Positions 1 through 64,000 of a DNA stretch of 64,000 nucleotides are shown here, piece after piece. The number at the start of each line of letters is the position of its first letter. Positions within the stretch are counted from its first letter, which is position 1. Origin of the DNA: Streptomyces ficellus (lineage in GTDB: Bacteria > Actinomycetota > Actinomycetes > Streptomycetales > Streptomycetaceae); assembly GCF_009739905.1 (NCBI RefSeq), contig NZ_CP034279.1, positions 1,488,001 to 1,552,000 of the forward strand, written 5' to 3'. The position numbers and the translations under genes are program-made. The notes below the pieces were generated by a model. It did no database searches and was not told the origin of the DNA. It worked only from the letters and a program-made list of their open reading frames with translations.

Positions 1-119
1 CGGAGGACCCGGAGTGGGGCGAGTTCGCGGGGGTCACGTTCTCGCCGGACGGCGGGACGATGTACGTCAACTGCTACACGCCGGGGACGACGTTCGCGGT
101 GACCGGGCCCTGGGCCTAG
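1..119 (+). CDS. PhoX-type (DUF839) phosphatase, C-terminal end only
   Basis: Only the last 38 codons are in the window (reading frame from base 3 to the TAG at 117-119). The fragment reads EFAGVTFSPDGGTMYVN and ends with TPGTTFAVTGPWA. This resembles the end of the secreted, Tat-exported PhoX/DUF839 alkaline phosphatases of Streptomyces, which close with a beta-propeller blade and an aromatic 'GPW' terminus. Most of the protein, including the metal site and the signal peptide, lies outside the window, so the family call rests on this tail alone. The stop codon falls inside the left arm of the inverted repeat that begins at 118, so the insertion of that element may have defined the present 3' end. 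Confidence 0.6.
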   Translation, partial: EDPEWGEFAGVTFSPDGGTMYVNCYTPGTTFAVTGPWA

Positions 120-313
120 GGCCTTTCGTTTGGATCAGGCTGGACCAGTGAGCGGGGTCTGGTGCGTGCAGATGCAAGGCGGAGGAGGGAGCCACTGCGG
201 TGGGGGCACCTCCCGTGCCCGAAGGGCTACGGGGGACATTGGCGACCGACGACAACGCCGCAGATGTGCGTGCCAGGGCACGCGAGCCCAGCAAGATCCG
301 AACGAAAGGCCCT
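118..313. repeat. MITE-like element with 19-bp terminal inverted repeats
   Basis: The left arm AGGGCCTTTCGTTTGGATC (118-136) is repeated in inverted orientation as GATCCGAACGAAAGGCCCT (295-313), with one mismatch in 19. The 158 bp between the arms hold no convincing gene. The size, the near-perfect terminal repeats and the lack of coding capacity fit a miniature inverted-repeat element or a large structured intergenic repeat. From memory, very similar 'GGGCCTTTCGTTTGGATC' ends recur in Streptomyces genomes. I see no clear target-site duplication. Confidence 0.6.
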
Positions 314-331
314 GAGTCCGTGCGCCGGGTG

Positions 332-357
332 CCGCGCGGTCACCGCGAACCGCGCGG
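332..357 (-). terminator. hairpin directly after the P450 gene
   Basis: CCGCGCGGT and ACCGCGCGG form a 9-bp perfect stem with an 8-nt loop. It abuts the stop codon of the minus-strand P450 gene and there is no clear U tract, so it is at best a weak factor-independent terminator. Confidence 0.4.
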
Positions 358-1584
358 TCACCAGGTGACGGGCAGGCCCTCCGGGCCGCGGATGAGCGTG
401 CTGCGCCGCCAGGGCACCTCCTGGGGCGGGACGGCAAGGCCGAGGGTGGCCGGCAGGCGGTCCAGGAGGGTGTCGACGAGCAGCTCGGTCTGCATCCGCG
501 CCAGCATGGCCCCCATGCAGTAGTGCGGCCCGTGCCCGAAGGCGACGTGCGGGTTGGGCGCGCGGTCGAGGTCGATGCGCTCGGGGTCGGGGAAGACGTC
601 CGGGTCGCGGTTGGCGGCCAGGTAGGAGACGTAGACGGCGTCTCCCGCGCTGATCCGCACGCCGTGGAGCTCCACGTCCTCCTGGGCGATCCGGGCGAGC
701 CCCACGGAGCTGCGGTGCGGGATGTAGCGCAGCAGTTCGTCGAGGGCACGCGGCCGGGCGGCCGGCTCGGTGCGCAGCCGCTCCAGGAGGGCCGGGCGGG
801 TGAGCAGGAGGTAGAGCATCTGGCCGGTGTTGGCGGTGACCGCCTCCCCGCCGATCTGGAGCGGGCCGACGAGGCCGATCGCCTCCTCCTCGGTGATGTC
901 GCCCCGGCCGACCGCGGCGCCCAGCAGGGAGATGACGTCCTCGTCCGTGCTGCCGTACCGCGACCGGATGGTCTCCGTGAACCAGCCGTACATGCCGTCC
1001 TTGGCCCGCGCGCTGGCCTCGGCGCCGCCCGAGGAGGAGACGATCTGCCGGGTCCAGGCGTGCATCCGCTCGCGGTCGGCGGCGGGCACGCCCATGACGT
1101 CGCAGACCACCGCGATGGGGAAGGGCTCCAGGACGCGGGCGACCAGGTCCGCGGGCGGACCGGCGTCGAGCAGGGCGTCCACCATGCCGTCCAGCGTGTC
1201 CTGGGCGTGCGAGCGCAGCCGTTCGACGCCGCGCAGGGTGAAGGCGGGCGCCACGGCGGCCCGCAGCCGGTTGTGGTCGGGCTGGTCGGCGAAGGCCAGT
1301 GAGCCCTTCTTGGGCTTGAAGTGGGGCGCGAGCCGGGTGACCTTGCCGTCGACGACGGGCGCGCGGGTGAAGCGCGGGTCGTTGGTGACCATCCGGACGT
1401 CCTCGTAGCGGGTCACCAGCCAGGCCCAGCCCTCGCCGTGGGGCAGCTGGATGCGGCTGACCGGTCCTTCCCGCATCAGCTCCGCGAGCACCGGGTCGAA
1501 ATCCGTGCCGCTGATGTCCAGCGCGGGCCAGTGCCGCACGGGGGGCGGACCCAGTACGGGCCGTGTGGCGGTGTCCTCGATCAT
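358..1584 (-). CDS. cytochrome P450, CYP158-like
   Basis: This 408-aa haem monooxygenase is soluble, with no membrane anchor, and should take electrons from a ferredoxin. The haem-ligand loop is FGHGPHYCMGAMLARMQ near the C-terminus. The I-helix carries GGEAVTANTGQM, the K-helix ELLR is present, and the protein ends LIRGPEGLPVTW. These stretches and the N-terminal DPVLAELMREGP...HGEGWAWLVTRYEDVR closely match, from memory, CYP158A1/A2 of S. coelicolor. Those enzymes couple flaviolin oxidatively into biflaviolin pigments. The substrate could therefore be flaviolin or another phenol, but no type III polyketide synthase (RppA) or cupin lies beside it here. It is a single gene, transcribed divergently from the deacetylase lipoprotein across about 130 bp that must hold both promoters. 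Confidence 0.85.
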   Translation of the reverse strand: MIEDTATRPVLGPPPVRHWPALDISGTDFDPVLAELMREGPVSRIQLPHGEGWAWLVTRYEDVRMVTNDPRFTRAPVVDGKVTRLAPHFKPKKGSLAFADQPDHNRLRAAVAPAFTLRGVERLRSHAQDTLDGMVDALLDAGPPADLVARVLEPFPIAVVCDVMGVPAADRERMHAWTRQIVSSSGGAEASARAKDGMYGWFTETIRSRYGSTDEDVISLLGAAVGRGDITEEEAIGLVGPLQIGGEAVTANTGQMLYLLLTRPALLERLRTEPAARPRALDELLRYIPHRSSVGLARIAQEDVELHGVRISAGDAVYVSYLAANRDPDVFPDPERIDLDRAPNPHVAFGHGPHYCMGAMLARMQTELLVDTLLDRLPATLGLAVPPQEVPWRRSTLIRGPEGLPVTW

Positions 1585-1711
1585 GCGTCCGTCCCTTCGA
1601 CATGGGGTTTTCCCTCACGATCACCCGGGCGGGGCGGGACATCGCGCTGGACTACTCCGGACGGAAGCGCGAAGAGCACCCACCATTACGATCGTCGTAT
1701 ATTTTCCGCAC

Positions 1712-2596
1712 GTGATCACTTTTGTACGGAATGTCTCCCTCGCGGTCGCCCTCTGCGCGGTCCTCGCCGGCTGCGGCGGTACGTCCGGCAGCGGTACGTC
1801 CGGCGGCGCACGGCCCGCCGCGCCGGAACGGCCGGCCGGGGCCGCGGCCCCCTCCCCCGCCGGGACGCCCCCGGCCATGGCACCCGGCCCCGGCGGGCTC
1901 ACTCCCGTGTTCGCACGCGGGCCCGCGACGGCGGGCAAGACCGTGGCGCTCACCTTCGACGCCGACATGACGGCCGACCAGGGGCCCCGCGCGGCGCGCG
2001 GCGAGCGGTTCGACAACCCCGCCCTCATCGACACGCTGCGGCGCCTGAAGGTCGACGCGACCGTCTTCATGACCGGCCGCTGGGCCGAGGAGTACCCCGA
2101 CCAGGCCAGGGCCATCGGCAACGACCCGCGCTTCGAGATCGCCAACCACTCCTACAGCCACCACGCCTTCAAGGCCCCCTGCTACGGGCTGCCCACCCTG
2201 GCTCGCCCCGACATGGCGGCCGACGTACGCCGCGCCTTCGACGCGTTCCGCACGGCCGGGGCGCGCAACGTCGTGCCGTACTTCCGCTTCCCCGGCGGCT
2301 GTCACGACGACGAGGCGCTGCGCGCCCTGGCCACCACCCGGGTGACCGCCGTCCAGTGGGACGTGGTCGGCGGCGACGCGTTCGCCACGGACGCCGACGC
2401 GGTCGCCGAACAGGTCCTCGCGGGCGTGACACCGGGCTCGCTGGTGGTCCTGCACTGCACCCGCAGCGCCGCCCCCGTCACCGAGCGGGCGATCCGCCGC
2501 ATCGTGCCCGAGCTGCGCGAGCGCGGCTACCGCTTCGTCAAGGTCTCGGAGCTGATGGCCACCACCGGGCGCGACCCCCGGGCGGACTTGCGCTGA
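1712..2596 (+). CDS. polysaccharide deacetylase (CE4/NodB) lipoprotein
   Basis: This is a metal-dependent carbohydrate esterase that probably N-deacetylates chitin-like or peptidoglycan glycans outside the membrane. The GTG at 1712 gives a 294-aa precursor with a lipoprotein signal (VRNVSLAVALCAVLAGC; the lipobox Cys is near residue 21). A Pro/Ala/Gly-rich linker follows to about residue 65. The NodB motifs are in order: ALTFDADMTAD (metal Asp), ANHSYSHHAF (HxxxH metal ligands), YFRFPGG and a final VLHC. No strong ribosome binding site precedes the GTG, and the upstream DNA is unusually AT-rich (GTATATTTTCC), so the message may be leaderless or have a very short leader. No earlier in-frame start gives a sensible signal peptide. 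Confidence 0.85.
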   Translation: MITFVRNVSLAVALCAVLAGCGGTSGSGTSGGARPAAPERPAGAAAPSPAGTPPAMAPGPGGLTPVFARGPATAGKTVALTFDADMTADQGPRAARGERFDNPALIDTLRRLKVDATVFMTGRWAEEYPDQARAIGNDPRFEIANHSYSHHAFKAPCYGLPTLARPDMAADVRRAFDAFRTAGARNVVPYFRFPGGCHDDEALRALATTRVTAVQWDVVGGDAFATDADAVAEQVLAGVTPGSLVVLHCTRSAAPVTERAIRRIVPELRERGYRFVKVSELMATTGRDPRADLR

Positions 2597-2658
2597 AGTG
2601 CGCTCCAGGTCCTAGCGTCGGTGCACCGGAATGACCAAGGACGACGAGGGGACACACC

Positions 2659-3687
2659 GTGCGCTACACACTGCTCGGCCGCACCGGGCTGCGGGTCAGC
2701 GAGCTGGCGCTGGGCGCCATGACCATGGGCCACGACGCCGGCGGTGACGTGAACCGCCGCATCCTCGACGCGTACGCGGACGCGGGCGGCAACGTCGTCG
2801 ACACGGCCGACGTCTACGGGGGCGGCGCCTCCGAGGAGGTCGTGGGCACGCTCCTCCAGGGCCGCCGGGACCGGTTCGTACTGGCCTCCAAGTACACCTG
2901 CGCGACCCACCCGGGCGATGTGAACTCCGGCGGCAACCACCGCAAGAACCTGGTCCAGTCGGTGGAGGCCAGCCTGCGCCGGCTGCGCACCGACCGCCTC
3001 GACGTGCTGTGGGTGCACGCGCGCGACGCGTACACCCCGGTCGAGGAGGTCATGCGCGCCCTGGACGATCTCGTACGCGCCGGAAAGGTGCTCTACCTCG
3101 GCGTGTCCGACTGGGCCGCCTGGGAGATCGCCCGGGCGAACACCCTCGCCGAGCTGCGCGGCTGGACGAGCTTCGCCGGCTCGCAGCTGCGCTACAACCT
3201 GCTGGACCGGACCCCCGAGCGCGAGCTGCTCCCCCAGGCCCGCGGCTTCGGTCAGACGGTCTTCGCCTGGGCCCCGCTCGCCGCCGGGAAGCTCACCGGC
3301 AAGTACCGCCTCGGCGAGACGGGCCGCCTCGCCGACGGGGCGCGGGAGGACGAGCGGGAGCACGCGATCATCACCACCGTGCTGGACATCGCCGGACAGG
3401 GTGGCTGGAGCCCGGCCCAGGTCGCCCTGGCCTGGCTGCGCACCCGGCCGGACGGCATCGTCCCCCTCATCGGCGCCTCCCGGCCGGACCAGCTCGCCGA
3501 CAACCTCGGGTGCCTGGGCGTGGAGCTGGACGCGGACGCCGTCGAGCGGCTCGACCGGGTCAGCGCGGTCTCGCTCGGATTCCCGCACGACTTCCTGCGC
3601 GAGCCCGGCATCGTGCGCAACGTGTACGGCGACCGGCACGCCGAGATCGACGGCACCGACGACCGGCGCACCGGCCGCACGGGGTGA
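2659..3687 (+). CDS. aldo/keto reductase
   Basis: This 342-aa NADP(H)-dependent oxidoreductase has a TIM-barrel fold and is cytosolic. The start is GTG, preceded by GACGAGGGGAC as ribosome binding site. The catalytic tetrad is visible as Asp48 and Tyr53 (VVDTADVYG), Lys78 (LASKYT) and His120 (WVHARD). The C-terminal cofactor segment PLIGASRPDQLADNL is typical of the YajO/Tas-like branch. The physiological substrate cannot be inferred. It stands 62 bp behind the deacetylase and could be co-transcribed with it. It converges with the small CxxC protein, leaving only 6 bp between stop codons. Confidence 0.88.
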   Translation: MRYTLLGRTGLRVSELALGAMTMGHDAGGDVNRRILDAYADAGGNVVDTADVYGGGASEEVVGTLLQGRRDRFVLASKYTCATHPGDVNSGGNHRKNLVQSVEASLRRLRTDRLDVLWVHARDAYTPVEEVMRALDDLVRAGKVLYLGVSDWAAWEIARANTLAELRGWTSFAGSQLRYNLLDRTPERELLPQARGFGQTVFAWAPLAAGKLTGKYRLGETGRLADGAREDEREHAIITTVLDIAGQGGWSPAQVALAWLRTRPDGIVPLIGASRPDQLADNLGCLGVELDADAVERLDRVSAVSLGFPHDFLREPGIVRNVYGDRHAEIDGTDDRRTGRTG

Positions 3688-3693
3688 CCGGAG

Positions 3694-3876
3694 TCAGCCG
3701 GAGCAGGCGGCGCGCTCGGCCTCCCGCCACTCGCAGACCGGACACAGGGTGATGCCCCTGGTCGACTCCGGGTACTCGGTCGGCTCCTGGCACTGGACAC
3801 ACGCGGCGTACGGCGGCCCGCCCCGGGACTCCCCGGCGGCGGGTGCCGTCTCCTCGTACACATCGGGATCGTCCAT
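3694..3876 (-). CDS. small protein with two CxxC motifs (zinc-ribbon-like)
   Basis: A 60-aa protein of unknown function. It carries ACVQCQEPTEY and LCPVCEW, two CxxC pairs about 22 residues apart, the usual geometry of a small zinc ribbon. The N-terminus is acidic and disordered-looking (MDDPDVYEETAPA). The ATG at 3876 is the only start that gives this compact module. Third-position GC is high. It is probably a zinc-binding regulatory or structural protein, with no function assignable from context. Confidence 0.7.
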   Translation of the reverse strand: MDDPDVYEETAPAAGESRGGPPYAACVQCQEPTEYPESTRGITLCPVCEWREAERAACSG

Positions 3877-3905
3877 GTGTACGAGCCTACGCGTCCCGTC
3901 CCGCG

Positions 3906-4583
3906 TCAGCCCTGCTTCGCCTTCTCGGGCGTCAGCTCGCTGGGCCGGACGATCACGAAGCCCTCGCCCTGGAGCATCAGCTGCACGGCCTCGCCGGACC
4001 CGCCGCGGATCATCGAACCGAGGGACTGCGAGCGGGACAGCGAGGTGTTCAGCTGGGCGCTCCAGCCGACCACGGCGTCGGTGTCGACGTACACCGGCTG
4101 GTTGGTGGTGACCGGGATGACGACCGGGTTGCCGTCGCAGATGACGGCGAGCTTGCCGTGCCCGGAGAAGAGGCTGTTGAACAGGCCACCCCCGGTCATC
4201 CCGGCGCCCTTCACGGTCTTGATCTCGTACGAGAGGGTCGCGTCGAAGCACAGGACGTTGCGGCCGTTGACGGTGAGCGCGTCACCCTGCTCGATGTCGA
4301 CGATGAAGCAGTTCTGCGCCTCGTGCGCGAACCACGCCTCCCCCTGGCCCCGGACGGCCATCAGCGGCAGGCCCTCGCCGGTGACGGCCCGCTTGAGCAT
4401 GCCGCCCAGGCCCTGGCCCTTGCGCTCGAACTGGAGGTTGCCCCGGTAGGCGATCATCGATCCCTGCCGGGCGTGCATCTCGCCGTTGACGGCGTACTTG
4501 ACCGACTTCGCGTTCTGGAGGGTCATCCCGGGGACCGTCGCCTGCTGCGCCATGTTCTCGGACGCGAAAAGATCGCTTTTCAT
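3906..4583 (-). CDS. AIM24 family protein
   Basis: A 225-aa protein of the AIM24/DUF124 family, beta-sheet proteins related in fold to the TRAP tryptophan-binding protein. Recognisable segments are AVNGEMHARQGSMIAYRGNLQFER, GQGEAWFAHEAQNCFIVDI and LAVICDGNPVVIPV. The chain is near the usual family length and has no signal peptide or membrane segment. The molecular role of bacterial members is not established; mitochondrial AIM24 is linked to respiratory-complex assembly. ATG 4583 is chosen because the alternative ATG just upstream is out of frame and stops after three codons. It is divergent from the peptidyl-tRNA hydrolase gene. Confidence 0.8.
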   Translation of the reverse strand: MKSDLFASENMAQQATVPGMTLQNAKSVKYAVNGEMHARQGSMIAYRGNLQFERKGQGLGGMLKRAVTGEGLPLMAVRGQGEAWFAHEAQNCFIVDIEQGDALTVNGRNVLCFDATLSYEIKTVKGAGMTGGGLFNSLFSGHGKLAVICDGNPVVIPVTTNQPVYVDTDAVVGWSAQLNTSLSRSQSLGSMIRGGSGEAVQLMLQGEGFVIVRPSELTPEKAKQG

Positions 4584-4653
4584 GCGGGCATGGTGTCCCG
4601 GAACCGCCCGTTCTGCCAAGAACGGGGTCCGAAGCGCCTGGCAGACTGGCCGG

Positions 4654-5322
4654 GTGAGCAGCAACGACGCACCCCAGTACGTCCTCCCCCTCGTCGTCCG
4701 CGTCGAGAAGACCGAGCCGCCCGAGCGCACCGACGCGCTGGAGACCGCCGCGCGGGCGGTGCTGGTGATGCTGTCCGACGACCGGTCGCTCGGCGACGGG
4801 GAGTGGGCCGGGGCCGTGCGCGCCTGGCAGGACGCACGGATCCGCAAGGTGGTGCGCAGGGCGCGCGGCGCGGAGTGGCGCAAGGCCTCGCAGCTCCCGG
4901 GCATCACGGTCACCGGCGCCACGGCCGAGGTGCGGGTCTTCCCGCCCGTGCCCCTGGACGGCTGGCCCAAGGAGCTGGCCAAGCTCCAGGTGTCGGGCAC
5001 GGAACTGGACGACACCGGCGAACTGCCCGACGTGCGCCCCGGGCAGGCGCTGCTGTGGCTCAACCCGGACCTGCACATGTCGACCGGCAAGGAGATGGCC
5101 CAGGTCGGTCACGGCGCCCAGCTGCTGTGGTGGGCGATGACGGACGAGGACCGCGAGGCCTGGCGGGACGCCGGCTTCCCGCTCGCGGTGCGCACCGTTC
5201 ACCCCGACCGGTGGGCCGAACTGACCACGAGCGGGCTGCCGTTGGTGCGGGACGCGGGTTTCACGGAGATCGCCCCCGGGTCGTCCACCGTGGTCTCCGA
5301 CTTCCCGGTCAAGGGCGACTGA
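4654..5322 (+). CDS. peptidyl-tRNA hydrolase II (PTH2) family protein
   Basis: A 222-aa protein whose C-terminal half carries the PTH2 signature HMSTGKEMAQVGHGAQLLWW (residues about 144-163). Family members cleave the ester bond between peptide and tRNA when peptidyl-tRNA drops off the ribosome. The N-terminal half (YVLPLVVRVEKTEPPERTD..., then TARAVLVMLSDDRS) is an extension not found in archaeal PTH2 and may be a degenerate duplicate. The GTG at 4654 is the start that excludes non-coding upstream codons. Actinobacteria normally also have the unrelated Pth1, so this is likely an auxiliary hydrolase. Confidence 0.8.
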   Translation: MSSNDAPQYVLPLVVRVEKTEPPERTDALETAARAVLVMLSDDRSLGDGEWAGAVRAWQDARIRKVVRRARGAEWRKASQLPGITVTGATAEVRVFPPVPLDGWPKELAKLQVSGTELDDTGELPDVRPGQALLWLNPDLHMSTGKEMAQVGHGAQLLWWAMTDEDREAWRDAGFPLAVRTVHPDRWAELTTSGLPLVRDAGFTEIAPGSSTVVSDFPVKGD

Positions 5323-5381
5323 ACGTTCCGTTCCATGTATACGTACCTCCCAGTACTGCCATCAGTTCGGGAGGCACCACC

Positions 5382-6152
5382 TTGTTGTTGCGACGCATCA
5401 ACGGCACGGCACTCATCATCGCGGCCCTCGTCGTCACGGTCGGGGCGCTCGCGTTCCCGGTCTGGTCGTACGCCGACCGCTCCGGCACCGGCCAGGCCAA
5501 TCTCAACGCCTCGACCGTGGCCACCCAGTGGGGCCCGCTGTCGGCGACGGACCGTGACTTCCTGGTGAAGGTCCGGCTGGCGGGCCTGTGGGAACTGCCC
5601 GCCGGCCAGCAGGCGATCGAGCGGGCGCCCAGCCAGGCGATCAAGGACGCCGGCGACCACCTCGTCGTGGGCCACTCCGACCTGGACCAGCGCGCCCGGG
5701 ACGTGGCGGCGAAGCTGGGCGTGGAGCTGCCCAACCAGCCGTCCGAGCAGCAGCAGGGCTGGCTGCGCGAGCTGTCGGCGGCCAGCGGCGAGGAGTACGA
5801 GCGCAAGTTCGCCAACCTGCTGCGCAACGCGCACGGCAAGGTCTTCGCGCTGGTCGCCCAGGTCCGGCACACGACCCGCAACGCGCTGATACGGCAGCTG
5901 GCGAGCGACGCCAACCAGACGGTGCTGGACCACATCACGATGCTGGAGGCGACCGGGAAGGTCGACTTCGACGCGATCGCCAACGAGGCGGCGGGGAACG
6001 CGACCGCGAGCCCGTCCGGCCCGCCGGCCCCCAACGGCAACCTGCCGCCGGCGCCGTCGCCGGCGGTGCCGACCGGGAACGACCAGTCGTTCACGTCCCG
6101 GCCCTCGACGCAGCCCGGCCCGCCGACGGCCATCAACACGACCCGCCCGTGA
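5382..6152 (+). CDS. DUF4142 (ferritin-like) membrane-anchored protein
   Basis: A 256-aa protein with an N-terminal hydrophobic segment (INGTALIIAALVVTVGALAF) and a DUF4142 domain (about residues 45-195: LSATDRDFLVKVRLAGLWE...). A Pro/Ser/Thr-rich tail follows, likely disordered and surface-exposed. The start is a TTG at 5382, one of three consecutive TTG codons. It is chosen because GGGAGG at 5369-5374 lies at an optimal 7 nt upstream. DUF4142 proteins are helical-bundle, often exported proteins of unknown function. Nothing in the neighbourhood adds to that. Confidence 0.8.
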   Translation: MLLRRINGTALIIAALVVTVGALAFPVWSYADRSGTGQANLNASTVATQWGPLSATDRDFLVKVRLAGLWELPAGQQAIERAPSQAIKDAGDHLVVGHSDLDQRARDVAAKLGVELPNQPSEQQQGWLRELSAASGEEYERKFANLLRNAHGKVFALVAQVRHTTRNALIRQLASDANQTVLDHITMLEATGKVDFDAIANEAAGNATASPSGPPAPNGNLPPAPSPAVPTGNDQSFTSRPSTQPGPPTAINTTRP

Positions 6153-6257
6153 TGACCGGTCCGTAACCTCAAATCAAGCTCTGAACTGCGGTTCCTTCGT
6201 TTCGCGCCGCCGCCTGCGGGGCCATTACCCTTCCGACCGACGCAGGAGGAGGGGGAC

Positions 6258-7571
6258 ATGAGGGAACTGGGTACCGGCATCGGCTGGCGTCCGGAGATCG
6301 CGGACGCGGTGGAAGCGCTGGACGGGGTGGACTGGGTGGAGGTGGTCGCGGAGAACGTCTGCGCCGGCCACCTCCCCGACTCTCTCGTGCGGCTGCGCGA
6401 GCGGGGCGTGACGGTCGTCCCGCACGGCGTGTCGCTGGGCCTGGGCGGCGCGGACCGGCCGGACGCGGAGCGGCTCGCGGAGCTGGCGGCGAAGGCCACG
6501 GCCCTGGGGGCGCCGCTGGTCACGGAGCACATCGCGTTCGTCCGGGCCGGGGGCCCGCTGACCGCCTCCCCCGCCCTGGAGGCGGGCCACCTGCTGCCGG
6601 TCCCGCGCACCCGGGACGCCCTGGACGTGCTGTGCGAGAACGTCCGCATCGCCCAGGACGCGCTCCCGGTGCCGCTGGCGCTGGAGAACATCGCCGCGCT
6701 GTTCTCCTGGCCGGGCGAGGAGCTGACGGAGGGGCAGTTCCTCGCCGAGCTGGTGGAGCGCACGGGCGTCCGCCTCCTGATCGACGTGGCGAACCTGCAC
6801 ACCAACCACGTCAACCGGGGCGAGGACCCGGCGAAGGCGCTGGCGGAGCTGCCGGTGGAGGCGATCGCGTACGTCCACGTGGCGGGTGGCGTCGAACGGG
6901 ACGGCGTCTGGCACGACACCCACGCCCACCCGGTCCCGCCCGCGGTCCTGGACGTCCTGTCGGACCTCGCCTCCCGGGTCAGCCCGCCGGGCGTGCTGCT
7001 GGAACGGGACGACGACTTCCCGCCGCCAAAGGAGCTGGCGGGCGAACTCGCCACCATCCGCGCGACGGTGGCGGCCGCTGCCGTGGCGGGTGCGCCGACC
7101 CGTGCCCGGGGTACGCGAACCGCCGCCGGCGGCACCGGCCCGGATGCCGGGGCCGGGGCGCGGGAGCGGCTGGGGATCGCGCAGGCCGCGCTGCTGTCGG
7201 CGCTGGTGGCCGGGACGCCCGCGCCCGAGGGGTTCGACCACGCGCGGCTGCGGGTGCAGAGCCGGGCGCTGGCCGGCAAGCGGGCCGGCGTGGTCGCCAG
7301 GCTGGCGCCCGAGCTGCCGGAGATCCTCGGCGACGGCTACCGGCACGCGTTCCTCGCGTACGCCGCGGCCCACCCCCTGCGCGGCGGCTACCGGCGGGAC
7401 GCGCTGGACTTCGCGGAGCACCTGCTGATAGCCGGGCGACCCGACGACCCCGGAGCCCGCCAAAGGCTCACCGCCTGGTGGCAGGACCGTGCCGGGGCGC
7501 GTCCGCCCGGCAGGGCGACCCGGCTGGTGCGCGCCGCCCGTGCCGCGTTCGTGGGGAGGCGGGCCGCGTGA
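6258..7571 (+). CDS. MNIO (DUF692) multinuclear iron oxidase fused to a partner-like C-terminal domain
   Basis: The N-terminal region (about 1-275) is a DUF692/MNIO TIM barrel. This family uses two or three irons and O2 to rework cysteines or other residues of peptides; MbnB and TglH are the known examples. Candidate ligands are His56 (VVPHGVS), His91 (LVTEHIAF), Glu143 (LALENIAAL), Asp176/Asn179/His181 ([12 protein letters not shown]), His207 (IAYVHVAG), His219-His224 (WHDTHAH) and Glu249 (LLERDDDF). A low-complexity Ala/Gly linker (about 271-300) leads to a helical domain ([45 protein letters not shown]). That domain resembles the DUF2063/HvfC-type partner protein that is normally a separate gene. 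AGGAGGAGGGGG precedes the ATG. Its stop overlaps the start of the Cys-rich membrane protein by 4 nt, so that protein is the likely substrate. The chemistry is unknown. Confidence 0.85.
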
Positions 7572-8575
7572 ACGTCCTCGTCATCCTCGTCTACATCGCC
7601 GTCGTCGTCTCGTCGGCCCTCCTCATCAGGGGCGTGGCCGCCTCGCGGCGCGGGCCGGGCGGTTCCGTCCACTACCGGGTGGAGGCCGCGTTCCTGGGCG
7701 GCGGCCCCGCCCGGGTCGTCGACTCCGCGCTCGCCTCGCTGCAGGGCAACGGGCGGGTGACCGTCGGCGGACCGGGCATCGTGCACGTGGTCCGCGCGGT
7801 GGGCGACGACCCGGTCGAGCGCGCCGTGCTGCACGAGCTGTCCGCCGCGCCCAGCGGTGCGCTGCACGTGGTGCGGCTGGCCGCGATGCGCAACCCGGCG
7901 GTCCAGGAGATCGGCGACCGGCTCGCCGCGCGCGGGCTCATCGTGCCGCGTTCGGCCGGACGCACCTGGCGCCGGTGGAGCGCCGCGCAGGCGATCGGCT
8001 GCTTCGTGCTCTTCCCCGTGTCGATCCTGGTGACCGTGGCCGAGTTCGCCGCCGCCGACCTCGGTGACACCCCGTTCCCGTTCGTGGTCACCGTCCTGCC
8101 CGCCGTGCTCCCCGGCCTGGTGATCGCGATGATCTGCGGAGCCGTCGCGAGCAGGCGGCTGACCGGCGCGGGCCGCCGCGCCCTCGCCGCGTACCGCAGG
8201 GCGGAGGGGCACCGGACCGGGCCGGGAGACCTGGTGGCGCTGAACGGGCTGGGCGCGCTGCCCGACCCGGTGTTCCAGGAGCAACTGGTCGCCGCCGCCC
8301 GGATGTACGGCGGACGGAGGCGCCGTGGTGTGGGCGCGTCGACCACGGCACGGGAGCGGGACGACCTGTTCTCCGGTGTCACGGTCGCGGTGTGGTGCGC
8401 CAGCGCCGAGACGGGCGGCTCCAGTTGCGGCGGAGGCTGCGGAGGCGGCGGCGGAGGCGGCTCCGCGTGCAGCGGCGGGTCGAGCTGCGGAAGCGGTGGG
8501 GGCGGCGGCGGGTCGAGCTGCGGTGGCGGTGGCGGGTCCAGCTGCGGGGGCGGCGGAGGCGGAGGCGGCGACTGA
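7568..8575 (+). CDS. TIGR04222-type membrane protein with Cys/Gly-rich C-terminal tail (candidate MNIO substrate)
   Basis: A 335-aa protein whose GTG start overlaps the MNIO stop codon (GTGA), so translation is coupled. Transmembrane segments are predicted at about 4-23, 141-161 and 171-195. A soluble stretch ([20 protein letters not shown]...) between the first two and a second one after 195 ([10 protein letters not shown]...[10 protein letters not shown]) are shared with the paralogue downstream. From residue 283 the chain becomes almost pure Gly, Ser and Cys, with cysteines at 287, 291, 301, 307, 318 and 326 (plus 277), mostly as SSCG or SACS. The TIGR04222 family is known for such low-complexity Cys/Gly tails. 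I infer that the tail is the region modified by the oxidase, or a metal-binding tail, displayed at the membrane. Ordinary disulfide or metal binding without modification is the main alternative. Confidence 0.8.
8414..8572 (+). repeat. low-complexity GGC/GGA repeat encoding the SSCG-type Cys/Gly tail
   Basis: These 53 codons use an almost monotonous GGC/GGA/GGT pattern interrupted by AGCTGC or AGTTGC (Ser-Cys) units. Six cysteines fall at spacings of 4, 10, 6, 11 and 8 residues. The purine-rich strand is prone to slippage, so repeat number is expected to differ between strains. It is part of the membrane-protein gene, not a separate element. Confidence 0.75.
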
Positions 8576-8682
8576 CGGCGTCCGACCGTCCAACGTACTA
8601 CTGTGGCAGAAGAGTTGAGGGCAGGCCCGGCAACCTTCCGCCGGGTCGCCGCGCCTCCCGCTAGCGTGCGGCGCACCATGCG

Positions 8683-8853
8683 ATGCTGCGGCAGGAGCAC
8701 GGCGCCCTCTTCTCCGCCGCCGCCGAGATCCGCGCCACCACCGGCGACACCCTCGTCCGGGCGCTCGCCGACGACGTCGTGCGCCTCCTCCTGCGGGACC
8801 TGAACGCCCTGGAGGCGATCACGACGAGCGGTCACCGTACGTCCACATCGTGA
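8683..8853 (+). CDS. small ORF (56 aa) coupled to the tail-less TIGR04222 paralogue
   Basis: The ATG at 8683 opens a 56-codon frame beginning MLRQEHGALFSAAAEIRATT, continuing TLVRALADDVVRLLLRDLNALEAI. It has strongly GC-ending codons, a predicted helical hairpin and no Cys. Its TGA (8851-8853) overlaps the GTG of the next gene in a GTGA arrangement, as for the MNIO pair, which supports translation. No good ribosome binding site is seen in front of it. It could be a real small protein of the locus, or a remnant of a longer helical protein. Function unknown. Confidence 0.45.
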   Translation: MLRQEHGALFSAAAEIRATTGDTLVRALADDVVRLLLRDLNALEAITTSGHRTSTS

Positions 8854-9659
8854 AAACCCCGTGGCGCCGCACCCCCCGCCTCGCGTACAACTCCGGCATG
8901 TTCTGGGTCCCCTTCCTGCTGGTGACGTGGGCCGCGGCGGCCATCAGCTGTGCGCGGCTGTGCCTGGCCGCCGTCGAGGCCGCGCGGCCGGTGCCCGCCA
9001 CCACGCACGGCGAGCCCGAACTGAGCCTGTACGAGGCCGCGTTCCTGGCCGGCGGCCCCCAGCGGGTGACCGACCTGGCGCTGGTGGTGATGCACCGGCG
9101 GCGACGGCTGTGGCTGGCGCACACCGGCTGGGCGACGGTGGTGGACCCGGAGGGCGCGGACGACCTGGAGCGGTCCGTGATCGGGGCGATAGGGCCCGGG
9201 GGCCAGTCGCGGATAGCGGCGGTACGCGCCACGGCGTCGGCCGCCGACGCGGTACGGGCGCTCGCCGACCGGCTGGTCACGGCGGGGCTGGCCGTCCCGG
9301 ACGCGGCCAGGTCGGGCATCGTCGCCGCGCTGCGGGCCGTACGGGGCGCGGCCGTCCTGACCGTGGTCCTCGCGGCGGCCACCGTCGTGCTGCTGCCGGC
9401 CGAACACGCCCCGGACGCCCGGGGGATGGCCTGGTTCGCCCTCCCGCTGGTCCTCACCCTCGGGTGCCTGGTGATCGCGCGCGTCGAGGTCCACCCGTAC
9501 ACCCGCTGGGCCTCCCCGGCCGGGCAGAGCCTGCTGGCGAAGATGGGCACGGCGGGCACGCGCGACCCGCTCGCCGCCCTCGCCATCGGCGGGCTCAAGG
9601 CGCTCGACGACCCGGAGCTGCGGGCGGCTCTCTCGCCGGGGCGGCCGGGCGACCGGTGA
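8850..9659 (+). CDS. TIGR04222-type membrane protein, paralogue without the Cys tail
   Basis: A 269-aa protein with an N-terminal transmembrane segment (FWVPFLLVTWAAAAISCARL), the family stretch YEAAFLAGGPQRVTDLALVV, and two further hydrophobic segments around 165-180 and 188-205. It ends soon after LAALAIGGLKALDDPELRAA, so it lacks the Gly/Ser/Cys tail of its neighbour. The GTG at 8850 overlaps the preceding small ORF. The ATG at 8899, right before the membrane segment, is an alternative start but has no ribosome binding site. A paired tail-bearing and tail-less arrangement suggests that the two proteins assemble together in the membrane, with only one carrying the modifiable tail. This is inference from gene order. 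Confidence 0.75.
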   Translation: MKTPWRRTPRLAYNSGMFWVPFLLVTWAAAAISCARLCLAAVEAARPVPATTHGEPELSLYEAAFLAGGPQRVTDLALVVMHRRRRLWLAHTGWATVVDPEGADDLERSVIGAIGPGGQSRIAAVRATASAADAVRALADRLVTAGLAVPDAARSGIVAALRAVRGAAVLTVVLAAATVVLLPAEHAPDARGMAWFALPLVLTLGCLVIARVEVHPYTRWASPAGQSLLAKMGTAGTRDPLAALAIGGLKALDDPELRAALSPGRPGDR

Positions 9660-9667
9660 AAAGACGC

Positions 9668-9698
9668 GGGTGCGGCGCGCTGTGCACGCGCCGCACCC
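9668..9698. terminator. bidirectional hairpin between the MNIO locus and hemQ
   Basis: GGGTGCGGCGCG (9668-9679) pairs perfectly with CGCGCCGCACCC (9687-9698) over 12 bp with a 7-nt loop. It sits 8 bp after the plus-strand membrane gene and about 135 bp beyond the hemQ stop, so it can end transcripts from both sides. Confidence 0.75.
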
Positions 9699-9834
9699 GG
9701 AGCCGGACCCGGTGTCGCTGGAGCGGCGGGCGCGGGGCGCCGCCGTCTGATCTTCCGGGTCGGTGGGTGACGTACGGGCGGCCGGTCGTGACACCGCCGC
9801 GCCCGCCGTCACCAGGTCGGTCAGGTCGAGGCCG

Positions 9835-10548
9835 TCAGGCGAGACCCGCGACCAGATCCGCGACCGACTTGCGCCGGCCGGTGTAGAACGGGACCTCTTC
9901 CCGGACGTGCATCCGGGCCTCGGAGGCGCGCAGGTGACGCATCAGGTCCACGATCCGGTACAGCTCGTCCGCCTCGAACGCGAGGATCCACTCGTAGTCG
10001 CCGAGGGAGAACGAGGCGACCGTGTTGGCGCGCACGTCGGGGTAGCCGCGGGCCATCTTGCCGTGGTCGGCGAGCATCCGGCGCCGGTCCTCGTCGGGCA
10101 GCAGGTACCAGTCGTAGGAGCGCACGAAGGGGTACACCGAGACGTAGTCGCGCGGGGTCTCGTCGGCGAGGAAAGCCGGGATGTGCGACCGGTTGAACTC
10201 GGCGGGGCGGTGCAGCGCCATGTTCGACCACACCGGCTCCAGCGCACGGCCGAGCCGGGTGCGGCGGAAGAGGTTGTACGCCTCCTGGAGCGCGTCCGAG
10301 GTCTCGGCGTGCCACCAGATCATCAGGTCGGCGTCGGCGCGCAGACCGGAGACGTCGTACGTGCCACGGACGGTGACGTCCTTGCCGGCGAGCTGGTCGA
10401 ACAGCTCCTGCACCTCGTCGGCGTACCCGGCCCGGTCCTCGGGCAGGACGTCGCGCAGCTTGAACACGGACCACAGGGTGTAGCGGATGACCTCGTTGAG
10501 GTCCTTCGCCTTCTTACCGGCGTTCGGGATCTTTTCGGGCGCACTCAT
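9835..10548 (-). CDS. hemQ: coproheme decarboxylase HemQ (chlorite dismutase family)
   Basis: The last enzyme of the coproporphyrin-dependent haem pathway of Gram-positive bacteria, which decarboxylates coproheme to haem b using peroxide. The 237-aa chain carries the family landmarks [47 protein letters not shown] (with the tyrosines of the catalytic region), [15 protein letters not shown] (proximal-His region) and [19 protein letters not shown] 10548 is chosen over a GTG at 10569 because the longer form adds a non-conserved MTSENSP. The gene follows hemG with 4 bp between stop and start, so the two form an operon. Confidence 0.92.
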
Positions 10549-10552
10549 AGGG

Positions 10553-12001
10553 CTATTCTCGCTCGTCACTCAGGGTGCCTTGCGCCAGGGTCGGCGTGGC
10601 GAGGATCTCGTCCGCCGCACGGCGGGCACTGGCGACGCAGGCGGGGATGCCGACGCCGTCGTACACGGCTCCGCACACGCGCAGCGCGGGCAGCTTGGCG
10701 ACGGCGTCACGGACGCGGGCGACGCGGGCGAGGTGGCCGACGGGGTACTGCGGCAGGCCGCCGATCCAGCGGGTGACCTCGGTGGCGACGGGCCGGGCGG
10801 CCAGCCCGGTGGCGGCGGCGAGGTCGGTGAGGGACACGGACACGAGTTCGGCGTCCTCCCGGTGCAGGTGCTCCTCCTCGCCGTACCGGCCGACGGAGGT
10901 GCGCAGGACGACGAGGTCGCCGGAGCCCTCGCCGGTCCACTTCCACTTCTGGGACGAGAAGGTGGACGCCTTGATGGTGCGGCCGTCGACGGGCGGGACG
11001 AGGAAGCCGGAGCCCTCGGGCAGCGCGCCGGCCACGTCCGCCCGCCGGAAGGCGAGGGTGACCAGCGCCATGGAGGCGTACTCGACGGCGGCCAGTTCGG
11101 CGGCGGCGGACGGGGACTCGGCGGCGAGCAACTCGGAGGCGGACCAGGCGGGGGTCGCGACGACCACGGCGTCGGCGTGGCGGACCAGGTCGCCGGTGCG
11201 GACGTCCCAGCCGCCCCGGGCCGAGCGGGTCAGGCCGTGGACGGGCGTGTCGGTGAGGACCTCGCCGCCCTGCGCGGTGATCGCGTCGGCGACCGCCCCG
11301 GGCAGGGTGCCGATGCCGCCGGCGATGCCCATGAACGCGGGCCCGGTCTGTGCCTGCGCGCCGCGCTGGAGGGCGCGTACCGCCTCGGTGAGGGTGCCGT
11401 GGGCGCGGGCGGCCTCGAAGAGCTTGGGCACGGCGGCGCGCATCGAGATCGCGTACGCGTCACCCGCGTACACCCCGCCGAGGAGCGGTTCGACGAGCCG
11501 GTCGACGACCTCGCGGCCCAGGCGGTCGGCGACGAACCGGCCGACGGCGACGTCGTCGCCGAGGGCGGTGGCGTCGGCGGGGGGCAGGTCCCGCTCGTGC
11601 TCGATGCGGGCGAGGCCCTCGGCGGTCAGCAGCCCGGCGAGGGCGGTCGCGTCGCCGGGGACGCCCATGACGTGGCCCTTGGGCATCGGGCGGAGCGCCC
11701 CCCGGGTCCAGACGGCGGCGCTGGTGGTGGCGGGCGGCTGGAGGCGGTCGCCGAGGCCGACGGCGCGGGCCAGGTCGACCGCCTCGGGGCGGCGGGCCAG
11801 CATCGACTCGGCGCCGAGGTCGACGGGCACGCCGGCGATCTCGCCCGCCCGGAGCTTGCCGCCGAGGGTGGTGGTGGCCTCCAGCAGGGTCACCCGCCGC
11901 CCGGCGGTGGCCAGCCGGTGGGCGGCGGCGAGGCCCGCGATGCCGCCGCCGATGACGACGATGTGGCCGCGCTCGTGTGGGGCGCCTGTGTCCGCGTTCA
12001 T
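10553..12001 (-). CDS. hemG: coproporphyrinogen III oxidase / protoporphyrinogen oxidase HemG (HemY/CgoX type)
   Basis: A 482-aa FAD-dependent oxidase. In the actinobacterial pathway it oxidises coproporphyrinogen III to coproporphyrin III with O2. It has the dinucleotide-binding [17 protein letters not shown] near the N-terminus, then [15 protein letters not shown] and a C-terminal [16 protein letters not shown] followed by [22 protein letters not shown], which closes the FAD site. The length is normal for the family. The gene is first in the hemG-hemQ pair. The 87-bp gap to the divergent flavoprotein gene must hold promoters for both. Confidence 0.92.
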
Positions 12002-12088
12002 GGCTCCACTCTCTCAAACGCCGTTCCCCGTCCCCGTGGTGGCCGGTCCGACGGCCGTGACGGGAGCGCGGGACGTAGCGTGTCCCGC

Positions 12089-13486
12089 ATGGGACAGCTG
12101 GGACGAGAAAGACTGCTGATCATCGGTGGGGACGCGGCGGGGATGTCCGCCGCGTCGCAGGCGCGCCGCCTGAAGGGGCCCGACGAGCTGGAGATCGTCG
12201 CGTTCGAGCGGGGGAACTTCACCTCGTACTCGGCGTGCGGCATCCCGTACTGGGTCGGGGGCGACGTCGACGGACCGGACCGGCTCATCGCCCGTACGCC
12301 GGAGGCGCACCGCGAACGCGGCATCGACCTGCGGCTGCGGACGGAGGTGACCGAACTCGACCCGGACCGGGGCCGGGTGCGCGTCCGGGACGCGGAGTCG
12401 GGCGCCGAGTCGTGGGAGGGCTACGACAAGCTGGTCGTCGCGACGGGTGCCCGCCCGGTGCGGCCCCCGCTGCCGGGCATCGACGCGGCGGGCGTGCACG
12501 GGGTGCAGACGCTGGACGACGGCCGGGCGCTCATCGACACGCTGACCGGACTGAACGGCACGCCGGGGCGGCGCGCGGTGGTGGTGGGCGCCGGGTACAT
12601 CGGTGTGGAGATGGCGGAGGCGCTCCTCAACCGGGGCTACGAGGTGACCCTCCTCAACCGGGGCGAGCAGCCGATGTCGACGCTCGACCCCGACATGGGG
12701 CGGCTGGTGCGCGAGGCGATGGACGGCCTCGGCATCACCACGGTCGCCGGTGCGGAGGTCACCAAGATCCTCACCGGTGAGGACGGCCGGGTGCGGGCGG
12801 TGGCGACGGAGGACGCCGAGTACCCGGCGGACGTCGTCGTGCTGGGCCTCGGCGTGGCGCCGGAGACGACGCTGGCGCGACAGGCCGGGCTGCCGCTGGG
12901 CGAGTACGGCGGGCTGCTCACCGACCTGTCGATGCGGGTGCGGGGCCGGGAGGACATCTGGGCGGGCGGTGACTGCGTGGAGGTGCTGGACCTGGTCTCG
13001 GGCCGTGAGCGGCACATCCCGCTGGGCACGCACGCCAACAAGCACGGTCAGGTCATCGGGTCGAACGTGGCGGGCGGTTACGGCACGTTCCCGGGTGTTG
13101 TCGGTACGGCGGTCAGCAAGGTCTGTTCGCTGGAGATCGCCCGTACCGGCCTGCGCGAGAAGGACGCGCACGCGGTCGGCCTGCGGTTCGTGACGGTGAC
13201 GGTCGAGTCGACGAGCCGGGCCGGGTACTACCCCGGGGCGGCGCCGATGACGGTGAAGATGCTCGCCGAACTGCGCACCGGCCGGCTGCTGGGCTGCCAG
13301 ATCGTGGGCCGCGAGGGCGCGGCGAAGCGGGTGGACATCGCGGCGGTGGCGCTGACGGCGGGCATGACGGTGGAGCAGGTCACGGCCCTGGACCTGGGGT
13401 ACGCCCCGCCCTTCTCCCCGGTCTGGGACCCGGTGCAGGCGGCGGCCCGCAAGGCGGTGGCGGCGGTGCGGAAGGCGGGCGCGTAG
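12089..13486 (+). CDS. CoA-disulfide reductase-like FAD/NAD(P)H oxidoreductase
   Basis: A 465-aa pyridine nucleotide-disulfide oxidoreductase. The first FAD motif is IIGGDAAGMSAASQARR. The single active-site cysteine is in YSACGIPYWVGG, the hallmark of the CoA-disulfide reductase, NADH oxidase and persulfide reductase group. The NAD motif is VVVGAGYIGVEMAEALLNRG, and the second FAD loop is DIWAGGDCVEV. The C-terminal dimerisation domain is GYAPPFSPVWDPVQAAARK. CoA disulfide, persulfide or polysulfide reduction are all possible. The start is taken as ATG 12089; an in-frame GTG at 12080 is possible. It is inserted, in the opposite direction, between hemG and hemE. Confidence 0.85.
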   Translation: MGQLGRERLLIIGGDAAGMSAASQARRLKGPDELEIVAFERGNFTSYSACGIPYWVGGDVDGPDRLIARTPEAHRERGIDLRLRTEVTELDPDRGRVRVRDAESGAESWEGYDKLVVATGARPVRPPLPGIDAAGVHGVQTLDDGRALIDTLTGLNGTPGRRAVVVGAGYIGVEMAEALLNRGYEVTLLNRGEQPMSTLDPDMGRLVREAMDGLGITTVAGAEVTKILTGEDGRVRAVATEDAEYPADVVVLGLGVAPETTLARQAGLPLGEYGGLLTDLSMRVRGREDIWAGGDCVEVLDLVSGRERHIPLGTHANKHGQVIGSNVAGGYGTFPGVVGTAVSKVCSLEIARTGLREKDAHAVGLRFVTVTVESTSRAGYYPGAAPMTVKMLAELRTGRLLGCQIVGREGAAKRVDIAAVALTAGMTVEQVTALDLGYAPPFSPVWDPVQAAARKAVAAVRKAGA

Positions 13487-13534
13487 CACCGGGAGCGGCG
13501 CCGGGTGTCAGGGGCGGGGCTTAGGGTCGGCGTC

Positions 13535-14224
13535 ATGATCACTTCTTTCAGCGACGCCTTCGTCCGTGCCACCGAGCCCCATGCCGCCTGGGCCTGGGAG
13601 CAGCTCGAGGCGTTCACCGCCTTCATGCCGTCCGGCCCCTGGACCGCGGACCTCGGCGCGTGCCTGTACCGGCAGGGCGGCCGGGATCTGCGGATCTCCA
13701 TACTCGGGACGTTCGACGAGTCCGACGGCTCGTGGCTGTGGGGCTGGGCCAACCCCGGTTTCGGGGACGCGCCCGTGGTGGGCGCCTCGGCGGAGGTGCG
13801 CCGGCGCGGTGCGCGGGCCGGGGTGCCGGAGTTCACCGAGGAGGGCGTGGACCTCTCCGGCTTCGCCGACACCCGCATGGCGGTGGAGCACCTGGCGTTC
13901 GGCGCCATGGGAGTGCTGGGCGCCGCCGGATACCTGGGCGTGGAGGCCGCGCCGGGCACCCGGCTGTACCTGGTCCCGGACGACCCGTCGGTGCCGCGTA
14001 CCGCCCCGGACGCGATCACTCTGCCGAGGGTGTTGCTGACCGGCGCGGGCGTGACCGCCGGCGCGGCGCCGCGCGCGGTGGTGGAGGGCTACTTCGCCCA
14101 CCACGGCCTGCCGCAGCGCCCGTCGCCCGCCGCGATCGGCGCCGACCTGCCGAACGGCTCCCCGGTGACGGTGGCGTTCGACGAGGCCGGGCGGATCGCG
14201 TCGGTGAACGTCACCGCCGTGTAG
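13535..14224 (+). CDS. conserved hypothetical protein (DUF6882-like)
   Basis: A 229-aa soluble protein rich in aromatic residues (AWAWEQLEAFTAFMPSGPW, GTFDESDGSWLWGWANPGF). This pattern resembles DUF6882 proteins of actinobacteria, which have no known activity. No signal peptide, membrane segment or catalytic motif is evident. It starts 48 bp behind the flavoprotein gene, so it may share its transcript. It ends 6 bp from the convergent hemE stop. Function unknown. Confidence 0.65.
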   Translation: MITSFSDAFVRATEPHAAWAWEQLEAFTAFMPSGPWTADLGACLYRQGGRDLRISILGTFDESDGSWLWGWANPGFGDAPVVGASAEVRRRGARAGVPEFTEEGVDLSGFADTRMAVEHLAFGAMGVLGAAGYLGVEAAPGTRLYLVPDDPSVPRTAPDAITLPRVLLTGAGVTAGAAPRAVVEGYFAHHGLPQRPSPAAIGADLPNGSPVTVAFDEAGRIASVNVTAV

Positions 14225-14230
14225 GGACCG

Positions 14231-15295
14231 TCAGCGGGCGGTGTTCGTGTGGACGTACTCCACGAGGCGGGTGAGGGCGTCCGGGTCGGTGGTCGGCAGG
14301 ACGCCGTGGCCGAGGTTGAAGACGTGGCCCTCCAGGCCTGCGGCGGAGTCGAGGACCTCGCGGGTCTTCGTCTCGACCGCCTCGGTGCCGGCGAAGAGGA
14401 CGGCCGGGTCGAGGTTGCCCTGGAGCGCCTTGCCGGGGCCGACGCGGCGGGCCGCCTCGTCCAGCGGGACGCGCCAGTCGACGCCGACCACGTCGGCGCC
14501 CGCCTCGCCCATGAGGCCGAGGAGTTCGCCGGTGCCGACACCGAAGTGGATGCGCGGTACGCCGTACTCCTCGACCGCGCGGAACACCTTCGCGGACGCG
14601 GGCATCACCGAGCGGCGGTAGTCGGCGGGAGCGAGCGCGCCGACCCACGAGTCGAAGAGCTGCACCGCCGAGGCGCCGGCCTCGATCTGCACCTTCAGGA
14701 AGGCGGCGGTGATGTCGGCGAGCCGGTCCAGCAGGTCGGCCCACAGCTCCGGGTCGCCGTGCATGAGGGCCTTGGTGTGCTCGTGATTGCGGGACGGTCC
14801 GCCCTCGACAAGGTAGCTCGCGAGGGTGAAGGGCGCGCCGGCGAAGCCGATGAGCGGTGTGGCGCCCAGCTCGCCGGTGAGCATGCCGATGGCCTCGGTG
14901 ACGTACCGGACGTCGTCGGGGGTGAGGGTCCGCAGCCGGTCCAGGTCCGCGCGGGTGCGGATCGGCTCGGCGACAACGGGTCCGACGCCCGGCTTGATGT
15001 CGAGGTCGACGCCGATGGCCTTGAGCGGCACCACGATGTCGCTGAAGAAGATCGCGGCGTCGACCTTGTGGCGCCGCACCGGCTGCAGCGTGATCTCGGT
15101 GACCAGCTCGGGCCGCATGCACGACTCCAGCATGGGGATGCCTTCGCGCACCTTCAGGTACTCCGGCAGCGACCGTCCCGCCTGCCGCATGAACCACACC
15201 GGCGTGTGGGGCACGGGCTCGCGCCTGCACGCCTTCAGGAACGCGGAGTCGTAGGTCTTCGTCTGCTGGCCCGAGGGGCGGTCAATGGCACTCAC
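14231..15295 (-). CDS. hemE: uroporphyrinogen decarboxylase HemE
   Basis: A 354-aa cytosolic enzyme that removes four carboxyl groups from uroporphyrinogen III to give coproporphyrinogen III. The substrate-binding [15 protein letters not shown] is near residue 27, followed by [41 protein letters not shown] and the terminal [13 protein letters not shown]. The GTG at 15295 (reading MSAIDRPSG) gives the normal length; the upstream in-frame codons read as non-coding. It supplies the pathway whose later enzymes are the nearby hemG and hemQ, but is separated from them by two oppositely oriented genes and so must have its own promoter in the 91 bp shared with the DUF3000 gene. Confidence 0.93.
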
Positions 15296-15386
15296 GCCCC
15301 GAATCTTCGCATGTGTGGCCAAGCGGCTCGCATGGTGAGGGTGTCCCTCCCTGCGCGAGGCCGTCCTTCCGCCTACTCTTCCCCGC

Positions 15387-16061
15387 ATGGCTGCGGCTCA
15401 GGGACAGTTCTCCGATCACTCCGACGACGCCGAAGGAAAGAACGACAGGGAGGGTACGTCCGTCCCGCCCGCCTTCCGGCTGGCGGTGGAAGGGCTGCGC
15501 GGGGCGCGGCTGCGGCCGGAGATCGAGGTGGATCCGTCCCGCCCGCCCCAGCGGCTGGCCCCCTACGCGTACGCCCTGGAGGCGGCGGTCGTCGAGGACG
15601 ACGAGGACCTCGCGGACGGCCGCCTGGTGCTGCTGCACGACCCGGCCGGTCACGACGCCTGGCAGGGCACCTTCCGTCTGGTGACGCTGGTCCGCGCCGA
15701 GCTGGAGCCCGAGATGGCGGCCGACCCGCTGCTGCCGGAGGTGTCCTGGTCGTGGCTGACGGGGGCGCTGGAGGCGCGCGGCCTGTCGTACGAGGAGGCT
15801 TCGGGCACGGTCACCCGTGCGGGGTCTCACTACTTCGGTGGACTCGCGGAGCGCCGCCCGGCGACGCAGATCGAGATCCGGGCGTCGTGGACGCCGCGCG
15901 AGGGCCACGGCGGGGTGCCGGACACGGCGGCGCACCTCGCCGCCTGGTGTGACCTGCTCTGCCAGATCGGTGGCCTCCCGCCCTCCGCGCCGGGCCCGCT
16001 GGAGCCGGGCGCCGCGGCGGTGGTCTCCCTCCCCCAGCGCCGCGGCCCGCAACACCCGTAG
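15387..16061 (+). CDS. DUF3000 family protein
   Basis: A 224-aa conserved actinobacterial protein ([74 protein letters not shown]). No signal, membrane segment or known catalytic motif is present. The family usually sits beside hemE and ribonuclease D in Streptomyces, as here. It is divergent from hemE. Function unknown. Confidence 0.8.
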
Positions 16062-16396
16062 GGCGCCGCCCTCCGGAGGCTCCGGCGCCCGACCGCACCA
16101 CCGGCGTGAGCCCATAGGCTGCGGGCACCGGCGGCGCGCCCACACCGCACTCCCGGCAGCGTCCGAACCGGCGCGCGGGGGCGTGTCCTGACGGACGGCG
16201 GGCGCCCCGCGTGGGACGGGGCGCTCGTAGGATGATCGATCGCCTGTCCGAATTGCCCCAATTGTTACTCACTAAATCGTGATCTTCCCCTAAAGGCGGG
16301 CGCCCGGGCTGCCGAAGAGGTCTGTGACCCTTCAAACACGGTTCGCCCGGCTTCTTCCCCGAGCCGGCTGTGTGCCGCACCTTCCCAGGAGGCCTG
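16062..16396. other. 335-bp intergenic region upstream of the orphan response regulator
   Basis: No gene is supported here. The stretch around 16250-16300 (AATTGCCCCAATTGTTACTC) is much more AT-rich than its surroundings and is the likely promoter region of the regulator gene. I could not settle on -35/-10 hexamers. Confidence 0.5.
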
Positions 16397-17062
16397 GTGT
16401 CCGTTCTCCTCGAGCAGCCCGCAAGCCTGGTCGCCTACCGCCCGAACAAGCCGACGGCCATGGTCGTCGTGGCCGACCCGCGCGTCCGCTCCACCGTCAC
16501 CCGCCACCTGTGGGCGCTCGGAGTGCGTGACGTCATCGAGGCGTCGTCCATCGCGGAGGCTCGTCCCCGCGTCGGCAGCCCGCGCGACATCTGCGTTGCC
16601 GACGTCCACCTGCCCGATGGCTCCGGGCTCACCCTGCTGTCCGAGACCCGTGCGGCGGGCTGGCCCAACGGGCTCGCCCTCTCGGCCGCCGACGACATCG
16701 GTGCGGTGCGCAACGCGCTGGCCGGCGGCGTCAAGGGTTACGTCGTCACCGGTACGCGCACGAACATCGGCCACCCGACCCGCCCCGGCGCCGCCCCCAT
16801 CGGCGCCGCGGCGGCCCGGCTCGGCCACCGCCGCCCCCCGGGTGCCCCGAGCCACCCGGGCGGCTACCGGGAGCTCTCCGGCCGCGAGGTCGAAGTGCTC
16901 AGACTGGTCGCCGAGGGTCAGTCGAACAAGGCCATCGGCGTGTCGATGGGCCTGTCCGCGCTGACCGTCAAGAGCCACCTCGCCCGCATCGCCCGCAAGC
17001 TGGGCACCGGCGACCGGGCCGGAATGGTCGCCGTGGCACTTCGTACGGGAATCATCCACTGA
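16397..17062 (+). CDS. orphan LuxR-family response regulator
   Basis: A 221-aa regulator. The receiver domain (about 20-120) has the phospho-acceptor candidate Asp69 (CVADVHLPDGSG) and Lys113 (GGVKGYVV). The acidic pair at the start of the domain is reduced to one Asp (VVVADPRV, Asp27), so phosphorylation may be weak or atypical. A Pro/Gly/Ala-rich linker leads to a NarL/LuxR helix-turn-helix (about 158-215: LSGREVEVLRLVAEGQSNKA, ALTVKSHLARIARKLGTGDR). The GTG at 16397 follows AGGAGG by 4 nt. No sensor kinase gene is adjacent. It is conserved between DUF3000 and ribonuclease D in Streptomyces from memory, but its targets are not known to me. Confidence 0.88.
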   Translation: MSVLLEQPASLVAYRPNKPTAMVVVADPRVRSTVTRHLWALGVRDVIEASSIAEARPRVGSPRDICVADVHLPDGSGLTLLSETRAAGWPNGLALSAADDIGAVRNALAGGVKGYVVTGTRTNIGHPTRPGAAPIGAAAARLGHRRPPGAPSHPGGYRELSGREVEVLRLVAEGQSNKAIGVSMGLSALTVKSHLARIARKLGTGDRAGMVAVALRTGIIH

Positions 17063-17080
17063 CCGGTTCACACCACCCCC

Positions 17081-17114
17081 GCGCCCGTCGACGGAACGTT
17101 CCGTCGACGGGCGC
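17081..17114. terminator. perfect palindromic hairpin after the response regulator
   Basis: GCGCCCGTCGACGGAAC (17081-17097) is directly followed by its exact reverse complement (17098-17114), 17 bp with no spacer. It lies 18 bp past the regulator stop and 26 bp before the ribonuclease D start. It ends the regulator message; a protein-binding palindrome is the alternative. Confidence 0.75.
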
Positions 17115-17140
17115 CCGCCGTTCACGGATACCCTTGACAG

Positions 17141-18436
17141 GTGACCGACGCCCAAGAGACCGCAGCAGAGACAGCACTGCGAACCACCGGGGGCGGCCCT
17201 CCGGACGACGGCGTCGCAGACGGCGTGGTCGAAGAGACGCCCATTCCCCTGCTGGAGCCCCGTGAGGGGATCCCGCCCGTCGTGGCCGACGAGCATGCCC
17301 TCGCCGAGGTGATCGCCGCCTTCGCGGGCGGCACCGGCCCCGTCGCCGTCGACGCCGAGCGCGCGTCGGGCTACCGCTACGGCCAGCGGGCCTACCTGGT
17401 GCAGCTGCGCCGGGAGGGCGCGGGCAGCGCGCTGATCGACCCGGTCGGCTGCCCCGACCTGTCCGGCCTCGGCGAGGCCCTGGCCGGCGCGGAGTGGATC
17501 CTGCACGCCGCGACCCAGGACCTGCCGTGCCTGCGCGAAATAGGCATGGTGCCCACCCGCCTGTTCGACACGGAGCTGGCCGGCCGCCTCGCCGGGTTCC
17601 CCCGGGTCGGCCTCGGCGCGATGGTCGAGTCGGTGCTGGGGTTCGCCCTGGAGAAGGGCCACTCCGCGGTGGACTGGTCCACCCGCCCGCTGCCCGAGCC
17701 CTGGCTCCGGTACGCCGCGCTGGACGTCGAGCTGCTCGTCGACCTGCGTGACGCGCTGGAGAAGGAGCTGGACCGGCAGGGCAAGCTGGACTGGGCGCAC
17801 CAGGAGTTCGACGCCATCGCCTCCGCCCCGCCGCCCCCGCCCCGCAAGGACCCCTGGCGCCGGACGTCCGGCATGCACAAGGTGCGCCGGCGCCGTCAGA
17901 TGGCGGTCGTCCGGGAGCTGTGGACCGCGCGCGACCGGATCGCCCAGCGGCGTGACGTGTCGCCCGGCAAGGTCCTCAGCGACGCCGCGATCGTCGAGGC
18001 GGCCCTGGCGCTGCCGGCCAATGTGCACGCGCTGACCGCCCTGCCCGGGTTCGGGCACCGCATGGGGCGCCGCCAGCTGGAGCAGTGGCAGGCGGCGGTG
18101 GACCGCGCGAAGGCGCTGCCCGACGCCGAGCTGCCGCAGCCCGGCCAGCAGGTGCAGGGGCCGCCCCCGCCGCGCGCCTGGGCGGACAAGGACCCGGCGG
18201 CCGCGGCGCGGCTGTCCGCCGCCCGTGCGGCCGTGTCCGCGCTGGCCGAGGCGCTGAACCTGCCCCCCGAGAACCTGATCACGCCGGACACGGTGCGCCG
18301 GGTGTGCTGGGAGCCGCCCGCCGAGATCACCGCCGAATCGGTGGCGGGCGCGCTCGCCGGGTACGGGGCGCGGTCCTGGCAGGTCGAGCAGGTCACACCG
18401 GTGCTGGTCGGTGCGCTGAGCGCCTCGAAGGCGTAA
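17141..18436 (+). CDS. rnd: ribonuclease D-like 3'-5' exonuclease
   Basis: A 431-aa protein with a DEDD-type exonuclease domain (about 45-215). Visible motifs are AVDAERASGYRYGQ (the Asp-x-Glu metal pair), LHAATQDLPCLREIG and LRYAALDVELLVDL (Tyr-x3-Asp, Exo III). An HRDC domain follows at about 255-330 (VRELWTARDRIAQRRDVSPG). The family trims stable RNA 3' ends. The acidic N-terminus (about 1-40) is an actinobacterial extension. The start is GTG. A strong hairpin immediately follows the gene, so it is likely a single transcription unit. Confidence 0.88.
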   Translation: MTDAQETAAETALRTTGGGPPDDGVADGVVEETPIPLLEPREGIPPVVADEHALAEVIAAFAGGTGPVAVDAERASGYRYGQRAYLVQLRREGAGSALIDPVGCPDLSGLGEALAGAEWILHAATQDLPCLREIGMVPTRLFDTELAGRLAGFPRVGLGAMVESVLGFALEKGHSAVDWSTRPLPEPWLRYAALDVELLVDLRDALEKELDRQGKLDWAHQEFDAIASAPPPPPRKDPWRRTSGMHKVRRRRQMAVVRELWTARDRIAQRRDVSPGKVLSDAAIVEAALALPANVHALTALPGFGHRMGRRQLEQWQAAVDRAKALPDAELPQPGQQVQGPPPPRAWADKDPAAAARLSAARAAVSALAEALNLPPENLITPDTVRRVCWEPPAEITAESVAGALAGYGARSWQVEQVTPVLVGALSASKA

Positions 18437-18446
18437 GAGCGGCAGT

Positions 18447-18481
18447 GAAGGGTGCCCCCTCCGTCGGAGGGGGCACCCTTC
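18447..18481 (+). terminator. rho-independent-type terminator after ribonuclease D
   Basis: GAAGGGTGCCCCCTCC pairs perfectly with GGAGGGGGCACCCTTC around a 3-nt loop (GTC). It starts 10 bp after the stop and is followed by TTCC. One of the strongest hairpins in the window. Confidence 0.88.
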
Positions 18482-18538
18482 TTCCGTGGCCACGCGGTGT
18501 GACGTTCAACGCTCCGGGCGGGGGGACTGTGCAGTCTG

Positions 18539-18554
18539 GTTACCCGTAAGTAGC
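18539..18554. promoter_or_regulatory. imperfect inverted repeat upstream of fadA
   Basis: GTTACCCGTAAGTAGC has arms GTTAC and GTAGC (one mismatch) and lies 73 bp before the thiolase start. TetR-type repressors of fatty-acid degradation in actinobacteria often bind TTAC/GTAA-type repeats in such positions, so this may be the operator of fadAB. The match is short. Confidence 0.35.
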
Positions 18555-18626
18555 ATGGGGCGTGCAAGCGCGCGCTTAGCCGCGTGCCCGCAGCAGTGCC
18601 ATCCCGCACCCTGGAGGAGAGCCATC

Positions 18627-19841
18627 GTGCCTCGTACCGTCAGGGACGTCGTCTTCGTCGACGGCGTCCGCACCCCGTTCGGCAAGGCGGGCCCGAAGGG
18701 CATCTACCACGAGACCCGCGCCGACGATCTCGTCGTGAAGGCCATCCGGGAGCTGCTGCGCCGCAACCCCGGCCTGGACCCCGCGCGGATCGACGAGGTC
18801 GCCATCGCCGCGACCACCCAGATCGGTGACCAGGGCCTGACCATCGGCCGTACCGCCGGCATCCTGGCGGGCCTGCCGCAGTCGGTGCCCGGCTACTCGA
18901 TCGACCGCATGTGCGCGGGCGCCCTGACCGCCGTGACCTCGGTCGCCGGTTCGATCGCCTTCGGCGCGTACGACGCCGTCATCGCCGGTGGTGTCGAGCA
19001 CATGGGCCGCCACCCCATGGGCGAGGGCGTCGACCCGAACCCCCGTTTCGTCAGCGAGAAGCTGGTCGACGAGTCCGCCCTGTTCATGGGCATGACCGCC
19101 GAGAACCTGCACGACCGCTACCCGCACATCACCAAGCAGCGCGCCGACGAGTACGCCGTGCGCTCCCAGGAGAAGGCCGCCAAGGCGTACGCCAACGGCA
19201 AGATCCAGGCCGACCTGGTGCCGATCTCGGTGCGCCGCACCAACGCCGAGGCGGGCGAGACGGGCTGGGGCCTGGTCACCGCCGACGAGCCGATGCGCCC
19301 GGGCACAACCCTGGAGTCGCTGGCCGGCCTGAAGACGCCGTTCCGCGTCCACGGCAACGTCACCGCCGGTAACGCCGCGGGCCTCAACGACGGCGCCACC
19401 GCGTCGATCATCGCGTCCGAGGACTTCGCCCGCGAGAACGACCTCCCGGTCAAGATGCGCCTCGTGTCGTACGCCTTCGCCGGCGTCGAGCCCGAGGTCA
19501 TGGGTTACGGCCCGATCCCGGCCACCGAGAAGGCCCTCGCCAAGGCCGGCCTGTCGATCGAGGACATCAACCTCTTCGAGATCAACGAGGCCTTCGCCGT
19601 CCAGGTGCTGGCCTTCCTGGACCACTACGGCATCGCCGACGACGACGCGCGCGTCAACCAGTACGGCGGTGCCATCGCCTTCGGCCACCCGCTCGCCTCC
19701 TCCGGCGTGCGTCTGATGACGCAGCTGGCGCGGCAGTTCGAGGAGCAGCCGGAGGTCCGTTACGGCCTCACCACCATGTGCGTCGGCTTCGGCATGGGCG
19801 CGACGGTCATCTGGGAAAACCCCCACTGGGAGGGCAAGTGA
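18627..19841 (+). CDS. fadA: acetyl-CoA C-acyltransferase (thiolase), fadA type
   Basis: A 404-aa thiolase that cleaves 3-ketoacyl-CoA in the last step of beta-oxidation. The acylated cysteine is in DRMCAGALTAV, the catalytic His in AIAFGHPLASSG and the second Cys in MCVGFGMGATV. NEAFAVQVLAFL matches the family. GGAGGAG precedes the GTG at 18627 at good spacing. The stop codon overlaps the fadB start by 4 nt (GTGA). This ties both genes into one coupled unit, as expected for the two subunits of a trifunctional beta-oxidation complex. Confidence 0.93.
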   Translation: MPRTVRDVVFVDGVRTPFGKAGPKGIYHETRADDLVVKAIRELLRRNPGLDPARIDEVAIAATTQIGDQGLTIGRTAGILAGLPQSVPGYSIDRMCAGALTAVTSVAGSIAFGAYDAVIAGGVEHMGRHPMGEGVDPNPRFVSEKLVDESALFMGMTAENLHDRYPHITKQRADEYAVRSQEKAAKAYANGKIQADLVPISVRRTNAEAGETGWGLVTADEPMRPGTTLESLAGLKTPFRVHGNVTAGNAAGLNDGATASIIASEDFARENDLPVKMRLVSYAFAGVEPEVMGYGPIPATEKALAKAGLSIEDINLFEINEAFAVQVLAFLDHYGIADDDARVNQYGGAIAFGHPLASSGVRLMTQLARQFEEQPEVRYGLTTMCVGFGMGATVIWENPHWEGK

Positions 19842-21967
19842 GCACCACCGCTGAGCTTTTGAAGGGTGCGGCCGAGCTGTTCCCGGACGAGGTCGTCACC
19901 AGCGCCCACGTACGCCACTTCGACCTGCCCTTCGGGGCGGGCCGGTTCGCGCTGATCACGCTGGACAACGGCTTCGACCACACCAAGCCGACCACCTTCG
20001 GCCCGCAGTCGCTGGCGAACCTGAACACCGCCATCGACCAGGTCGAGAAGGAGGCGGCCGAGGGCACCATCGTCGGCGTCGGCCTCACCGGCAAGCCGTT
20101 CATCTTCGCCGTCGGCGCCGACCTCAAGGGCGTCGAGCTGCTGAAGCGCCACGAGGACGCGCTGGCCATCGGCAAGGGCGGCCACGACGTCTTCAAGCGG
20201 CTGTCGTCGCTGGGCGTGCCGACCTTCGCGTACTACAACGGCGCGGCCATGGGCGGCGGTGTCGAGGCCGGTCTGCACTGCACCTACCGCACCGTGTCGG
20301 CGGCCCTGCCGGCGTTCTCGCTGCCCGAGGTGTTCCTCGGTCTGGTTCCCGGCTGGGGCGGCTGCGCCATCCTGCCGAACCTCATCGGCGCGGACCGTGC
20401 GGTCTCGGTGATCATCGAGAACTCGCTCAACCAGAACAAGCAGCTCAAGGGCAAGCAGGTCTACGAGCTCGGGATCGCCGACGCGATCTTCGAGGGCGCG
20501 GACTTCCTGGAGCAGTCCCTGCTGTGGACCGCCTCCGTCCTCAAGGGTGAGATCGTCGTCGAGCGCGCCGAGATCGACCGCGGCGAGGCGTGGGACGCGG
20601 CCGTCGCCAAGGGCCGCTTCATCGCGGACTCCAAGGTGCACGGCGCGGCCCCGGCCGCGTACCGCGCCCTGGACATCATCGAGGCGGCCAAGGACGGGGA
20701 CCTCCAGAAGGGCTTCGATGCCGAGGACACCGCGCTGGCCGACCTGATCATGGGCGGCGAGCTGCGCTCCGGCATCTACGCCTTCAACCTGGTCCAGAAG
20801 CGCGCCAAGCGCCCGGCGGGTGCCCCGGACAAGAGCCTGGCCCGTCCGGTCACCAAGGTGGGCGTCGTCGGCGCCGGTCTGATGGCCTCCCAGCTCGCGC
20901 TGCTCTTCCTGCGCCGCCTGGAGGTGCCGGTCGTCCTGACCGACATCGACCAGGAGCGCGTCGACAAGGGCGTGGGCTACGTCCACGGCGAGATCGAGAA
21001 GCTGCTCGGCAAGGGCCGCATCAACCAGGACAAGGCCAACCGCCTCAAGGGCCTGGTCTCGGGCGTCCTGGACAAGGCCGAGGGCTTCGCTGACGCGGAC
21101 TTCATCATCGAGGCCGTGTTCGAGGAGATGTCGGTCAAGCAGAAGGTGTTCGCGGAGGTCGAGGCGGTCGCCCCGGCGCACGCGATCCTCGCCACCAACA
21201 CCTCCTCGCTGTCGGTGTCGGAGATGGCCTCCAAGCTCCAGCACCCGGAGCGCGTGGTCGGCTTCCACTTCTTCAACCCGGTCGCGATCCTCCCGCTGCT
21301 GGAGATCGTCCGCGGCGAGCAGACCGACGACGCCTCCCTCGCCACCGCCTTCGGCGTGGCGAAGAAGCTGAAGAAGACCGCGGTCCTCACCAAGGACGCC
21401 CCGGCGTTCGTCGTGAACCGCATCCTCACCCGCTTCATGGGCGAGATCCAGAACGTCATCGACGAGGGCACGCCGGTCGAGACCGCGGAGAAGGCCATCG
21501 AGCCGCTCGGTCTGCCGATGTCCCCGCTGGTGCTGCTGGAGCTGGTCGGCCCGGCGATCGGTCTGCACGTCTCGGAGACCCTGAACCGCGCCTTCCCGGA
21601 CCGCTTCACGGTCTCCCCGAACCTCGCCGCCGTCGTCAAGGCGGGCAAGCGCGGCTTCTACGTCTACGACTCGGGCAAGCCCGAGCTGGACCCCGAGGTC
21701 GCGGCGCTGCTGAAGCAGGGCGACACCGTCCTGACGGAGCAGCAGGTGCGGGACCGCGTCCTGGACGCGGTGGCGCAGGAGATCGGCCTCATGCTGGACG
21801 AGGGCGTCGTCGCCGAGGCCCAGGACATCGACCTGTGCCTCATCACGGGCGCCGGCTGGCCCTTCCACCTGGGCGGCATCACGCCGTACCTGGACCGCGA
21901 GGGCGTCTCGGAGCGCGTGAACGGCAAGCGCTTCCTGGCGCAGGGCGTGGCGAGCGTCCCGGCGTAA
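19838..21967 (+). CDS. fadB: fatty acid oxidation complex alpha subunit: enoyl-CoA hydratase/3-hydroxyacyl-CoA dehydrogenase
   Basis: A 709-aa bifunctional enzyme. The crotonase domain (about 20-280) has VGVGLTGKPFIFAVGADLKG (oxyanion region) and AAMGGGVEAGLHC with PEVFLGLVPGWGG. The dehydrogenase domain begins near 345 with VGVVGAGLMASQLALLFLRR. It includes AILATNTSSLSVSEMA and the signature VVGFHFFNPVAILPLLEIV. Two C-terminal HAD helical domains follow. It hydrates enoyl-CoA and oxidises 3-hydroxyacyl-CoA with NAD before the coupled thiolase acts. GTG 19838 overlaps the thiolase stop. A strong hairpin follows the gene. Confidence 0.93.
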   Translation: MSTTAELLKGAAELFPDEVVTSAHVRHFDLPFGAGRFALITLDNGFDHTKPTTFGPQSLANLNTAIDQVEKEAAEGTIVGVGLTGKPFIFAVGADLKGVELLKRHEDALAIGKGGHDVFKRLSSLGVPTFAYYNGAAMGGGVEAGLHCTYRTVSAALPAFSLPEVFLGLVPGWGGCAILPNLIGADRAVSVIIENSLNQNKQLKGKQVYELGIADAIFEGADFLEQSLLWTASVLKGEIVVERAEIDRGEAWDAAVAKGRFIADSKVHGAAPAAYRALDIIEAAKDGDLQKGFDAEDTALADLIMGGELRSGIYAFNLVQKRAKRPAGAPDKSLARPVTKVGVVGAGLMASQLALLFLRRLEVPVVLTDIDQERVDKGVGYVHGEIEKLLGKGRINQDKANRLKGLVSGVLDKAEGFADADFIIEAVFEEMSVKQKVFAEVEAVAPAHAILATNTSSLSVSEMASKLQHPERVVGFHFFNPVAILPLLEIVRGEQTDDASLATAFGVAKKLKKTAVLTKDAPAFVVNRILTRFMGEIQNVIDEGTPVETAEKAIEPLGLPMSPLVLLELVGPAIGLHVSETLNRAFPDRFTVSPNLAAVVKAGKRGFYVYDSGKPELDPEVAALLKQGDTVLTEQQVRDRVLDAVAQEIGLMLDEGVVAEAQDIDLCLITGAGWPFHLGGITPYLDREGVSERVNGKRFLAQGVASVPA

Positions 21968-21977
21968 CCGCCGAAGG

Positions 21978-22014
21978 CGACGGGCCGCGGGGGATGTCCC
22001 CCTGCGGCCCGTCG
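21978..22014 (+). terminator. terminator hairpin after fadB
   Basis: CGACGGGCCGC (21978-21988) pairs perfectly with GCGGCCCGTCG (22004-22014). A GGGGG/CCCCC inner stem adds further pairs. It starts 10 bp after the stop codon. Confidence 0.85.
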
Positions 22015-22275
22015 GCCGTTTCCGGGGCCGTGCCCCCACTCACCGGCCCGCAGTCGGCGACGCGCCGGGGTGGGGCCGTGCAGGGTCGCCCCCGCAGGGG
22101 ACCGGCGGCGTTACCGGGGCTCCCATCCCCGTGACCCGAGGCCGCCGGCCCCGAGGAGGCGAGCCCGGAGGGGCCACGCCCCCACCCACCGGGGGTCACC
22201 GGCACGAGGCACCGCCCCGCAGCGAACCGGGACAAGGCGCCGCCCCGGTCCCGTTGTGCCCACCCGTCCCGCCCT

Positions 22276-22345
22276 GCGGGACGACTGCCCACACCGAGAC
22301 CGGCGGGACGATTGCCCACAACGGGGCGGGACGATTGCCCACAAC
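22276..22345. repeat. three tandem copies of a GCGGGACGATTGCCCACAAC repeat before the recQ stop
   Basis: Copies at 22276-22295 (two or three changes), 22303-22322 and 22326-22345 read GCGGGACGAyTGCCCACAmC. The rest of the 384-bp gap from 21968 holds the fadB hairpin and GC-rich filler without a gene. From memory, GTTGTGGGCAATCGTCCCGC-like units recur at gene ends across Streptomyces genomes, so this is probably a REP-like interspersed repeat. Confidence 0.7.
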
Positions 22346-22351
22346 GGGCGG

Positions 22352-24208
<1,857 letters not shown>

Positions 24209-24278
24209 CCGCCGATTCTACGAGCGGCCGCCCCGAACGGCCCAAACGGCGGACGGGGCGGCGGCGGTTGCGGTAGGG

Positions 24279-25796
24279 CTACGGGGCCTCGGTCCGCGCC
24301 GGGCGGCCGCGGCCGCTCAGGCGGCTGTGGGAGCGCCCGTACAGGAAGTAGACGACGATGCCGATCGCCATCCAGACGGCGAAGCGGAACCACGTCTCGT
24401 TGGGCAGGTTCAGCATCAGCCACAGCGAGGCCGCCACCGACAGGATCGGCACCACGGGCACCCAGGGGGTGCGGAAGGCGCGGGGCAGGTCGGGGCGGGT
24501 GCGGCGCAGGATGATCACGCCGATCGCGACGACGACGAAGGCGAAGAGGGTGCCGATGTTCACCAGGGTCGCCAGCTCGTCGATGCTGGTGAAGCCGGCG
24601 ACGAAGGCGATGATCACGCCGAGCAGGATGGTCGGCCGGTAGGGGGTGCGGAACTTCGGGTGGGTGACCGAGAAGAACCGCGGGAGCAGCCCGTCGCGGC
24701 TCATGGCGAAGAAGACGCGGGTCTGGCCGAGCAGCAGGATGAGGCACACGGTGGTGAGACCGACCGCGGCGCCGAAGCCGATCACGCCGCCGAAGAAGGG
24801 GTGCCCGACGGCTTTGAACGCGTCGGCGAGCGGGGCGCTGGTGGACAGCTCGGTGTAGTGCTGCATACCGGTCACGACGAGCGCGACCGCCACGTAGAGG
24901 ATGGTGCAGATGAGGAGCGAGCCGAGGATGCCGCGCGGCATGTCCCGCTGCGGCACCTTGGTCTCCTCGGCGGCGGTGGCGACGACGTCGAAGCCGATGA
25001 AGGCGAAGAAGACGATGGACGCGGCGGTGAAGATGCCCATGACGCCGAAGTTCGTCGGGTCGTAGCCGAAGATCGTCTGGACGAGCGCGGCGTCCCAGCC
25101 GGACGAGGACTCGGGGGTCACGGCCTTGGGGATGAAGGGCGAGTAGTTGTCGCCCACGATGAAGAACAGGCCGGCGATGATCACGATCATGACCACGGTG
25201 ACCTTGATGGCCACGACGAGCGCGGTGATGCGGGCCGACAGCTTCATGCCGACGACCAGGACGGCCGTGAGCACCAGGACCAGGATGAAGGCGAGCAGGT
25301 CGAAGGTGCCGCCCTCCGCGTCGGGCCCTTGCAACCATGCGGGTAGATGCCAGTTGACGTTGTCCATCAGTGAGCGCACGTAGCCGGACCAGCCGACGGC
25401 GACGACCGCGGTGCCCAGGGCGAACTCCAGGACCAGGTCCCAGCCGATGATCCAGGCGGGCAGCTCGCCGAGGGAGGCGTACGCGAAGGTGTACGCCGAT
25501 CCGGCCACGGGGACCGTGGAGGCGAACTCCGCGTAGCAGAGGGCCGCCAGGGCGCAGACGATGCCGGCGGCGACGAACGCGAGCGCGGTCGCCGGGCCCG
25601 CGTTCTCCTTGGCGACCTTTCCGGTCAGGACGAAGATGCCCGTGCCGATGATGACACCGACGCCGAAGACCGTCAGGTCCCAGGCGGACAGGGACTTCTT
25701 GAGTGCGTGTTCCGGCTCCTCGGTGTCCTGGATCGACTGCTCGACGCTCTTAGTCCGGAACATCCCGGTGTCGCGTGACTGCTGGCCCATACTCAC
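24279..25796 (-). CDS. APC-family amino acid permease (cationic amino acid transporter type)
   Basis: A 505-aa integral membrane protein with about 12 to 14 hydrophobic segments. The first helix has the APC substrate motif [35 protein letters not shown] and [20 protein letters not shown] are typical of the YfnA/CAT branch. The substrate is probably an amino acid with proton symport, but the exact one cannot be told. GTG 25796 is preferred because GGAGGT lies 6 nt upstream; an ATG two codons later is the alternative. It is transcribed alone, downstream of the dxs hairpin. Confidence 0.88.
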
Positions 25797-25885
25797 CGGC
25801 GTACCTCCGTAGCCATCGGCCTCTACCGCCCATGATCGAGAGAGGTGCGGGACGGCGCCCGCCCTGAGAGCCCCTTTCACACGAA

Positions 25886-25926
25886 TGGACCGGCCGGAAA
25901 CCCCTGGGGTTACTCCGACCGGTCCA
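25886..25926 (-). terminator. terminator hairpin after dxs
   Basis: TGGACCGGCCGG and CCGACCGGTCCA pair with one internal mismatch pair. The loop itself contains the self-complementary AACCCCTGGGGTT. It lies 25 bp beyond the dxs stop on the minus strand. Confidence 0.75.
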
Positions 25927-25950
25927 ATGCGCGGTGGTACGGCGGCTGCG

Positions 25951-27864
25951 TCAGTCGCGGGCGGCCTCGACCTCCGCCTGCTCGTACCGGCCGTCCAGCT
26001 TGGAGACGAGGCCGGTGACCTGGCGCGCGATGTCGGGGGCGGTGAGCCCGATCTCGGTCATGACCTCCTTGCGGGAGGCGTGGTCCAGGAAGCGCGGCGG
26101 GATGCCGAAGTCGCGCAGCGGTACGTCGACGCCCGCGTCGCGCAGCGCCTGGGCGACCGCGCAGCCGACGCCGCCGACGCGGCCGTTGTCCTCGACGGTG
26201 ACGACGACGCGGTGGCGGTCGGCGAGCGGCGCCATGGCCTCGTCGACCGGCTTGACCCAGCGCGGGTCGACGACGGTGGTGGAGATGCCCTGCTGGTCGA
26301 GCAGGCCGGCGATCTCCAGGCACATGGGCGCGAGGGCGCCGACGGAGACCAGGAGGACGTCCGGGGTGTCTGTGCCGGCCTCGCGCAGCACGTCCATGCC
26401 GCCGACGCGGCCGACCGCCTCGACGGCGGGGCCGACCGCGCCCTTGGAGTAGCGCACGACGGTCGGCGCGTCGTCGACCTCGACGGCCTCGCGCAGCTGG
26501 GCGCGGACCTGGTCGGCGTCGCGCGGGGCGGCGATCCGCAGGCCGGGGACGACCTGGAGGATCGACATGTCCCACATGCCGTTGTGGGAGGCGCCGTCGG
26601 TGCCGGTGATGCCGGCCCGGTCGAGGACGAACGTCACTCCGCACTTGTGCAGGGCGACGTCCATCAGGACCTGGTCGAAGGCGCGGTTGAGGAAGGTGGC
26701 GTAGACGGCGAAGACCGGGTGGAGGCCGCCGGTGGCGAGGCCGGCGGCGGAGACGGCGCCGTGCTGCTCGGCGATGCCGACGTCGTAGACCCGCTCGGGG
26801 AAGGCCTTGGCGAACTTGTCGAGGCCCACCGGCTGGAGCATGGCCGCGGTGATGGCGACGATGTCCTCGCGCTCGTGGCCGAGCTTGACCATCTCGTCGG
26901 CGAAGACGCCGGTCCAGTCGGCGCCGGAGGTGGAGATCGGCAGGCCGGTGTCCGGGTGGATCTTGCCGACGGCGTGGAAGCGGTCGGCCTCGTCGGCGAG
27001 GGCCGGCTGGTAGCCGCGGCCCTTCTCGGTCAGGCAGTGCACGATGACCGGGCCGCCGAACCGCTTGGCGCGGGTCAGGGCGGACTCCAGGGCCTCGATG
27101 TCGTGGCCGTCGATGGGCCCGACGTACTTCAGGCCGAGGTCCTCGAACATGCCCTGCGGGGCGATGAAGTCCTTCAGGCCCTTCTTGGCGCCGTGCAGCG
27201 TCTCGTAGAGCGGGCGGCCCACGACCGGCGTGCGGTCGAGGATCTCCTTCGTACGGGCGAGGAAGCGCTCGTAGCCGTCGGTCGTGCGCAGCGTGGCGAG
27301 GTGGTTGGCGAGACCGCCGATCGTCGGGGCGTAGGAGCGCTCGTTGTCGTTGACGACGATGACGAGCGGGCGGTCCTTGGCCTCGGCGATGTTGTTGAGC
27401 GCCTCCCAGGCCATGCCGCCGGTGAGGGCGCCGTCACCGATGACGGCGACGACGTGGTCGTCGCGCTCCAGCACCTCGTTGGCCTTGGCGAGGCCGTCGG
27501 CCCAGCCGAGGACGGTCGAGGCGTGGCTGTTCTCGATGATGTCGTGCTCGGACTCGGAGCGGGCCGGGTAGCCGGACAGACCGCCCTTCATCTTCAGCTT
27601 GGAGAAGTCCTGCCGTCCGGTGAGCAGCTTGTGGACGTAGGACTGGTGGCCGGTGTCCCAGAGGATCTTGTCCTTCGGGGACTCGAAGACGCGGTGCAGG
27701 GCGATGGTCAGCTCGACCACGCCGAGGTTCGGTCCGAGGTGACCGCCGGTCTTGGAGACGGCGTCCACCAGGAAGGACCGGATCTCCGCGGCCAGCTGGT
27801 CCAGCTGCTCCGGGGCGAGCCGGTCGAGATCGCGCGGGCCCGTGATACGGGTCAGCAGAGCCAC
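25951..27864 (-). CDS. dxs: 1-deoxy-D-xylulose-5-phosphate synthase
   Basis: A 637-aa thiamine diphosphate enzyme that condenses pyruvate with glyceraldehyde 3-phosphate, the entry step of the MEP isoprenoid pathway. It has the N-terminal [12 protein letters not shown] and [11 protein letters not shown], and the ThDP motif [18 protein letters not shown] with [12 protein letters not shown]. The transketolase-like pyrimidine domain has [10 protein letters not shown] (catalytic Glu) and the C-terminal domain has [11 protein letters not shown]. The start is GTG with AAGGAGG 5 nt upstream. Streptomyces often carry two dxs genes, so this may not be the only copy. Confidence 0.95.
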
Positions 27865-27981
27865 CCGTGCCTCCTTGCGTGTTGAGCTGGTCGAGCTGCC
27901 GATTTGGTCGAGTCTAATGTTCCGCCCCTGGTGATGGTCATCGGGCGGTGCCTTACACGTCGTGCCGTTGGCTCAGACGCA

Positions 27982-28018
27982 GCAATGCCCGGCGCCGGTT
28001 GAGGGCGCCGGGCATTGC
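27982..28018 (-). terminator. terminator hairpin after the xyl operon
   Basis: GCAATGCCCGGCGCC (27982-27996) pairs perfectly with GGCGCCGGGCATTGC (28004-28018) around a 7-nt loop. It lies about 80 bp after the xylH stop in the direction of transcription and also shields dxs from read-through. Confidence 0.85.
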
Positions 28019-28099
28019 GATGGTCACACGTTGGTCATTTCCGGGCAGGTGTCGTCGGATACGGTCCGACCTGCTCAGACATGTTCAGACACGGTCACA

Positions 28100-29542
28100 C
28101 TAGGCGCGACCTGCGGTCTTCTGGGTCCGGCGGGACACGGAGTCGATCACGACCGCGGCGAGGAGCACCGCGCCGGTGATCATGTACTGGATCTCCGACG
28201 CCATGCCGAGCATGTTCAGGCCCTGCTGGATCGACTGGATCACGATCATGCCGAGCAGCGCCGACCAGACCTTGCCCCGGCCGCCGAAGAGGCTGGTGCC
28301 GCCGATGACGGCCGCCGCGATGACCAGCATCAGCGTGTTGCCGCCGCCCAGGCTCTTGGTGGCGCCGCCGGAGAGGCTGGCCACGAAGAGACCGCCGAAG
28401 GCGGCGAGCAGGCCCGAGAGGCCGAAGACGACGATCCGGACCCGGTCGACGTTGATACCGGCGCGGCGCGCCGCCTCGGCGTTGCCGCCGACCGCGAACA
28501 CCTGACGGCCGAAGGTGGTGCGGCGCGCGACGAAGTCGGCGACGACCAGCACGGCGAGGAAGAGCACCAGGGCGAGCGGCAGGCCGCGGGCGCCGGCGGG
28601 CTCGTTCAGGACGTACGCGACGACGAAGCAGAGCACGGCGACGAAGCCGGCCCGCAGCGCGATCTCGCTCGCGGGGCGGGCGGGCAGCGCGGCGGCCTTG
28701 CGGCGCTTGCTGTCCAGCAGCAGGGACGCGGCGTAGGCGAGGACGGCCACCACGGCGAGGCCGTACGCGGCGGCCTTGTCCTCGAAGTAGTAGCCGGTCA
28801 GGTGCTCCACGACGCTGCCGGTCGGCGCGTTGATCGAGCCTTCCTTGCCCATCATCCAGATCTGGAGGCCCGACCAGCCGAGGAAGCCGGCGAGGGTGAC
28901 CACGAACGCCGGGACGCCGATCTTGGCGAAGAAGAAGCCGTGCAGCAGGCCGAGCGCGAGGCCGGAGAGCACGGCGATCACGACGGCGAGCCAGTCGTTC
29001 ATGCCGTTGCTCACGTTGAGCACGGCCCAGACGGCGGCGCCGACACCCGCGACGGAGCCGACCGACAGGTCGATCTCGCCGAGGATCAGGACGAAGACGA
29101 TGCCGACCGCCATGATGCCGAGGCCGGACGTGTAGACCGCGATGTTGGCGACGGAGCTGGCGGAGAGGAAGTTGCTGTTCTGCGACTGGAAGACGATCGC
29201 GATGACGATCAGACCGATGAACACGGGCAGGGAGCCCAGCTCACCGCCGCGCACCTTGCGGGTGAACTCGGTCCAGTAGCCCTTGAGGCCCTCCTCGCGG
29301 ACGAGGAGGCGCGGGTCGACGGCCGGAACGGGTGCGGCCGACTGCTCCGTCGCCTCGGAGGCGGACACCTTGGTGGCCGTCGTAACGACAGGGGCCGTCG
29401 AGGCGACAGGGGCCGCGGGGGCGTCACCGGCGCCGGCGGGAGCCGCTGAGGCGTCGGCGGTGCCGTCGGGGTTCGTGGTGCCGTCGGGGTTCGTGGTGCC
29501 CTCGGGGGTGGGGTCGCCGGGGGTCTTGGTGAGGTCGCTCAC
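28100..29542 (-). CDS. xylH: sugar ABC transporter permease XylH
   Basis: A 480-aa inner-membrane permease of the xylose/ribose (CUT2) class. The first about 90 residues are an unusual hydrophilic extension rich in Pro, Ala, Thr and Gly, including a duplicated TTNPDG (an 18-bp direct repeat). About ten hydrophobic segments follow, with FVLILGEIDLSVGSVAG and RRTTFGRQVFAVGGNAEAAR, the conserved BPD_transp_2 loops. GTG 29542 overlaps the stop of the ATPase gene (GTGA). It imports pentoses or related sugars with the ATPase and the lipoprotein XylF. It is the last gene of the operon, followed by a strong hairpin. Confidence 0.85.
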   Translation of the reverse strand: MSDLTKTPGDPTPEGTTNPDGTTNPDGTADASAAPAGAGDAPAAPVASTAPVVTTATKVSASEATEQSAAPVPAVDPRLLVREEGLKGYWTEFTRKVRGGELGSLPVFIGLIVIAIVFQSQNSNFLSASSVANIAVYTSGLGIMAVGIVFVLILGEIDLSVGSVAGVGAAVWAVLNVSNGMNDWLAVVIAVLSGLALGLLHGFFFAKIGVPAFVVTLAGFLGWSGLQIWMMGKEGSINAPTGSVVEHLTGYYFEDKAAAYGLAVVAVLAYAASLLLDSKRRKAAALPARPASEIALRAGFVAVLCFVVAYVLNEPAGARGLPLALVLFLAVLVVADFVARRTTFGRQVFAVGGNAEAARRAGINVDRVRIVVFGLSGLLAAFGGLFVASLSGGATKSLGGGNTLMLVIAAAVIGGTSLFGGRGKVWSALLGMIVIQSIQQGLNMLGMASEIQYMITGAVLLAAVVIDSVSRRTQKTAGRA

Positions 29543-30324
29543 TTCGCGTCCTCCTTCGTGGCCGTACGCGCCTGCCGGCGGGTCACGGCGTTGTCCGTGG
29601 CGCCGGTGATCGCGGCGATGATCTCTTCGTGCGTGGTGTCCGCGACGTTGAAGACACCGTTGTTGCGGCCCAGGCGCAGCACCGCGACCTTGTCGGCGAC
29701 GGCGCGGACGTCGGCCATGTTGTGGCTGATGAGGATGACTCCGTGGCCGCGCTCGCGCAGCCGCTCCACCAGGTCGAGGACCTGCGCGGTCTGCTCGACG
29801 CCGAGGGCGGCGGTCGGCTCGTCCAGGATGACGATCTTGGGGTCGCCGATCAGGGCGCGCGCGATGGCGACGACCTGACGCTGGCCGCCGGACAGGGCGG
29901 CGACGGGTATGCGGACGCTGGGGATGCGGATGGACAGGGTGTCCAGCAGCTCCTTGGCGCGCTTCTCCATCGCGATCTCGTCGAGGACGGAGAGGCTCTT
30001 CAGCTCGCTGCCGAGGAAGAGGTTGGCGACGACGTCGAGGTTGTCGCACAGGGCGAGGTCCTGGTAGACGGTCGCGACGCCGAGGTCCTGGGCGTCGTTC
30101 GGCCGGCTGATCCGGACCGTGCTGCCCTCCCACTCGATGGCGCCGTCGTCGATGGGGTGGACCCCCGAGATGGTCTTGACGAGCGTGGACTTGCCGGCGC
30201 CGTTGTCGCCGACCAGGGCGACCACCTCACCGGCGTGGATCTCCAGGTCTACGTCGGTCAGCGCCTGAACGGCGCCGAACCGCTTGGAGACCCCGCGCAA
30301 CGCCAGCACGGGCGTAGCGAACAC
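29539..30324 (-). CDS. xylG: sugar ABC transporter ATP-binding protein XylG (single-domain)
   Basis: A 261-aa ATPase with Walker A GDNGAGKSTLVKTI, Q-loop VYQDLALCDNL, signature ALSGGQRQVVAIARAL, Walker B IVILDEPTAAL and the H-loop ILISHNM. Classical XylG and RbsA have two fused ATPase domains; this one has a single domain, so two copies must pair in the transporter. The GTG at 30324 is chosen because AAGGAG lies 9 nt upstream; an ATG three codons earlier (30333) touches that ribosome binding site and is less likely. A 474-bp GC-rich spacer separates it from xylF. Confidence 0.88.
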   Translation of the reverse strand: MFATPVLALRGVSKRFGAVQALTDVDLEIHAGEVVALVGDNGAGKSTLVKTISGVHPIDDGAIEWEGSTVRISRPNDAQDLGVATVYQDLALCDNLDVVANLFLGSELKSLSVLDEIAMEKRAKELLDTLSIRIPSVRIPVAALSGGQRQVVAIARALIGDPKIVILDEPTAALGVEQTAQVLDLVERLRERGHGVILISHNMADVRAVADKVAVLRLGRNNGVFNVADTTHEEIIAAITGATDNAVTRRQARTATKEDAK

Positions 30325-30798
30325 GTGAATCATCTCCTTCGCCGCCTGTCCGGCGGGGATGGTGGTACGTCGAGCACGAAGACGTGGCCCCGGCGCGGTC
30401 CTGACCGTCCCGGCGGTTCCGGGTCCGGGCGGCCGGGTCTCACCGCGGAGCGGGGAGGGTGGCCTGGGGGGCTGGGGGGCCGTGGGGCCGGTCGTCGGTG
30501 GGTGGGCCGGTGGCCCTGGTGGCCCTGGTGACGCGGTGGGGGCCGGGTGGCCTGGTGCCGGTGCCGCCGGCCGGGGCTCCCGACCGGTGGCCGTGGTCCC
30601 CGGCCCGCCCGCCCGCCGGTCGCCCTGACCGCCTCCGCTCCCGGGGCGTGACCCGCGCGGGGCGGGCCGTGCCGGGGGCGGGGAGAGTCCGGCGCCCGCC
30701 CGCGCTTGCGGGGCGTGGAAGGGCGGGTCGCCGGACCGGTACGGGGCGGGGCAGACCACGGGGTGGCCAGGCCGCGCGCGGCGTAACGTTTCTGCGGG
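30325..30798 (-). other. 474-bp GC-rich spacer between xylF and xylG
   Basis: No gene is supported. The DNA is dominated by GGCC/CCGG runs and short repeats (GGTGGCCCTG occurs twice in tandem) and can fold into several hairpins, e.g. CGACCGG pairing with CCGGTCG. In binding-protein operons such spacers often stop or stabilise part of the transcript so that more binding protein than ATPase and permease is made. That role is inferred here. Confidence 0.5.
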
Positions 30799-31899
30799 TT
30801 ACTTGATGCCGGCGGCGGCGCAGGCCGCCTTGTACTCGGCCGTGCAGATGTCGGCGGCCTTGTAGACCTTGTCCGCGATGATCGTGGAGGCGATGTTCTC
30901 CTTGGTCACGACCTGCGCGTCGTACAGCTTGGCCGGGATGCCCTTGAACTCACCGGTGAGGCTGTCGACCTTCGTCGGCGCGAGGTCGTCGATCTTCTCG
31001 CCCTTGAGCAGGCGGACCGCGATCTCGGCGGTGGTCTCGGCCTCCGGCTTGATCTGCTTGTAGATCGTGAACGCCTGGTCGCCCGACAGGATGCGCTGGA
31101 GACCCGCGAGCTCGGCGTCCTGGCCGCCGACCGGGACCTTGACGCCCTGCTTCTTCAGGGCGGTGATGATGCCGCCGGCCATGCCGTCGTTGGCCGAGTA
31201 GACGCCCTGGAAGCCGCCCTTGCCCAGGGAGTCGATGGCGGCGCCCATCTTCTTGTTGGCCTCGTCCGGGGACCAGTCCGGGATGTCCTGCTCGTAGACG
31301 ACCTTCTTGACACCGGTGTCCAGGACGCTGTGCGCGCCCTTCTTGAACAGCGGGGCGTTGGGGTCGGTCGGCGAGCCGTTGATCATGACAACGTTGCTCT
31401 CCTTGGCCTTGGCGCCCAGCGCCTTGACCAGGCCCTCGCCCTGGAGGCGGCCGATCTTCTCGTTGTCGTAGCTGACGTACGCGGAGATGGGGCCCTCGGC
31501 GAGGCGGTCGTACGCGACGACCTTCACGCCCTGCTTGTCGGCCTGCTGCACCCAGGACTTGGTGGCCTTGTAGTCGACCGAGTCCAGGATGATCACCTTG
31601 ACGCCCTGGGTGACGAGGGCGTCGAACTGCTTCTTCTGGGTCTCGGTGTCCTGCGCGGCGTTGTTGTACTGCACCTTGCAGTCCCCGCACAGAGCCTTGA
31701 TCTTCGCCTCGATGATCGGGCGGTCGAAGGTCTCGTAGCGGGTCGTCTTGTTCTCCGGCAGCAACAGACCGATGGTCTTGTTGTCGCCACCACCGCCGCC
31801 GGCGCTGTCGCCGTCGCCCGCCTTGCCACAAGCGGCGAGGGAAGCGGCCATGGAGACCGCTGCCGTGCCTATGACGATGCGTCGCGTCATTGCGTTCAT
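30799..31899 (-). CDS. xylF: sugar-binding lipoprotein XylF
   Basis: A 366-aa periplasmic-binding-protein-like lipoprotein (type 1 fold) that delivers a pentose or related sugar to XylGH. The signal is RRIVIGTAAVSMAASLAAC, with the lipobox Cys near residue 24. A Gly/Asp linker and the ligand-binding domain follow (KTIGLLLPENKTTRYETFD, VIILDSVDYKATKSW, VYSANDGMAGGIITALKKQG, GGQDAELAGLQRIL). The first gene of the operon. Its promoter must lie in the 121 bp towards the ROK gene, where two TGACAAC boxes occur. Confidence 0.9.
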   Translation of the reverse strand: MNAMTRRIVIGTAAVSMAASLAACGKAGDGDSAGGGGGDNKTIGLLLPENKTTRYETFDRPIIEAKIKALCGDCKVQYNNAAQDTETQKKQFDALVTQGVKVIILDSVDYKATKSWVQQADKQGVKVVAYDRLAEGPISAYVSYDNEKIGRLQGEGLVKALGAKAKESNVVMINGSPTDPNAPLFKKGAHSVLDTGVKKVVYEQDIPDWSPDEANKKMGAAIDSLGKGGFQGVYSANDGMAGGIITALKKQGVKVPVGGQDAELAGLQRILSGDQAFTIYKQIKPEAETTAEIAVRLLKGEKIDDLAPTKVDSLTGEFKGIPAKLYDAQVVTKENIASTIIADKVYKAADICTAEYKAACAAAGIK

Positions 31900-31987
31900 G
31901 TGGGTTGCCTCCCTGACGAGGCCGCGACGTTGCGGCCGAGGTGGCAGGAAGTCAACTCGGCCCCCACGTCGCCGTCAAGGAGTAAAT

Positions 31988-32005
31988 TGACAACGAGATG
32001 ACAAC
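31988..32005 (-). promoter_or_regulatory. direct repeat TGACAAC upstream of xylF (possible ROK operator)
   Basis: TGACAAC occurs at 31988-31994 and 31999-32005, 11 bp apart, about one helical turn on the same face. The position 90-105 bp upstream of the xylF start and just beyond the ROK gene suits an operator for that regulator. The same heptamer forms each half of the palindrome before the GH92 gene. Confidence 0.4.
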
Positions 32006-32020
32006 GGTGCCATCCGTTAT

Positions 32021-33253
32021 CTAAGTGAACGCAGGGCTCGCGGTCGCGAGAGCGTTCTCCAACAGGGTCGAATCGCCCATCTCGCTCAGGACGAGCGCGA
32101 GGGCGCCGAGCACCTCGGCCCGGCCGCCGAGGGCACCGGGAGCGACCGAGAGCTGCCGGGCGGCGCTGGGGATGGCGTACCGGGAGACCGACTCGCGGAT
32201 GGGGCCCAGCACCAGCTCGCCGGCCTCCGCGAGGTCGCCGCCGAGGACGACCCGGCTGGGGTTGAGCAGGTTGCACAGGTTGGCCACGCCGCTGCCGATG
32301 TGGCGCCCGACGTCCCCGATCACCCGGCGGCAGCCGGGGTCGCCCTCGCGGGCCAGCTGCACCACCCGCTCCATGGTGAGGTCGGGGCCGTGGCTGGGCT
32401 GGAGCAGTGGCAGCACGTACCGGGCGGCGGTGAACGTCTCGAGGCAGCCGCGGTTGCCGCAGCGGCAGACGGGGCCGGACTCGTCGAGCGTGATGTGGCC
32501 GATCTCGCCGGCGGTGCCGCCGGGGCCCCGGTAGATCTGCCCGTCTATCACCAGACCGGCGCCGACACCGCTGGCCACCTTGATGTACGCCAGGTCTTTG
32601 ACCCCGCGGCCGCCGCCCCAGACCAGCTCGCCGAGCGCCCCGAGGTTGGCGTCGTTGTCGACGTACACCGGGACGCCGAGGCGCCCGGCCAGCTCCTCGC
32701 TCGGGTTGATCCCCGTCCAGCCCGGCAGGATGGAGGTGGAGCCGAGGGTGCCGGAGGAGACGTCGATCGGGCCCGGTACGCCGAGGCCGACGCCGACGAC
32801 CTTGTCCTGGCTGATGCCGGTGGCCGCGATCAGGCGTTTGACCAGGGCTTCCGCCCGGTCGAAGCCCTCCGCGGACGACGCGTCGACATCGAGCGGCTCG
32901 GACTCCTCGGCGAGCACCTGGTGGGCCAGGTTGCCGACGGCGACCCGCAGGTGGGTGTGGCCGAAGTCGACGCCGATGACGATGCCGGCGTCGCCGCTGA
33001 GCGAGACGCTGCGGGCCCGGCGGCCTCCCGCGGAGGTGGGCGTGACCTCGACCGTTCCGCTGTCCTTGAGCTCGCGGACGATGTTGGACACCGTGGCGGC
33101 GGACAGGCCGGTGGTCCTGGCGATCTCCGCCTGGGTGAGCGAACCCGCCATGCGCACGGCGCGTACGACCCGCTCGAGATTGGCCCGATGCAGAGATGTC
33201 TGCGACCCCGGAGTCTCCATCGACTCACTCACTCCTGCCGTTTTCTCCAACAT
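32021..33253 (-). CDS. rok7B7: ROK-family transcriptional regulator, Rok7B7 type
   Basis: A 410-aa regulator. It has an N-terminal winged helix (about 22-75: TQAEIARTTGLSAATVSNIV) and a ROK sugar-kinase-like domain. That domain carries GVDFGHTHLRVAVGNL, YVDNDANLGALGELVWG, the zinc motif CRCGNRGCLETF and GGTAGEIGHITLDESG. From memory it is almost identical to Rok7B7 (SCO6008) of S. coelicolor, which controls the adjacent xylFGH operon and affects carbon catabolite control and antibiotic production. It lies between xylFGH and ngcEFG, all on the minus strand, as in that species. Its ligand is probably a sugar or sugar phosphate. Confidence 0.9.
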   Translation of the reverse strand: MLEKTAGVSESMETPGSQTSLHRANLERVVRAVRMAGSLTQAEIARTTGLSAATVSNIVRELKDSGTVEVTPTSAGGRRARSVSLSGDAGIVIGVDFGHTHLRVAVGNLAHQVLAEESEPLDVDASSAEGFDRAEALVKRLIAATGISQDKVVGVGLGVPGPIDVSSGTLGSTSILPGWTGINPSEELAGRLGVPVYVDNDANLGALGELVWGGGRGVKDLAYIKVASGVGAGLVIDGQIYRGPGGTAGEIGHITLDESGPVCRCGNRGCLETFTAARYVLPLLQPSHGPDLTMERVVQLAREGDPGCRRVIGDVGRHIGSGVANLCNLLNPSRVVLGGDLAEAGELVLGPIRESVSRYAIPSAARQLSVAPGALGGRAEVLGALALVLSEMGDSTLLENALATASPAFT

Positions 33254-33368
33254 GTGAACTCTAAGCTGAGCCTTTTGGGTTGGTCCCCGTCAAGACCTTG
33301 AGCGTTGTAGGCCTCTGATGAGCGAATTGGATGCGGAGGAATCGGATATTTAGCAGCAGTTCACAAGG

Positions 33369-33410
33369 AAACGGCCCGCCGGGAGCTCCTGCTCCACCGG
33401 CGAGCCGTTT
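33369..33410 (-). terminator. terminator hairpin after ngcG
   Basis: AAACGGCCCGCCGG (33369-33382) pairs with CCGGCGAGCCGTTT (33397-33410), with a 2-bp internal mismatch and a 14-nt loop. It lies 43 bp past the ngcG stop in the direction of transcription. Confidence 0.75.
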
Positions 33411-33452
33411 CGGTTCGTGACGCGAACTACGGACGCGGACTGTCGACGCGGC

Positions 33453-34382
33453 CTACTTCAGCGCCCCGGCCGTGAGACCGGACTGCACCTGCCGCTGGAA
33501 GACCGAGTAGACGATCAGCACCGGCAGCATGGCGATCATCATGCCCGCCATCAGCGCGCCCCAGTCGTTCTCATAACCCTGTTGCAGCGCGATCATCGCC
33601 AGGCCCTGGGTGAGGACGTACTTGTCCTCCTGCTGATTGAGCACCATCGGCAGCAGGTACTGGTTCCACTGCCCCAGGAAGTTGAAGATGCCGATGCTGA
33701 TCAGGCCCGGCTTGGCCATCGGCACCATCACCTGGAAGAAGGTCCGCGTGTGCGAGGCGCCGTCGATCATCGCCGCCTCCGCGACCGAGGTCGGCAGCGT
33801 ACGGAAGAAGGCCGTCATGAAGAAGACGGTGAACGGCAGCGAATACGCGATGTAGACCAGGATCAGCCCGTGGTACGTCGCCAGCAGCGAGCTGCCGGGG
33901 AAGTCCCGCAGGACGAAGAAGAGCGGAATGACCAGCATGAAGACCGGGAACGACATGCCCGCGACGAACAAGTAGTAAATGAACCGGTTGCCGGGGAAGG
34001 TGAAGCGGGCCAGGACGTACGCGGCCATCGAACCGAGCACCATCGTGCCCACCACGGACCCGCCCACCACGATCGCCGTGTTGATGAAGTACTGCCCCAT
34101 GTTCGCGTCGTCCCACGCGTTGGACCAGTTCTCCCAGTGCAGGGTCGTCGGCAGGCCCCACGGGTCGGTCAGGATGCCATTGCTGTCCTTGAAGGCGCTC
34201 CACAGCACCCACAGCAGCGGCACGCCCACCATCAGCGCCCACACGACGAGGATGCCGTGGGAGAAGACGTTGAGCACGCCGCCCTCGGAGGAGCGGCCGC
34301 TCGTCGGGCCGAGCCGCCGGGTGACCTCGGCGGGCGCGGCGGGCCCCTGCTTGGTCACCGTTTCGATCTCTTCGGTCGTCAT
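33453..34382 (-). CDS. ngcG: GlcNAc/diacetylchitobiose ABC transporter permease NgcG
   Basis: A 309-aa CUT1-class permease with six predicted transmembrane segments and the EAA loop VAEAAMIDGASHTRTFF, which contacts the ATPase. The hydrophilic N-terminus (about 35 residues) is cytosolic. It forms the membrane channel with NgcF. No ATPase gene is present in the operon, so the shared multiple-sugar ATPase MsiK, encoded elsewhere in streptomycetes, is the expected energiser. It starts 11 bp behind ngcF and is followed by a hairpin. Confidence 0.87.
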   Translation of the reverse strand: MTTEEIETVTKQGPAAPAEVTRRLGPTSGRSSEGGVLNVFSHGILVVWALMVGVPLLWVLWSAFKDSNGILTDPWGLPTTLHWENWSNAWDDANMGQYFINTAIVVGGSVVGTMVLGSMAAYVLARFTFPGNRFIYYLFVAGMSFPVFMLVIPLFFVLRDFPGSSLLATYHGLILVYIAYSLPFTVFFMTAFFRTLPTSVAEAAMIDGASHTRTFFQVMVPMAKPGLISIGIFNFLGQWNQYLLPMVLNQQEDKYVLTQGLAMIALQQGYENDWGALMAGMMIAMLPVLIVYSVFQRQVQSGLTAGALK

Positions 34383-34393
34383 CGGCCGTACCC

Positions 34394-35317
34394 CTAGTAC
34401 TCGATCCGCTCACGGCGCGCGAAGCGCATCGTGAGCACGGCGAAGGTCATGGTGACGATGAGCATCGCGACGCCCATGGCGGCGGCGTAGCCGAACTGGC
34501 TGTCCCGGAATGCCGTCAGGTACAGCCGCAGCGGCATCACGTCCGTGGCGCCGTCCGGGCCACCCATGTTCACCGACATGATCTGGACGAGCGCGAAGGC
34601 GTCCAGGGCGATGATGCCCATGTAGACCCAGCCGGTCTGGACCGTGTCCCACAGAAGCGGCAGCGTGATCCGGAAGAACGTGTGGAAGCGGCTGGCACCG
34701 TCCAGCAGGGCCGCCTCGTAGATGTCCCGCGGGATGGAGGCCATGGCGGCGGAGAACAACACCACGAAGAACCCGACGTGGCCCCAGACCATGACCGCGC
34801 TGATGCACCACAGGGCGAGGCTCTTCTCGCCCAGCCAGGAGTTCTGCAGGCCGTCCAGGCCGACGGCGCCCAGGAAGGAGTTGAGCATGCCGTCGTCCGG
34901 GTCGGGGTTGTAGATGTTGAACCAGATGACGGCGATGATCGTGATGGAGATGACCTGCGGGAAGAAGAAGACGAACTTGTAGAGCTTGGAACCGGCGACG
35001 CCGGTGACGACTTCGTTCTTCCGGCGCCGGCCGCCCACGTTGAGCATGAAGGCGAAGAAGAGGCCCAGCGCGAGCGTCACCACGGGGACGAGCGCCAGCA
35101 TGTAGACGTTGTGGCGCAGCGCGTTCCAGAAGTCGTCGCTCTCCCAGAGCTTGGCGAAGTTGTCCAGGCCCACGAACTCCGCGGTGCCCACCAGGCCGGA
35201 CCAGTCGGTCATCGAGATCTGGAAGGCCTGGACGAAGGGCGAGATGACGAAGACGCCGTAGACGATCAGAGGCAGGGCCAGGAAGCCCACGATGAATCGG
35301 TACTTGCCGTGTTGCAT
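34394..35317 (-). CDS. ngcF: GlcNAc/diacetylchitobiose ABC transporter permease NgcF
   Basis: A 307-aa CUT1-class permease with six predicted membrane segments (first: YRFIVGFLALPLIVYGVFVI) and the EAA loop IYEAALLDGASRFHTFFRI. A soluble loop, GGRRRKNEVVTGVAGSKLY, sits between the first helices. It pairs with NgcG, and NgcE captures the ligand. The gene lies 73 bp after ngcE and 11 bp before ngcG on one transcript. Confidence 0.87.
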   Translation of the reverse strand: MQHGKYRFIVGFLALPLIVYGVFVISPFVQAFQISMTDWSGLVGTAEFVGLDNFAKLWESDDFWNALRHNVYMLALVPVVTLALGLFFAFMLNVGGRRRKNEVVTGVAGSKLYKFVFFFPQVISITIIAVIWFNIYNPDPDDGMLNSFLGAVGLDGLQNSWLGEKSLALWCISAVMVWGHVGFFVVLFSAAMASIPRDIYEAALLDGASRFHTFFRITLPLLWDTVQTGWVYMGIIALDAFALVQIMSVNMGGPDGATDVMPLRLYLTAFRDSQFGYAAAMGVAMLIVTMTFAVLTMRFARRERIEY

Positions 35318-35390
35318 GGTGCTCCCCGGCCCTTCCCTCGTTGTGTCGGACCCGTAGGACTGCCAGGTCAGGCGATCCGTACCGCGATCC

Positions 35391-36869
35391 TCACGCGGTG
35401 CGCTCGAACTTGGTGACGGCGTCGTCCTTGGCGACCTTGTCGCACTCCGCCTGCGTCTTCCGGATCCAGTCGGCGGCCTTCAGCTCGCCGGCGAGCAGCT
35501 GGCCGGTCAGGCCGCCGATCTTCTCGTCGGTGAGCGCCGGGTACCACTCCTGGAGCTGAAGGCTGATCAGGTTGTCCCCCGCCTCCTTGAACACCTTGCT
35601 GGCGGAGGCGAGGCCGGGCGAGAGGGTCATGCCCTCGGTGGCGTTCATGACGCACGTCAGGGACTTCACCTTCGTCGCGAAGTTCTGCGCGTGCTTCTTG
35701 GAGAGCATGATGCGCAGCAGCTCCATGCCGCCCGCCGGGTTCCTGCCCTTGGCGGCGACCAGGTACGGCTCGCTCGGCTCGGCACGCAGCGTGCCGTGCG
35801 GCATCTTGTCGCCGGTGCCGTCGAACAGCGCGCCGACGGCCATGCCGAAGTCGGCGGGCGTGGTCGGGGCCGCCTCGTTCTCGACCCAGGAGCCGTTGGG
35901 GATGAAGACGGCCTTGCCCTTGTTCCAGGCGGTCTGCGACTGGATGTGGGTGAGGCCCTGGCTGCCTTCGAGGAAGTACTTCTTGGCGGCGAGCTCCTCG
36001 TAGTGCTCGACGACCTCCTTGACCGCGTCGTTGGAGGTCCAGGCGCCGGGCTCCAGGTTGTCGATCGCGATCCACTTCTCCATGCCGCCGATCTTGGCGA
36101 TCTGGGCGAAGAGGTTGAAGTGGACGTAGTAGGGGAACTTGCCCGCGTACGTCCAGGGGGCGATGCCGGCCTTCTTGATCTCGCCGCAGAGCGTGACCAT
36201 CTCGGAGAGGGTCTTGGGGTACGTCCACCCCTTGTCGGCGAGCAGCTTCTGCGAGTACCAGGTGCCGTAGATGGTGAAGGCGTAGTAGAGCACGTCGAAC
36301 GTGTCGCCGTGCGTGCCCTTCTCGATGGTGCTCGGGTGGATGGTGTCGCGGACCTTCTTGGCCGGGTCGTCCATGGAGGGCGCGTCGAGCAGGGCGGCGA
36401 GGTCCTGGAGCTGGCCCTGGGTGGACAGCTTGTTCATGTCGAGGTGGTCGGCGCCGGAGTTGTCGATGACGTCCGGCGGGTTGCCGCCCGCGAAGCGCGG
36501 GGTGAGCTTGGGTCCGACCTGCTGGGTGCCGGTGTGCTTGACGTCGGCGCCGTAGGTGGACCGGTAGTCGGCCTCGGCGTCCTTGGCGTACTGGTCGCCC
36601 AGGCCGCCCTTGAAGATGAACGCCTCCAGCGGGGCGCCCTTGGCCACGCCGAGCGGGTTCTTCTCGGACTTGGGGCCGCCGGGGGCCTTCGTCTCCTTGG
36701 CGTTGCCGCCACCGCCGCCGGTGGCGCAGGAGGACAGGAAGCCCATGGTGGGCACGGTGATCAGGCCGATCGCGGCGGACCGCCTGATCAGATCGCGACG
36801 ACCGAGGCCCTCGCTGCCGTGGCCCTCGTGCTCGAGGCCCTCATCGGTGCGGGCGGAGGTGGATCCCAT
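35391..36869 (-). CDS. ngcE: GlcNAc/diacetylchitobiose-binding lipoprotein NgcE, probably Tat-exported
   Basis: A 492-aa extracellular solute-binding protein. The start ATG 36869 has GAGG 8 nt upstream. The signal combines a twin-arginine motif (GRRDLIRRSAAIG) with a lipobox (MGFLSSC, Cys near residue 49). This implies folding before Tat export and then lipid anchoring. A Gly-rich linker and the binding domain follow (ADVKHTGTQQVGPKLTPRF, YYAFTIYGTWYSQKLL, ADFGMAVGALFDGTGDKM). It matches, from memory, NgcE of S. olivaceoviridis and SCO6005, which bind N-acetylglucosamine and N,N'-diacetylchitobiose. A DasR-like operator overlaps its promoter, as expected for a chitin-sugar gene. Confidence 0.87.
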   Translation of the reverse strand: MGSTSARTDEGLEHEGHGSEGLGRRDLIRRSAAIGLITVPTMGFLSSCATGGGGGNAKETKAPGGPKSEKNPLGVAKGAPLEAFIFKGGLGDQYAKDAEADYRSTYGADVKHTGTQQVGPKLTPRFAGGNPPDVIDNSGADHLDMNKLSTQGQLQDLAALLDAPSMDDPAKKVRDTIHPSTIEKGTHGDTFDVLYYAFTIYGTWYSQKLLADKGWTYPKTLSEMVTLCGEIKKAGIAPWTYAGKFPYYVHFNLFAQIAKIGGMEKWIAIDNLEPGAWTSNDAVKEVVEHYEELAAKKYFLEGSQGLTHIQSQTAWNKGKAVFIPNGSWVENEAAPTTPADFGMAVGALFDGTGDKMPHGTLRAEPSEPYLVAAKGRNPAGGMELLRIMLSKKHAQNFATKVKSLTCVMNATEGMTLSPGLASASKVFKEAGDNLISLQLQEWYPALTDEKIGGLTGQLLAGELKAADWIRKTQAECDKVAKDDAVTKFERTA

Positions 36870-37024
36870 GCTCAAGTCCTCGCCTTCTCCAGGACTCAGG
36901 CGGTGTACCGGTCGCCCGTCCTGCTCGCCTGAGGCGAAGGGCCCCGCCACCGCGGTCATTTGCTGGGTCGTGCAGGTGCTGGGTGTTCACGCGAGTCCGG
37001 TCGTGCCATGCCACTCGGACGCCG

Positions 37025-37040
37025 ACAGGTATAGTCCACT
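37025..37040 (-). promoter_or_regulatory. DasR-responsive element (dre)-like operator before ngcE
   Basis: ACAGGTATAGTCCACT matches the dre consensus ACTGGTCTAGACCACT at 13 of 16 positions. It lies 156 bp upstream of the ngcE start. DasR is the GntR-type repressor of chitin and GlcNAc uptake in Streptomyces and is released by glucosamine 6-phosphate. Confidence 0.6.
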
Positions 37041-37057
37041 TCTCGTCATCTGAGCAA
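37028..37057 (-). promoter_or_regulatory. candidate ngcE promoter (-35 TTGCTC, -10 TATACC)
   Basis: On the minus strand TTGCTC (37057-37052) and TATACC (37033-37028) are 18 bp apart. The -10 element lies inside the dre-like site, so a bound repressor would block polymerase directly. The leader would be about 150 nt. Confidence 0.5.
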
Positions 37058-37241
37058 GATCGAAAGCAACTTTGGTCAGCAGTCTTTCCCGAGTTGAGAC
37101 CTCGGGGAAATGCCGCCGCGCCCGGTCGGCATTCATCGGCCACCGGTTTCGACAGAACGGCTGAATACGATCTTCCCGTACCGTCAACACCCTTGACACC
37201 GTGCGCCACTTACCTCCCTACTGGTTCCTGCGCAGATTGCC

Positions 37242-37255
37242 TGACAACGTTGTCC
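37242..37255 (+). promoter_or_regulatory. palindromic operator before the GH92 gene (LacI-type pattern)
   Basis: TGACAACGTTGTCC is a palindrome except for the last base (TGACAAC/GTTGTCA), centred on CG as in LacI-family operators. It lies 32 bp before the GH92 start. A TTGACA hexamer at 37193-37198 may be the -35 box, though no good -10 is seen. Confidence 0.55.
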
Positions 37256-37286
37256 AACGCGCTTTCGGCAGGAGGCAGGACGCGGG

Positions 37287-40200
37287 ATGCAGCCCAGACA
37301 GCCCAGCACGTCCGGACCCAGGACCCGTCACCGATTCCCCCGTACGGCCGCCCTCGTGGCGGCCGCTTCGCTGCTCGCGGCGGGCGCCCCACCGGCCACC
37401 GCCCTCGCCCTCCCCGGGCAACCGCCCACGACGGGAACGGAGTTCCGGTCGTCCTTCGAGGCGGACGAGCGCCCACCGGACTGGCGCGACACGGTGGAGA
37501 GGGGACCCGACGGCCGCGAGCGGGCGTCCGGGGTCGACGGGGGCTTCGCGGCGGGCATACCGGGGAACGTCACCGACCAGGTCACCGCTCTGCGCGCGAG
37601 CGGGGAGAACAGCGGGGCCGGCGAGACCAAGGAAAACCTGGTCGACCTCCAGCCGAGCACCAAATGGCTGACGTTCTCCCCCACCGCCTGGGTCGAATTC
37701 GACCTGGACGAACCCGTCAAGGTGGTGACGTACGCGCTCACCTCCGCCAATGACCACGCCCCGCGCGACCCACGGAACTGGACGCTCAAGGGTTCGGCCG
37801 ACGGCACGGACTGGACGGTGCTGGACACCCGCGAGGGCCAGACATTCGAAAAGCGCTTCGAGACCCGGACGTACGACTTCGACAATTCAACGGAGTACGC
37901 GCATTACCGGCTGGAGGTCACCGCGAACAACGGCGCCCCGGACATCGTCCAGCTCGCCGACGTCCAGTTCTCGAACGGTGACACCTCCACCCCCGTCCCG
38001 CCCGACATGCGCAGCCACGTCCACCGCGGCCCCGGCGGCTCCCCCACGGCCAAGGCCAACGCCGGGTTCACCGGGGTGCGGGCGCTGCGGTACGCGGGCA
38101 CGCACCGGCCGGGCGGCCGGGCGTACTCGTACAACAAGGTCTTCGACGTGCACACGGCCGTGCGGCGCGACACCGAGCTGTCGTACCGGATCTTCCCGTC
38201 CCTGCCGGAGACGGACCTGCACTACCCCGCCACCCACGTCGCGGTCGACCTGGCGTTCACCGACGGCACGTACCTGAGCGACCTGCGGGCGGCCGACAGC
38301 CACGGCGGGCCGCTCTCGCCCCGGGGGCAGGGCGCGGCCAAGCGGCTCTACGTCAACCAGTGGAACCAGGTGACGTCCGGAATCGGGTCGGTGGCGGCCG
38401 GGCGGACGGTGGACCGGATCCTGGTGGCGTACGACTCGCCCAAGGGCCCGGCGACGTTCCAGGGCTGGATCGACGACATCACGATCGGGCGCGCCGCACC
38501 GGCCGAGCGGCACCTGCGCCCCTCCGACCACGTCTCGACCGTACGGGGCACCCACTCCAGCGGGTCGTTCTCGCGCGGCAACGCCTTCCCCGCGACGGCG
38601 GTCCCCCATGGCTTCAACTTCTGGACGCCGGTGACCAACGCGGCGTCCAAGAGCTGGTTGTACGAGTACGCGCGCGGCAACAACGCCGACAACCTGCCCA
38701 CGGTGCAGGCATTCGCCGCCAGTCACGAGCCGAGCCCCTGGATGGGCGACCGCCAGACGTTCCAGCTGCTGCCGTCTGCGGCCACCGGTACCCCGGAGAC
38801 CGACCGGGTGCGCCGGGCGCTGCCGTTCCGCCACGAGAAGGAGACGGCGAGGCCGCACTACTACGGGGTGACCTTCGAGAACGGGATCAGGGCGGAGATC
38901 ACGCCGACCGACCACGCGGCGATGATGCGCTTCACCTACCCGGGCGCGGACGCGTCGGTCGTCTTCGACAACGTCACCGACGAGGGCGGGCTGACGCTCG
39001 ACCCGGCGACCCGGTCGTTCACCGGCTTCTCGGACGTCAGGAGCGGTCTGTCGACCGGCGCGACCCGGATGTTCGTGTACGGCGTCTTCGACGCGCCGGT
39101 CACCGGCTCGGCGTCGGCGGGCGTCAAGGGGCACCTGCGGTTCGACGCGGGCGCCGACCGGAGCGTGACGCTGCGGATGGCGACGTCCCTGATCGGGGTG
39201 GACCAGGCGAAGCGGAACCTGGCGGCGGAGATCCCGGCCGGCACCCGGTTCGAGCGGGTGCGGGAGCGGGCGCAGGACGCCTGGGACACGCTGCTCGGCC
39301 GGGTGACCGTGGAGGGCGCGACCCGCGACCAGCTGGTCACCCTGTACTCCAACCTCTACCGGCTCTACCTCTATCCCAACTCGGGCTTCGAGAGGGTCGG
39401 CGGGAAGAACCGGTACGCGAGCCCGTTCTCCCCGCGGACCGGCCCCGACACCCCGACGCACACCGGTGCGAAGATCGTGGACGGGAAGGTGTACGTCAAC
39501 AACGGCTTCTGGGACACCTATCGCACCACCTGGCCCGCCTACTCCTTCCTCACCCCGCGCAAGGCGGGCGAACTGGTGGACGGCTTCGTCCAGCAGTACA
39601 AGGACGGCGGCTGGATCTCCCGCTGGTCCTCCCCCGGCTACGCGGACCTGATGACCGGCACGTCGTCGGACGTGGCCTTCGCCGACGCGTACGTCAAGGG
39701 CGTGGACTTCGACGCGGAGGCGGCGTACGAGGCGGCGCTGAAGAACGCGACGGTGGTGCCGCCCTCGTCGGGCGTCGGCCGCAAGGGCATGGAGACGTCA
39801 CCGTTCCTCGGCTACGCCTCGACCGCGACGCACGAGGGCCTGTCCTGGTCGCTGGAGGGCTACCTCAACGACTACGGCCTGGCGAGGATGGCGGAGGTGC
39901 TGCACGAGAAGACCGGAAAGGCGCGCTACCGGGAGGAGGCCGCCTACTTCCGCGACCGGGCCCGCGCCTACGTCACGCTCTTCGACAAGGAGGCCGGCTT
40001 CTTCCAGGGCCGGGACCTCAAGGGCGGGTGGCGGGTGCCGTCGGCCTCGTACGACCCGAGGGTGTGGGGCTACGACTACACCGAGACCAACGGCTGGGGG
40101 TACGCCTTCACCGCCCCGCAGGACAGCCGGGGCCTGGCCAACCTCTACGGCGGCCGGGCCGGGCTGGCGAAGAAGCTCGACACCTACTTCGCCACGCCCG

Positions 40201-41120
40201 AGACCGCCTCGCCCGAGTTCGTCGGCTCGTACGGCAGTGTCATCCACGAGATGACGGAGGCGCGGGACGTGCGGATGGGCATGTACGGGCACTCCAACCA
40301 GGTGGCGCACCACGTCCCGTACCTGTACAATGCCGCCTCGCAGCCGTGGAAGACGCAGGAGAAGGTGCGCGAGGTGCTGTCCCGCCTCTACACCGGCAGC
40401 GAGATCGGGCAGGGCTACCACGGTGACGAGGACAACGGCGAGCAGTCCGCCTGGTGGCTGTTCTCGGCGCTCGGGTTCTATCCGCTGGTGATGGGGAGCG
40501 GGGAGTACGCGGTCGGCTCGCCGCTGTTCACCAAGGCGACCGTGCGGATGGACAACGGCCGCACGCTGGTGGTCAAGGCGCCGGAGAACAGCGCGCGGAA
40601 CGTCTACGTGCAGGGGCTGAAGGTCAACGGCGAGCGGTGGTCGTCCACGGCGCTGCCGCACGCGCTGCTCGCGCGGGGCGGGACGCTGGAGTTCGCCATG
40701 GGGCCGGAGCCCTCGGCGTGGGGCACGGGGCCGGGCGCGGCGCCCGTCTCCCTCACCCGCGACGACAAGGTGCCCTCGCCGCCGCGTGACGTGCTGGCGG
40801 GCGCGGGCGAGCTGTTCGACGACACCTCGGCGACGTCCGCCTCCATGGAGGGGGTGGAGCTGCCGGTCCCGGCGGGCGGTGTGCGGGCGGTGCGGTACAC
40901 GCTGACGTCGGCGGCGCGGGACGCGGCCCCGACGGGGTGGGTGCTCCAGGGGTCGCGGGACGGTACGCGGTGGACGGACCTGGACCGGCGGTCGGGCGAG
41001 TCGTTCGCCTGGGACCGGCAGACCCGGGTGTTCACCGTGTCCCGGCCGGGGACGTACGCGAGGTACCGGCTGGTGCCGGGCGCGGTGTCGGTGCTGGCGG
41101 AGGTGGAGCTGCTGCGCTGA
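37287..41120 (+). CDS. secreted GH92 alpha-mannosidase with F5/8 type C domains
   Basis: A 1277-aa exported enzyme. The signal peptide is RTAALVAAASLLAAGAPPATALA. A galactose-binding-like (F5/8 C) domain at about 95-235 (LQPSTKWLTFSPTAWVEFDL) precedes the GH92 region (about 400-1150). The GH92 motifs are GNAFPATAVPHGFNFWTPV, IHEMTEARDVRMGMYGHSNQ and GYHGDEDNGEQSAWWLFSAL. A second C-type domain closes the protein (about 1175-1277). Family members are calcium-dependent exo-acting alpha-mannosidases, mostly cutting 1,2 links of high-mannose N-glycans or fungal mannan. A scavenging role fits the neighbouring chitin-sugar and pentose importers. AGGAGG precedes the ATG. Linkage specificity cannot be read from sequence. 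Confidence 0.9.
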   Translation: MQPRQPSTSGPRTRHRFPRTAALVAAASLLAAGAPPATALALPGQPPTTGTEFRSSFEADERPPDWRDTVERGPDGRERASGVDGGFAAGIPGNVTDQVTALRASGENSGAGETKENLVDLQPSTKWLTFSPTAWVEFDLDEPVKVVTYALTSANDHAPRDPRNWTLKGSADGTDWTVLDTREGQTFEKRFETRTYDFDNSTEYAHYRLEVTANNGAPDIVQLADVQFSNGDTSTPVPPDMRSHVHRGPGGSPTAKANAGFTGVRALRYAGTHRPGGRAYSYNKVFDVHTAVRRDTELSYRIFPSLPETDLHYPATHVAVDLAFTDGTYLSDLRAADSHGGPLSPRGQGAAKRLYVNQWNQVTSGIGSVAAGRTVDRILVAYDSPKGPATFQGWIDDITIGRAAPAERHLRPSDHVSTVRGTHSSGSFSRGNAFPATAVPHGFNFWTPVTNAASKSWLYEYARGNNADNLPTVQAFAASHEPSPWMGDRQTFQLLPSAATGTPETDRVRRALPFRHEKETARPHYYGVTFENGIRAEITPTDHAAMMRFTYPGADASVVFDNVTDEGGLTLDPATRSFTGFSDVRSGLSTGATRMFVYGVFDAPVTGSASAGVKGHLRFDAGADRSVTLRMATSLIGVDQAKRNLAAEIPAGTRFERVRERAQDAWDTLLGRVTVEGATRDQLVTLYSNLYRLYLYPNSGFERVGGKNRYASPFSPRTGPDTPTHTGAKIVDGKVYVNNGFWDTYRTTWPAYSFLTPRKAGELVDGFVQQYKDGGWISRWSSPGYADLMTGTSSDVAFADAYVKGVDFDAEAAYEAALKNATVVPPSSGVGRKGMETSPFLGYASTATHEGLSWSLEGYLNDYGLARMAEVLHEKTGKARYREEAAYFRDRARAYVTLFDKEAGFFQGRDLKGGWRVPSASYDPRVWGYDYTETNGWGYAFTAPQDSRGLANLYGGRAGLAKKLDTYFATPETASPEFVGSYGSVIHEMTEARDVRMGMYGHSNQVAHHVPYLYNAASQPWKTQEKVREVLSRLYTGSEIGQGYHGDEDNGEQSAWWLFSALGFYPLVMGSGEYAVGSPLFTKATVRMDNGRTLVVKAPENSARNVYVQGLKVNGERWSSTALPHALLARGGTLEFAMGPEPSAWGTGPGAAPVSLTRDDKVPSPPRDVLAGAGELFDDTSATSASMEGVELPVPAGGVRAVRYTLTSAARDAAPTGWVLQGSRDGTRWTDLDRRSGESFAWDRQTRVFTVSRPGTYARYRLVPGAVSVLAEVELLR

Positions 41121-41148
41121 GCCGTGCGTGTGCTTTCCGATACGCAGA

Positions 41149-41184
41149 AGGGCCGCACCCCGTCGTCGGACGGGGTGCGGCCCT
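41149..41184. terminator. bidirectional terminator between GH92 and acnA
   Basis: AGGGCCGCACCCCGTC and GACGGGGTGCGGCCCT form a perfect 16-bp stem with a GTCG loop between the two convergent genes. Confidence 0.9.
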
Positions 41185-41200
41185 CGCCGCGTACCGACCC

Positions 41201-43981
<2,781 letters not shown>

Positions 43982-44046
43982 CTAAGGTAAGACTTAGTTA
44001 GGTAACCCTTACCGGCTGGCGCGGCTGCGGTGCGTCTTTCGGCAGA

Positions 44047-44064
44047 TATCTCGATGTCGAGATA
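44047..44064 (-). promoter_or_regulatory. palindrome TATCTCGA-TG-TCGAGATA upstream of acnA
   Basis: Perfect 8-bp arms around a TG centre, 132-149 bp upstream of the acnA start. The form is that of MarR-family sites. TamR, which controls aconitase in S. coelicolor, is a candidate. The core ATCTC-N6-GAGAT recurs before the XRE-MurA gene. Confidence 0.6.
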
Positions 44065-44140
44065 ACTCTAGTACATGACCCCGCCCCGCGACGAGGCACG
44101 CCCCGTCGCCGGTCGCGGTTCGCCGGGTGCGGGCGGTCTC

Positions 44141-44206
44141 GTGCGTCTCGTCGGCGGCTCGCGTACGTCCTGTCGGCGGTTCGCGTGCGTCCTGTCGGCG
44201 GCTCGC
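44141..44206. repeat. 22-bp tandem repeat, three copies
   Basis: Units GTGCGTCTCGTCGGCGGCTC (+GC), GTACGTCCTGTCGGCGGTTC (+GC) and GTGCGTCCTGTCGGCGGCTC (+GC) follow one another without gaps at 44141, 44163 and 44185. They lie between the acnA promoter and the end of the membrane-protein gene. Apart from this repeat and the palindrome, the 339-bp gap (43916-44254) has no gene. It also has an AT-rich stretch at 43981-44012. Confidence 0.75.
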
Positions 44207-44254
44207 GTGGGCACCGGCGGGGCCCACCGTGGGCGCCGTGCGTTCGTGTGGTGC

Positions 44255-44845
44255 TCAGTCGAAGATGTCCAGGGCATCCGCCCAGGATCCGCCCTCGGCG
44301 GGGCGGGCGCGCATCGGGCGCGGCTCGGGATAGTTCGCCGTCGCGGCCCTCGCGCGGACGATCTCCGGCCCGCCGCACGCCGCGACCGCGAAGGCGCCGA
44401 AGACCTTCGCGAAGGCGGCCGGGTCGCGGAACTCCACGCCGTACGCCCGGCCGTCCAGCAGCGGCACCCACACCACGCGGTCAAACCGCCGCCACTCCAG
44501 CACCGGCTGGTCGTCCGCGGTCGAACGCCCCTCCAGCCACAGCCGCGCCACATGGAGCAGGTTCACCTCCTCCACGGGGAGGCGCTTGCGCCGTATCCGC
44601 AGTTCACGCGTCGTCAGCGTGACCAGGTGGTCCTTCTTCGGGTACCAGACGACGCCGATGCCGAACGGCACCCACAGAATGACGCCGATCACCAGCCAGA
44701 CCAGACCGTCGCCCCAGGAGCGGAGCAGCCCGCCGTCCAGCAGGCCCAGGACCCCGAAGACCAGAGCCCACTTCGCCGTCATCCGCCAGAAACCCGTGCC
44801 CTGCCGGTACAGGACCCGCCGCTTGCTCGCCGTCGTGATCGTCAT
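44255..44845 (-). CDS. hypothetical membrane protein
   Basis: A 196-aa protein with two hydrophobic helices near the N-terminus (WALVFGVLGLLDGGLLRSWG and LVWLVIGVILWVPFGIGVVW). A cytosolic beta-rich domain follows (DHLVTLTTRELRIRRKRLPVE...WVPLLDGRAYGVEF), with the look of a PH-like domain that follows a membrane hairpin. No catalytic motif is visible. It is upstream of acnA in the same direction but separated by 339 bp including the acnA operator. Function unknown. Confidence 0.7.
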   Translation of the reverse strand: MTITTASKRRVLYRQGTGFWRMTAKWALVFGVLGLLDGGLLRSWGDGLVWLVIGVILWVPFGIGVVWYPKKDHLVTLTTRELRIRRKRLPVEEVNLLHVARLWLEGRSTADDQPVLEWRRFDRVVWVPLLDGRAYGVEFRDPAAFAKVFGAFAVAACGGPEIVRARAATANYPEPRPMRARPAEGGSWADALDIFD

Positions 44846-44896
44846 ACCGGCACGCTATCCGCCGCTCCACGGCACCCTTGCGGGGCCGCGGGTGTC

Positions 44897-45349
44897 TCAG
44901 GGGCGGTCGAACCGGCGGACGAAACGCTTCTGCCAGGGGGTCTCGACGGCGTGCCGGTCGTAGTGGAGACGCACGAAGCGCACCGCTTCGTCCCCGGGGA
45001 CGCCGTCGAGTACGGCGAGACAGGCCAGCGCCGTACCGGTCCGGCCGCGGCCGCCGCCGCAGGCGATCTCGACGCGCTCGGCGGCGGCGCGCTCCCACGC
45101 GATACGCAGGACGTCCCGGGCCCGCACCGGATCACTGGGCAGCCGGAAGTCCGGCCAGCGCAGCCACCGCGCCTCCCACGGAACCGCGGGCGCCTGCCGG
45201 CCGAGCAGGTACACCCCGAAGTCGGGCGCGGGGCCCGCGGGGAGCGGCCGGCGCAGCGCACGGCCGCGGACCAGGCGCCCGGAGGGGAGCCGCAGGACTC
45301 CCGGCTCGTCGGCGTTCCAGGTGGTGGGCGGGCTCGGGGTGGGGGTCAT
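44897..45349 (-). CDS. protein-tyrosine phosphatase-like protein
   Basis: A 150-aa protein with a CX5R loop, IACGGGRGRTGTALACLAVL (Cys near residue 97), the phosphocysteine motif of dual-specificity or tyrosine phosphatases. The preceding residue is Ala rather than the usual His. A plausible general-acid loop is WLRWPDFRLPSDP (Asp within WPDF), as in the WPD loop. The C-terminus VRFVRLHYDRHAVETPWQKRFV fits the family. Substrate unknown: a phosphoprotein or a phosphosugar. It lies 51 bp ahead of the membrane protein and may be co-transcribed with it. Confidence 0.75.
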   Translation of the reverse strand: MTPTPSPPTTWNADEPGVLRLPSGRLVRGRALRRPLPAGPAPDFGVYLLGRQAPAVPWEARWLRWPDFRLPSDPVRARDVLRIAWERAAAERVEIACGGGRGRTGTALACLAVLDGVPGDEAVRFVRLHYDRHAVETPWQKRFVRRFDRP

Positions 45350-45439
45350 CCCCTCACCGTAGTCACGGCGCGGGGGCGGTGGGCCCCGAACGGCGGATCA
45401 CCGGTGGCGGGGGCGGGCCGGTGTGCCGAGCATCGGAGC

Positions 45440-45796
45440 ATGTTCAGTGGCGCGCACGTCATCCTCTACACCAAGGACGCGGACGCCGACCGGGCGTTCC
45501 TGAGGGACGTGCTCGGGTTCGACGGGGTCGACGCGGGGCGCGGCTGGCTCATCTTCAGGCTGCCGCCCGCCGAGGTCGCCGTACACCCGACCCCGGGCGA
45601 GCCGCGGCACGAGTTCTACCTGATGTGCGACGACATCGAGGGCACGCTCCGCAGGCTCGCGGACCGGGGGGCGGAGGTCTCAAGGCCGGTCAGTGACCAG
45701 GGGTGGGGCCTGCTGGCGGCGGTACGGCTGCCCAGCGGCGCCGAACTCCCGCTCTACGAACCCCGTCACCCCACGGCGCACAGCCTGTCACCCTGA
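45440..45796 (+). CDS. VOC (glyoxalase/bleomycin-resistance) superfamily protein
   Basis: A 118-aa single-unit VOC protein (MFSGAHVILYTKDADADRAF, GWLIFRLPPAEVAVHP, YLMCDDIEGTLRRLADRGAE, AVRLPSGAELPLYEPRHP). Possible metal ligands His6, His54 and Glu110 give the typical beta-alpha-beta-beta-beta metal site once dimerised. Activities in this superfamily range from glyoxalase I to thiol-dependent antibiotic resistance, and none can be picked. It is 51 bp ahead of the XRE-MurA gene. Confidence 0.8.
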   Translation: MFSGAHVILYTKDADADRAFLRDVLGFDGVDAGRGWLIFRLPPAEVAVHPTPGEPRHEFYLMCDDIEGTLRRLADRGAEVSRPVSDQGWGLLAAVRLPSGAELPLYEPRHPTAHSLSP

Positions 45797-45819
45797 TGGC
45801 CTACCCCCACGCGAGCGTC

Positions 45820-45835
45820 ATCTCATATCTGAGAT
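45820..45835 (+). promoter_or_regulatory. inverted repeat ATCTCA-TATC-TGAGAT just before the XRE-MurA gene
   Basis: Perfect 6-bp arms ending 11 bp before the ATG. It shares ATCTC-N6-GAGAT and the right flank GAGATAAC with the palindrome upstream of acnA. A site this close to the start would block initiation, as expected for autoregulation by the encoded XRE domain. Confidence 0.55.
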
Positions 45836-45846
45836 AACCTGCCCCC

Positions 45847-47376
45847 ATGGCAGACGACTACCTCGTACGCATCGGCAAGCTCATCCGTGACGCCCGGCAG
45901 CACCGCGGCTGGACGCAGACGCAGCTCGCCGAGGCGCTGGCCACAAGTCAGAGCGCCGTCAACCGCATTGAGCGCGGGAACCAGAACATCAGCCTTGAGA
46001 TGATCGCCCGGATCGGCGAGGCGCTCGACAGTGAAATCGTGTCACTCGGGTACGCGGGACCCATGCACCTCCGCGTAGTGGGCGGGCGCCGGCTCTCCGG
46101 CTCCATCGACGTCAAGACGAGCAAGAACGCGTGCGTGGCGCTGCTGTGCGCCTCGCTCCTCAACAAGGGCCGAACGACGCTGCGGCGGGTCGCCCGGATC
46201 GAGGAGGTCTACCGGCTGCTGGAGGTCCTCAACTCCATCGGCGTGCGCACCCGTTGGATCAACGACGGGATGGACCTGGAGATCGTCCCGCCCGCGCACC
46301 TCGACATGGCGGCCATCGACGCGGACGCGGCCCGCCGCACCCGGTCCATCATCATGTTCCTCGGCCCGCTGCTGCACCGGCTGCGCCAGTTCAAACTCCC
46401 GTACGCGGGCGGCTGCGACCTCGGTACGCGCACGATCGAGCCGCACATGATCGCCCTGCGCCGGTTCGGCCTGGACATCACCGCCACCGAGGGCCTGTAC
46501 CACGCGGAGGTGGACCGCCAGGTCACCCCGGACCGGCCGATCGTCCTGACCGAGCGCGGCGACACGGTGACCGAGAACGCGCTGCTCGCCGCCGCCCGCC
46601 ACAACGGCGTCACGGTCATCCGCAACGCCTCCTCCAACTACATGGTCCAGGACCTGTGCTTCTTCCTGGAGGCCCTGGGTGTACGGGTCGAGGGCATCGG
46701 CACCACCACCCTCACCGTGCACGGCGTGCCGGCCATCGACGTGGACGTCGACTACTCCCCCTCCGAGGACCCGGTCGAGGCGATGAGCCTGCTGGCCGCG
46801 GCGGTCGTCACCGAGTCGGAGCTCACGATCCGCCGCGTACCGATCGAGTTCCTGGAGATCGAGCTCGCGGTCCTGGAGGAGATGGGCCTCGACCACGACC
46901 GCACGGCCGAGTACGCCGCCGACAACGGCCGCACCCGGCTGGTGGACCTGACCGTCCGGCCCTCCAAGCTGGAGGCTCCGATCGACAAGATCCACCCGAT
47001 GCCCTTCCCGGGCCTGAACATCGACAACGTCCCGTTCTTCGCGGCGATCGCGGCGGCCGCCCAGGGCCAGACCCTCATCCACGACTGGGTCTACGACAAC
47101 CGGGCGATCTACCTCACCGACCTCAACCGCCTGGGCGGCCGCCTCCAGCTCCTGGACCCCCACCGCGTCCTCGTCGAGGGCCCCACCCGCTGGCGCGCCG
47201 CCGAGATGATGTGCCCGCCCGCCCTGCGCCCCGCGGTGGTCGTCCTGCTCGCCATGATGGCCGCCGAGGGGACGTCCGTGCTGCGCAACGTGTACGTCAT
47301 CAACCGGGGTTACGAGGACCTGGCGGAGCGCCTGAACTCGGTGGGCGCGCAGATCGAGATCTTCCGGGACATCTGA
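45847..47376 (+). CDS. XRE helix-turn-helix fused to UDP-GlcNAc 1-carboxyvinyltransferase (MurA-like)
   Basis: A 509-aa fusion. Residues 1-68 form an XRE/Cro-type DNA-binding domain (IRDARQHRGWTQTQLAEALA, SQSAVNRIERGNQNISLEM). Residues from about 74 form the two-lobed EPT fold of MurA. Family active-site residues appear conserved: Lys93-Asn94 (TSKNA), Cys190 and Arg195 (GGCDLGTRT), and Asp393 (PFPGLNID, aligned with the catalytic Asp of PYPGFPTD). It may therefore be an active enolpyruvyl transferase that also binds DNA, or a sensor using a MurA fold to read UDP-GlcNAc. An inverted repeat lies 11 bp upstream of the start. From memory the fusion is conserved near acnA in Streptomyces; an ordinary murA is expected elsewhere. 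Confidence 0.88.
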   Translation: MADDYLVRIGKLIRDARQHRGWTQTQLAEALATSQSAVNRIERGNQNISLEMIARIGEALDSEIVSLGYAGPMHLRVVGGRRLSGSIDVKTSKNACVALLCASLLNKGRTTLRRVARIEEVYRLLEVLNSIGVRTRWINDGMDLEIVPPAHLDMAAIDADAARRTRSIIMFLGPLLHRLRQFKLPYAGGCDLGTRTIEPHMIALRRFGLDITATEGLYHAEVDRQVTPDRPIVLTERGDTVTENALLAAARHNGVTVIRNASSNYMVQDLCFFLEALGVRVEGIGTTTLTVHGVPAIDVDVDYSPSEDPVEAMSLLAAAVVTESELTIRRVPIEFLEIELAVLEEMGLDHDRTAEYAADNGRTRLVDLTVRPSKLEAPIDKIHPMPFPGLNIDNVPFFAAIAAAAQGQTLIHDWVYDNRAIYLTDLNRLGGRLQLLDPHRVLVEGPTRWRAAEMMCPPALRPAVVVLLAMMAAEGTSVLRNVYVINRGYEDLAERLNSVGAQIEIFRDI

Positions 47377-47395
47377 GACAAGGATGACGCGGCCG

Positions 47396-47953
47396 TCAGC
47401 CGGTTCGCGGGGTCCACGTCTCGCGTGACGGGTGGTCGGCCGCTTCCTGGGGGACGCGGGCGCAGGGGGTGTAGCCGGTGAGGAAGAGGGTGGTGGTGTG
47501 GTTGTTCCAGTCCAGGTGGAACTGGTCGCCCGTCGCCGGGTCCTTCACCACGAAGCCGTACAGGATGCTCTGCGCGGTCTTGCGGTTGTCCAGGTGGGTG
47601 ACGGTCCAGCCCGCGGAGGTGAAGCGCTTCCGCAGGCGGGCCTCCGTGGTGCGGGCGACTTCGGCGGGGATGCCTTCGACCTCCCAGCGGAGTTCGTAGG
47701 TGACCACGTCGGGGAGGGACTCCTCGATGGTGAACCCGCCCGCCATGCAGCTGTGACCAGGGTCCACCGTGGAGGGGGTCACCGCCTTGTGCGGGGGGAG
47801 CGCCATGCCGTCGTAGGCCCACTGCGCCCGGTCGGTCAGCCGCTGGTGGAGCACCTCCGGGTCGCCGGAGGGGTAGTCGGTCTCCAGGGCTGAGCACCCG
47901 GTGGCCGTCAGGGCGGCGAGCAGCAGGGCCAGGAGCGGGGCGGTCTTCCTCAT
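47396..47953 (-). CDS. hypothetical lipoprotein
   Basis: A 185-aa precursor with lipoprotein signal MRKTAPLLALLLAALTATGC (lipobox TATGC, Cys20). The mature part (YPSGDPEVLHQRLTDRAQW..., LRKRFTSAGWTVTHLDNRKT, GDQFHLDWNNHTTTLFLTG) resembles the many small actinobacterial lipoproteins of unknown function. The internal Cys pair may form a disulfide. Its stop lies 19 bp from the convergent XRE-MurA stop. No function can be assigned. Confidence 0.7.
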   Translation of the reverse strand: MRKTAPLLALLLAALTATGCSALETDYPSGDPEVLHQRLTDRAQWAYDGMALPPHKAVTPSTVDPGHSCMAGGFTIEESLPDVVTYELRWEVEGIPAEVARTTEARLRKRFTSAGWTVTHLDNRKTAQSILYGFVVKDPATGDQFHLDWNNHTTTLFLTGYTPCARVPQEAADHPSRETWTPRTG

Positions 47954-48028
47954 GGGGCAACCGTACGAACGGGCCGGCGGCGACGGCATGAGTACCCGTA
48001 CTCAACGGGGGCCGTTAGGCTCCGGCGC

Positions 48029-48361
48029 ATGAGGGGAAGCAGCGCGCGTGAGGTCCGGCTGAACCGGCTGTGGGGCGCCGTGTGCGCCTTCGCGGGGGTC
48101 TTCCTGGTGTTGTGGGCGGTGTCCTGGGTGCGGGCGAGCGTGGTCCACGAGGACCTGGAGAACCGGTGTGGGGACCTGAGCACCTCCGCGTTCCCCTTCG
48201 AGAAGTCCTGCGTGCACGAGGACGGCACGGTCGAGGGGGCGAACGGCGTGCTGTTCGAGGGGGTGTTCCTCGGCTCGATGGGCGCGGCCGCGGCCTGTCT
48301 GGCGGCCGTGGTGGCGATGGAGGCGGCCGCGCGGTCGGGGTCGGGGGCGGTTCGCCGGTGA
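48029..48361 (+). CDS. small hypothetical membrane protein
   Basis: A 110-aa protein with two hydrophobic helices (LWGAVCAFAGVFLVLWAVSW and GSMGAAAACLAAVVAMEAAA). They flank a soluble loop with two cysteines (NRCGDLSTSAFPFEKSCVHE) that could form a disulfide outside the cell. It is divergent from the lipoprotein gene, 75 bp between starts. Function unknown. Confidence 0.65.
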   Translation: MRGSSAREVRLNRLWGAVCAFAGVFLVLWAVSWVRASVVHEDLENRCGDLSTSAFPFEKSCVHEDGTVEGANGVLFEGVFLGSMGAAAACLAAVVAMEAAARSGSGAVRR

Positions 48362-48365
48362 GGCG

Positions 48366-48398
48366 ACCACGGGCTCCCGTGGCGCGGGAGCCCGTGGT
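48366..48398. terminator. bidirectional terminator after the GH35-like gene
   Basis: ACCACGGGCTCCCG pairs perfectly with CGGGAGCCCGTGGT around a 5-nt loop, between two convergent genes. It ends the azasugar-type operon. Confidence 0.85.
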
Positions 48399-48419
48399 TC
48401 GCGGGCGGCGGCCCGTGCC

Positions 48420-50276
48420 TCAGTGCGGGGGCAGGATGCGGGTGTCCTCCGCGGGGCGGCCGCCCACGGTCAGGCCGGGCTCGGGGGCGCCGGGTGACGC
48501 GGGGGTGGTGAGCCAGGCCGTGAGGGCGCCGTCCGTGAGGACGGCCACCACGGCGGTGCCGGGCGGGACGGTCAGCTCGCAGCGCTCGTCGCCCACCGGT
48601 CCGGTGACCCGGTCGGTGCTCCGCGTGGAGTTGAACGCGGCGACGAACTCGGTGCGCCGAGCCCGGTCCGTCCGGCGCAGGACGGCGGCCCGGCCCCCGG
48701 TGCTGGTCCATGCCGCCGACGGCACGTCCGCGAGCAGTTCCTCCAGCCGCTCGGCCACCGCGTGGTCCGCGGGCGCGCCGTCGCCGGGGCGGAGCACCGC
48801 CACGGGGAGCCCGCCGGTGCCGCCGGGGACGGTGCCGTCGTCGCCGAGCCACTGGGGGTCGACCAGGAGGGATCGCCGCAGCAGGACGTCGTGGACGGCT
48901 TCGGCGGTCTGGCGCAGCGCGGTGTCCGTGCCGGGCGTCCAGGCCTCGGCCTCGGGCAGGGCGCGGTCGACGACCAGGACGGCGTCCCGTTCCAGTTCCC
49001 CGGCCAGCAGGTGGCCGCCGAACCGGTCGAGGAACGTGCTGAGCAGCCGCAGTCCCTGTGCCGTGGCGCCGGGCTCGCCGTTCTCGGTGGCGGGCGCGCC
49101 CGGGCAGTAGGGCGGGGCGTGGAGCGCGGGTTCCACTCCTTCGGCCAGGAGGCCCTGGGCGTCCATGTCGATGTCGGCGCCCCACGTGGAGGTGGCGCAC
49201 GCCGTGTAGACGCTCACCGTGCGGGAGCCGAGCATCAGCGCCAGGAGCGCGTTGAACACCGGGACGCGCGCCTCGGCGAAGCCGCTGTCCGTCCAGGTGA
49301 AGCCCCAGTTGGCTTCGAGGACGTCGGTACGGCCGAGCCGGATGCCGAGCAGGTGGGCGCGGAAGGACTCGGGGTCGGCGCTCGGGTTGCCCACCCATTC
49401 GGTGTGGCCCACGTGGTGTCCGGAGCCGGCGATGGCTCGGGTGCGCGCGGCCCAGGCGTCGACGGTGGGCTCGGGGCCGGCGACCGGCGCGAGCGGCACG
49501 TTGACGACCTTGGCGACTCCGTCCGGAAGGAGGCCGGCAAGCCAGTCCCACACGTCGGTGATGGCGTGGCCGGCCCACTGGGACCACAGTGTGCGCAGTT
49601 CCGGCGGCCACTGGGCGGCGTCGCCCGCCGCCTGGGGCGCCAGGTCCCCGACACCGCGGCCGGCCAGCCATTTCGCGAACTCGGCGCGTGCGGCCGGGCC
49701 GGCGTCCTGGCTGGTGATCGGCAGGTGGGCGTCACCGCAGATGCCCTCGTTGCCCAACTGGACCGCCACGACGGGCCCGTGCGGGGCGAGGGCCGGGGTG
49801 ATCACCCGGTCGGCCACGGCCCGCATCCAGACGGCGACCTCGTCGCGGACGTCCGGGTCGAACAGGCTGGGCAGCGGCTGGGCCTGGGAGGTCAGCGCCC
49901 GGCCGTGGAGCCCTGCGTAGGGGGCGCGGTCCGGGGTGCACAGCCGGTCCGGCAGGCCGCCGAGCTGGACCTCGGCGTGGATGAACGGCCCCGGCTTGAG
50001 CAGGACGCGCAGCCCGGCCGCGGCGGCGGCGTCGAGGAGGCCGGCCACGTCGCGCTGGGGGTCGGTGACTCCGGTGAAGTCGAAGGTGCGCTGCCCGTCG
50101 GTGACGGTCTCGTGGAAGCGCCACGGCAGGTAGCAGGAGACCACGTCGACGCCGAGTCCGCGCAGTTCGCGCAGGTTGGCGGCCCATCGGTCGGGGTGGG
50201 CCCGGTAGTAGGGGTACTCGCCGATGACGACCGGGCGGTCGAGGCCGGGAAGGTGGGAGGAGAAGGGAGGGTTCAC
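48420..50276 (-). CDS. GH35-like beta-galactosidase family protein
   Basis: A 618-aa glycoside hydrolase of clan A. The N-terminus (PVVIGEYPYYRAHPDRWAAN) and GLGVDVVSCYLPWRFHE fit GH35. The acid/base Glu177 is in VAVQLGNEGICG and a nucleophile candidate is in VLEANWGFTW. No signal peptide is evident, so the enzyme should act in the cytosol. GTG 50276 overlaps the stop of the dehydrogenase gene, making it the fourth gene of the aminotransferase operon. Roles that fit the context are removing a protecting sugar from a glycosylated product, or being an inhibitor-tolerant target copy. Both are inference, and a simple sugar-recycling role is possible. The GH35 motifs are divergent. Confidence 0.75.
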   Translation of the reverse strand: MNPPFSSHLPGLDRPVVIGEYPYYRAHPDRWAANLRELRGLGVDVVSCYLPWRFHETVTDGQRTFDFTGVTDPQRDVAGLLDAAAAAGLRVLLKPGPFIHAEVQLGGLPDRLCTPDRAPYAGLHGRALTSQAQPLPSLFDPDVRDEVAVWMRAVADRVITPALAPHGPVVAVQLGNEGICGDAHLPITSQDAGPAARAEFAKWLAGRGVGDLAPQAAGDAAQWPPELRTLWSQWAGHAITDVWDWLAGLLPDGVAKVVNVPLAPVAGPEPTVDAWAARTRAIAGSGHHVGHTEWVGNPSADPESFRAHLLGIRLGRTDVLEANWGFTWTDSGFAEARVPVFNALLALMLGSRTVSVYTACATSTWGADIDMDAQGLLAEGVEPALHAPPYCPGAPATENGEPGATAQGLRLLSTFLDRFGGHLLAGELERDAVLVVDRALPEAEAWTPGTDTALRQTAEAVHDVLLRRSLLVDPQWLGDDGTVPGGTGGLPVAVLRPGDGAPADHAVAERLEELLADVPSAAWTSTGGRAAVLRRTDRARRTEFVAAFNSTRSTDRVTGPVGDERCELTVPPGTAVVAVLTDGALTAWLTTPASPGAPEPGLTVGGRPAEDTRILPPH

Positions 50277-51307
50277 CCGCGCGCTCCGGCCGGTCCCGGG
50301 ACGAGTACGACCTTGAGTGCCGAGTACGGCGTGCCGGGGGCCGCGGCGAGGGCGGCGAACGCCTCGTCGTGCTCCTCCAGCGGGAAGCGGTGGGTGATCA
50401 GCTTCTCCAGCGGCAGCCACCGGGCGAGTTCGATCGCCTTGGGGAACAGCCTGCTGTTGTAGTCGCCGGCGCCGATGATCTGGAGGCCGCGCTGGAGGAT
50501 CTCCAGGGGCCGTACGGTCGCCGACGCGTTGCTGTTGTAGCCCATGACGACGACCCGGCCGCGGGTGGCGGCGTACTCCATGCTCTGTTCGAGCAGGCTG
50601 CCGACGGTGTCGATCACGACGTCACCGCGTCCGGTGAGGCCCTCCTCGTCGGGGGCGTGGACGCTGACCCGCCCGTCGTCGGTGTGGGAGAACACCTGGC
50701 GGCACAGTTCCTGGCGGTACGGGTCGGGTTCGGTCAGCAGCACCCGGGCGCCGTAGTGGTGGGCGGCCAGCGCGCACACCACGCCGACGGGGCCGCCGCC
50801 GACGACGACCGCCGTCTCACCGGCCTGGAGGCGGCCCGCCTCGATGTTGTTCAGGGCGCAGGCCAGGGGTTCGACCACCGACGCGCGGTCGAAGTCCATG
50901 CCGTCGGGCATGGGGTGGATGAACCGCTGGGGCAGCCGGATGTACTCGGCGAAGGCGCCGTCCAGGTCGAGGCCGACCTCGGTGCCCGCCTTGTTCTGGC
51001 AGAAGTCCCAGTGGCCCTCGAGGCAGGTGGGGCAACCGCCGCAGTAGAGCGTGGGGTTGATGATGACGCGGTCACCGGGCTTGTGGTCCGTCACGGCGGA
51101 GCCGGTGGAGTCGACGACGCCGACCGCCTCGTGTCCCATCACCACGCCGGGCTCGGCGGGGAACTTGCCGACCAGCACGCTGCGGTCGGTGCCGCACACC
51201 CCGGTCTGGACGACCCGCACGACGACGTCCGTGGGGGCGGTGGCCTCCGGCTTGGGGTGGTCGACGAGCGAGAGGGTGCGCCGTTCGTCGAGTATCAGGG
51301 CCTTCAT
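50273..51307 (-). CDS. zinc-dependent alcohol dehydrogenase, GutB1-like (azasugar dehydrogenase candidate)
   Basis: A 344-aa medium-chain dehydrogenase. Catalytic zinc ligands are Cys38 (GVCGTD), His59 and Glu60 (MGHEAVG); structural zinc cysteines are 89, 92, 95 and 103 (CGGCPTCLEGHWDFC). The nucleotide fold is VVVGGGPVGVVCALAA. It is nearest in style to sorbitol/polyol dehydrogenases. In the known azasugar pathway the equivalent enzyme (GutB1) oxidises the C6 hydroxyl of 2-amino-2-deoxy-mannitol, so that the amine can cyclise to mannojirimycin. It overlaps the phosphatase gene before it and the GH35 gene after it by 4 nt each. Substrate assigned by context only. Confidence 0.85.
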   Translation of the reverse strand: MKALILDERRTLSLVDHPKPEATAPTDVVVRVVQTGVCGTDRSVLVGKFPAEPGVVMGHEAVGVVDSTGSAVTDHKPGDRVIINPTLYCGGCPTCLEGHWDFCQNKAGTEVGLDLDGAFAEYIRLPQRFIHPMPDGMDFDRASVVEPLACALNNIEAGRLQAGETAVVVGGGPVGVVCALAAHHYGARVLLTEPDPYRQELCRQVFSHTDDGRVSVHAPDEEGLTGRGDVVIDTVGSLLEQSMEYAATRGRVVVMGYNSNASATVRPLEILQRGLQIIGAGDYNSRLFPKAIELARWLPLEKLITHRFPLEEHDEAFAALAAAPGTPYSALKVVLVPGPAGARG

Positions 51308-52263
51308 GCGGTGTCTCCCGTGGTCGGGGTGGTGGCGGTGGCCGGGATGTCCCACCGGATCGCGTCCAGGAGGTGCTTGTGCAGCTCGGGGGTGGCGGTC
51401 GCGACGCAGGACTTCTGGTTCATGGGGTCCAGGTCGAGCAGGGCGGTGGTCCCGAGGTCGTCGCCGTAGGCGTCGGTGATCGTCACTCCGCACTGCTTGG
51501 CGAGGTAGACCGCGGCGGCGATGTCGTACGGGAAGAGGTGGAGGATGGATCCGCGCCCGGCTGCCAGGAACTCGGCCTCGGTCCGCGGGTGGTCGCGCAG
51601 CACGCGGTTGCCGATGTCGACGTACGCGTCGAGCTGGCCGGTGATGATGCGGGAGATGGAGAAGGTGGCGCTGTTGAACACGAAGACACCGCCGGTGTTG
51701 GCCGACCGGTCCACCAGGTGCCCGTAGGCCGCGTTCATCAGGTGCATGGGGTGGCCGTTGAACTCGATCGACCAGAACATCCTCGCCGGGTCGGTCGTCC
51801 GGCTGAGCCGCGGCAGCCCGTGGCGGTAGCCGGAGCTGGACAGCCCCTCCTCGTCGTCGCCGTAGATCCAGGCGCCGCTCTTGATCTCCAGGAGGTGCGC
51901 GGCGGTGACGTCGGCCAGGGTCGGTGAGGCGGTGGTGAGCGGTGCCGCGGCGATGGACACCATGCCCATCTCCAGGCCGGCGGAGGTGGGGCGGGTGCCG
52001 TCGATGGGGTCGACGACCAGGACGTACCGGGGGTCGGGCGCGAGCTCGACCAGCGACCCGTCCTCGGTGTAGACGGCGAGGGGGATCTCGGCGTTCTCCC
52101 GCAGGTAGTCCAGTACGGCACGCTCGGCGATCTCGTCGACGTCGAACTGGGCGTCGCCGCCGGGTGAGTCGCCGTGCACCTGCCGGGCCAGTCCGCGGTC
52201 CGCGTAGGCCAGCAGTTCCTCGCGCACGTGCCGGCCGAGGCCGGTGAGGAGTTCCTTCATCAT
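51304..52263 (-). CDS. inositol monophosphatase-family phosphatase, Yktc1-like
   Basis: A 319-aa magnesium-dependent sugar phosphatase. The metal motif is VLVVDPIDGTRPT (Asp85, Asp88) and a further acidic motif is VYTEDGS (Glu67). The later Asp is in FPYDIAAAVYLAKQ, replacing the usual WDxAAG. In the azasugar pathway the IMPase-like Yktc1 removes the phosphate from 2-amino-2-deoxymannitol 6-phosphate between transamination and oxidation. The gene sits in the same middle position here. Its ATG overlaps the aminotransferase stop (ATGA), and its own stop overlaps the dehydrogenase start. Confidence 0.85.
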   Translation of the reverse strand: MMKELLTGLGRHVREELLAYADRGLARQVHGDSPGGDAQFDVDEIAERAVLDYLRENAEIPLAVYTEDGSLVELAPDPRYVLVVDPIDGTRPTSAGLEMGMVSIAAAPLTTASPTLADVTAAHLLEIKSGAWIYGDDEEGLSSSGYRHGLPRLSRTTDPARMFWSIEFNGHPMHLMNAAYGHLVDRSANTGGVFVFNSATFSISRIITGQLDAYVDIGNRVLRDHPRTEAEFLAAGRGSILHLFPYDIAAAVYLAKQCGVTITDAYGDDLGTTALLDLDPMNQKSCVATATPELHKHLLDAIRWDIPATATTPTTGDTA

Positions 52264-53528
52264 GACGACAGCTCCGCCCGGAACAGGTTCTCCAGGCGGT
52301 CGCAGAGCAGCTCGGCCTGGTCGAGGGTGAGGATCAGCGGCGGGCGGATCTTGAGCACGTTGCCGAATCCGTAGCGGGAGGTCCGCAGGATCAGCCCGTG
52401 CCGCATGGCCGCGCCGGCCAGGTGGTTGGTGAGCTTCACGGCCGGTTCGCCGTCGGGCTCGACGATCTCGAAGCCGATCATCAGGCCGACTCCGCGTACG
52501 TCGGCGATGGCCGGGTAGCGGGTCCGCATGTCGGCGAGACGGCCGAGTATGTAGTTGCCGGTGGCCCGTACGTTGGCGAGGAAGTCCGGCTGCCGGACGA
52601 TGTCGAGGGTGACGTTGGCCGCCGCGGCCGCGAGCAGGTTCGCCCCGTACGTGAAGGAGTGGTGGTTGGCCGGCAGGCCCGCCAGGCGCTCGTTGGTGAG
52701 GATCGCGGCGACCTGGGCGCCGGAGCCGCCGAGGCCCTTGGCGGTGGTGATGGCGTCGGGTTCGACACCGAAGTGCTGGGCGGCGAACATCTCGCCGGTG
52801 CGGCCGATTCCGGTCTGGATCTCGTCGAAGATCAGCACGATGTCGTGCTCGTCGCAGAAGGCGCGGAGCTTCTGGAAGTAGCCGTCCGGCGGGACGATGT
52901 TGCCGCCGTTGCCGGAGATCGGCTCGACCACGATCGCGGCGACCTGGCCGGTGCTCGCGTACTCCAGGAAGTCCTCGATGCGGTCGACGCACATCATTCC
53001 GCAGCTGCCGGCCTTCTGCCCGTAGAAGCAGCGGAAGCAGTACGGGTCCGGGACCTGGAGGGTGCGCGGGAAGAGGGAGGGGAACGGCTCCTTGCGGAAG
53101 GCGTTCCCGGACATCGAGGTCATCATCATGGTCTGCCCGAGGTGGCTGCGGAACAGCGAGATGACCTCGGAGCGCCCGGTGGCGTGCTGCGCCATCTTGA
53201 TGGCGCCCTCGTTGGCGGTGGATCCGCCGGAGACCTTGGGGTGCACCCGGGTGAGGTTGTCCGGGGAGACCTCCACGAGACGGCGCACCAGGCCGTTGAT
53301 CGGGTCGCTCTGCATGGAGGAGGTCAGGTGGGTGAAGAGGTCTAACTGCTCCTTCATCGCCGCGATGACCGCCGGATGCGAGTAGCCCAGGCTGAGGTTG
53401 AAGGTGGCGGAGGCGCAGTCGAGGTATTCCTTGCCGTCCTCGTCGTAGAGGTAGATGCCCTCGCCGCGCACCATCTTCTGGGCGCTGACGGGGTAGTAGA
53501 TGAAGTCACGTACGTCTGTGACGTCCAT
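52260..53528 (-). CDS. class III PLP aminotransferase, GabT1-like, with a TTA codon
   Basis: A 422-aa fold-type I aminotransferase. The PLP lysine is Lys264 (AITTAKGLGGSG) and the PLP-ring Asp is in LIFDEIQTGIGRTG. The phosphate loop is SGGSTANEGAIKMA. The CxxC pair PYCFRCFYG and SCGMMC is typical of this subclass. It is the first gene of the operon. In the azasugar pathway GabT1 aminates C2 of fructose 6-phosphate. AAGAAGGG lies 6 nt before the ATG. Leu62 is encoded by TTA (53345-53343), a codon read only by the developmentally controlled bldA tRNA in Streptomyces. Translation of the whole coupled operon should therefore depend on bldA. Other amino-sugar or diamine substrates remain possible. 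Confidence 0.87.
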   Translation of the reverse strand: MDVTDVRDFIYYPVSAQKMVRGEGIYLYDEDGKEYLDCASATFNLSLGYSHPAVIAAMKEQLDLFTHLTSSMQSDPINGLVRRLVEVSPDNLTRVHPKVSGGSTANEGAIKMAQHATGRSEVISLFRSHLGQTMMMTSMSGNAFRKEPFPSLFPRTLQVPDPYCFRCFYGQKAGSCGMMCVDRIEDFLEYASTGQVAAIVVEPISGNGGNIVPPDGYFQKLRAFCDEHDIVLIFDEIQTGIGRTGEMFAAQHFGVEPDAITTAKGLGGSGAQVAAILTNERLAGLPANHHSFTYGANLLAAAAANVTLDIVRQPDFLANVRATGNYILGRLADMRTRYPAIADVRGVGLMIGFEIVEPDGEPAVKLTNHLAGAAMRHGLILRTSRYGFGNVLKIRPPLILTLDQAELLCDRLENLFRAELSS

Positions 53529-54529
53529 GGGGGTCCCTTCTTGGGCGCATGCTGTCGCGTGGTGCCGTGTGACGGGGTGGGTGGCCGGGTCATGGCCGGG
53601 TGGCCGTGGTCATGGCCGGGTGTCCGCGCAGGCCGGGGCGGCCGTGGGCGGAGGCGTGGGGTGGGAGGGGATGGCCCGCGGTGTACGGGCCTGGTGGACG
53701 ACCCGGTGCACGGGCGCGGTGGGTGCCCGGCGTACCGGCCCGGTGGGTGCCCGGCGTGCCGCCCGGTGTACGGCCGCCGGTGTTCGGCTGCCTGCCGGTG
53801 CCGGTAGCGGGACCGGTGTCGGGACCGTCGCCCGGGGCGGGCCGGGACGGGTCAGGCGATGACGTGTCCCGCCGGTCCGGCGCCCACGGCGGTGGGGCGC
53901 CGTGCCGCGGCGGGCCGCGGGGTCACAGGTGTCCTGTGACATCGCGGTGCGGCTGTGCAGTGCGCGCCCCCCGGCGCGACCTGGGTATCGCTGTCGCTGT
54001 TCATGTTTCCCCGGACAACGGCGCTGCGCTGTGGCCGCGCATGGCTACTGGTGGGTCGGTGAGCATGACTGGTCAGGTCTGTCGCGCGGGCCGATGGGCT
54101 GTCCCGCGAGGTGTGCGGGAGTGGTGTGCCGCGGTGGGCACTTCCGGCTCCCGACAACTGGACTCTAACAGGATCCCTGTTCGACGCCTAGATCATTCCG
54201 TGGTCAACCTATTTCTCGCCGTTCGGGAGTCACGACGCCGGGAAGCGCTCCTCCTGCACCCCGTTGACCTGCGTAAATGACCTGCCGTCGCGGCCGTGCG
54301 GGCGAGGCTGGACGCAGGACGACGTCACCGTTCCGGTCGATCAGTTGCCCGAAAATGCTCGGCAGAGCGCCATTCGCGTGTGCGGATCGCCTGAAGTGCG
54401 CTCGCGAGGCATATTTCAAACATGAACCATGAGATTTTTGTCGGTGACAGTGTTCACTTGCGCGTGACCCGGCCGTGTCCGGATTCGGACGGTGCCGGCC
54501 CGCCGCTCGTCGGCCCCGGAAACGGCAAA
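53529..54529. other. 1-kb intergenic region upstream of the aminotransferase operon
   Basis: No gene is convincing. 53570-53830 is filled with degenerate GC-rich repeats of the form GGGTGCCCGGCGTACCGGCC. 54150-54260 and 54380-54460 are distinctly more AT-rich and could hold promoters. The short frames present lack coding bias and ribosome binding sites. The region probably contains the operon's promoter and a long leader, or the remnant of deleted genes. Confidence 0.5.
54167..54181 (-). promoter_or_regulatory. inverted repeat AACAGG-ATC-CCTGTT upstream of the aminotransferase operon
   Basis: Perfect 6-bp arms with a 3-bp centre, inside an AT-richer patch about 640 bp before the aminotransferase start. 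It is a plausible operator for a dimeric regulator. No recognised consensus is matched. Confidence 0.4.
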
Positions 54530-54568
54530 GGCGCTGGGCGGGGGTGTCAGGTCCCCCGTCCCAGCGCC
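54530..54568 (-). terminator. terminator hairpin after the HAD hydrolase gene
   Basis: GGCGCTGGGCGGGGG pairs with CCCCCGTCCCAGCGCC (one bulged T) around an 8-nt loop. It lies 21 bp past the HAD stop in the direction of transcription. Confidence 0.85.
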
Positions 54569-54588
54569 GGCTCAGGTGCCCGTACGGC

Positions 54589-55188
54589 TCAGGGCAGGTC
54601 GCTCAGGTCCTCCCTCAGGGCGGCGAGTGACGTGAAGCGGTGGCCGCGCATCCCCGCGGCCTCGGCGGCCAAGACGTTGTCCGTACGGTCGTCGACGAAC
54701 ACGATGTCCTCGGGCGGCAGGCCGAACGTCTTGCTGCACCAGTGGTAGGCAGCCGGTTCCGGCTTGGCGTGGCCTATCCGGCAGGAGAAGGCCAGGACCT
54801 CGAAGTGGCGCAGCCAGGGGTGCCGTCGCTCGTAGTCCGCCGCTAGGTCCTCGGGGATGTTCGAGAGCAGACCGATCCGGGTCCCGCCGGCGGCCAGTTC
54901 GCGGATGTACGCGGTCATGTCGTCGTCGACCTCGCCCCAGCTCGCGACGTCGGCCGCGACGAGTTCGGCGACGCGCCGCTCGTCGAACGTGGTGCCCACC
55001 GCCGCGGCCACCGCGCCCCAGTACTCCGCGGCGGACTGGTCGCCCCGGTCGTACGGGGGGCGCAGGGCCCAGTAGCCGTCCCAGAAGTCCGCGCCGTCGA
55101 CGGCGGCGGTCTGCTCCAGGCGGGCGCGGGACGAGGGCGACTGGAGGCGCGCGATGACGCCGAACATGTCGAAGAGCACAGCGGTCAT
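54589..55188 (-). CDS. HAD-family hydrolase (phosphatase-like)
   Basis: A 199-aa subclass I HAD hydrolase. The nucleophile region is VLFDMFGVIARL, where the second Asp of DxD is replaced by Phe (DMF). The usual acid Asp is therefore missing and phosphatase activity may be altered. Motif II is IGLLSNIPEDL (Ser), motif III Lys is in GHAKPEPAAY, and motif IV is DIVFVDDRTDNV. The cap domain (about 15-90) is helical. It lies 4 bp behind the MFS transporter gene, so the two are co-transcribed. A sugar phosphate substrate would suit its neighbours. Confidence 0.82.
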   Translation of the reverse strand: MTAVLFDMFGVIARLQSPSSRARLEQTAAVDGADFWDGYWALRPPYDRGDQSAAEYWGAVAAAVGTTFDERRVAELVAADVASWGEVDDDMTAYIRELAAGGTRIGLLSNIPEDLAADYERRHPWLRHFEVLAFSCRIGHAKPEPAAYHWCSKTFGLPPEDIVFVDDRTDNVLAAEAAGMRGHRFTSLAALREDLSDLP

Positions 55189-55192
55189 GGGG

Positions 55193-56428
55193 TCACGTCC
55201 GATCGGCGGGCACCGCTTCGGCCAGCGGCGACGGGGTGGTGGCGGGGTCGGCGTCGGCCGGGGCGGCCCTGGTGAGCCACACGCTGAGGACGACGCAGAT
55301 CATCGCCAGGCCGAACAGCAGCACGGGCACGGCCCGGACGCCGGAGTGCTCGATCGCGACTCCCAGCAGCGGCGGGAAGGCCACCCCACCGATCATGGAG
55401 GCCGCGATGACGTAGGCGCCGGCGCTCGCCACGGTCGGCACCGCGCGGTTCAGCCAGGGCAGGCAGGTCGGGAAGATGGGGGCGATGAACAGGCCGACAC
55501 CGATGTACGCGTACGGGGCCGCCGCCGGGATCGTGGCCAGGAGCAGGGAGCCCGCCATGCCCAGGCAGCAGGTGATGATGATCGCCGGCGCCGACCAGCG
55601 CAGGGTCAGGGGCACGGCGACGAAACGGCCCACGGTCATGGCGAGCCAGTACGCGGAGGTCGCGGTGGCCGCCGCCGCGGCGCCGTAGCCGAAGGTCTCC
55701 AGGTGGGTCGGTTCCCAGCCGCCCACCCCCGTCTCGATCGCCACGTGGAACACGTAGATGCCGATGAACGCCGCGACGATGGGCAGGACCCTGGACCGCT
55801 CGGGGCCCAGGTGCGCGGTGCTCTCGGGGGCCGGCTCCTTCTGGGCGACTCCGCCGAGCGTGACCATCAGCAGCACCGAGACGACCGCCGTGCCGCCGAA
55901 CACCCAGGTGTAGTTCTCCGCCCCGAGCCAGCCCACCAGCGCGGGCCCGGCGACCGCTCCGATGCCGAAGTGGGCGTTGAGCAGGTTCAGCATCGCGGTG
56001 CTGCGCCGGCCGAAGCCCACCGAGAAGAGCTGGTTGAGCCCGTAGTCGATGCCGCCGAAGCCGAGGCCGATGACGAACGCCGAGGCGAGGGACACCGGCC
56101 AGGCGGGCGACACCGCGAAGCCGAGCGCGCCGAGTGCCATCAGGGCGTAGGAGCCGCCGAGCAGCTGCCGGTTGCCGATCCTCCCCCGCAGCAGGTGGAA
56201 GACCAGCACGCCCAGGAGCGCTCCGACGAAGTGGGCGCTGAGCCCCAGGCCCGCCACGGCCGGGCTGATGCCGAACTGCTCCCGGAGGGCCGGGATGGCC
56301 GGCCCGTAGAACGCCTGCAGACCTCCGATCACCACGAAACCCACGCAGGACGCGACGAGGGCGGCGCGAGTGAACAGCGTGGGTGTGCTGTCCTCCCGCG
56401 AAGGGAGGGCCTGGTCGGGCGTGGCCAT
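55193..56428 (-). CDS. MFS transporter, FucP/sugar-permease-like
   Basis: A 411-aa membrane protein with about 12 predicted helices. Examples are FVVIGGLQAFYGPAIPALRE, FVIGLGFGGIDYGLNQLFSV and ALLVGWLG/YTWVFGGTAVV. The NALL-type loop LLNLLNAHFGIGAVAGPALVG resembles the fucose/glucose permease branch. ATG 56428 has AGGAGG 6 nt upstream, an ideal start. It could import a sugar or export an azasugar-like product. It is the first gene of an MFS-HAD operon divergent from the DeoR gene, with a perfect palindrome in the shared 291-bp promoter region. Confidence 0.85.
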   Translation of the reverse strand: MATPDQALPSREDSTPTLFTRAALVASCVGFVVIGGLQAFYGPAIPALREQFGISPAVAGLGLSAHFVGALLGVLVFHLLRGRIGNRQLLGGSYALMALGALGFAVSPAWPVSLASAFVIGLGFGGIDYGLNQLFSVGFGRRSTAMLNLLNAHFGIGAVAGPALVGWLGAENYTWVFGGTAVVSVLLMVTLGGVAQKEPAPESTAHLGPERSRVLPIVAAFIGIYVFHVAIETGVGGWEPTHLETFGYGAAAAATATSAYWLAMTVGRFVAVPLTLRWSAPAIIITCCLGMAGSLLLATIPAAAPYAYIGVGLFIAPIFPTCLPWLNRAVPTVASAGAYVIAASMIGGVAFPPLLGVAIEHSGVRAVPVLLFGLAMICVVLSVWLTRAAPADADPATTPSPLAEAVPADRT

Positions 56429-56595
56429 CGATGTCCTCCTGAGGATCCTGACGAGATGGGTGAGGGTGGCTCGGTGGACGCTGATCGGCGGGTACCGGTG
56501 CCCCGTGGCACTCGCCGGGCGGGTGCGGCCGGAGCGGAAACGGGGAGGGCTCCGGCCGCACCCGTTCACCAGGGGTGGAGAGAAAGCACACGGGG

Positions 56596-56615
56596 CGAGT
56601 GTGAGTACACACTCG
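56596..56615. promoter_or_regulatory. palindrome CGAGTGT-N6-ACACTCG between the MFS and DeoR genes
   Basis: Perfect 7-bp arms with a 6-bp centre (GAGTAC), 105 bp before the DeoR start and 168 bp before the MFS start. It is the best candidate operator for the DeoR-type regulator controlling both directions. Confidence 0.55.
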
Positions 56616-56719
56616 GTATGGGAGATTGTCAACCATGATCGGTACAGATCGGGGCGGAACCCGGACGGGTACGGGCCCCGAAACTCGCAGTCGACGTGTT
56701 GGCGTGTTAAATCAGCGAC

Positions 56720-57478
56720 ATGAATGTCGCCGAACGCCACCGATTCATCCTGTCCCAGCTGACGGAGCGAAGCCGGGCCTCCGTGGCCGAACTCGCCCGC
56801 TCCGCGAAGACGTCGGAGATGACGATCCGCCGGGACCTGGAGCTGCTGGAGTCCAGGGGAGCGCTGCGGCGCGTCCACGGTGGAGCGGTGAGCACCCTGC
56901 TCAGCGGCGTGGAGCCGCCGTACGCCGTGCGGGCCATGGTGGGTGGCGACGCCAAGGCCAAGCTGGCCGACGAGGTGGTGCGGCTGCTGAACGACGGGGA
57001 GACGGTGGCCCTGGACACCGGGACGACCGCGGTCGCGGTCGCCCAGGCCATGGCGGGGCACCGGTTCACCGTCACCCCGCTGTCGCTGCACGCGGCGTTC
57101 GCGCTGTCAGAGAGCGAGGGCATCCGCCTGCTCGTGCCCGGCGGCCAAGTCCGGCCCGGCGAGCTGTCGTTCTACGGCGAGACGGCGCTGCGCACCTTCG
57201 AGGACCTGCGCTACGACACGTTCATCCTCGGGTGCTGCGGCATCGACGTGGCCAACGGCGCCACGGCGTACAACCTCGACGACGTCCATGTGAAGCGCAC
57301 CGCGGCGGCGTCGGCGCGCCGCATCATCCTGGTGGCCACCGCGGAGAAGCTGGGGCGGGTGGCGCTCGGCCGGATCTGTGCGGTCGAGCAGATCGACATC
57401 GTGGTGACGGACGCCCCGCAGGGCAACCCCGTGATCGAGGACCTGCGGGCGGCGGGAGTGAACATCCGGCACGTGTGA
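56720..57478 (+). CDS. DeoR/GlpR-family transcriptional regulator
   Basis: A 252-aa repressor-type regulator. It has the DeoR winged helix (about 1-58: ERHRFILSQLTERSRASVAE, SEMTIRRDLELLESRGALRRVHGGA) and the sugar-phosphate-binding DeoRC domain (DGETVALDTGTTAVAVAQAM, VPGGQVRPGELSFYG, FILGCCGIDVANGATAYN). Members sense phosphorylated sugars. A fructose 6-phosphate-type ligand would be fitting beside an aminotransferase thought to use that compound, but this is inference. It is divergent from the MFS-HAD operon, which is the most likely direct target. Confidence 0.88.
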   Translation: MNVAERHRFILSQLTERSRASVAELARSAKTSEMTIRRDLELLESRGALRRVHGGAVSTLLSGVEPPYAVRAMVGGDAKAKLADEVVRLLNDGETVALDTGTTAVAVAQAMAGHRFTVTPLSLHAAFALSESEGIRLLVPGGQVRPGELSFYGETALRTFEDLRYDTFILGCCGIDVANGATAYNLDDVHVKRTAAASARRIILVATAEKLGRVALGRICAVEQIDIVVTDAPQGNPVIEDLRAAGVNIRHV

Positions 57479-58081
57479 CGCCCCCGGCCGGCGCGTCGGC
57501 GGCACGCCCCGGCCTCTGAGCGGCGTTCACGGCGCGTGGGGCCCGTGTGGGGCGGTTCGCCACCGGGGGCGGTCACACGAGGTGTGTGCGGAGTGATCGT
57601 CGACAGCGAACGAAGCGGTGCTCCTCCCCCACCGCAGCGCGGGGACGGCCCGCCGGTTCTTCGCCGGAGGCGCACACGCGGTCCGTGCGTGCTTGATCAC
57701 GCACCCTTGTCGGCCTGCACTTTCTGAAGACGCACGGAGGAGCAGGGCCGGCGGTCCGCCCTCCGCTTCCCCCGGCATGTTCGAGCCGTTGTGGGCTCCG
57801 CGAAGGTGCCGTGCCCGCTCGCCTGCCGCGATGCCCCGTGGCCACCCCGCCGCGCTGGCCACGGTCGCATACGATCCGCTACCGCCCTGGTGGCGCCGCA
57901 TATGGTCCCGTACGTCGCTGAGCTGGAGAACGGCCGCGAGCGGCGGCCGTGAGCGGCCGGACTCCCCCCTGCGCGCGAAACACCCACGACGCGGCGCCGT
58001 TGGCGAAAAGCCGACGGGTGGGGGTTTCTCCTTCCGTACGCTCCCCACCCAAGCGTTCGAGAAATGAAGGATGGATCACCG
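57479..58081. other. 603-bp non-coding stretch upstream of the tendamistat-like gene
   Basis: Both strands contain open frames, but none has the GC-ending codon pattern, a ribosome binding site or a recognisable protein, so no gene is called. The last 100 bp before the secreted-protein gene (GAAAAGCCGACGGG, CTCCTTCCGTACGCTCC) should contain its promoter. Confidence 0.5.
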
Positions 58082-58423
58082 ATGTTCGCACTTACGCGTT
58101 CAACAATCCGCGTCGCGATAGCCGGGGCCACCGCCGGGCTCGCCGCCGTGGCCGTCTGCCTCACGGCGTCGACCGGTGCGTCTGCGGCGCCGCTCCCCGC
58201 AGGCGGCGAGGCACCCTCGTGCGTCGCGTACGCGAGCGGCTGGCGCTACACGTTCGTCACCAACGACTGCGGCTCCGCCCAGGACGTGACCGTCACCTAC
58301 CTCGACGGCACCACGGTGCCCTGCCGGTCGGTGGCGCCCGGCGGGACGGCGACCTTTCCCGGCTACGGGACCGGCGGCAACGCCGTGACCGGGGTCGCCC
58401 TGTGCACCACCTCGTCGCCCTGA
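58082..58423 (+). CDS. secreted tendamistat-like alpha-amylase inhibitor
   Basis: A 113-aa precursor with a Sec signal (RVAIAGATAGLAAVAVCLTA, cleavage near SASA-AP) and a mature part of about 77 residues. The segment EAPSCVAYASGWRYTF is close to tendamistat's APSCV...SWRYS, and VAPGG matches VAPGQ. Four mature cysteines at 47, 63, 81 and 108 have spacings 16, 18 and 27. In tendamistat the cysteines at 11, 27, 45 and 73 give 16, 18 and 28 and form two disulfides. Trp54-Arg55-Tyr56 stands exactly 7 residues after the first Cys, as in the inhibitor's WRY contact motif. Tendamistat binds animal-type alpha-amylases very tightly. ATG 58082 is chosen over an ATG six codons upstream because GAAGGATGG then serves as ribosome binding site. 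Confidence 0.82.
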   Translation: MFALTRSTIRVAIAGATAGLAAVAVCLTASTGASAAPLPAGGEAPSCVAYASGWRYTFVTNDCGSAQDVTVTYLDGTTVPCRSVAPGGTATFPGYGTGGNAVTGVALCTTSSP

Positions 58424-58460
58424 CCGGGCGGCCGGCCAACAGCCGTTCAGGCAGGGGCAG

Positions 58461-59807
58461 TCAGGCACTGGGGCGGGCGTACCGTTCGATGACCTCGGCG
58501 TAGTCCCGCAGCGAGGAGCCGGGCGTCCCGTCGTACAGCTGCCGGTCGAACGCCCACATCAGGCCTTCGAGCCCGCAGGAGTCCATCTGGCGGGCGGCGA
58601 CGTCCATGACGCCGGGGTAGTACGGCGAGACCTGCGGCCCCGCGCTCTCGCCGCTGACCGGGAAGCCCGCCCGCCCGGCCACGGCGGCGACCCAGCGCAC
58701 GGACGACCAGCGGCGCACGGCGGCGGCGCTCGCGCTCCCCGCCCCGCTCGCGCTCCCGGCACCGCTGACGGCCAGCGGGGCGGTGACCGCGTCCCCGGGC
58801 GCGCAGGCGTTGTCGGCCGGTGTGCCGGAGCCGTCGACGAGGGCCGTGGAGACGATCTGGACGTCATCGCGGGGCTCGACGCGCCCGAGGGTGAGGAAGT
58901 ATCCGGCGCCCCGGCCGATCAGCGGCCCGGCGGTCCGCCCGCCGAGGTACTCGGCCGTCGCCCGGGCGCGGTCCTGCGGCAGGTAGCCCTTGCCGGGGAC
59001 GAGGACCTTGAGCAGGGCGCTGTGGCCGAGTGAACGGTAGGTGCGGATCTGCCAGTTGACCGCGTCGGTGAGGGCGGTGACGTACCAGTCGTGCCAACGG
59101 CCGACCTGCGCCGTGGTGAAGGGCCTGCCGTCGAGGGTGCGCTGCCCGGGGCGCCAGCCGGGGTACGGGCTGGGCGGGACGGTGGCGGGGCGGCCCGGGG
59201 CGCCCGCCGCCGCCTGGGCGTTGGCGTCGTACGCCCAGAACTCCCCGCGGTCGCCGTCGGCGTCGAGCGGCGGCGGGTAGGTGAACTCGCCGGTCTCGCT
59301 GACACCGATCCGGATGGACCAGAAGTCCTCCATGCCGATCTCCTCGGCGATCCCGGTCATGTACTGGGCCGCCTCGGCACGCACCGCCCGGCTGAAGACG
59401 ATGTTGGGGACGCGTGTGCTGCGCCTGCCGTCCTGGTTGACGAACGCGGCGTCCGGGTGTTTCTCGAACAGCCACGCCGGCGGGTGGTGGAGGCCGATGC
59501 CGGCCTCGACGAGCGCGCCGGCCTCGGTGAGGGCCCGCAGCTCGTTCCGTACGCTGCCGATGTACGCGCGGTCGAACGTCCCGTCCTCGGGCTCGAAGCG
59601 GTCCCAGTCGATGGACAGGTGGGCGACCCGCACGCCGTGCTCGTGCTCCTCGGCCGCCCTGCCCGGGTCGGTCTGGAGGGTGCCGAACCAGTGCGCGGGC
59701 CGCTCGCCGTGGTCCTTTGGCCCGAGGACGGCGAGGGAGCCGAGCAGGGCTCCTACGGCGACGAGCGCGCCGAGCAGGGTGAACAGCCGTCGCCGCCCGG
59801 CCGTCAC
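58461..59807 (-). CDS. membrane-anchored GH42-like glycoside hydrolase
   Basis: A 448-aa protein with one N-terminal hydrophobic segment (LFTLLGALVAVGALLGSLAVL), so it is anchored with the catalytic domain outside. VAHLSIDWDRFEPEDGTFD, EAGIGLHHPPAWLFEKHPDA and IRIGVSETGEFTYPP resemble the start of GH42/clan-A beta-galactosidase barrels. The acid/base Glu is probably in GVSETGEF and the nucleophile may lie in the later half. A low-complexity SGAGSASGAGSASAA insert interrupts the C-terminal part. GTG 59807 overlaps the membrane glycosyltransferase stop by 4 nt. It is the last gene of the five-gene operon, and its substrate is probably the glycan the operon makes. Confidence 0.65.
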   Translation of the reverse strand: MTAGRRRLFTLLGALVAVGALLGSLAVLGPKDHGERPAHWFGTLQTDPGRAAEEHEHGVRVAHLSIDWDRFEPEDGTFDRAYIGSVRNELRALTEAGALVEAGIGLHHPPAWLFEKHPDAAFVNQDGRRSTRVPNIVFSRAVRAEAAQYMTGIAEEIGMEDFWSIRIGVSETGEFTYPPPLDADGDRGEFWAYDANAQAAAGAPGRPATVPPSPYPGWRPGQRTLDGRPFTTAQVGRWHDWYVTALTDAVNWQIRTYRSLGHSALLKVLVPGKGYLPQDRARATAEYLGGRTAGPLIGRGAGYFLTLGRVEPRDDVQIVSTALVDGSGTPADNACAPGDAVTAPLAVSGAGSASGAGSASAAAVRRWSSVRWVAAVAGRAGFPVSGESAGPQVSPYYPGVMDVAARQMDSCGLEGLMWAFDRQLYDGTPGSSLRDYAEVIERYARPSA

Positions 59808-61504
59808 GGGCCCGTCCCGGATCCGGTGGGCGCCGGCGAGGGTGCGGCCGGCGGGGGCGGGGCGGCCGGAGGCGGGGCGGGCAGGTCGGGGTTCACGTCG
59901 GGGCCCGCGGACGGCAGTCGGTACAGGGCGAGGGTGCCGTACATGGGGCCGTCGACGGCGAAGAGCAGGTCGCCCTGGGCGGCGAGCTCGCGCACCTCGC
60001 CCTCGCTCAGCCGGGCGTAGCCGTCCCGGACCACCTTCCACGGCACGACGAGGTAGCGGACGCCCTCCCATTCGCGCTCGGCGGGTGTCATCCAGTTGCC
60101 CACCCGGTAGCGGTCCTTGAGGAGCCAGCCGGTGATGCCGCGGTTCGCCAGGCCGTCGGCGGCGGCGACCGTGCTTCCGGCCGGCACGTACCGTTCCATG
60201 TAGTCGCTCAGCCTCGCGTACCCGTCGTCGGACTGGGCCCTCCCCTGGGCGTACGAGACGCCCGAGGCGCCCACGCAGGCGGCGACGAGCACCGCGATGA
60301 CCACCCGCACCGGGGTCAGGAGGCGGGGCCGGCCGCGCTGGGTGCCGTCGGCCGGGGCGGACGGCGCGGTGCGGCGGGAGGCCAGCGCCGCGAACGCCAC
60401 GGGCATCGCCACCAGGTTGGGTACGACCAGCAGGTACAGCGCCTGCTCCTCCAGGGTTCCGCCCGCCACCGCGTAGCCGAGGGTGACGCACGCGCACAGC
60501 AGGAACAGCGCCAGCATGCGGTGGACGGCGTCGGCGCGGCGCAGCAGCAGGACGAGGGCGACGGGCGCGAGGGCCAGCAGGGCGTAGGTGGGCCCGAAGG
60601 TGGTCACCTCGGAACTGAGCCGCTCCGCCAGCGTGACGTTGCCGTGGGCGTTGAACCCCGTCTCCTGGACGAGGCCGAGCAGGCGGTTGAACCCTTGCGT
60701 CTTCGCCGCCCAGAAGTCCTGGAAGTGGCCGGCGGCGGTGACCAGCCCGACGTACGCGCCGTACGACAGCGCGGTGACGCCCAGCGTGACCCCCAGCAGC
60801 CGCCGGGGCGCCCCGCGGCCGATCACCAGCGCCAGGAGCAACGGCAGGACGGTGATGAGGGCGGAGTGGTCCTTGGTGAGCACGGCGAGCCCGAAGAGCA
60901 GTCCGGCGAACACCGCGCGGCCGCGGGCCCAGCGGCACGCCGGATCGCGCAGCAGCGGCAGGAGGACCAGGAACCCGGCGAGGACCCAGACCATCGTCTC
61001 GGTCTCCAGCATGGCCCGGTTGTTCTGCCGGATGCAGTACGGGTCGAACGCGAACAGCAGGGCGGCGACGGAGCCGGCGACGAGCGATCCGGACGCCCGT
61101 TTCACCAGCAGCACGAGCAGCACGGCGGTGACGCCGGCGAGCAGCGCGTTGAGCACGCGGATCTCGTACACCCCGCCGATGATGTCGCCGCTCGGGCCGA
61201 ACAGGCGGATCCAGGCGGCCTGGAGGTAGAAGAAGCCGGGTGGGTGGAGGAAGAACGGGCCCTCGTCGGTGCGGGGGAATCCGCCGTCGGCCGCGCTGTC
61301 GCCCAGGTCGCGGTAGATCACCTCGTCGACGAAGACGTCGGTCGAGCTTCCGGCGCCGATCAGGCGCATGCCGGCGGTCAGGACGAACGCGACGGCGAGG
61401 ACCGCGCCGAACACCCCGGCGGGCCGGCGTTTCGGGGGCGGTGGGGGGACGGGGTCGGGGGGTGGTGCGGCGGGACCGGTGCGGTCCGTCACGGTTGCGG
61501 TCAT
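59804..61504 (-). CDS. membrane glycosyltransferase, GT39/ArnT (PMT-like) type
   Basis: A 566-aa polytopic protein with about 10-12 hydrophobic segments. After helix 1 comes DVFVDEVIYRDLGDS, whose acidic VDE fits the catalytic Asp/Glu of lipid-linked-sugar-dependent GT-C enzymes. PFFLHPPGFFYLQAAWIRLF follows, as in the family. An extracytoplasmic C-terminal domain (about 430-540) ends in a Pro/Ala-rich tail (PAPPPAAPPPPAAPSPAP). It should transfer a sugar from a polyprenyl-phosphate donor to a lipid, protein or polymer on the outer face. ATG 61504 overlaps the PIG-L stop (ATGA). Confidence 0.78.
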   Translation of the reverse strand: MTATVTDRTGPAAPPPDPVPPPPPKRRPAGVFGAVLAVAFVLTAGMRLIGAGSSTDVFVDEVIYRDLGDSAADGGFPRTDEGPFFLHPPGFFYLQAAWIRLFGPSGDIIGGVYEIRVLNALLAGVTAVLLVLLVKRASGSLVAGSVAALLFAFDPYCIRQNNRAMLETETMVWVLAGFLVLLPLLRDPACRWARGRAVFAGLLFGLAVLTKDHSALITVLPLLLALVIGRGAPRRLLGVTLGVTALSYGAYVGLVTAAGHFQDFWAAKTQGFNRLLGLVQETGFNAHGNVTLAERLSSEVTTFGPTYALLALAPVALVLLLRRADAVHRMLALFLLCACVTLGYAVAGGTLEEQALYLLVVPNLVAMPVAFAALASRRTAPSAPADGTQRGRPRLLTPVRVVIAVLVAACVGASGVSYAQGRAQSDDGYARLSDYMERYVPAGSTVAAADGLANRGITGWLLKDRYRVGNWMTPAEREWEGVRYLVVPWKVVRDGYARLSEGEVRELAAQGDLLFAVDGPMYGTLALYRLPSAGPDVNPDLPAPPPAAPPPPAAPSPAPTGSGTGP

Positions 61505-62499
61505 GGCGGGCCTCCAGGGAACACGTACACCTCGGGCACGACGGGGATCTGCCCGGAGGGGAACAGCAGTCCGGCCTGGGTGCGGTAGGCGCGGATCAGG
61601 TCGGGCTTGCCGGCCAGTCCGCGCCGCCAGACCGCCGGGACGGGTGCGTTGCGCCGCCGGAACCCGGCGTCGACGGAGTGCTGTTGGTTGTAGGGGAAGT
61701 CGCTGTAGTACACGACGGGCCGGCGGCTGAGTTCGGCCGCCGTACGGACGAGGAGGTGGTCGGCGTGGCCGCCGACGGCGAGCGGTGCCAGCAGGAGCCG
61801 GGGGTCCGGCCCCCACTGCTCCGCCACGGCACCGAGGACGCGCATCAGGGTGCCGGTGTCGAACCGGGAGAGCCGGCCCGCGGCGAGGTGGCGGCGGTAG
61901 GTGGGGTAGATGTGGGCGGATTCGGGGAGCAGGGCGCCCAGCCGGCGGGGGCGCCGCGAACCGTGGTCCGGCTTGCGGCGGAACAGCCCCTCGGGCAGCC
62001 CGAGGTGGTGCCAGGTGATGTCCAGCCGTTCGAGGACGGCACGGTCCTCGGCGCGCCGGGACGCGTACAGCTCCCCGGCGTCGCGGGCCCCGTTCTGGTG
62101 CAGGAAGCCGCGGGCGGAGAGCGTGTAGGGCGGTGGCCCGGCCTCGGTGAAGACGGTCACGACGGTGACGGGCGCGGTGTGCCGGGCGTGCGCCATCAGG
62201 GCGCCGCAGGAGAGCACCGCGTCGTCGAGGTGCGGTGACAGGACGACCAGCGGGCGGCCTTCGCCGACGGCGGCGGTGAGCCAGGCGGTTCCGGTGCGGG
62301 TGTCCGTCCCGGTCCCGCCGCCGAGACCGTACGAGGCCGGGTCGCCGCCGAGGCCGTACGGGACCGGGTCGCCGCCGAGGCCGTCGGTGCCGAAGCCGTA
62401 CGGGATCGGGCCGCCGGTGGCCAGGGGGTCGGTGCCCGGGGGGCCGGTCCTCAGGTGGTCGGCGTCCCGGGCGGGTGGCCGCGTGCGGTCGGTGCCCAT
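61501..62499 (-). CDS. PIG-L family deacetylase
   Basis: A 332-aa LmbE/PIG-L-fold zinc hydrolase. The metal motif is VVLSPHLDDAVLSCG (His and Asp ligands) and the later His is in VGGHADHLLV. Members deacetylate GlcNAc-type sugars, such as GlcNAc-inositol in mycothiol or GPI synthesis. The N-terminal 60 residues are a disordered Gly/Pro/Tyr-rich extension with repeats of PYGLGGDP, encoded by a 27-bp tandem repeat (62317-62397). The start is taken as ATG 62499, which overlaps the glycosyltransferase gene by 49 bp; a later start that removes the repeat is possible. Its substrate is likely an amino-sugar of the same glycan. Confidence 0.78.
   Translation of the reverse strand: MGTDRTRPPARDADHLRTGPPGTDPLATGGPIPYGFGTDGLGGDPVPYGLGGDPASYGLGGGTGTDTRTGTAWLTAAVGEGRPLVVLSPHLDDAVLSCGALMAHARHTAPVTVVTVFTEAGPPPYTLSARGFLHQNGARDAGELYASRRAEDRAVLERLDITWHHLGLPEGLFRRKPDHGSRRPRRLGALLPESAHIYPTYRRHLAAGRLSRFDTGTLMRVLGAVAEQWGPDPRLLLAPLAVGGHADHLLVRTAAELSRRPVVYYSDFPYNQQHSVDAGFRRRNAPVPAVWRRGLAGKPDLIRAYRTQAGLLFPSGQIPVVPEVYVFPGGPP
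62317..62397 (-). repeat. 27-bp tandem repeat inside the PIG-L gene
   Basis: Units at 62317-62343 and 62344-62370 are nearly identical, and a third, more diverged one follows to 62397. They encode 9-residue Gly/Pro/Tyr units in the N-terminal extension. Copy number should vary between strains. Confidence 0.7.
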
Positions 62500-63677
62500 G
62501 GTCGCGTCGCCTCCTCTCGTGCGCGCCGTGCGGGGGGTCGCCGAGGGACCAGCAGGGCGCGCGCCAGGGCGAGGTAGCTGTCGGTCATCCGGTCCCAGGT
62601 GTAGTGGCGGGCGGTGTCGGCCGCCTGGCGGCCCAGGCGGGCGCGCCACGGCCGGTCGGCGGCCAGGGCCCGTATGCGGTCGGCCAGTGCGTCCACGTCG
62701 AAGGGCGGTACGGGAACCCCGCCGCCGTCGCGCATCCAGGCCAGGGTGGGCAGCGCGAAGTGCAGGACGGGCTTGCCGAAGGACATGCCCTCGAGGGCGG
62801 ACAGCCCGAACGTCTCGTTGCGCGAGGGCAGCACGACGAACGCGCTGTCCCGCAGGAGGCGCTCCTTGGCGGCGCCCGAGACGCGGCCGGTGCGGTGCAC
62901 GCCGTCGCCGTGGCGGGCGAGGAGCGCGTCGAGGCGCTTCTCCTCCCCGGCGGTCCCGTTGCCGGCGAGGACCAGGGGCAGGCCGGGGCGGGCCCGGGCG
63001 TAGGCGGCGAGCAGCAGGTCCAGGCCCTTCTGCCGGGTGTCGACGCGGCCGAGGCAGAGGATGTGGGTTCCCTCGCCGGGGTGCTGGTCCTCGGCGGGCC
63101 GGGGGTCGACGCCGTTGGGGATGGTCCGGACGCGGGCCCGGGGGCTCAGGCGGCCGACGGTGGCCGCGTCGGCGGCGTTCATGACGACGAGGTCGCGGTA
63201 GCAGCGCAGGCCGAGCCGTTCCACCAGGAAGAACGGGAGGTGGTACTTGCGCCACATCGCCTCTCCGGTGCGTCCCTGGTCGATGCCGACGACGGGGGCG
63301 CGGGTGACGAGGGGCAGGAAGCTGGTGGAGAAGGGCGGGGTGAAGCTCTCCAGCCACAGGTCGTGCGGCAGCCGCCGGGCGACGAGCGGGAGCAGCGCCT
63401 GGAAGAGGAGCTGGCCGGCCCGTGGCCCGGCCCGGCGGACGGGCAGCGTGCGGTAGTGGACGGCGCCGGCCGTGCGGGTGCCGCTGTGCCGGCCGGCGGT
63501 CACCACGGTGATGTCGAACTCCTCGGCCAGCCGGTCGGCGACCTTGCCGATGACGGCCGCTCCGCCGCCGTTGTAGTGGCCGTCGGTGACGTCGTCGTAG
63601 ACCGAGACGACGACGTGCCGCCGGTGCGGCCGGGCGGGCGGGGCCGGGACGGCGCCGGTCCGGGGGCGGGCGTTCAC
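62451..63677 (-). CDS. GT4-family glycosyltransferase
   Basis: A 408-aa GT-B glycosyltransferase. The N-terminal acceptor domain has the Gly-rich loop DGHYNGGGAAVIGKVADRLA, and the C-terminal donor domain has ILCLGRVDTRQKGLDLLLAA. The retaining GT4 motif is SRNETFGLSALEGMSFGKPV (E-x7-E). It transfers a nucleotide-activated sugar in the cytosol. GTG 63677 overlaps the preceding gene's stop by 4 nt. A long basic Pro/Arg-rich tail (about 380-408) overlaps the start of the PIG-L gene. Acceptor and sugar are unknown. Confidence 0.85.
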   Translation of the reverse strand: MNARPRTGAVPAPPARPHRRHVVVSVYDDVTDGHYNGGGAAVIGKVADRLAEEFDITVVTAGRHSGTRTAGAVHYRTLPVRRAGPRAGQLLFQALLPLVARRLPHDLWLESFTPPFSTSFLPLVTRAPVVGIDQGRTGEAMWRKYHLPFFLVERLGLRCYRDLVVMNAADAATVGRLSPRARVRTIPNGVDPRPAEDQHPGEGTHILCLGRVDTRQKGLDLLLAAYARARPGLPLVLAGNGTAGEEKRLDALLARHGDGVHRTGRVSGAAKERLLRDSAFVVLPSRNETFGLSALEGMSFGKPVLHFALPTLAWMRDGGGVPVPPFDVDALADRIRALAADRPWRARLGRQAADTARHYTWDRMTDSYLALARALLVPRRPPARRAREEATRPWAPTARGHPPGTPTT

Positions 63678-64000
63678 AGGTCCGCCCTCCGCAGCTTCTT
63701 GGCCAGGACGAGCGGGACCCGCAGGGCCAGCTCGCGGGCGGCGGGTCCGCGCCTGCCCGAGCGCAGCAGGCCGCCGGCGTGCTCCAGGCCCGCGCGCAGC
63801 GACAGGGGTACGGGCAGCGGGAGGGGCAGCCGGACGGTCTGGCCCCGGTCGAGCCGCTCGATCGCGTCGGTGGCCGCGGTGAGCGCGGCGCGCAGGGCGA
63901 GGGGCCAGCCCTCGCGCTCGGCCGCGCGCTGGGCGCGGGCGGTGACGCCGGGGGTGAGCAGGGGGCGGATGGCGAGCAGGTCGGACAGGTCCAGGGTCTG
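63674..64000 (-). CDS. partial unidentified protein (C-terminal 108 residues)
   Basis: The gene runs off the right edge of the window. The visible part reads QTLDLSDLLAIRPLLTPGVT...WPLALRAALTAATDAIERLD...AARELALRVPLVLAKKLRRA. It is Leu/Ala/Arg-rich and mainly helical, with no membrane segment or motif I recognise. Its stop overlaps the glycosyltransferase start (GTGA), so it is the upstream member of the same operon. Family unknown. Confidence 0.7.
   Translation of the reverse strand, partial: QTLDLSDLLAIRPLLTPGVTARAQRAAEREGWPLALRAALTAATDAIERLDRGQTVRLPLPLPVPLSLRAGLEHAGGLLRSGRRGPAARELALRVPLVLAKKLRRADL

Follow-up and report, generated by a model that had tools for sequence, protein, structure and literature searches.

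The locus described here raises the question of what an MNIO (DUF692) oxidase modifies when its gene overlaps that of a membrane protein ending in a Gly/Ser tail with several cysteines. It lies in a window of 64,000 nucleotides (the whole stretch of DNA that was analysed) from an actinobacterial genome of 7.08 Mb in one contig. The original prediction, in which the tail cysteines are the target of the oxidase, had already been published as a prediction, since Antoine et al. 2025 (PMC12452194) propose that the Cys-rich C-terminal tails of TIGR04222 proteins are MNIO substrates. We found neither an experimental study of the TIGR04222/MNIO pairing nor a report that any TIGR04222 protein is modified. 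According to the same study (PMC12452194), a third of the genomes with TIGR04222 are without MNIO, the TIGR04222 clusters contain no DUF2063 genes, PME-type 2 partners are found in at least 10% of these clusters, and how those without partner genes work is left open.

The features of the locus are collected in Table 1. An AIM24-like gene on the minus strand is followed, on the plus strand, by genes encoding a PTH2-like protein, a DUF4142 protein, the MNIO, the Cys-tailed TIGR04222 protein, a DUF4142 remnant and a tail-less TIGR04222 protein, and then by the HemQ gene on the minus strand. The predicted oxidase gene is indeed present (PF05114, E 2.8e-78, 263 bits for a curated cut-off of 25), and so is its coupling to a three-helix membrane protein with six tail cysteines, the two reading frames sharing four nucleotides (GTGA, 7568-7571). 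The small ORF and the tail-less paralogue expected downstream are also there, the former matching the C-terminal part of the neighbouring DUF4142 proteins (E about 1e-9), which makes it a pseudogene remnant and rules it out as a precursor peptide. The original prediction overlooked an additional domain of the oxidase and a conserved element upstream of its gene. The genome contains one MNIO gene and two TIGR04222 genes, both at this locus; a third TIGR04222 match is weak and unconvincing. The second DUF4142 copy, which has decayed here, is intact at the equivalent place in many other Streptomyces. The block adjoins haem-synthesis genes, and the same neighbourhood recurs in Streptomyces.

Table 1. 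Features of the MNIO/TIGR04222 locus (positions in the window)
Feature	Position	Strand	Remarks
PTH2-like peptidyl-tRNA hydrolase domain protein	4654..5322	+	conserved neighbour; cf. 'adjamnio-II' of PMC12452194
DUF4142 protein, no Cys	5382..6152	+	conserved neighbour 5' of MNIO
Conserved element AACCTCAAATCAAGCTCTGAA (consensus AASCTCAAATNNNGCTCTGAA), probable operator/promoter element of the MNIO operon	6165..6185	+	
MNIO (DUF692) oxidase, 437 aa; catalytic domain ~aa 6-270	6258..7571	+	PF05114
Partner domain fused to the MNIO C-terminus (aa ~300-437)	7155..7568	+	homologous to separate PME-type-2-like genes beside MNIO elsewhere
TIGR04222 three-helix membrane protein with Cys tail, 335 aa, proposed substrate	7568..8575	+	TIGR04222 model
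Gly/Ser tail with six Cys besides the WC motif; predicted to be disordered	8393..8572	+	pLDDT <50, residues 257-335
Small ORF, decayed second DUF4142 gene	8683..8853	+	matches DUF4142 C-terminal part
Tail-less TIGR04222 paralogue (true start perhaps 8898)	8850..9659	+	TIGR04222 model, 135 bits
HemQ	9835-10569	-	367 bits

Is the enzyme likely to be functional? H56, H91, E143, D176, H207, D220, H222 and E249 are invariant in the MNIO alignment and are the putative iron ligands, and the His/Asp/Glu/Asn positions do not vary across all locus architectures. The enzyme retains, as judged from this alignment, a set of His, Asp, Glu and Asn residues able to bind an iron cluster. Among NCBIfam models, BufB fits it best (180 bits, under the cut-off of 310), and the MbnB model matches it weakly (E 4e-7); its best 80 relatives are all from Streptomyces, with up to 87% identity.

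The protein exceeds the length of the catalytic domain by about 140 residues. The MNIO is only about 300 aa long, and an adjacent separate ORF matches exactly this extension, in eight type-II Streptomyces loci (the second type) and in many loci of other genera; a stand-alone homologue of the C-terminal domain adjoins the MNIO gene in about twenty other actinobacterial loci. The profile of the fused form aligns to that of 12 stand-alone forms with a probability of 99.7% (hhalign, E 4e-27), and phmmer matches of the fused domain to stand-alone partner proteins go down to 2.5e-50. This homology with an adjacent gene shows that the partner is present here, as a fusion: the last 140 residues or so of the MNIO correspond to a partner protein which is the product of a separate gene in relatives, a finding that is new here. 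Equating the stand-alone proteins with PME-type 2 of PMC12452194 rests on gene position and length. DUF2063 is weakly matched by 4 of 22 fused members, and no match to it above threshold was found in the operon. The predicted model of the domain is helical (mean pLDDT 80, pTM 0.60); a fold search with it (Foldseek, VIA) gave no significant match, 3dee and 8hi7, the structures compared for a DUF2063-like fold, being absent from the list, and the partner profile matched no sequence in the PDB. For this branch of the family, the fused partner would answer the question of how clusters that have no partner gene could work.

The proposed substrate scores 143.3 bits against the TIGR04222 model, for an NCBIfam cut-off of 43 which its paralogue also exceeds. 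The six cysteines of its tail are in the terminal Gly/Ser stretch, just after a nearly invariant Trp-Cys. The best matches in a fold search with the TIGR04222 model are ExbB/TolQ (E 0.6, not significant), proteins that share the three-helix, N-out layout, and a match of the domain to GPP34 (E 0.025) is below cut-off. On which side of the membrane the tail resides can be estimated from charges. In the tailed three-helix proteins of Streptomyces, the sequences flanking the N-terminal domain have a mean net charge of +5.6 and the segment that follows helix 3 one of +2.2, and the helix 2-3 loop averages -1.3. Under the positive-inside rule, such charges predict that both the N-terminal domain and the tail are cytoplasmic, which is also the expected location of the MNIO; 31 of 32 proteins of this kind favour this side for the tail. 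The existence of relatives of the TIGR04222 domain that have no membrane helix fits this location. The 'surface coating' that the original prediction had considered is not supported by the charge pattern. Outside Streptomyces, a crude scan detects a fourth hydrophobic segment in many TIGR04222 proteins, so that subfamilies may not all have the tail on the same side.

If the MNIO modifies the tail, one expects tail cysteines to follow the enzyme. We sampled 150 Streptomyces genomes, 141 with MNIO and 131 with TIGR04222, and classed 77 MNIO loci, leaving out contig-end cases: a Cys-tailed gene is present in 46 (class A), only a tail-less gene in 24 (class B), and neither in seven (class C). The 46 loci with a Cys-tailed gene beside the MNIO are far above chance, keeping in mind that adjacency inside the genus is biased upward because the loci were mostly chosen around MNIO. 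Outside the genus, 62 of 80 TIGR04222-positive genomes have MNIO, and 16 of the 18 others belong to a single family (f87); by our own count in fetched loci, 38 of the 43 MNIO-adjacent TIGR04222 genes encode at least three tail cysteines.

The genomes in which the enzyme is missing or broken are natural knock-outs. The tails of G675 and G809, which have no MNIO, contain no cysteine; in G723, where the MNIO is split over three frames, the neighbouring tail contains one, versus four in its congener G664. G047 and G105 are devoid of MNIO, of the upstream element and of the Cys-tailed gene, while the tail-less paralogue is retained. Five unlinked TIGR04222 paralogues in an MNIO-positive genus (g8) have no cysteine. 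We looked for Cys-tailed genes in genomes with no DUF692 gene, which would argue against the proposal if they were frequent, and only one of six full-length genes was of this kind, in a draft genome. In the draft genome G102 (about 1,420 contigs), no MNIO was found and the tail has three cysteines. In the draft G085, a 7-Cys tail is intact beside an MNIO gene with an internal deletion and a frameshift, which is either a recent loss of the MNIO or an assembly error. The comparison of these genes leads us to conclude that tail cysteines track the MNIO, with no more than one of them where the enzyme is absent or frameshifted and a single draft-genome exception; this covariation is also new here. 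In the 16 MNIO-less genomes of f87, TIGR04222-like proteins have Gly-rich tails with 0-2 cysteines (two in about six of them). These tails are rich in Gly and Trp, and about six end in a CGGGDGGGGGGC-like sequence. In some genomes, such as G587, G608 and G770, the Cys tails are encoded far from the single MNIO gene, which suggests that the enzyme acts in trans. G770 has six TIGR04222 genes, with tails of up to 10 cysteines, and one MNIO, and may be a case of one enzyme with many substrates.

On the contrary, the idea that DUF692 genes always sit beside Cys-tailed TIGR04222 genes has to be abandoned, since in 31 of the 77 Streptomyces MNIO loci the enzyme is intact and a Cys-tailed gene is missing. 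All the class B loci and six of the class C loci form one supported MNIO clade of 30 rows, and on the MNIO tree only two changes are needed to explain where the Cys-tailed gene was lost or not gained. The enzymes of classes B and C keep every iron-site motif and are therefore maintained there for something else. As read from these sequences, the association is not obligate, one large Streptomyces clade keeping an intact MNIO and no tailed protein, another point that is new here. No conserved small Cys-containing ORF was found near the MNIO in loci with no tailed gene; the main recurrent 'peptide', NLKCCSEG, turned out to be the upstream DNA element read in frame. A profile search was made for an unlinked TIGR04222-like protein that is soluble, about 190-240 aa long and rich in Gly and His in its tail: a close member is present in 13 of 35 class B/C genomes, a distant one in 7 of 38 class A genomes, and none in seven MNIO-less genomes. 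Ten of these 13 proteins have cysteine near the very end of the Gly-rich tail, usually one residue, and four in G027. No candidate substrate was found in the remaining class B/C genomes.

The link between this soluble protein and the MNIO is the upstream element. With at most two mismatches over its 18 fixed bases, it is present at the MNIO in 55 of 63 loci, whereas shuffles always gave five or more. It hardly varies among the loci of classes A, B and C, several loci of the second type do not have it, and the host genome contains a single perfect copy. In 16 scanned genomes, it was found at the MNIO and rarely elsewhere (the reversed-pattern control gave 0), but several second copies are directly upstream of the unlinked soluble TIGR04222-like gene, and the element precedes this gene in 9 of 13 loci with at most three mismatches. 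This recurrence of the MNIO element is likewise new here. The element marks a very small set, the MNIO operon and the unlinked soluble gene. It resembles a direct repeat, CTC-A-AA / CTC-TG-AA, with an 11-nt period (window 6165-6185; loci L235-L247 and L337-L347). Three class C genomes (L228, L230 and L231) have a second copy and no detected soluble gene; this orphan element is possibly the relic of a lost gene.

Taken together, co-occurrence and natural knock-outs make it probable, with the reservation imposed by the 31 loci in which the association fails, that this MNIO modifies the tail cysteines of the TIGR04222 protein. Three other explanations have to be weighed. It may be that the main substrate is elsewhere, either in trans or an unseen peptide, and that the Cys-tailed membrane protein is at most accessory. 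The MNIO is more widespread in the sample than the Cys-tailed gene, the 30 sampled genomes of the clade lost or never had the latter with iron-site motifs intact, and an unlinked gene is singled out by the shared element. Yet, outside this clade, the tailed gene adjoins or overlaps that of the MNIO, inside it there is no conserved small Cys ORF near the enzyme, and the soluble candidate is itself TIGR04222-like with a Gly-rich Cys tail. We regard this explanation as rather unlikely, and give about the same weight to the proposal that the tail is extracellular, as in the published topology, and forms a modified, metal-binding surface layer. The latter agrees with the periplasmic C-terminal segment of Antoine et al. 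2025 (PMC12452194) and with the fourth hydrophobic segment seen outside the genus, but the charges of the Streptomyces proteins and the helix-free relatives of the domain argue against it.

It seems still less likely that the tail is not modified at all, its free cysteines binding metal or forming disulfides in a Gly/Ser linker, and that the MNIO is a co-regulated stress gene. The persistence of Gly-rich tails in the MNIO-less f87 genomes and of the G085 tail beside a deleted MNIO would be explained in this way. On the contrary, the loss of tail cysteines where the enzyme is absent or frameshifted, the fused partner domain, and the fact that many MNIO precursors bear cysteines (PMC12452194) would not. 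Besides the f87 tails with two cysteines and G085, we count against tail modification the small proportion of class B/C genomes with a soluble candidate, and the fold searches of both predicted models, which gave no significant match. The alternatives concerning topology and trans substrates are compatible with tail modification, so that our degrees of confidence overlap.

The locus resembles the clusters of PMC12452194, mostly from Actinomycetota, in that an MNIO gene is beside that of a TIGR04222 membrane protein whose C-terminus is a Cys/Gly/Ser tail proposed as MNIO substrate, and some of those clusters also have PME-type 2 partners and a peptidyl-tRNA hydrolase gene. There, however, many clusters have no partner gene, the tail is placed in the periplasm, and gene linkage is the sole basis of the proposal. 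The present locus differs in that its MNIO carries the partner as a fusion, in that charges point to the cytoplasm as the side of the tail, and in that the upstream element also precedes an unlinked gene for a soluble relative. As in bufferins (BufA/BufB/BufC, with DUF2282 precursors), a related MNIO is associated with a partner protein and a presumed substrate with several cysteines, but the locus has no small Sec-type precursor, no DUF2282 and no partner with the DUF2063 signature, the putative substrate is a 335-aa membrane protein, and the BufB score is that of a non-member. In methanobactin MbnABC and in TglH/TglI, as is proposed for this locus, an MNIO and its partner act on cysteines of a ribosomal substrate; these systems differ in their short leader-core peptides and separate partner.

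We propose that the operon is a self-contained modification system. The C-terminal fusion would be the partner, or substrate-binding, domain of the MNIO, which in the cytoplasm would oxidatively modify several cysteines of the disordered Gly/Ser tail encoded by the overlapping gene, the TIGR04222 part serving as a membrane-anchored recognition unit in place of a cleavable leader. By analogy with bufferins, the product may be a thiooxazole. The modified tail would most likely bind a metal on the cytoplasmic side of the membrane, and the precedent of bufferins makes copper the best guess; any particular function of this sort is much less certain than the modification itself. The same MNIO may also act in trans on other Gly-rich Cys tails of the TIGR04222 type, including that of the unlinked soluble protein whose gene has the same element.

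It is a tentative extension of this proposal, less likely than not, that the fused MNIO-partner serves a small regulon of membrane and soluble TIGR04222-type proteins, whose disordered, Gly-rich tails it would modify at cysteines on the cytoplasmic side. What is known of MNIO enzymes comes from peptide products. If the regulon exists, cellular proteins would be modified in trans through a shared docking domain, and the outcome would not be a secreted peptide product. If MNIO enzymes modify resident membrane proteins, this modification would be part of the ordinary physiology of most Streptomyces, given that 141 of the 150 sampled genomes have an MNIO.

What the first reader, a model, noticed from the sequence alone, without database searches (positions are those of the whole stretch)
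50273..53528. Three-gene azasugar (deoxynojirimycin-type) biosynthesis signature
Seen: class III aminotransferase, IMPase-family phosphatase and zinc alcohol dehydrogenase in this order, with 4-nt overlaps. Known: the Bacillus azasugar genes gabT1-yktc1-gutB1 have the same families and order. They convert fructose 6-phosphate to mannojirimycin, on the way to 1-deoxynojirimycin. Inference: this strain makes a nojirimycin-type iminosugar, an alpha-glucosidase inhibitor.
Basis: partly seen in the sequence, partly recalled or inferred. Interest (0 to 1): 0.9.

Follow-up and report, generated by a model that had tools for sequence, protein, structure and literature searches.

The report
Azasugar operon with unnoticed glycosidase-like gene
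This Streptomyces carries the same compact gene set as the strain known to make the sugar-mimic nojirimycin, and the set includes an overlooked fourth gene, a sugar-cleaving-type enzyme, that is tightly coupled to the three known ones and whose role is an open, testable question.

Summary
On the minus strand a class III aminotransferase, an IMPase-family phosphatase and a zinc alcohol dehydrogenase follow each other with exact 4-nt overlaps. The azasugar reading is well supported at pathway level: the aminotransferase matches 15 of 16 fixed positions of the published azasugar consensus, the trio spans 3,256 bp (published mean for the canonical Streptomyces cluster 3,251 bp), and the whole locus has the same gene order in a genome whose length, 9,022,916 bp, is exactly that of Streptomyces nojiriensis JCM 3382, a proven nojirimycin and deoxynojirimycin producer. 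This strain's product is untested; the trio alone should stop at mannojirimycin. That overlap is conserved in the window and 16 related loci, including S. nojiriensis, Actinopolyspora, Actinoplanes and Bradyrhizobium. In 394 Streptomyces genomes strong GH35 homologues occur in only 8, all with the trio. The predicted fold is closest to a GH35 beta-1,2-glucosyltransferase, with the inferred active-site residues invariant. No paper found here reports this link. It is a known kind of cluster; the GH35 gene is the new, testable part.

The parts
52260..53528 (-). Class III aminotransferase (GabT1-like), 422 aa
   Evidence: PF00202 E=8e-93; azasugar consensus 15/16 positions, PLP lysine K264; 83% identical to the S. 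nojiriensis-type protein
51304..52263 (-). IMPase-family phosphatase (YktC1-like), 319 aa
   Evidence: PF00459 E=2e-13; VDPIDGT metal-binding motif conserved in 21 homologues; ATGA overlap with the aminotransferase gene
50273..51307 (-). Zinc-dependent aminopolyol dehydrogenase (GutB1-like), 344 aa
   Evidence: PF08240/PF00107; GICGTD, GHE and four-Cys motifs conserved; 32% identity to P. polymyxa GutB1; ATGA overlap
48420..50276 (-). Fourth gene of the operon: divergent GH35-type protein, 618 aa, no signal sequence apparent by eye
   Evidence: PF01301 75 bits; GTGA 4-nt overlap with the dehydrogenase gene, kept in 16 related loci; model pLDDT 84.9, best PDB match IaSGT
54589..55188 (-). HAD-family hydrolase
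   Evidence: PF00702; same place in the Streptomyces and Actinopolyspora loci
55193..56434 (-). MFS transporter, probable azasugar exporter (start codon uncertain)
   Evidence: PF07690; conserved in related loci, and an MFS gene directly follows GH35 in Bradyrhizobium
56720..57478 (+). DeoR-family regulator, divergent from the MFS gene
   Evidence: PF00455/PF08220; conserved in the Streptomyces loci
56597..56614 (.). Inverted repeat GAGTGTG-AGTA-CACACTC, putative DeoR operator
   Evidence: Core GTGTGAGTACACA once in the window and once in each of L001, L002, L003, L011, L107, each time in the stretch between the DeoR and MFS/HAD genes; binding not tested

Best explanation
A seven-gene azasugar locus of the S. 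nojiriensis type. The aminotransferase aminates C2 of fructose 6-phosphate, the IMPase-type phosphatase removes the phosphate to give 2-amino-2-deoxymannitol, and the zinc dehydrogenase oxidises C6 so that the molecule cyclises to a piperidine azasugar (mannojirimycin, perhaps later nojirimycin/DNJ through unlinked enzymes). The MFS protein exports it under DeoR control. The fourth gene, coupled to the dehydrogenase by a 4-nt overlap, encodes a cytosolic retaining GH35-type enzyme that most likely handles the azasugar as a beta-glycoside (attaching or removing a beta-linked sugar, for protection or release). Shown here: the genes, their order and overlaps, signature residues, shared gene order with a proven producer, co-occurrence and predicted fold. 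Inferred: the reaction steps, the product, export, regulation and the GH35 substrate. The confidence given is for the azasugar-operon reading as a whole; for the azasugar-glycoside role of GH35 alone it is about 0.35.
For: Families and order as in known clusters (PMC8382821). Azasugar consensus met at 15/16 positions, absent from aminocyclitol-type relatives. Same gene order DeoR-MFS-HAD-AT-IMPase-ADH-GH35 in the 9,022,916-bp genome that matches S. nojiriensis JCM 3382. Trio length 3,256 bp against a published mean of 3,251 bp. Aminotransferase tree. GH35: conserved 4-nt overlap, 8 of 8 strong homologues in Streptomyces lie beside the trio, best structural match IaSGT, which has been crystallised with DNJ, key residues invariant in 17 homologues, dN/dS 0.31-0.37.
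Against: No chemistry or expression data. Dehydrogenase only 32% identical to P. polymyxa GutB1. The IMPase could not be compared with Bacillus YktC1 directly; the literature reports no BLAST match between the B. velezensis and S. subrutilus phosphatases. S. nojiriensis has two clusters and which one makes nojirimycin was not shown by mutation. GH35 is missing from the S. rimosus clade and from Bacillus and Paenibacillus, so it is not essential for azasugar formation; its closest structural match has only about 12% identity; the nucleophile assignment is disputed by hhalign.
Confidence: 0.8

Rival explanations
1. Azasugar operon as above, but the GH35 protein is an inhibitor-tolerant spare glycosidase (self-resistance) that stands in for a cell enzyme blocked by the azasugar, and does not act on the azasugar.
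For: Tight coupling to the biosynthetic genes; the inferred catalytic residues are conserved; the genome has two ordinary GH35 enzymes that could be targets.
Against: Divergent from the two ordinary GH35 proteins; missing from trio-bearing S. rimosus relatives, which would also need protection.
Confidence: 0.2
2. Azasugar operon in which the GH35 protein feeds the pathway by splitting an imported beta-glucoside to glucose, giving fructose 6-phosphate.
For: Intracellular GH35 related to a beta-glucoside-active enzyme; DeoR regulators often sense sugar phosphates (general knowledge).
Against: No uptake system for a glucoside in the locus; the MFS gene looks like an exporter; a general metabolic supply does not explain a translational overlap kept in 17 loci.
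Confidence: 0.15
3. The trio is a true azasugar cluster but makes another azasugar than nojirimycin/DNJ, for example mannojirimycin, deoxymannojirimycin or a glycoside.
For: The trio ends at the manno configuration and no epimerase or reductase is linked (PMC8382821); S. subrutilus is reported to make both DNJ and 1-deoxymannojirimycin (reference titles in PMC8466323); the GH35 gene suggests a glycoside step.
Against: The closest characterised locus belongs to a strain making nojirimycin and DNJ.
Confidence: 0.35
4. The operon belongs to an aminocyclitol (validamycin/kirkamide-type) pathway, whose aminotransferases are related.
For: ValM lies in the same aminotransferase similarity cluster (PMC8382821); Paraburkholderia relatives are 51-52% identical.
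Against: Azasugar motif present here and altered in those relatives; separate clades; no GT20 gene found next to this locus, whereas one sits beside the P. kirkii gene; the genome's DHQ-synthase-family genes are all far away.
Confidence: 0.04

Closest known systems
Canonical gabT1-yktC1-gutB1 cluster of Streptomyces nojiriensis JCM 3382 (PMC8466323)
   Same: Same gene families and order; seven genes DeoR-MFS-HAD-AT-IMPase-ADH-GH35 syntenic, 57-83% identity; trio length near the published mean; ADH/GH35 4-nt overlap kept
   Different: Window genome shows no second aminotransferase of this kind; proteins diverged; production shown only for JCM 3382. Strain identity inferred from the exact genome length
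Bacillus velezensis FZB42 gabT1-yktC1-gutB1 (PMC8382821)
   Same: Same three families in the same order, MFS gene nearby (literature)
   Different: No GH35 gene reported; dehydrogenase and phosphatase of the Streptomyces type diverge strongly from it (published values for S. subrutilus: 33% and no BLAST match); sequences not fetched here
Paenibacillus polymyxa azasugar cluster (L095)
   Same: Aminotransferase 46-47% identical with the azasugar motif, MFS gene next to it
   Different: Order AT-dehydrogenase-HAD phosphatase; dehydrogenase 32% identical; no GH35 annotated
IaSGT, GH35 beta-1,2-glucosyltransferase of Ignavibacterium album (PMC8861115)
   Same: Best fold and profile match of the fourth gene; no signal peptide; acid/base and inferred -1-site residues conserved
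   Different: About 12% identity over the fold alignment; position of Leu100 is an invariant His here; C-terminal part differs; activity unknown
Aminocyclitol-pathway aminotransferases (ValM/kirkamide type; L016-L018)
   Same: Related class III aminotransferase (51-52% identity)
   Different: No SGNxFR motif, GT20 gene beside the P. kirkii copy, separate clade

Membership tests
Bacterial azasugar three-gene cluster | Class III aminotransferase, phosphatase (PF00459 or HAD) and zinc dehydrogenase encoded side by side | tested here: met
   Pfam, 4-nt overlaps
Bacterial azasugar three-gene cluster | Aminotransferase consensus SGNXFRXXXFPN...LXVPXPYCXRC | tested here: met
   15 of 16 fixed positions; Asn to Ser at one, spacer 5 residues; S. 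nojiriensis-type protein has the Asn
Bacterial azasugar three-gene cluster | Aminotransferase at least 40% identical to those of known producers | tested here: met
   46% to P. polymyxa, 83% to the S. nojiriensis-type genome
Bacterial azasugar three-gene cluster | Aminotransferase accepts fructose 6-phosphate; an azasugar is made | not testable with these tools
   Needs enzyme assay and mass spectrometry
Canonical Streptomyces azasugar cluster (S. nojiriensis type) | Order gabT1-yktC1-gutB1 without interleaved genes, about 3.25 kb | tested here: met
   3,256 bp against a mean of 3,251 bp; syntenic with L114
Aminocyclitol (validamycin/kirkamide) cluster | Sugar-phosphate cyclase or GT20-type gene beside the aminotransferase | tested here: not met
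   No such gene among the neighbours scanned; DHQ-synthase-family genes lie more than 0.5 Mb away
Glycoside hydrolase family 35 | GH35 domain with catalytic acid/base Glu | tested here: met
   PF01301 75.1 bits against cut-off 27, residues 16-177 only; Glu177 invariant in 17 homologues
Glycoside hydrolase family 35 | Catalytic nucleophile Glu | tested here: inconclusive
   Strand order and spacing favour Glu321, invariant; hhalign pairs Glu293, which is Ser in three relatives
IaSGT-type beta-1,2-glucosyltransferase | Subsite -1 set Y52, E102, N175, E176, N275, E343, Y378 | tested here: inconclusive
   First four aligned directly; last three inferred from strand order and spacing; all invariant. 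Activity untested
GH35 exo-beta-D-glucosaminidase (GlmA) | Asp at the amino-group position (Asp178 in TkGlmA) | tested here: not met
   Asn176 in all 17 homologues (PMC8861115)

The most novel reading that the evidence does not exclude
Actinobacterial nojirimycin-type clusters are four-gene, not three-gene, units: a dedicated cytosolic GH35-type transglycosidase/glycosidase puts a beta-linked sugar on the azasugar or takes it off, so that the cell makes or holds the inhibitor as a masked glycoside, an unrecognised self-protection or release step in azasugar biosynthesis.
Probability: 0.35. Interest if true: 0.75.

Novelty: new member of a known kind. Interest (0 to 1): 0.5.

Why it matters
Azasugars are the parents of diabetes and lysosomal-storage drugs; the steps after mannojirimycin and the natural function of the molecules are not established (PMC8382821), and how producers protect themselves is, as far as I know, unknown. 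A gene locked by a conserved 4-nt overlap to the dehydrogenase gene, present in the classic nojirimycin producer and found as the same four-gene unit in two phyla, gives a concrete deletion and enzyme target for those questions. It also offers a marker (trio plus GH35) for finding nojirimycin-type loci in genomes.

Tried and rejected
Direct comparison with Bacillus GabT1/YktC1/GutB1: not possible; no Bacillus chromosome could be reached (one genome-contig scan; 'of' needs a genome handle), so P. polymyxa (L095) and the S. nojiriensis-type genome (L114) served as references. Viral contigs: nothing. PDB sequence search for a solved azasugar aminotransferase: only distant class III enzymes. NCBIfam: no family specific for the trio reached its cut-off. 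Reading the Ser at position 293 in three relatives as a dead nucleophile: set aside, because strand order and spacing favour Glu321 as nucleophile, though hhalign disagrees. A DeoR operator upstream of the aminotransferase: not found; the conserved repeat lies only between DeoR and MFS. Aminocyclitol reading: rejected on motif, tree and context. Exo-glucosaminidase reading of GH35: rejected (Asn for Asp).

Full report
What is there. The window lies in a complete 7.08-Mb single-contig chromosome, a Streptomyces by its named closest relatives. On the minus strand four genes form one tightly packed operon: class III aminotransferase 53528-52260, IMPase-family phosphatase 52263-51304, zinc alcohol dehydrogenase 51307-50273, and a GH35-like gene 50276-48420. 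All three junctions are 4-nt overlaps: ATGA, ATGA, GTGA. Upstream lie a HAD hydrolase (55188-54589), an MFS transporter (about 56434-55193) and a divergent DeoR regulator (56720-57478). The genes scanned further out are mostly housekeeping or carbohydrate genes (aconitase, DXP synthase, RecQ, a GH92 gene with an ABC transporter).

Is it an azasugar cluster? Beal and Horenstein (PMC8382821) define the bacterial three-gene cluster by exactly these families. They report that the order aminotransferase-phosphatase-dehydrogenase with an IMPase-type phosphatase is that of the Bacillus DNJ producers, and that Streptomyces phosphatases are also PF00459, whereas Chitinophaga (which makes DAB-1) and Paenibacillus have another order and HAD phosphatases. 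Their aminotransferase consensus is met at 15 of 16 fixed positions in the window protein. The three Paraburkholderia/Caballeronia relatives read SGFSTHR at the same place; the one locus of theirs that I examined has a GT20 gene beside the aminotransferase, as expected of aminocyclitol pathways. In a maximum-likelihood tree the window protein falls in a 19-row clade (96/95) that holds all the trio-plus-GH35 loci; the aminocyclitol-type proteins form a separate clade. Long branches join the Paenibacillus and aminocyclitol rows, so the deep order is unsure.

Link to a proven producer. Park et al. (PMC8466323) found nojirimycin and DNJ in S. nojiriensis JCM 3382. They reported that the canonical cluster averages 3,251 bp (here 3,256 bp), and named JCM 3382 and two S. 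subrutilus strains as having a canonical and a second, 'disordered' cluster. I therefore take it to be that strain; this is inference from length and gene content. Its canonical locus (L114) has DeoR, MFS, HAD, AT, IMPase, ADH and GH35 in the same order, with 68, 71, 58, 83, 75, 74 and 57% identity. G903 (7.60 Mb, also two loci; probably S. subrutilus, inferred) and G985 show the same.

The fourth gene. The start of the GH35 gene overlaps the dehydrogenase stop by exactly 4 nt in the window and in all 16 related loci where I compared them: Streptomyces, Actinopolyspora, Actinoplanes, Jidongwangia and Bradyrhizobium jicamae. In Bradyrhizobium an MFS gene follows directly. In 394 Streptomyces genomes the IMPase (E<1e-50) occurs in 14, of which 10 have the trio side by side; strong GH35 homologues (E<1e-100) occur in 8 genomes, all among those 10. 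Ignoring kinship, chance would give this with probability about 3e-15; kinship makes that figure too optimistic, but the link also holds in distant genera. In 397 actinobacterial genomes only the window's own had a match at E<1e-30. The S. rimosus/S. monomycini clade has the trio without GH35, which its place in the tree suggests is a loss; no GH35 gene is annotated next to the Paenibacillus cluster or reported for Bacillus. All four genes show dN/dS of 0.08-0.37.

What the GH35 protein is. The AlphaFold model (9 sequences, mean pLDDT 84.9, pTM 0.89) matches best the GH35 beta-1,2-glucosyltransferase IaSGT (E 2.7e-20, TM about 0.68 on the query), including its complex with DNJ, then archaeal exo-glucosaminidases, then GH42 galactosidases. 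A profile search agrees. IaSGT's -1-site residues are known (PMC8861115). The equivalents of Y52, E102, N175 and E176 align directly. Those of N275, E343 and Y378 follow from strand order in the model and from spacing (N259-E293-E321-Y357: 34/28/36, against N275-D309-E343-Y378: 34/34/35). All seven are invariant in 17 homologues. Asn rather than Asp at the 2-position argues against a glucosaminidase. One disagreement remains: hhalign against ordinary GH35 pairs Glu293 with the nucleophile, and Glu293 is Ser in three relatives. The genome has two ordinary GH35 enzymes elsewhere, so this is a separate, divergent type. No N-terminal signal sequence is apparent by eye, so I take it to be cytosolic.

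How it probably works. Aminotransferase, phosphatase and dehydrogenase turn fructose 6-phosphate into an oxo-aminopolyol that cyclises to mannojirimycin (described for the Bacillus enzymes, PMC8382821; inferred here). The further steps to nojirimycin/DNJ were not known to be clustered with the trio in any organism (PMC8382821). The GH35 protein most likely acts on the azasugar or is tolerant to it. A beta-glycosyl masking or unmasking step is my first choice, because a nucleophile mutant of IaSGT holds DNJ in both donor and acceptor sites; a tolerant spare glycosidase is the main rival. MFS export and DeoR control, possibly through the conserved repeat at 56597-56614, complete the unit.

Literature. 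Six full-text searches gave no report of a glycosidase gene tied to Streptomyces azasugar clusters; the S. nojiriensis paper mentions none in its main text. Subscription papers and supplements were not available, so priority is not certain.

Verdict. The azasugar cluster is a further member of a known kind, with its counterpart in the type nojirimycin producer. The conserved GH35 partner, unreported as far as I could search, is the part worth testing.

Noticed in passing
window 30799-41120: GH92 (alpha-mannosidase-family) gene of 1,277 aa next to a ROK regulator and ABC sugar-transport genes, about 7 kb beyond the GH35 gene; GH92 enzymes could be targets of manno-configured azasugars (speculation).
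   Followed up: no
window 45847-47376: EPSP-synthase-family (MurA-like) enzyme with an N-terminal helix-turn-helix domain; a close relative lies near the azasugar locus in S. rimosus (L003), which suggests the locus sits at the same chromosomal place there.
   Followed up: partly
window 6258-7571: MbnB/TglH/ChrH-family RiPP-modifying enzyme; possible unexplored peptide natural-product locus.
   Followed up: no
L098 8649-9572 (minus strand): In this 'disordered' Streptomyces locus the aminotransferase-IMPase pair is followed, with a short overlap, by an AurF-type N-oxygenase gene, suggesting an N-oxidised azasugar-like product.
   Followed up: no
L009, L010 around 10000-14500: Plant-associated Clavibacter and Rathayibacter carry close aminotransferase relatives (69-71%) with the SGNAFR motif but no IMPase of this type found nearby; in L009 HAD genes lie just downstream.
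   Followed up: partly
L008, L012, L014: Cyanobacterial (Brasilonema, Cylindrospermum) aminotransferase relatives with the azasugar motif, one beside an IMPase gene and one beside a glucokinase gene: possible azasugar-like clusters in cyanobacteria.
   Followed up: no
L119 6001-7272: Nonomuraea gerenzanensis (a chromosome-size record filed under plasmids) has a 33% GH35 relative with none of the trio genes detected within 6 kb.
   Followed up: no
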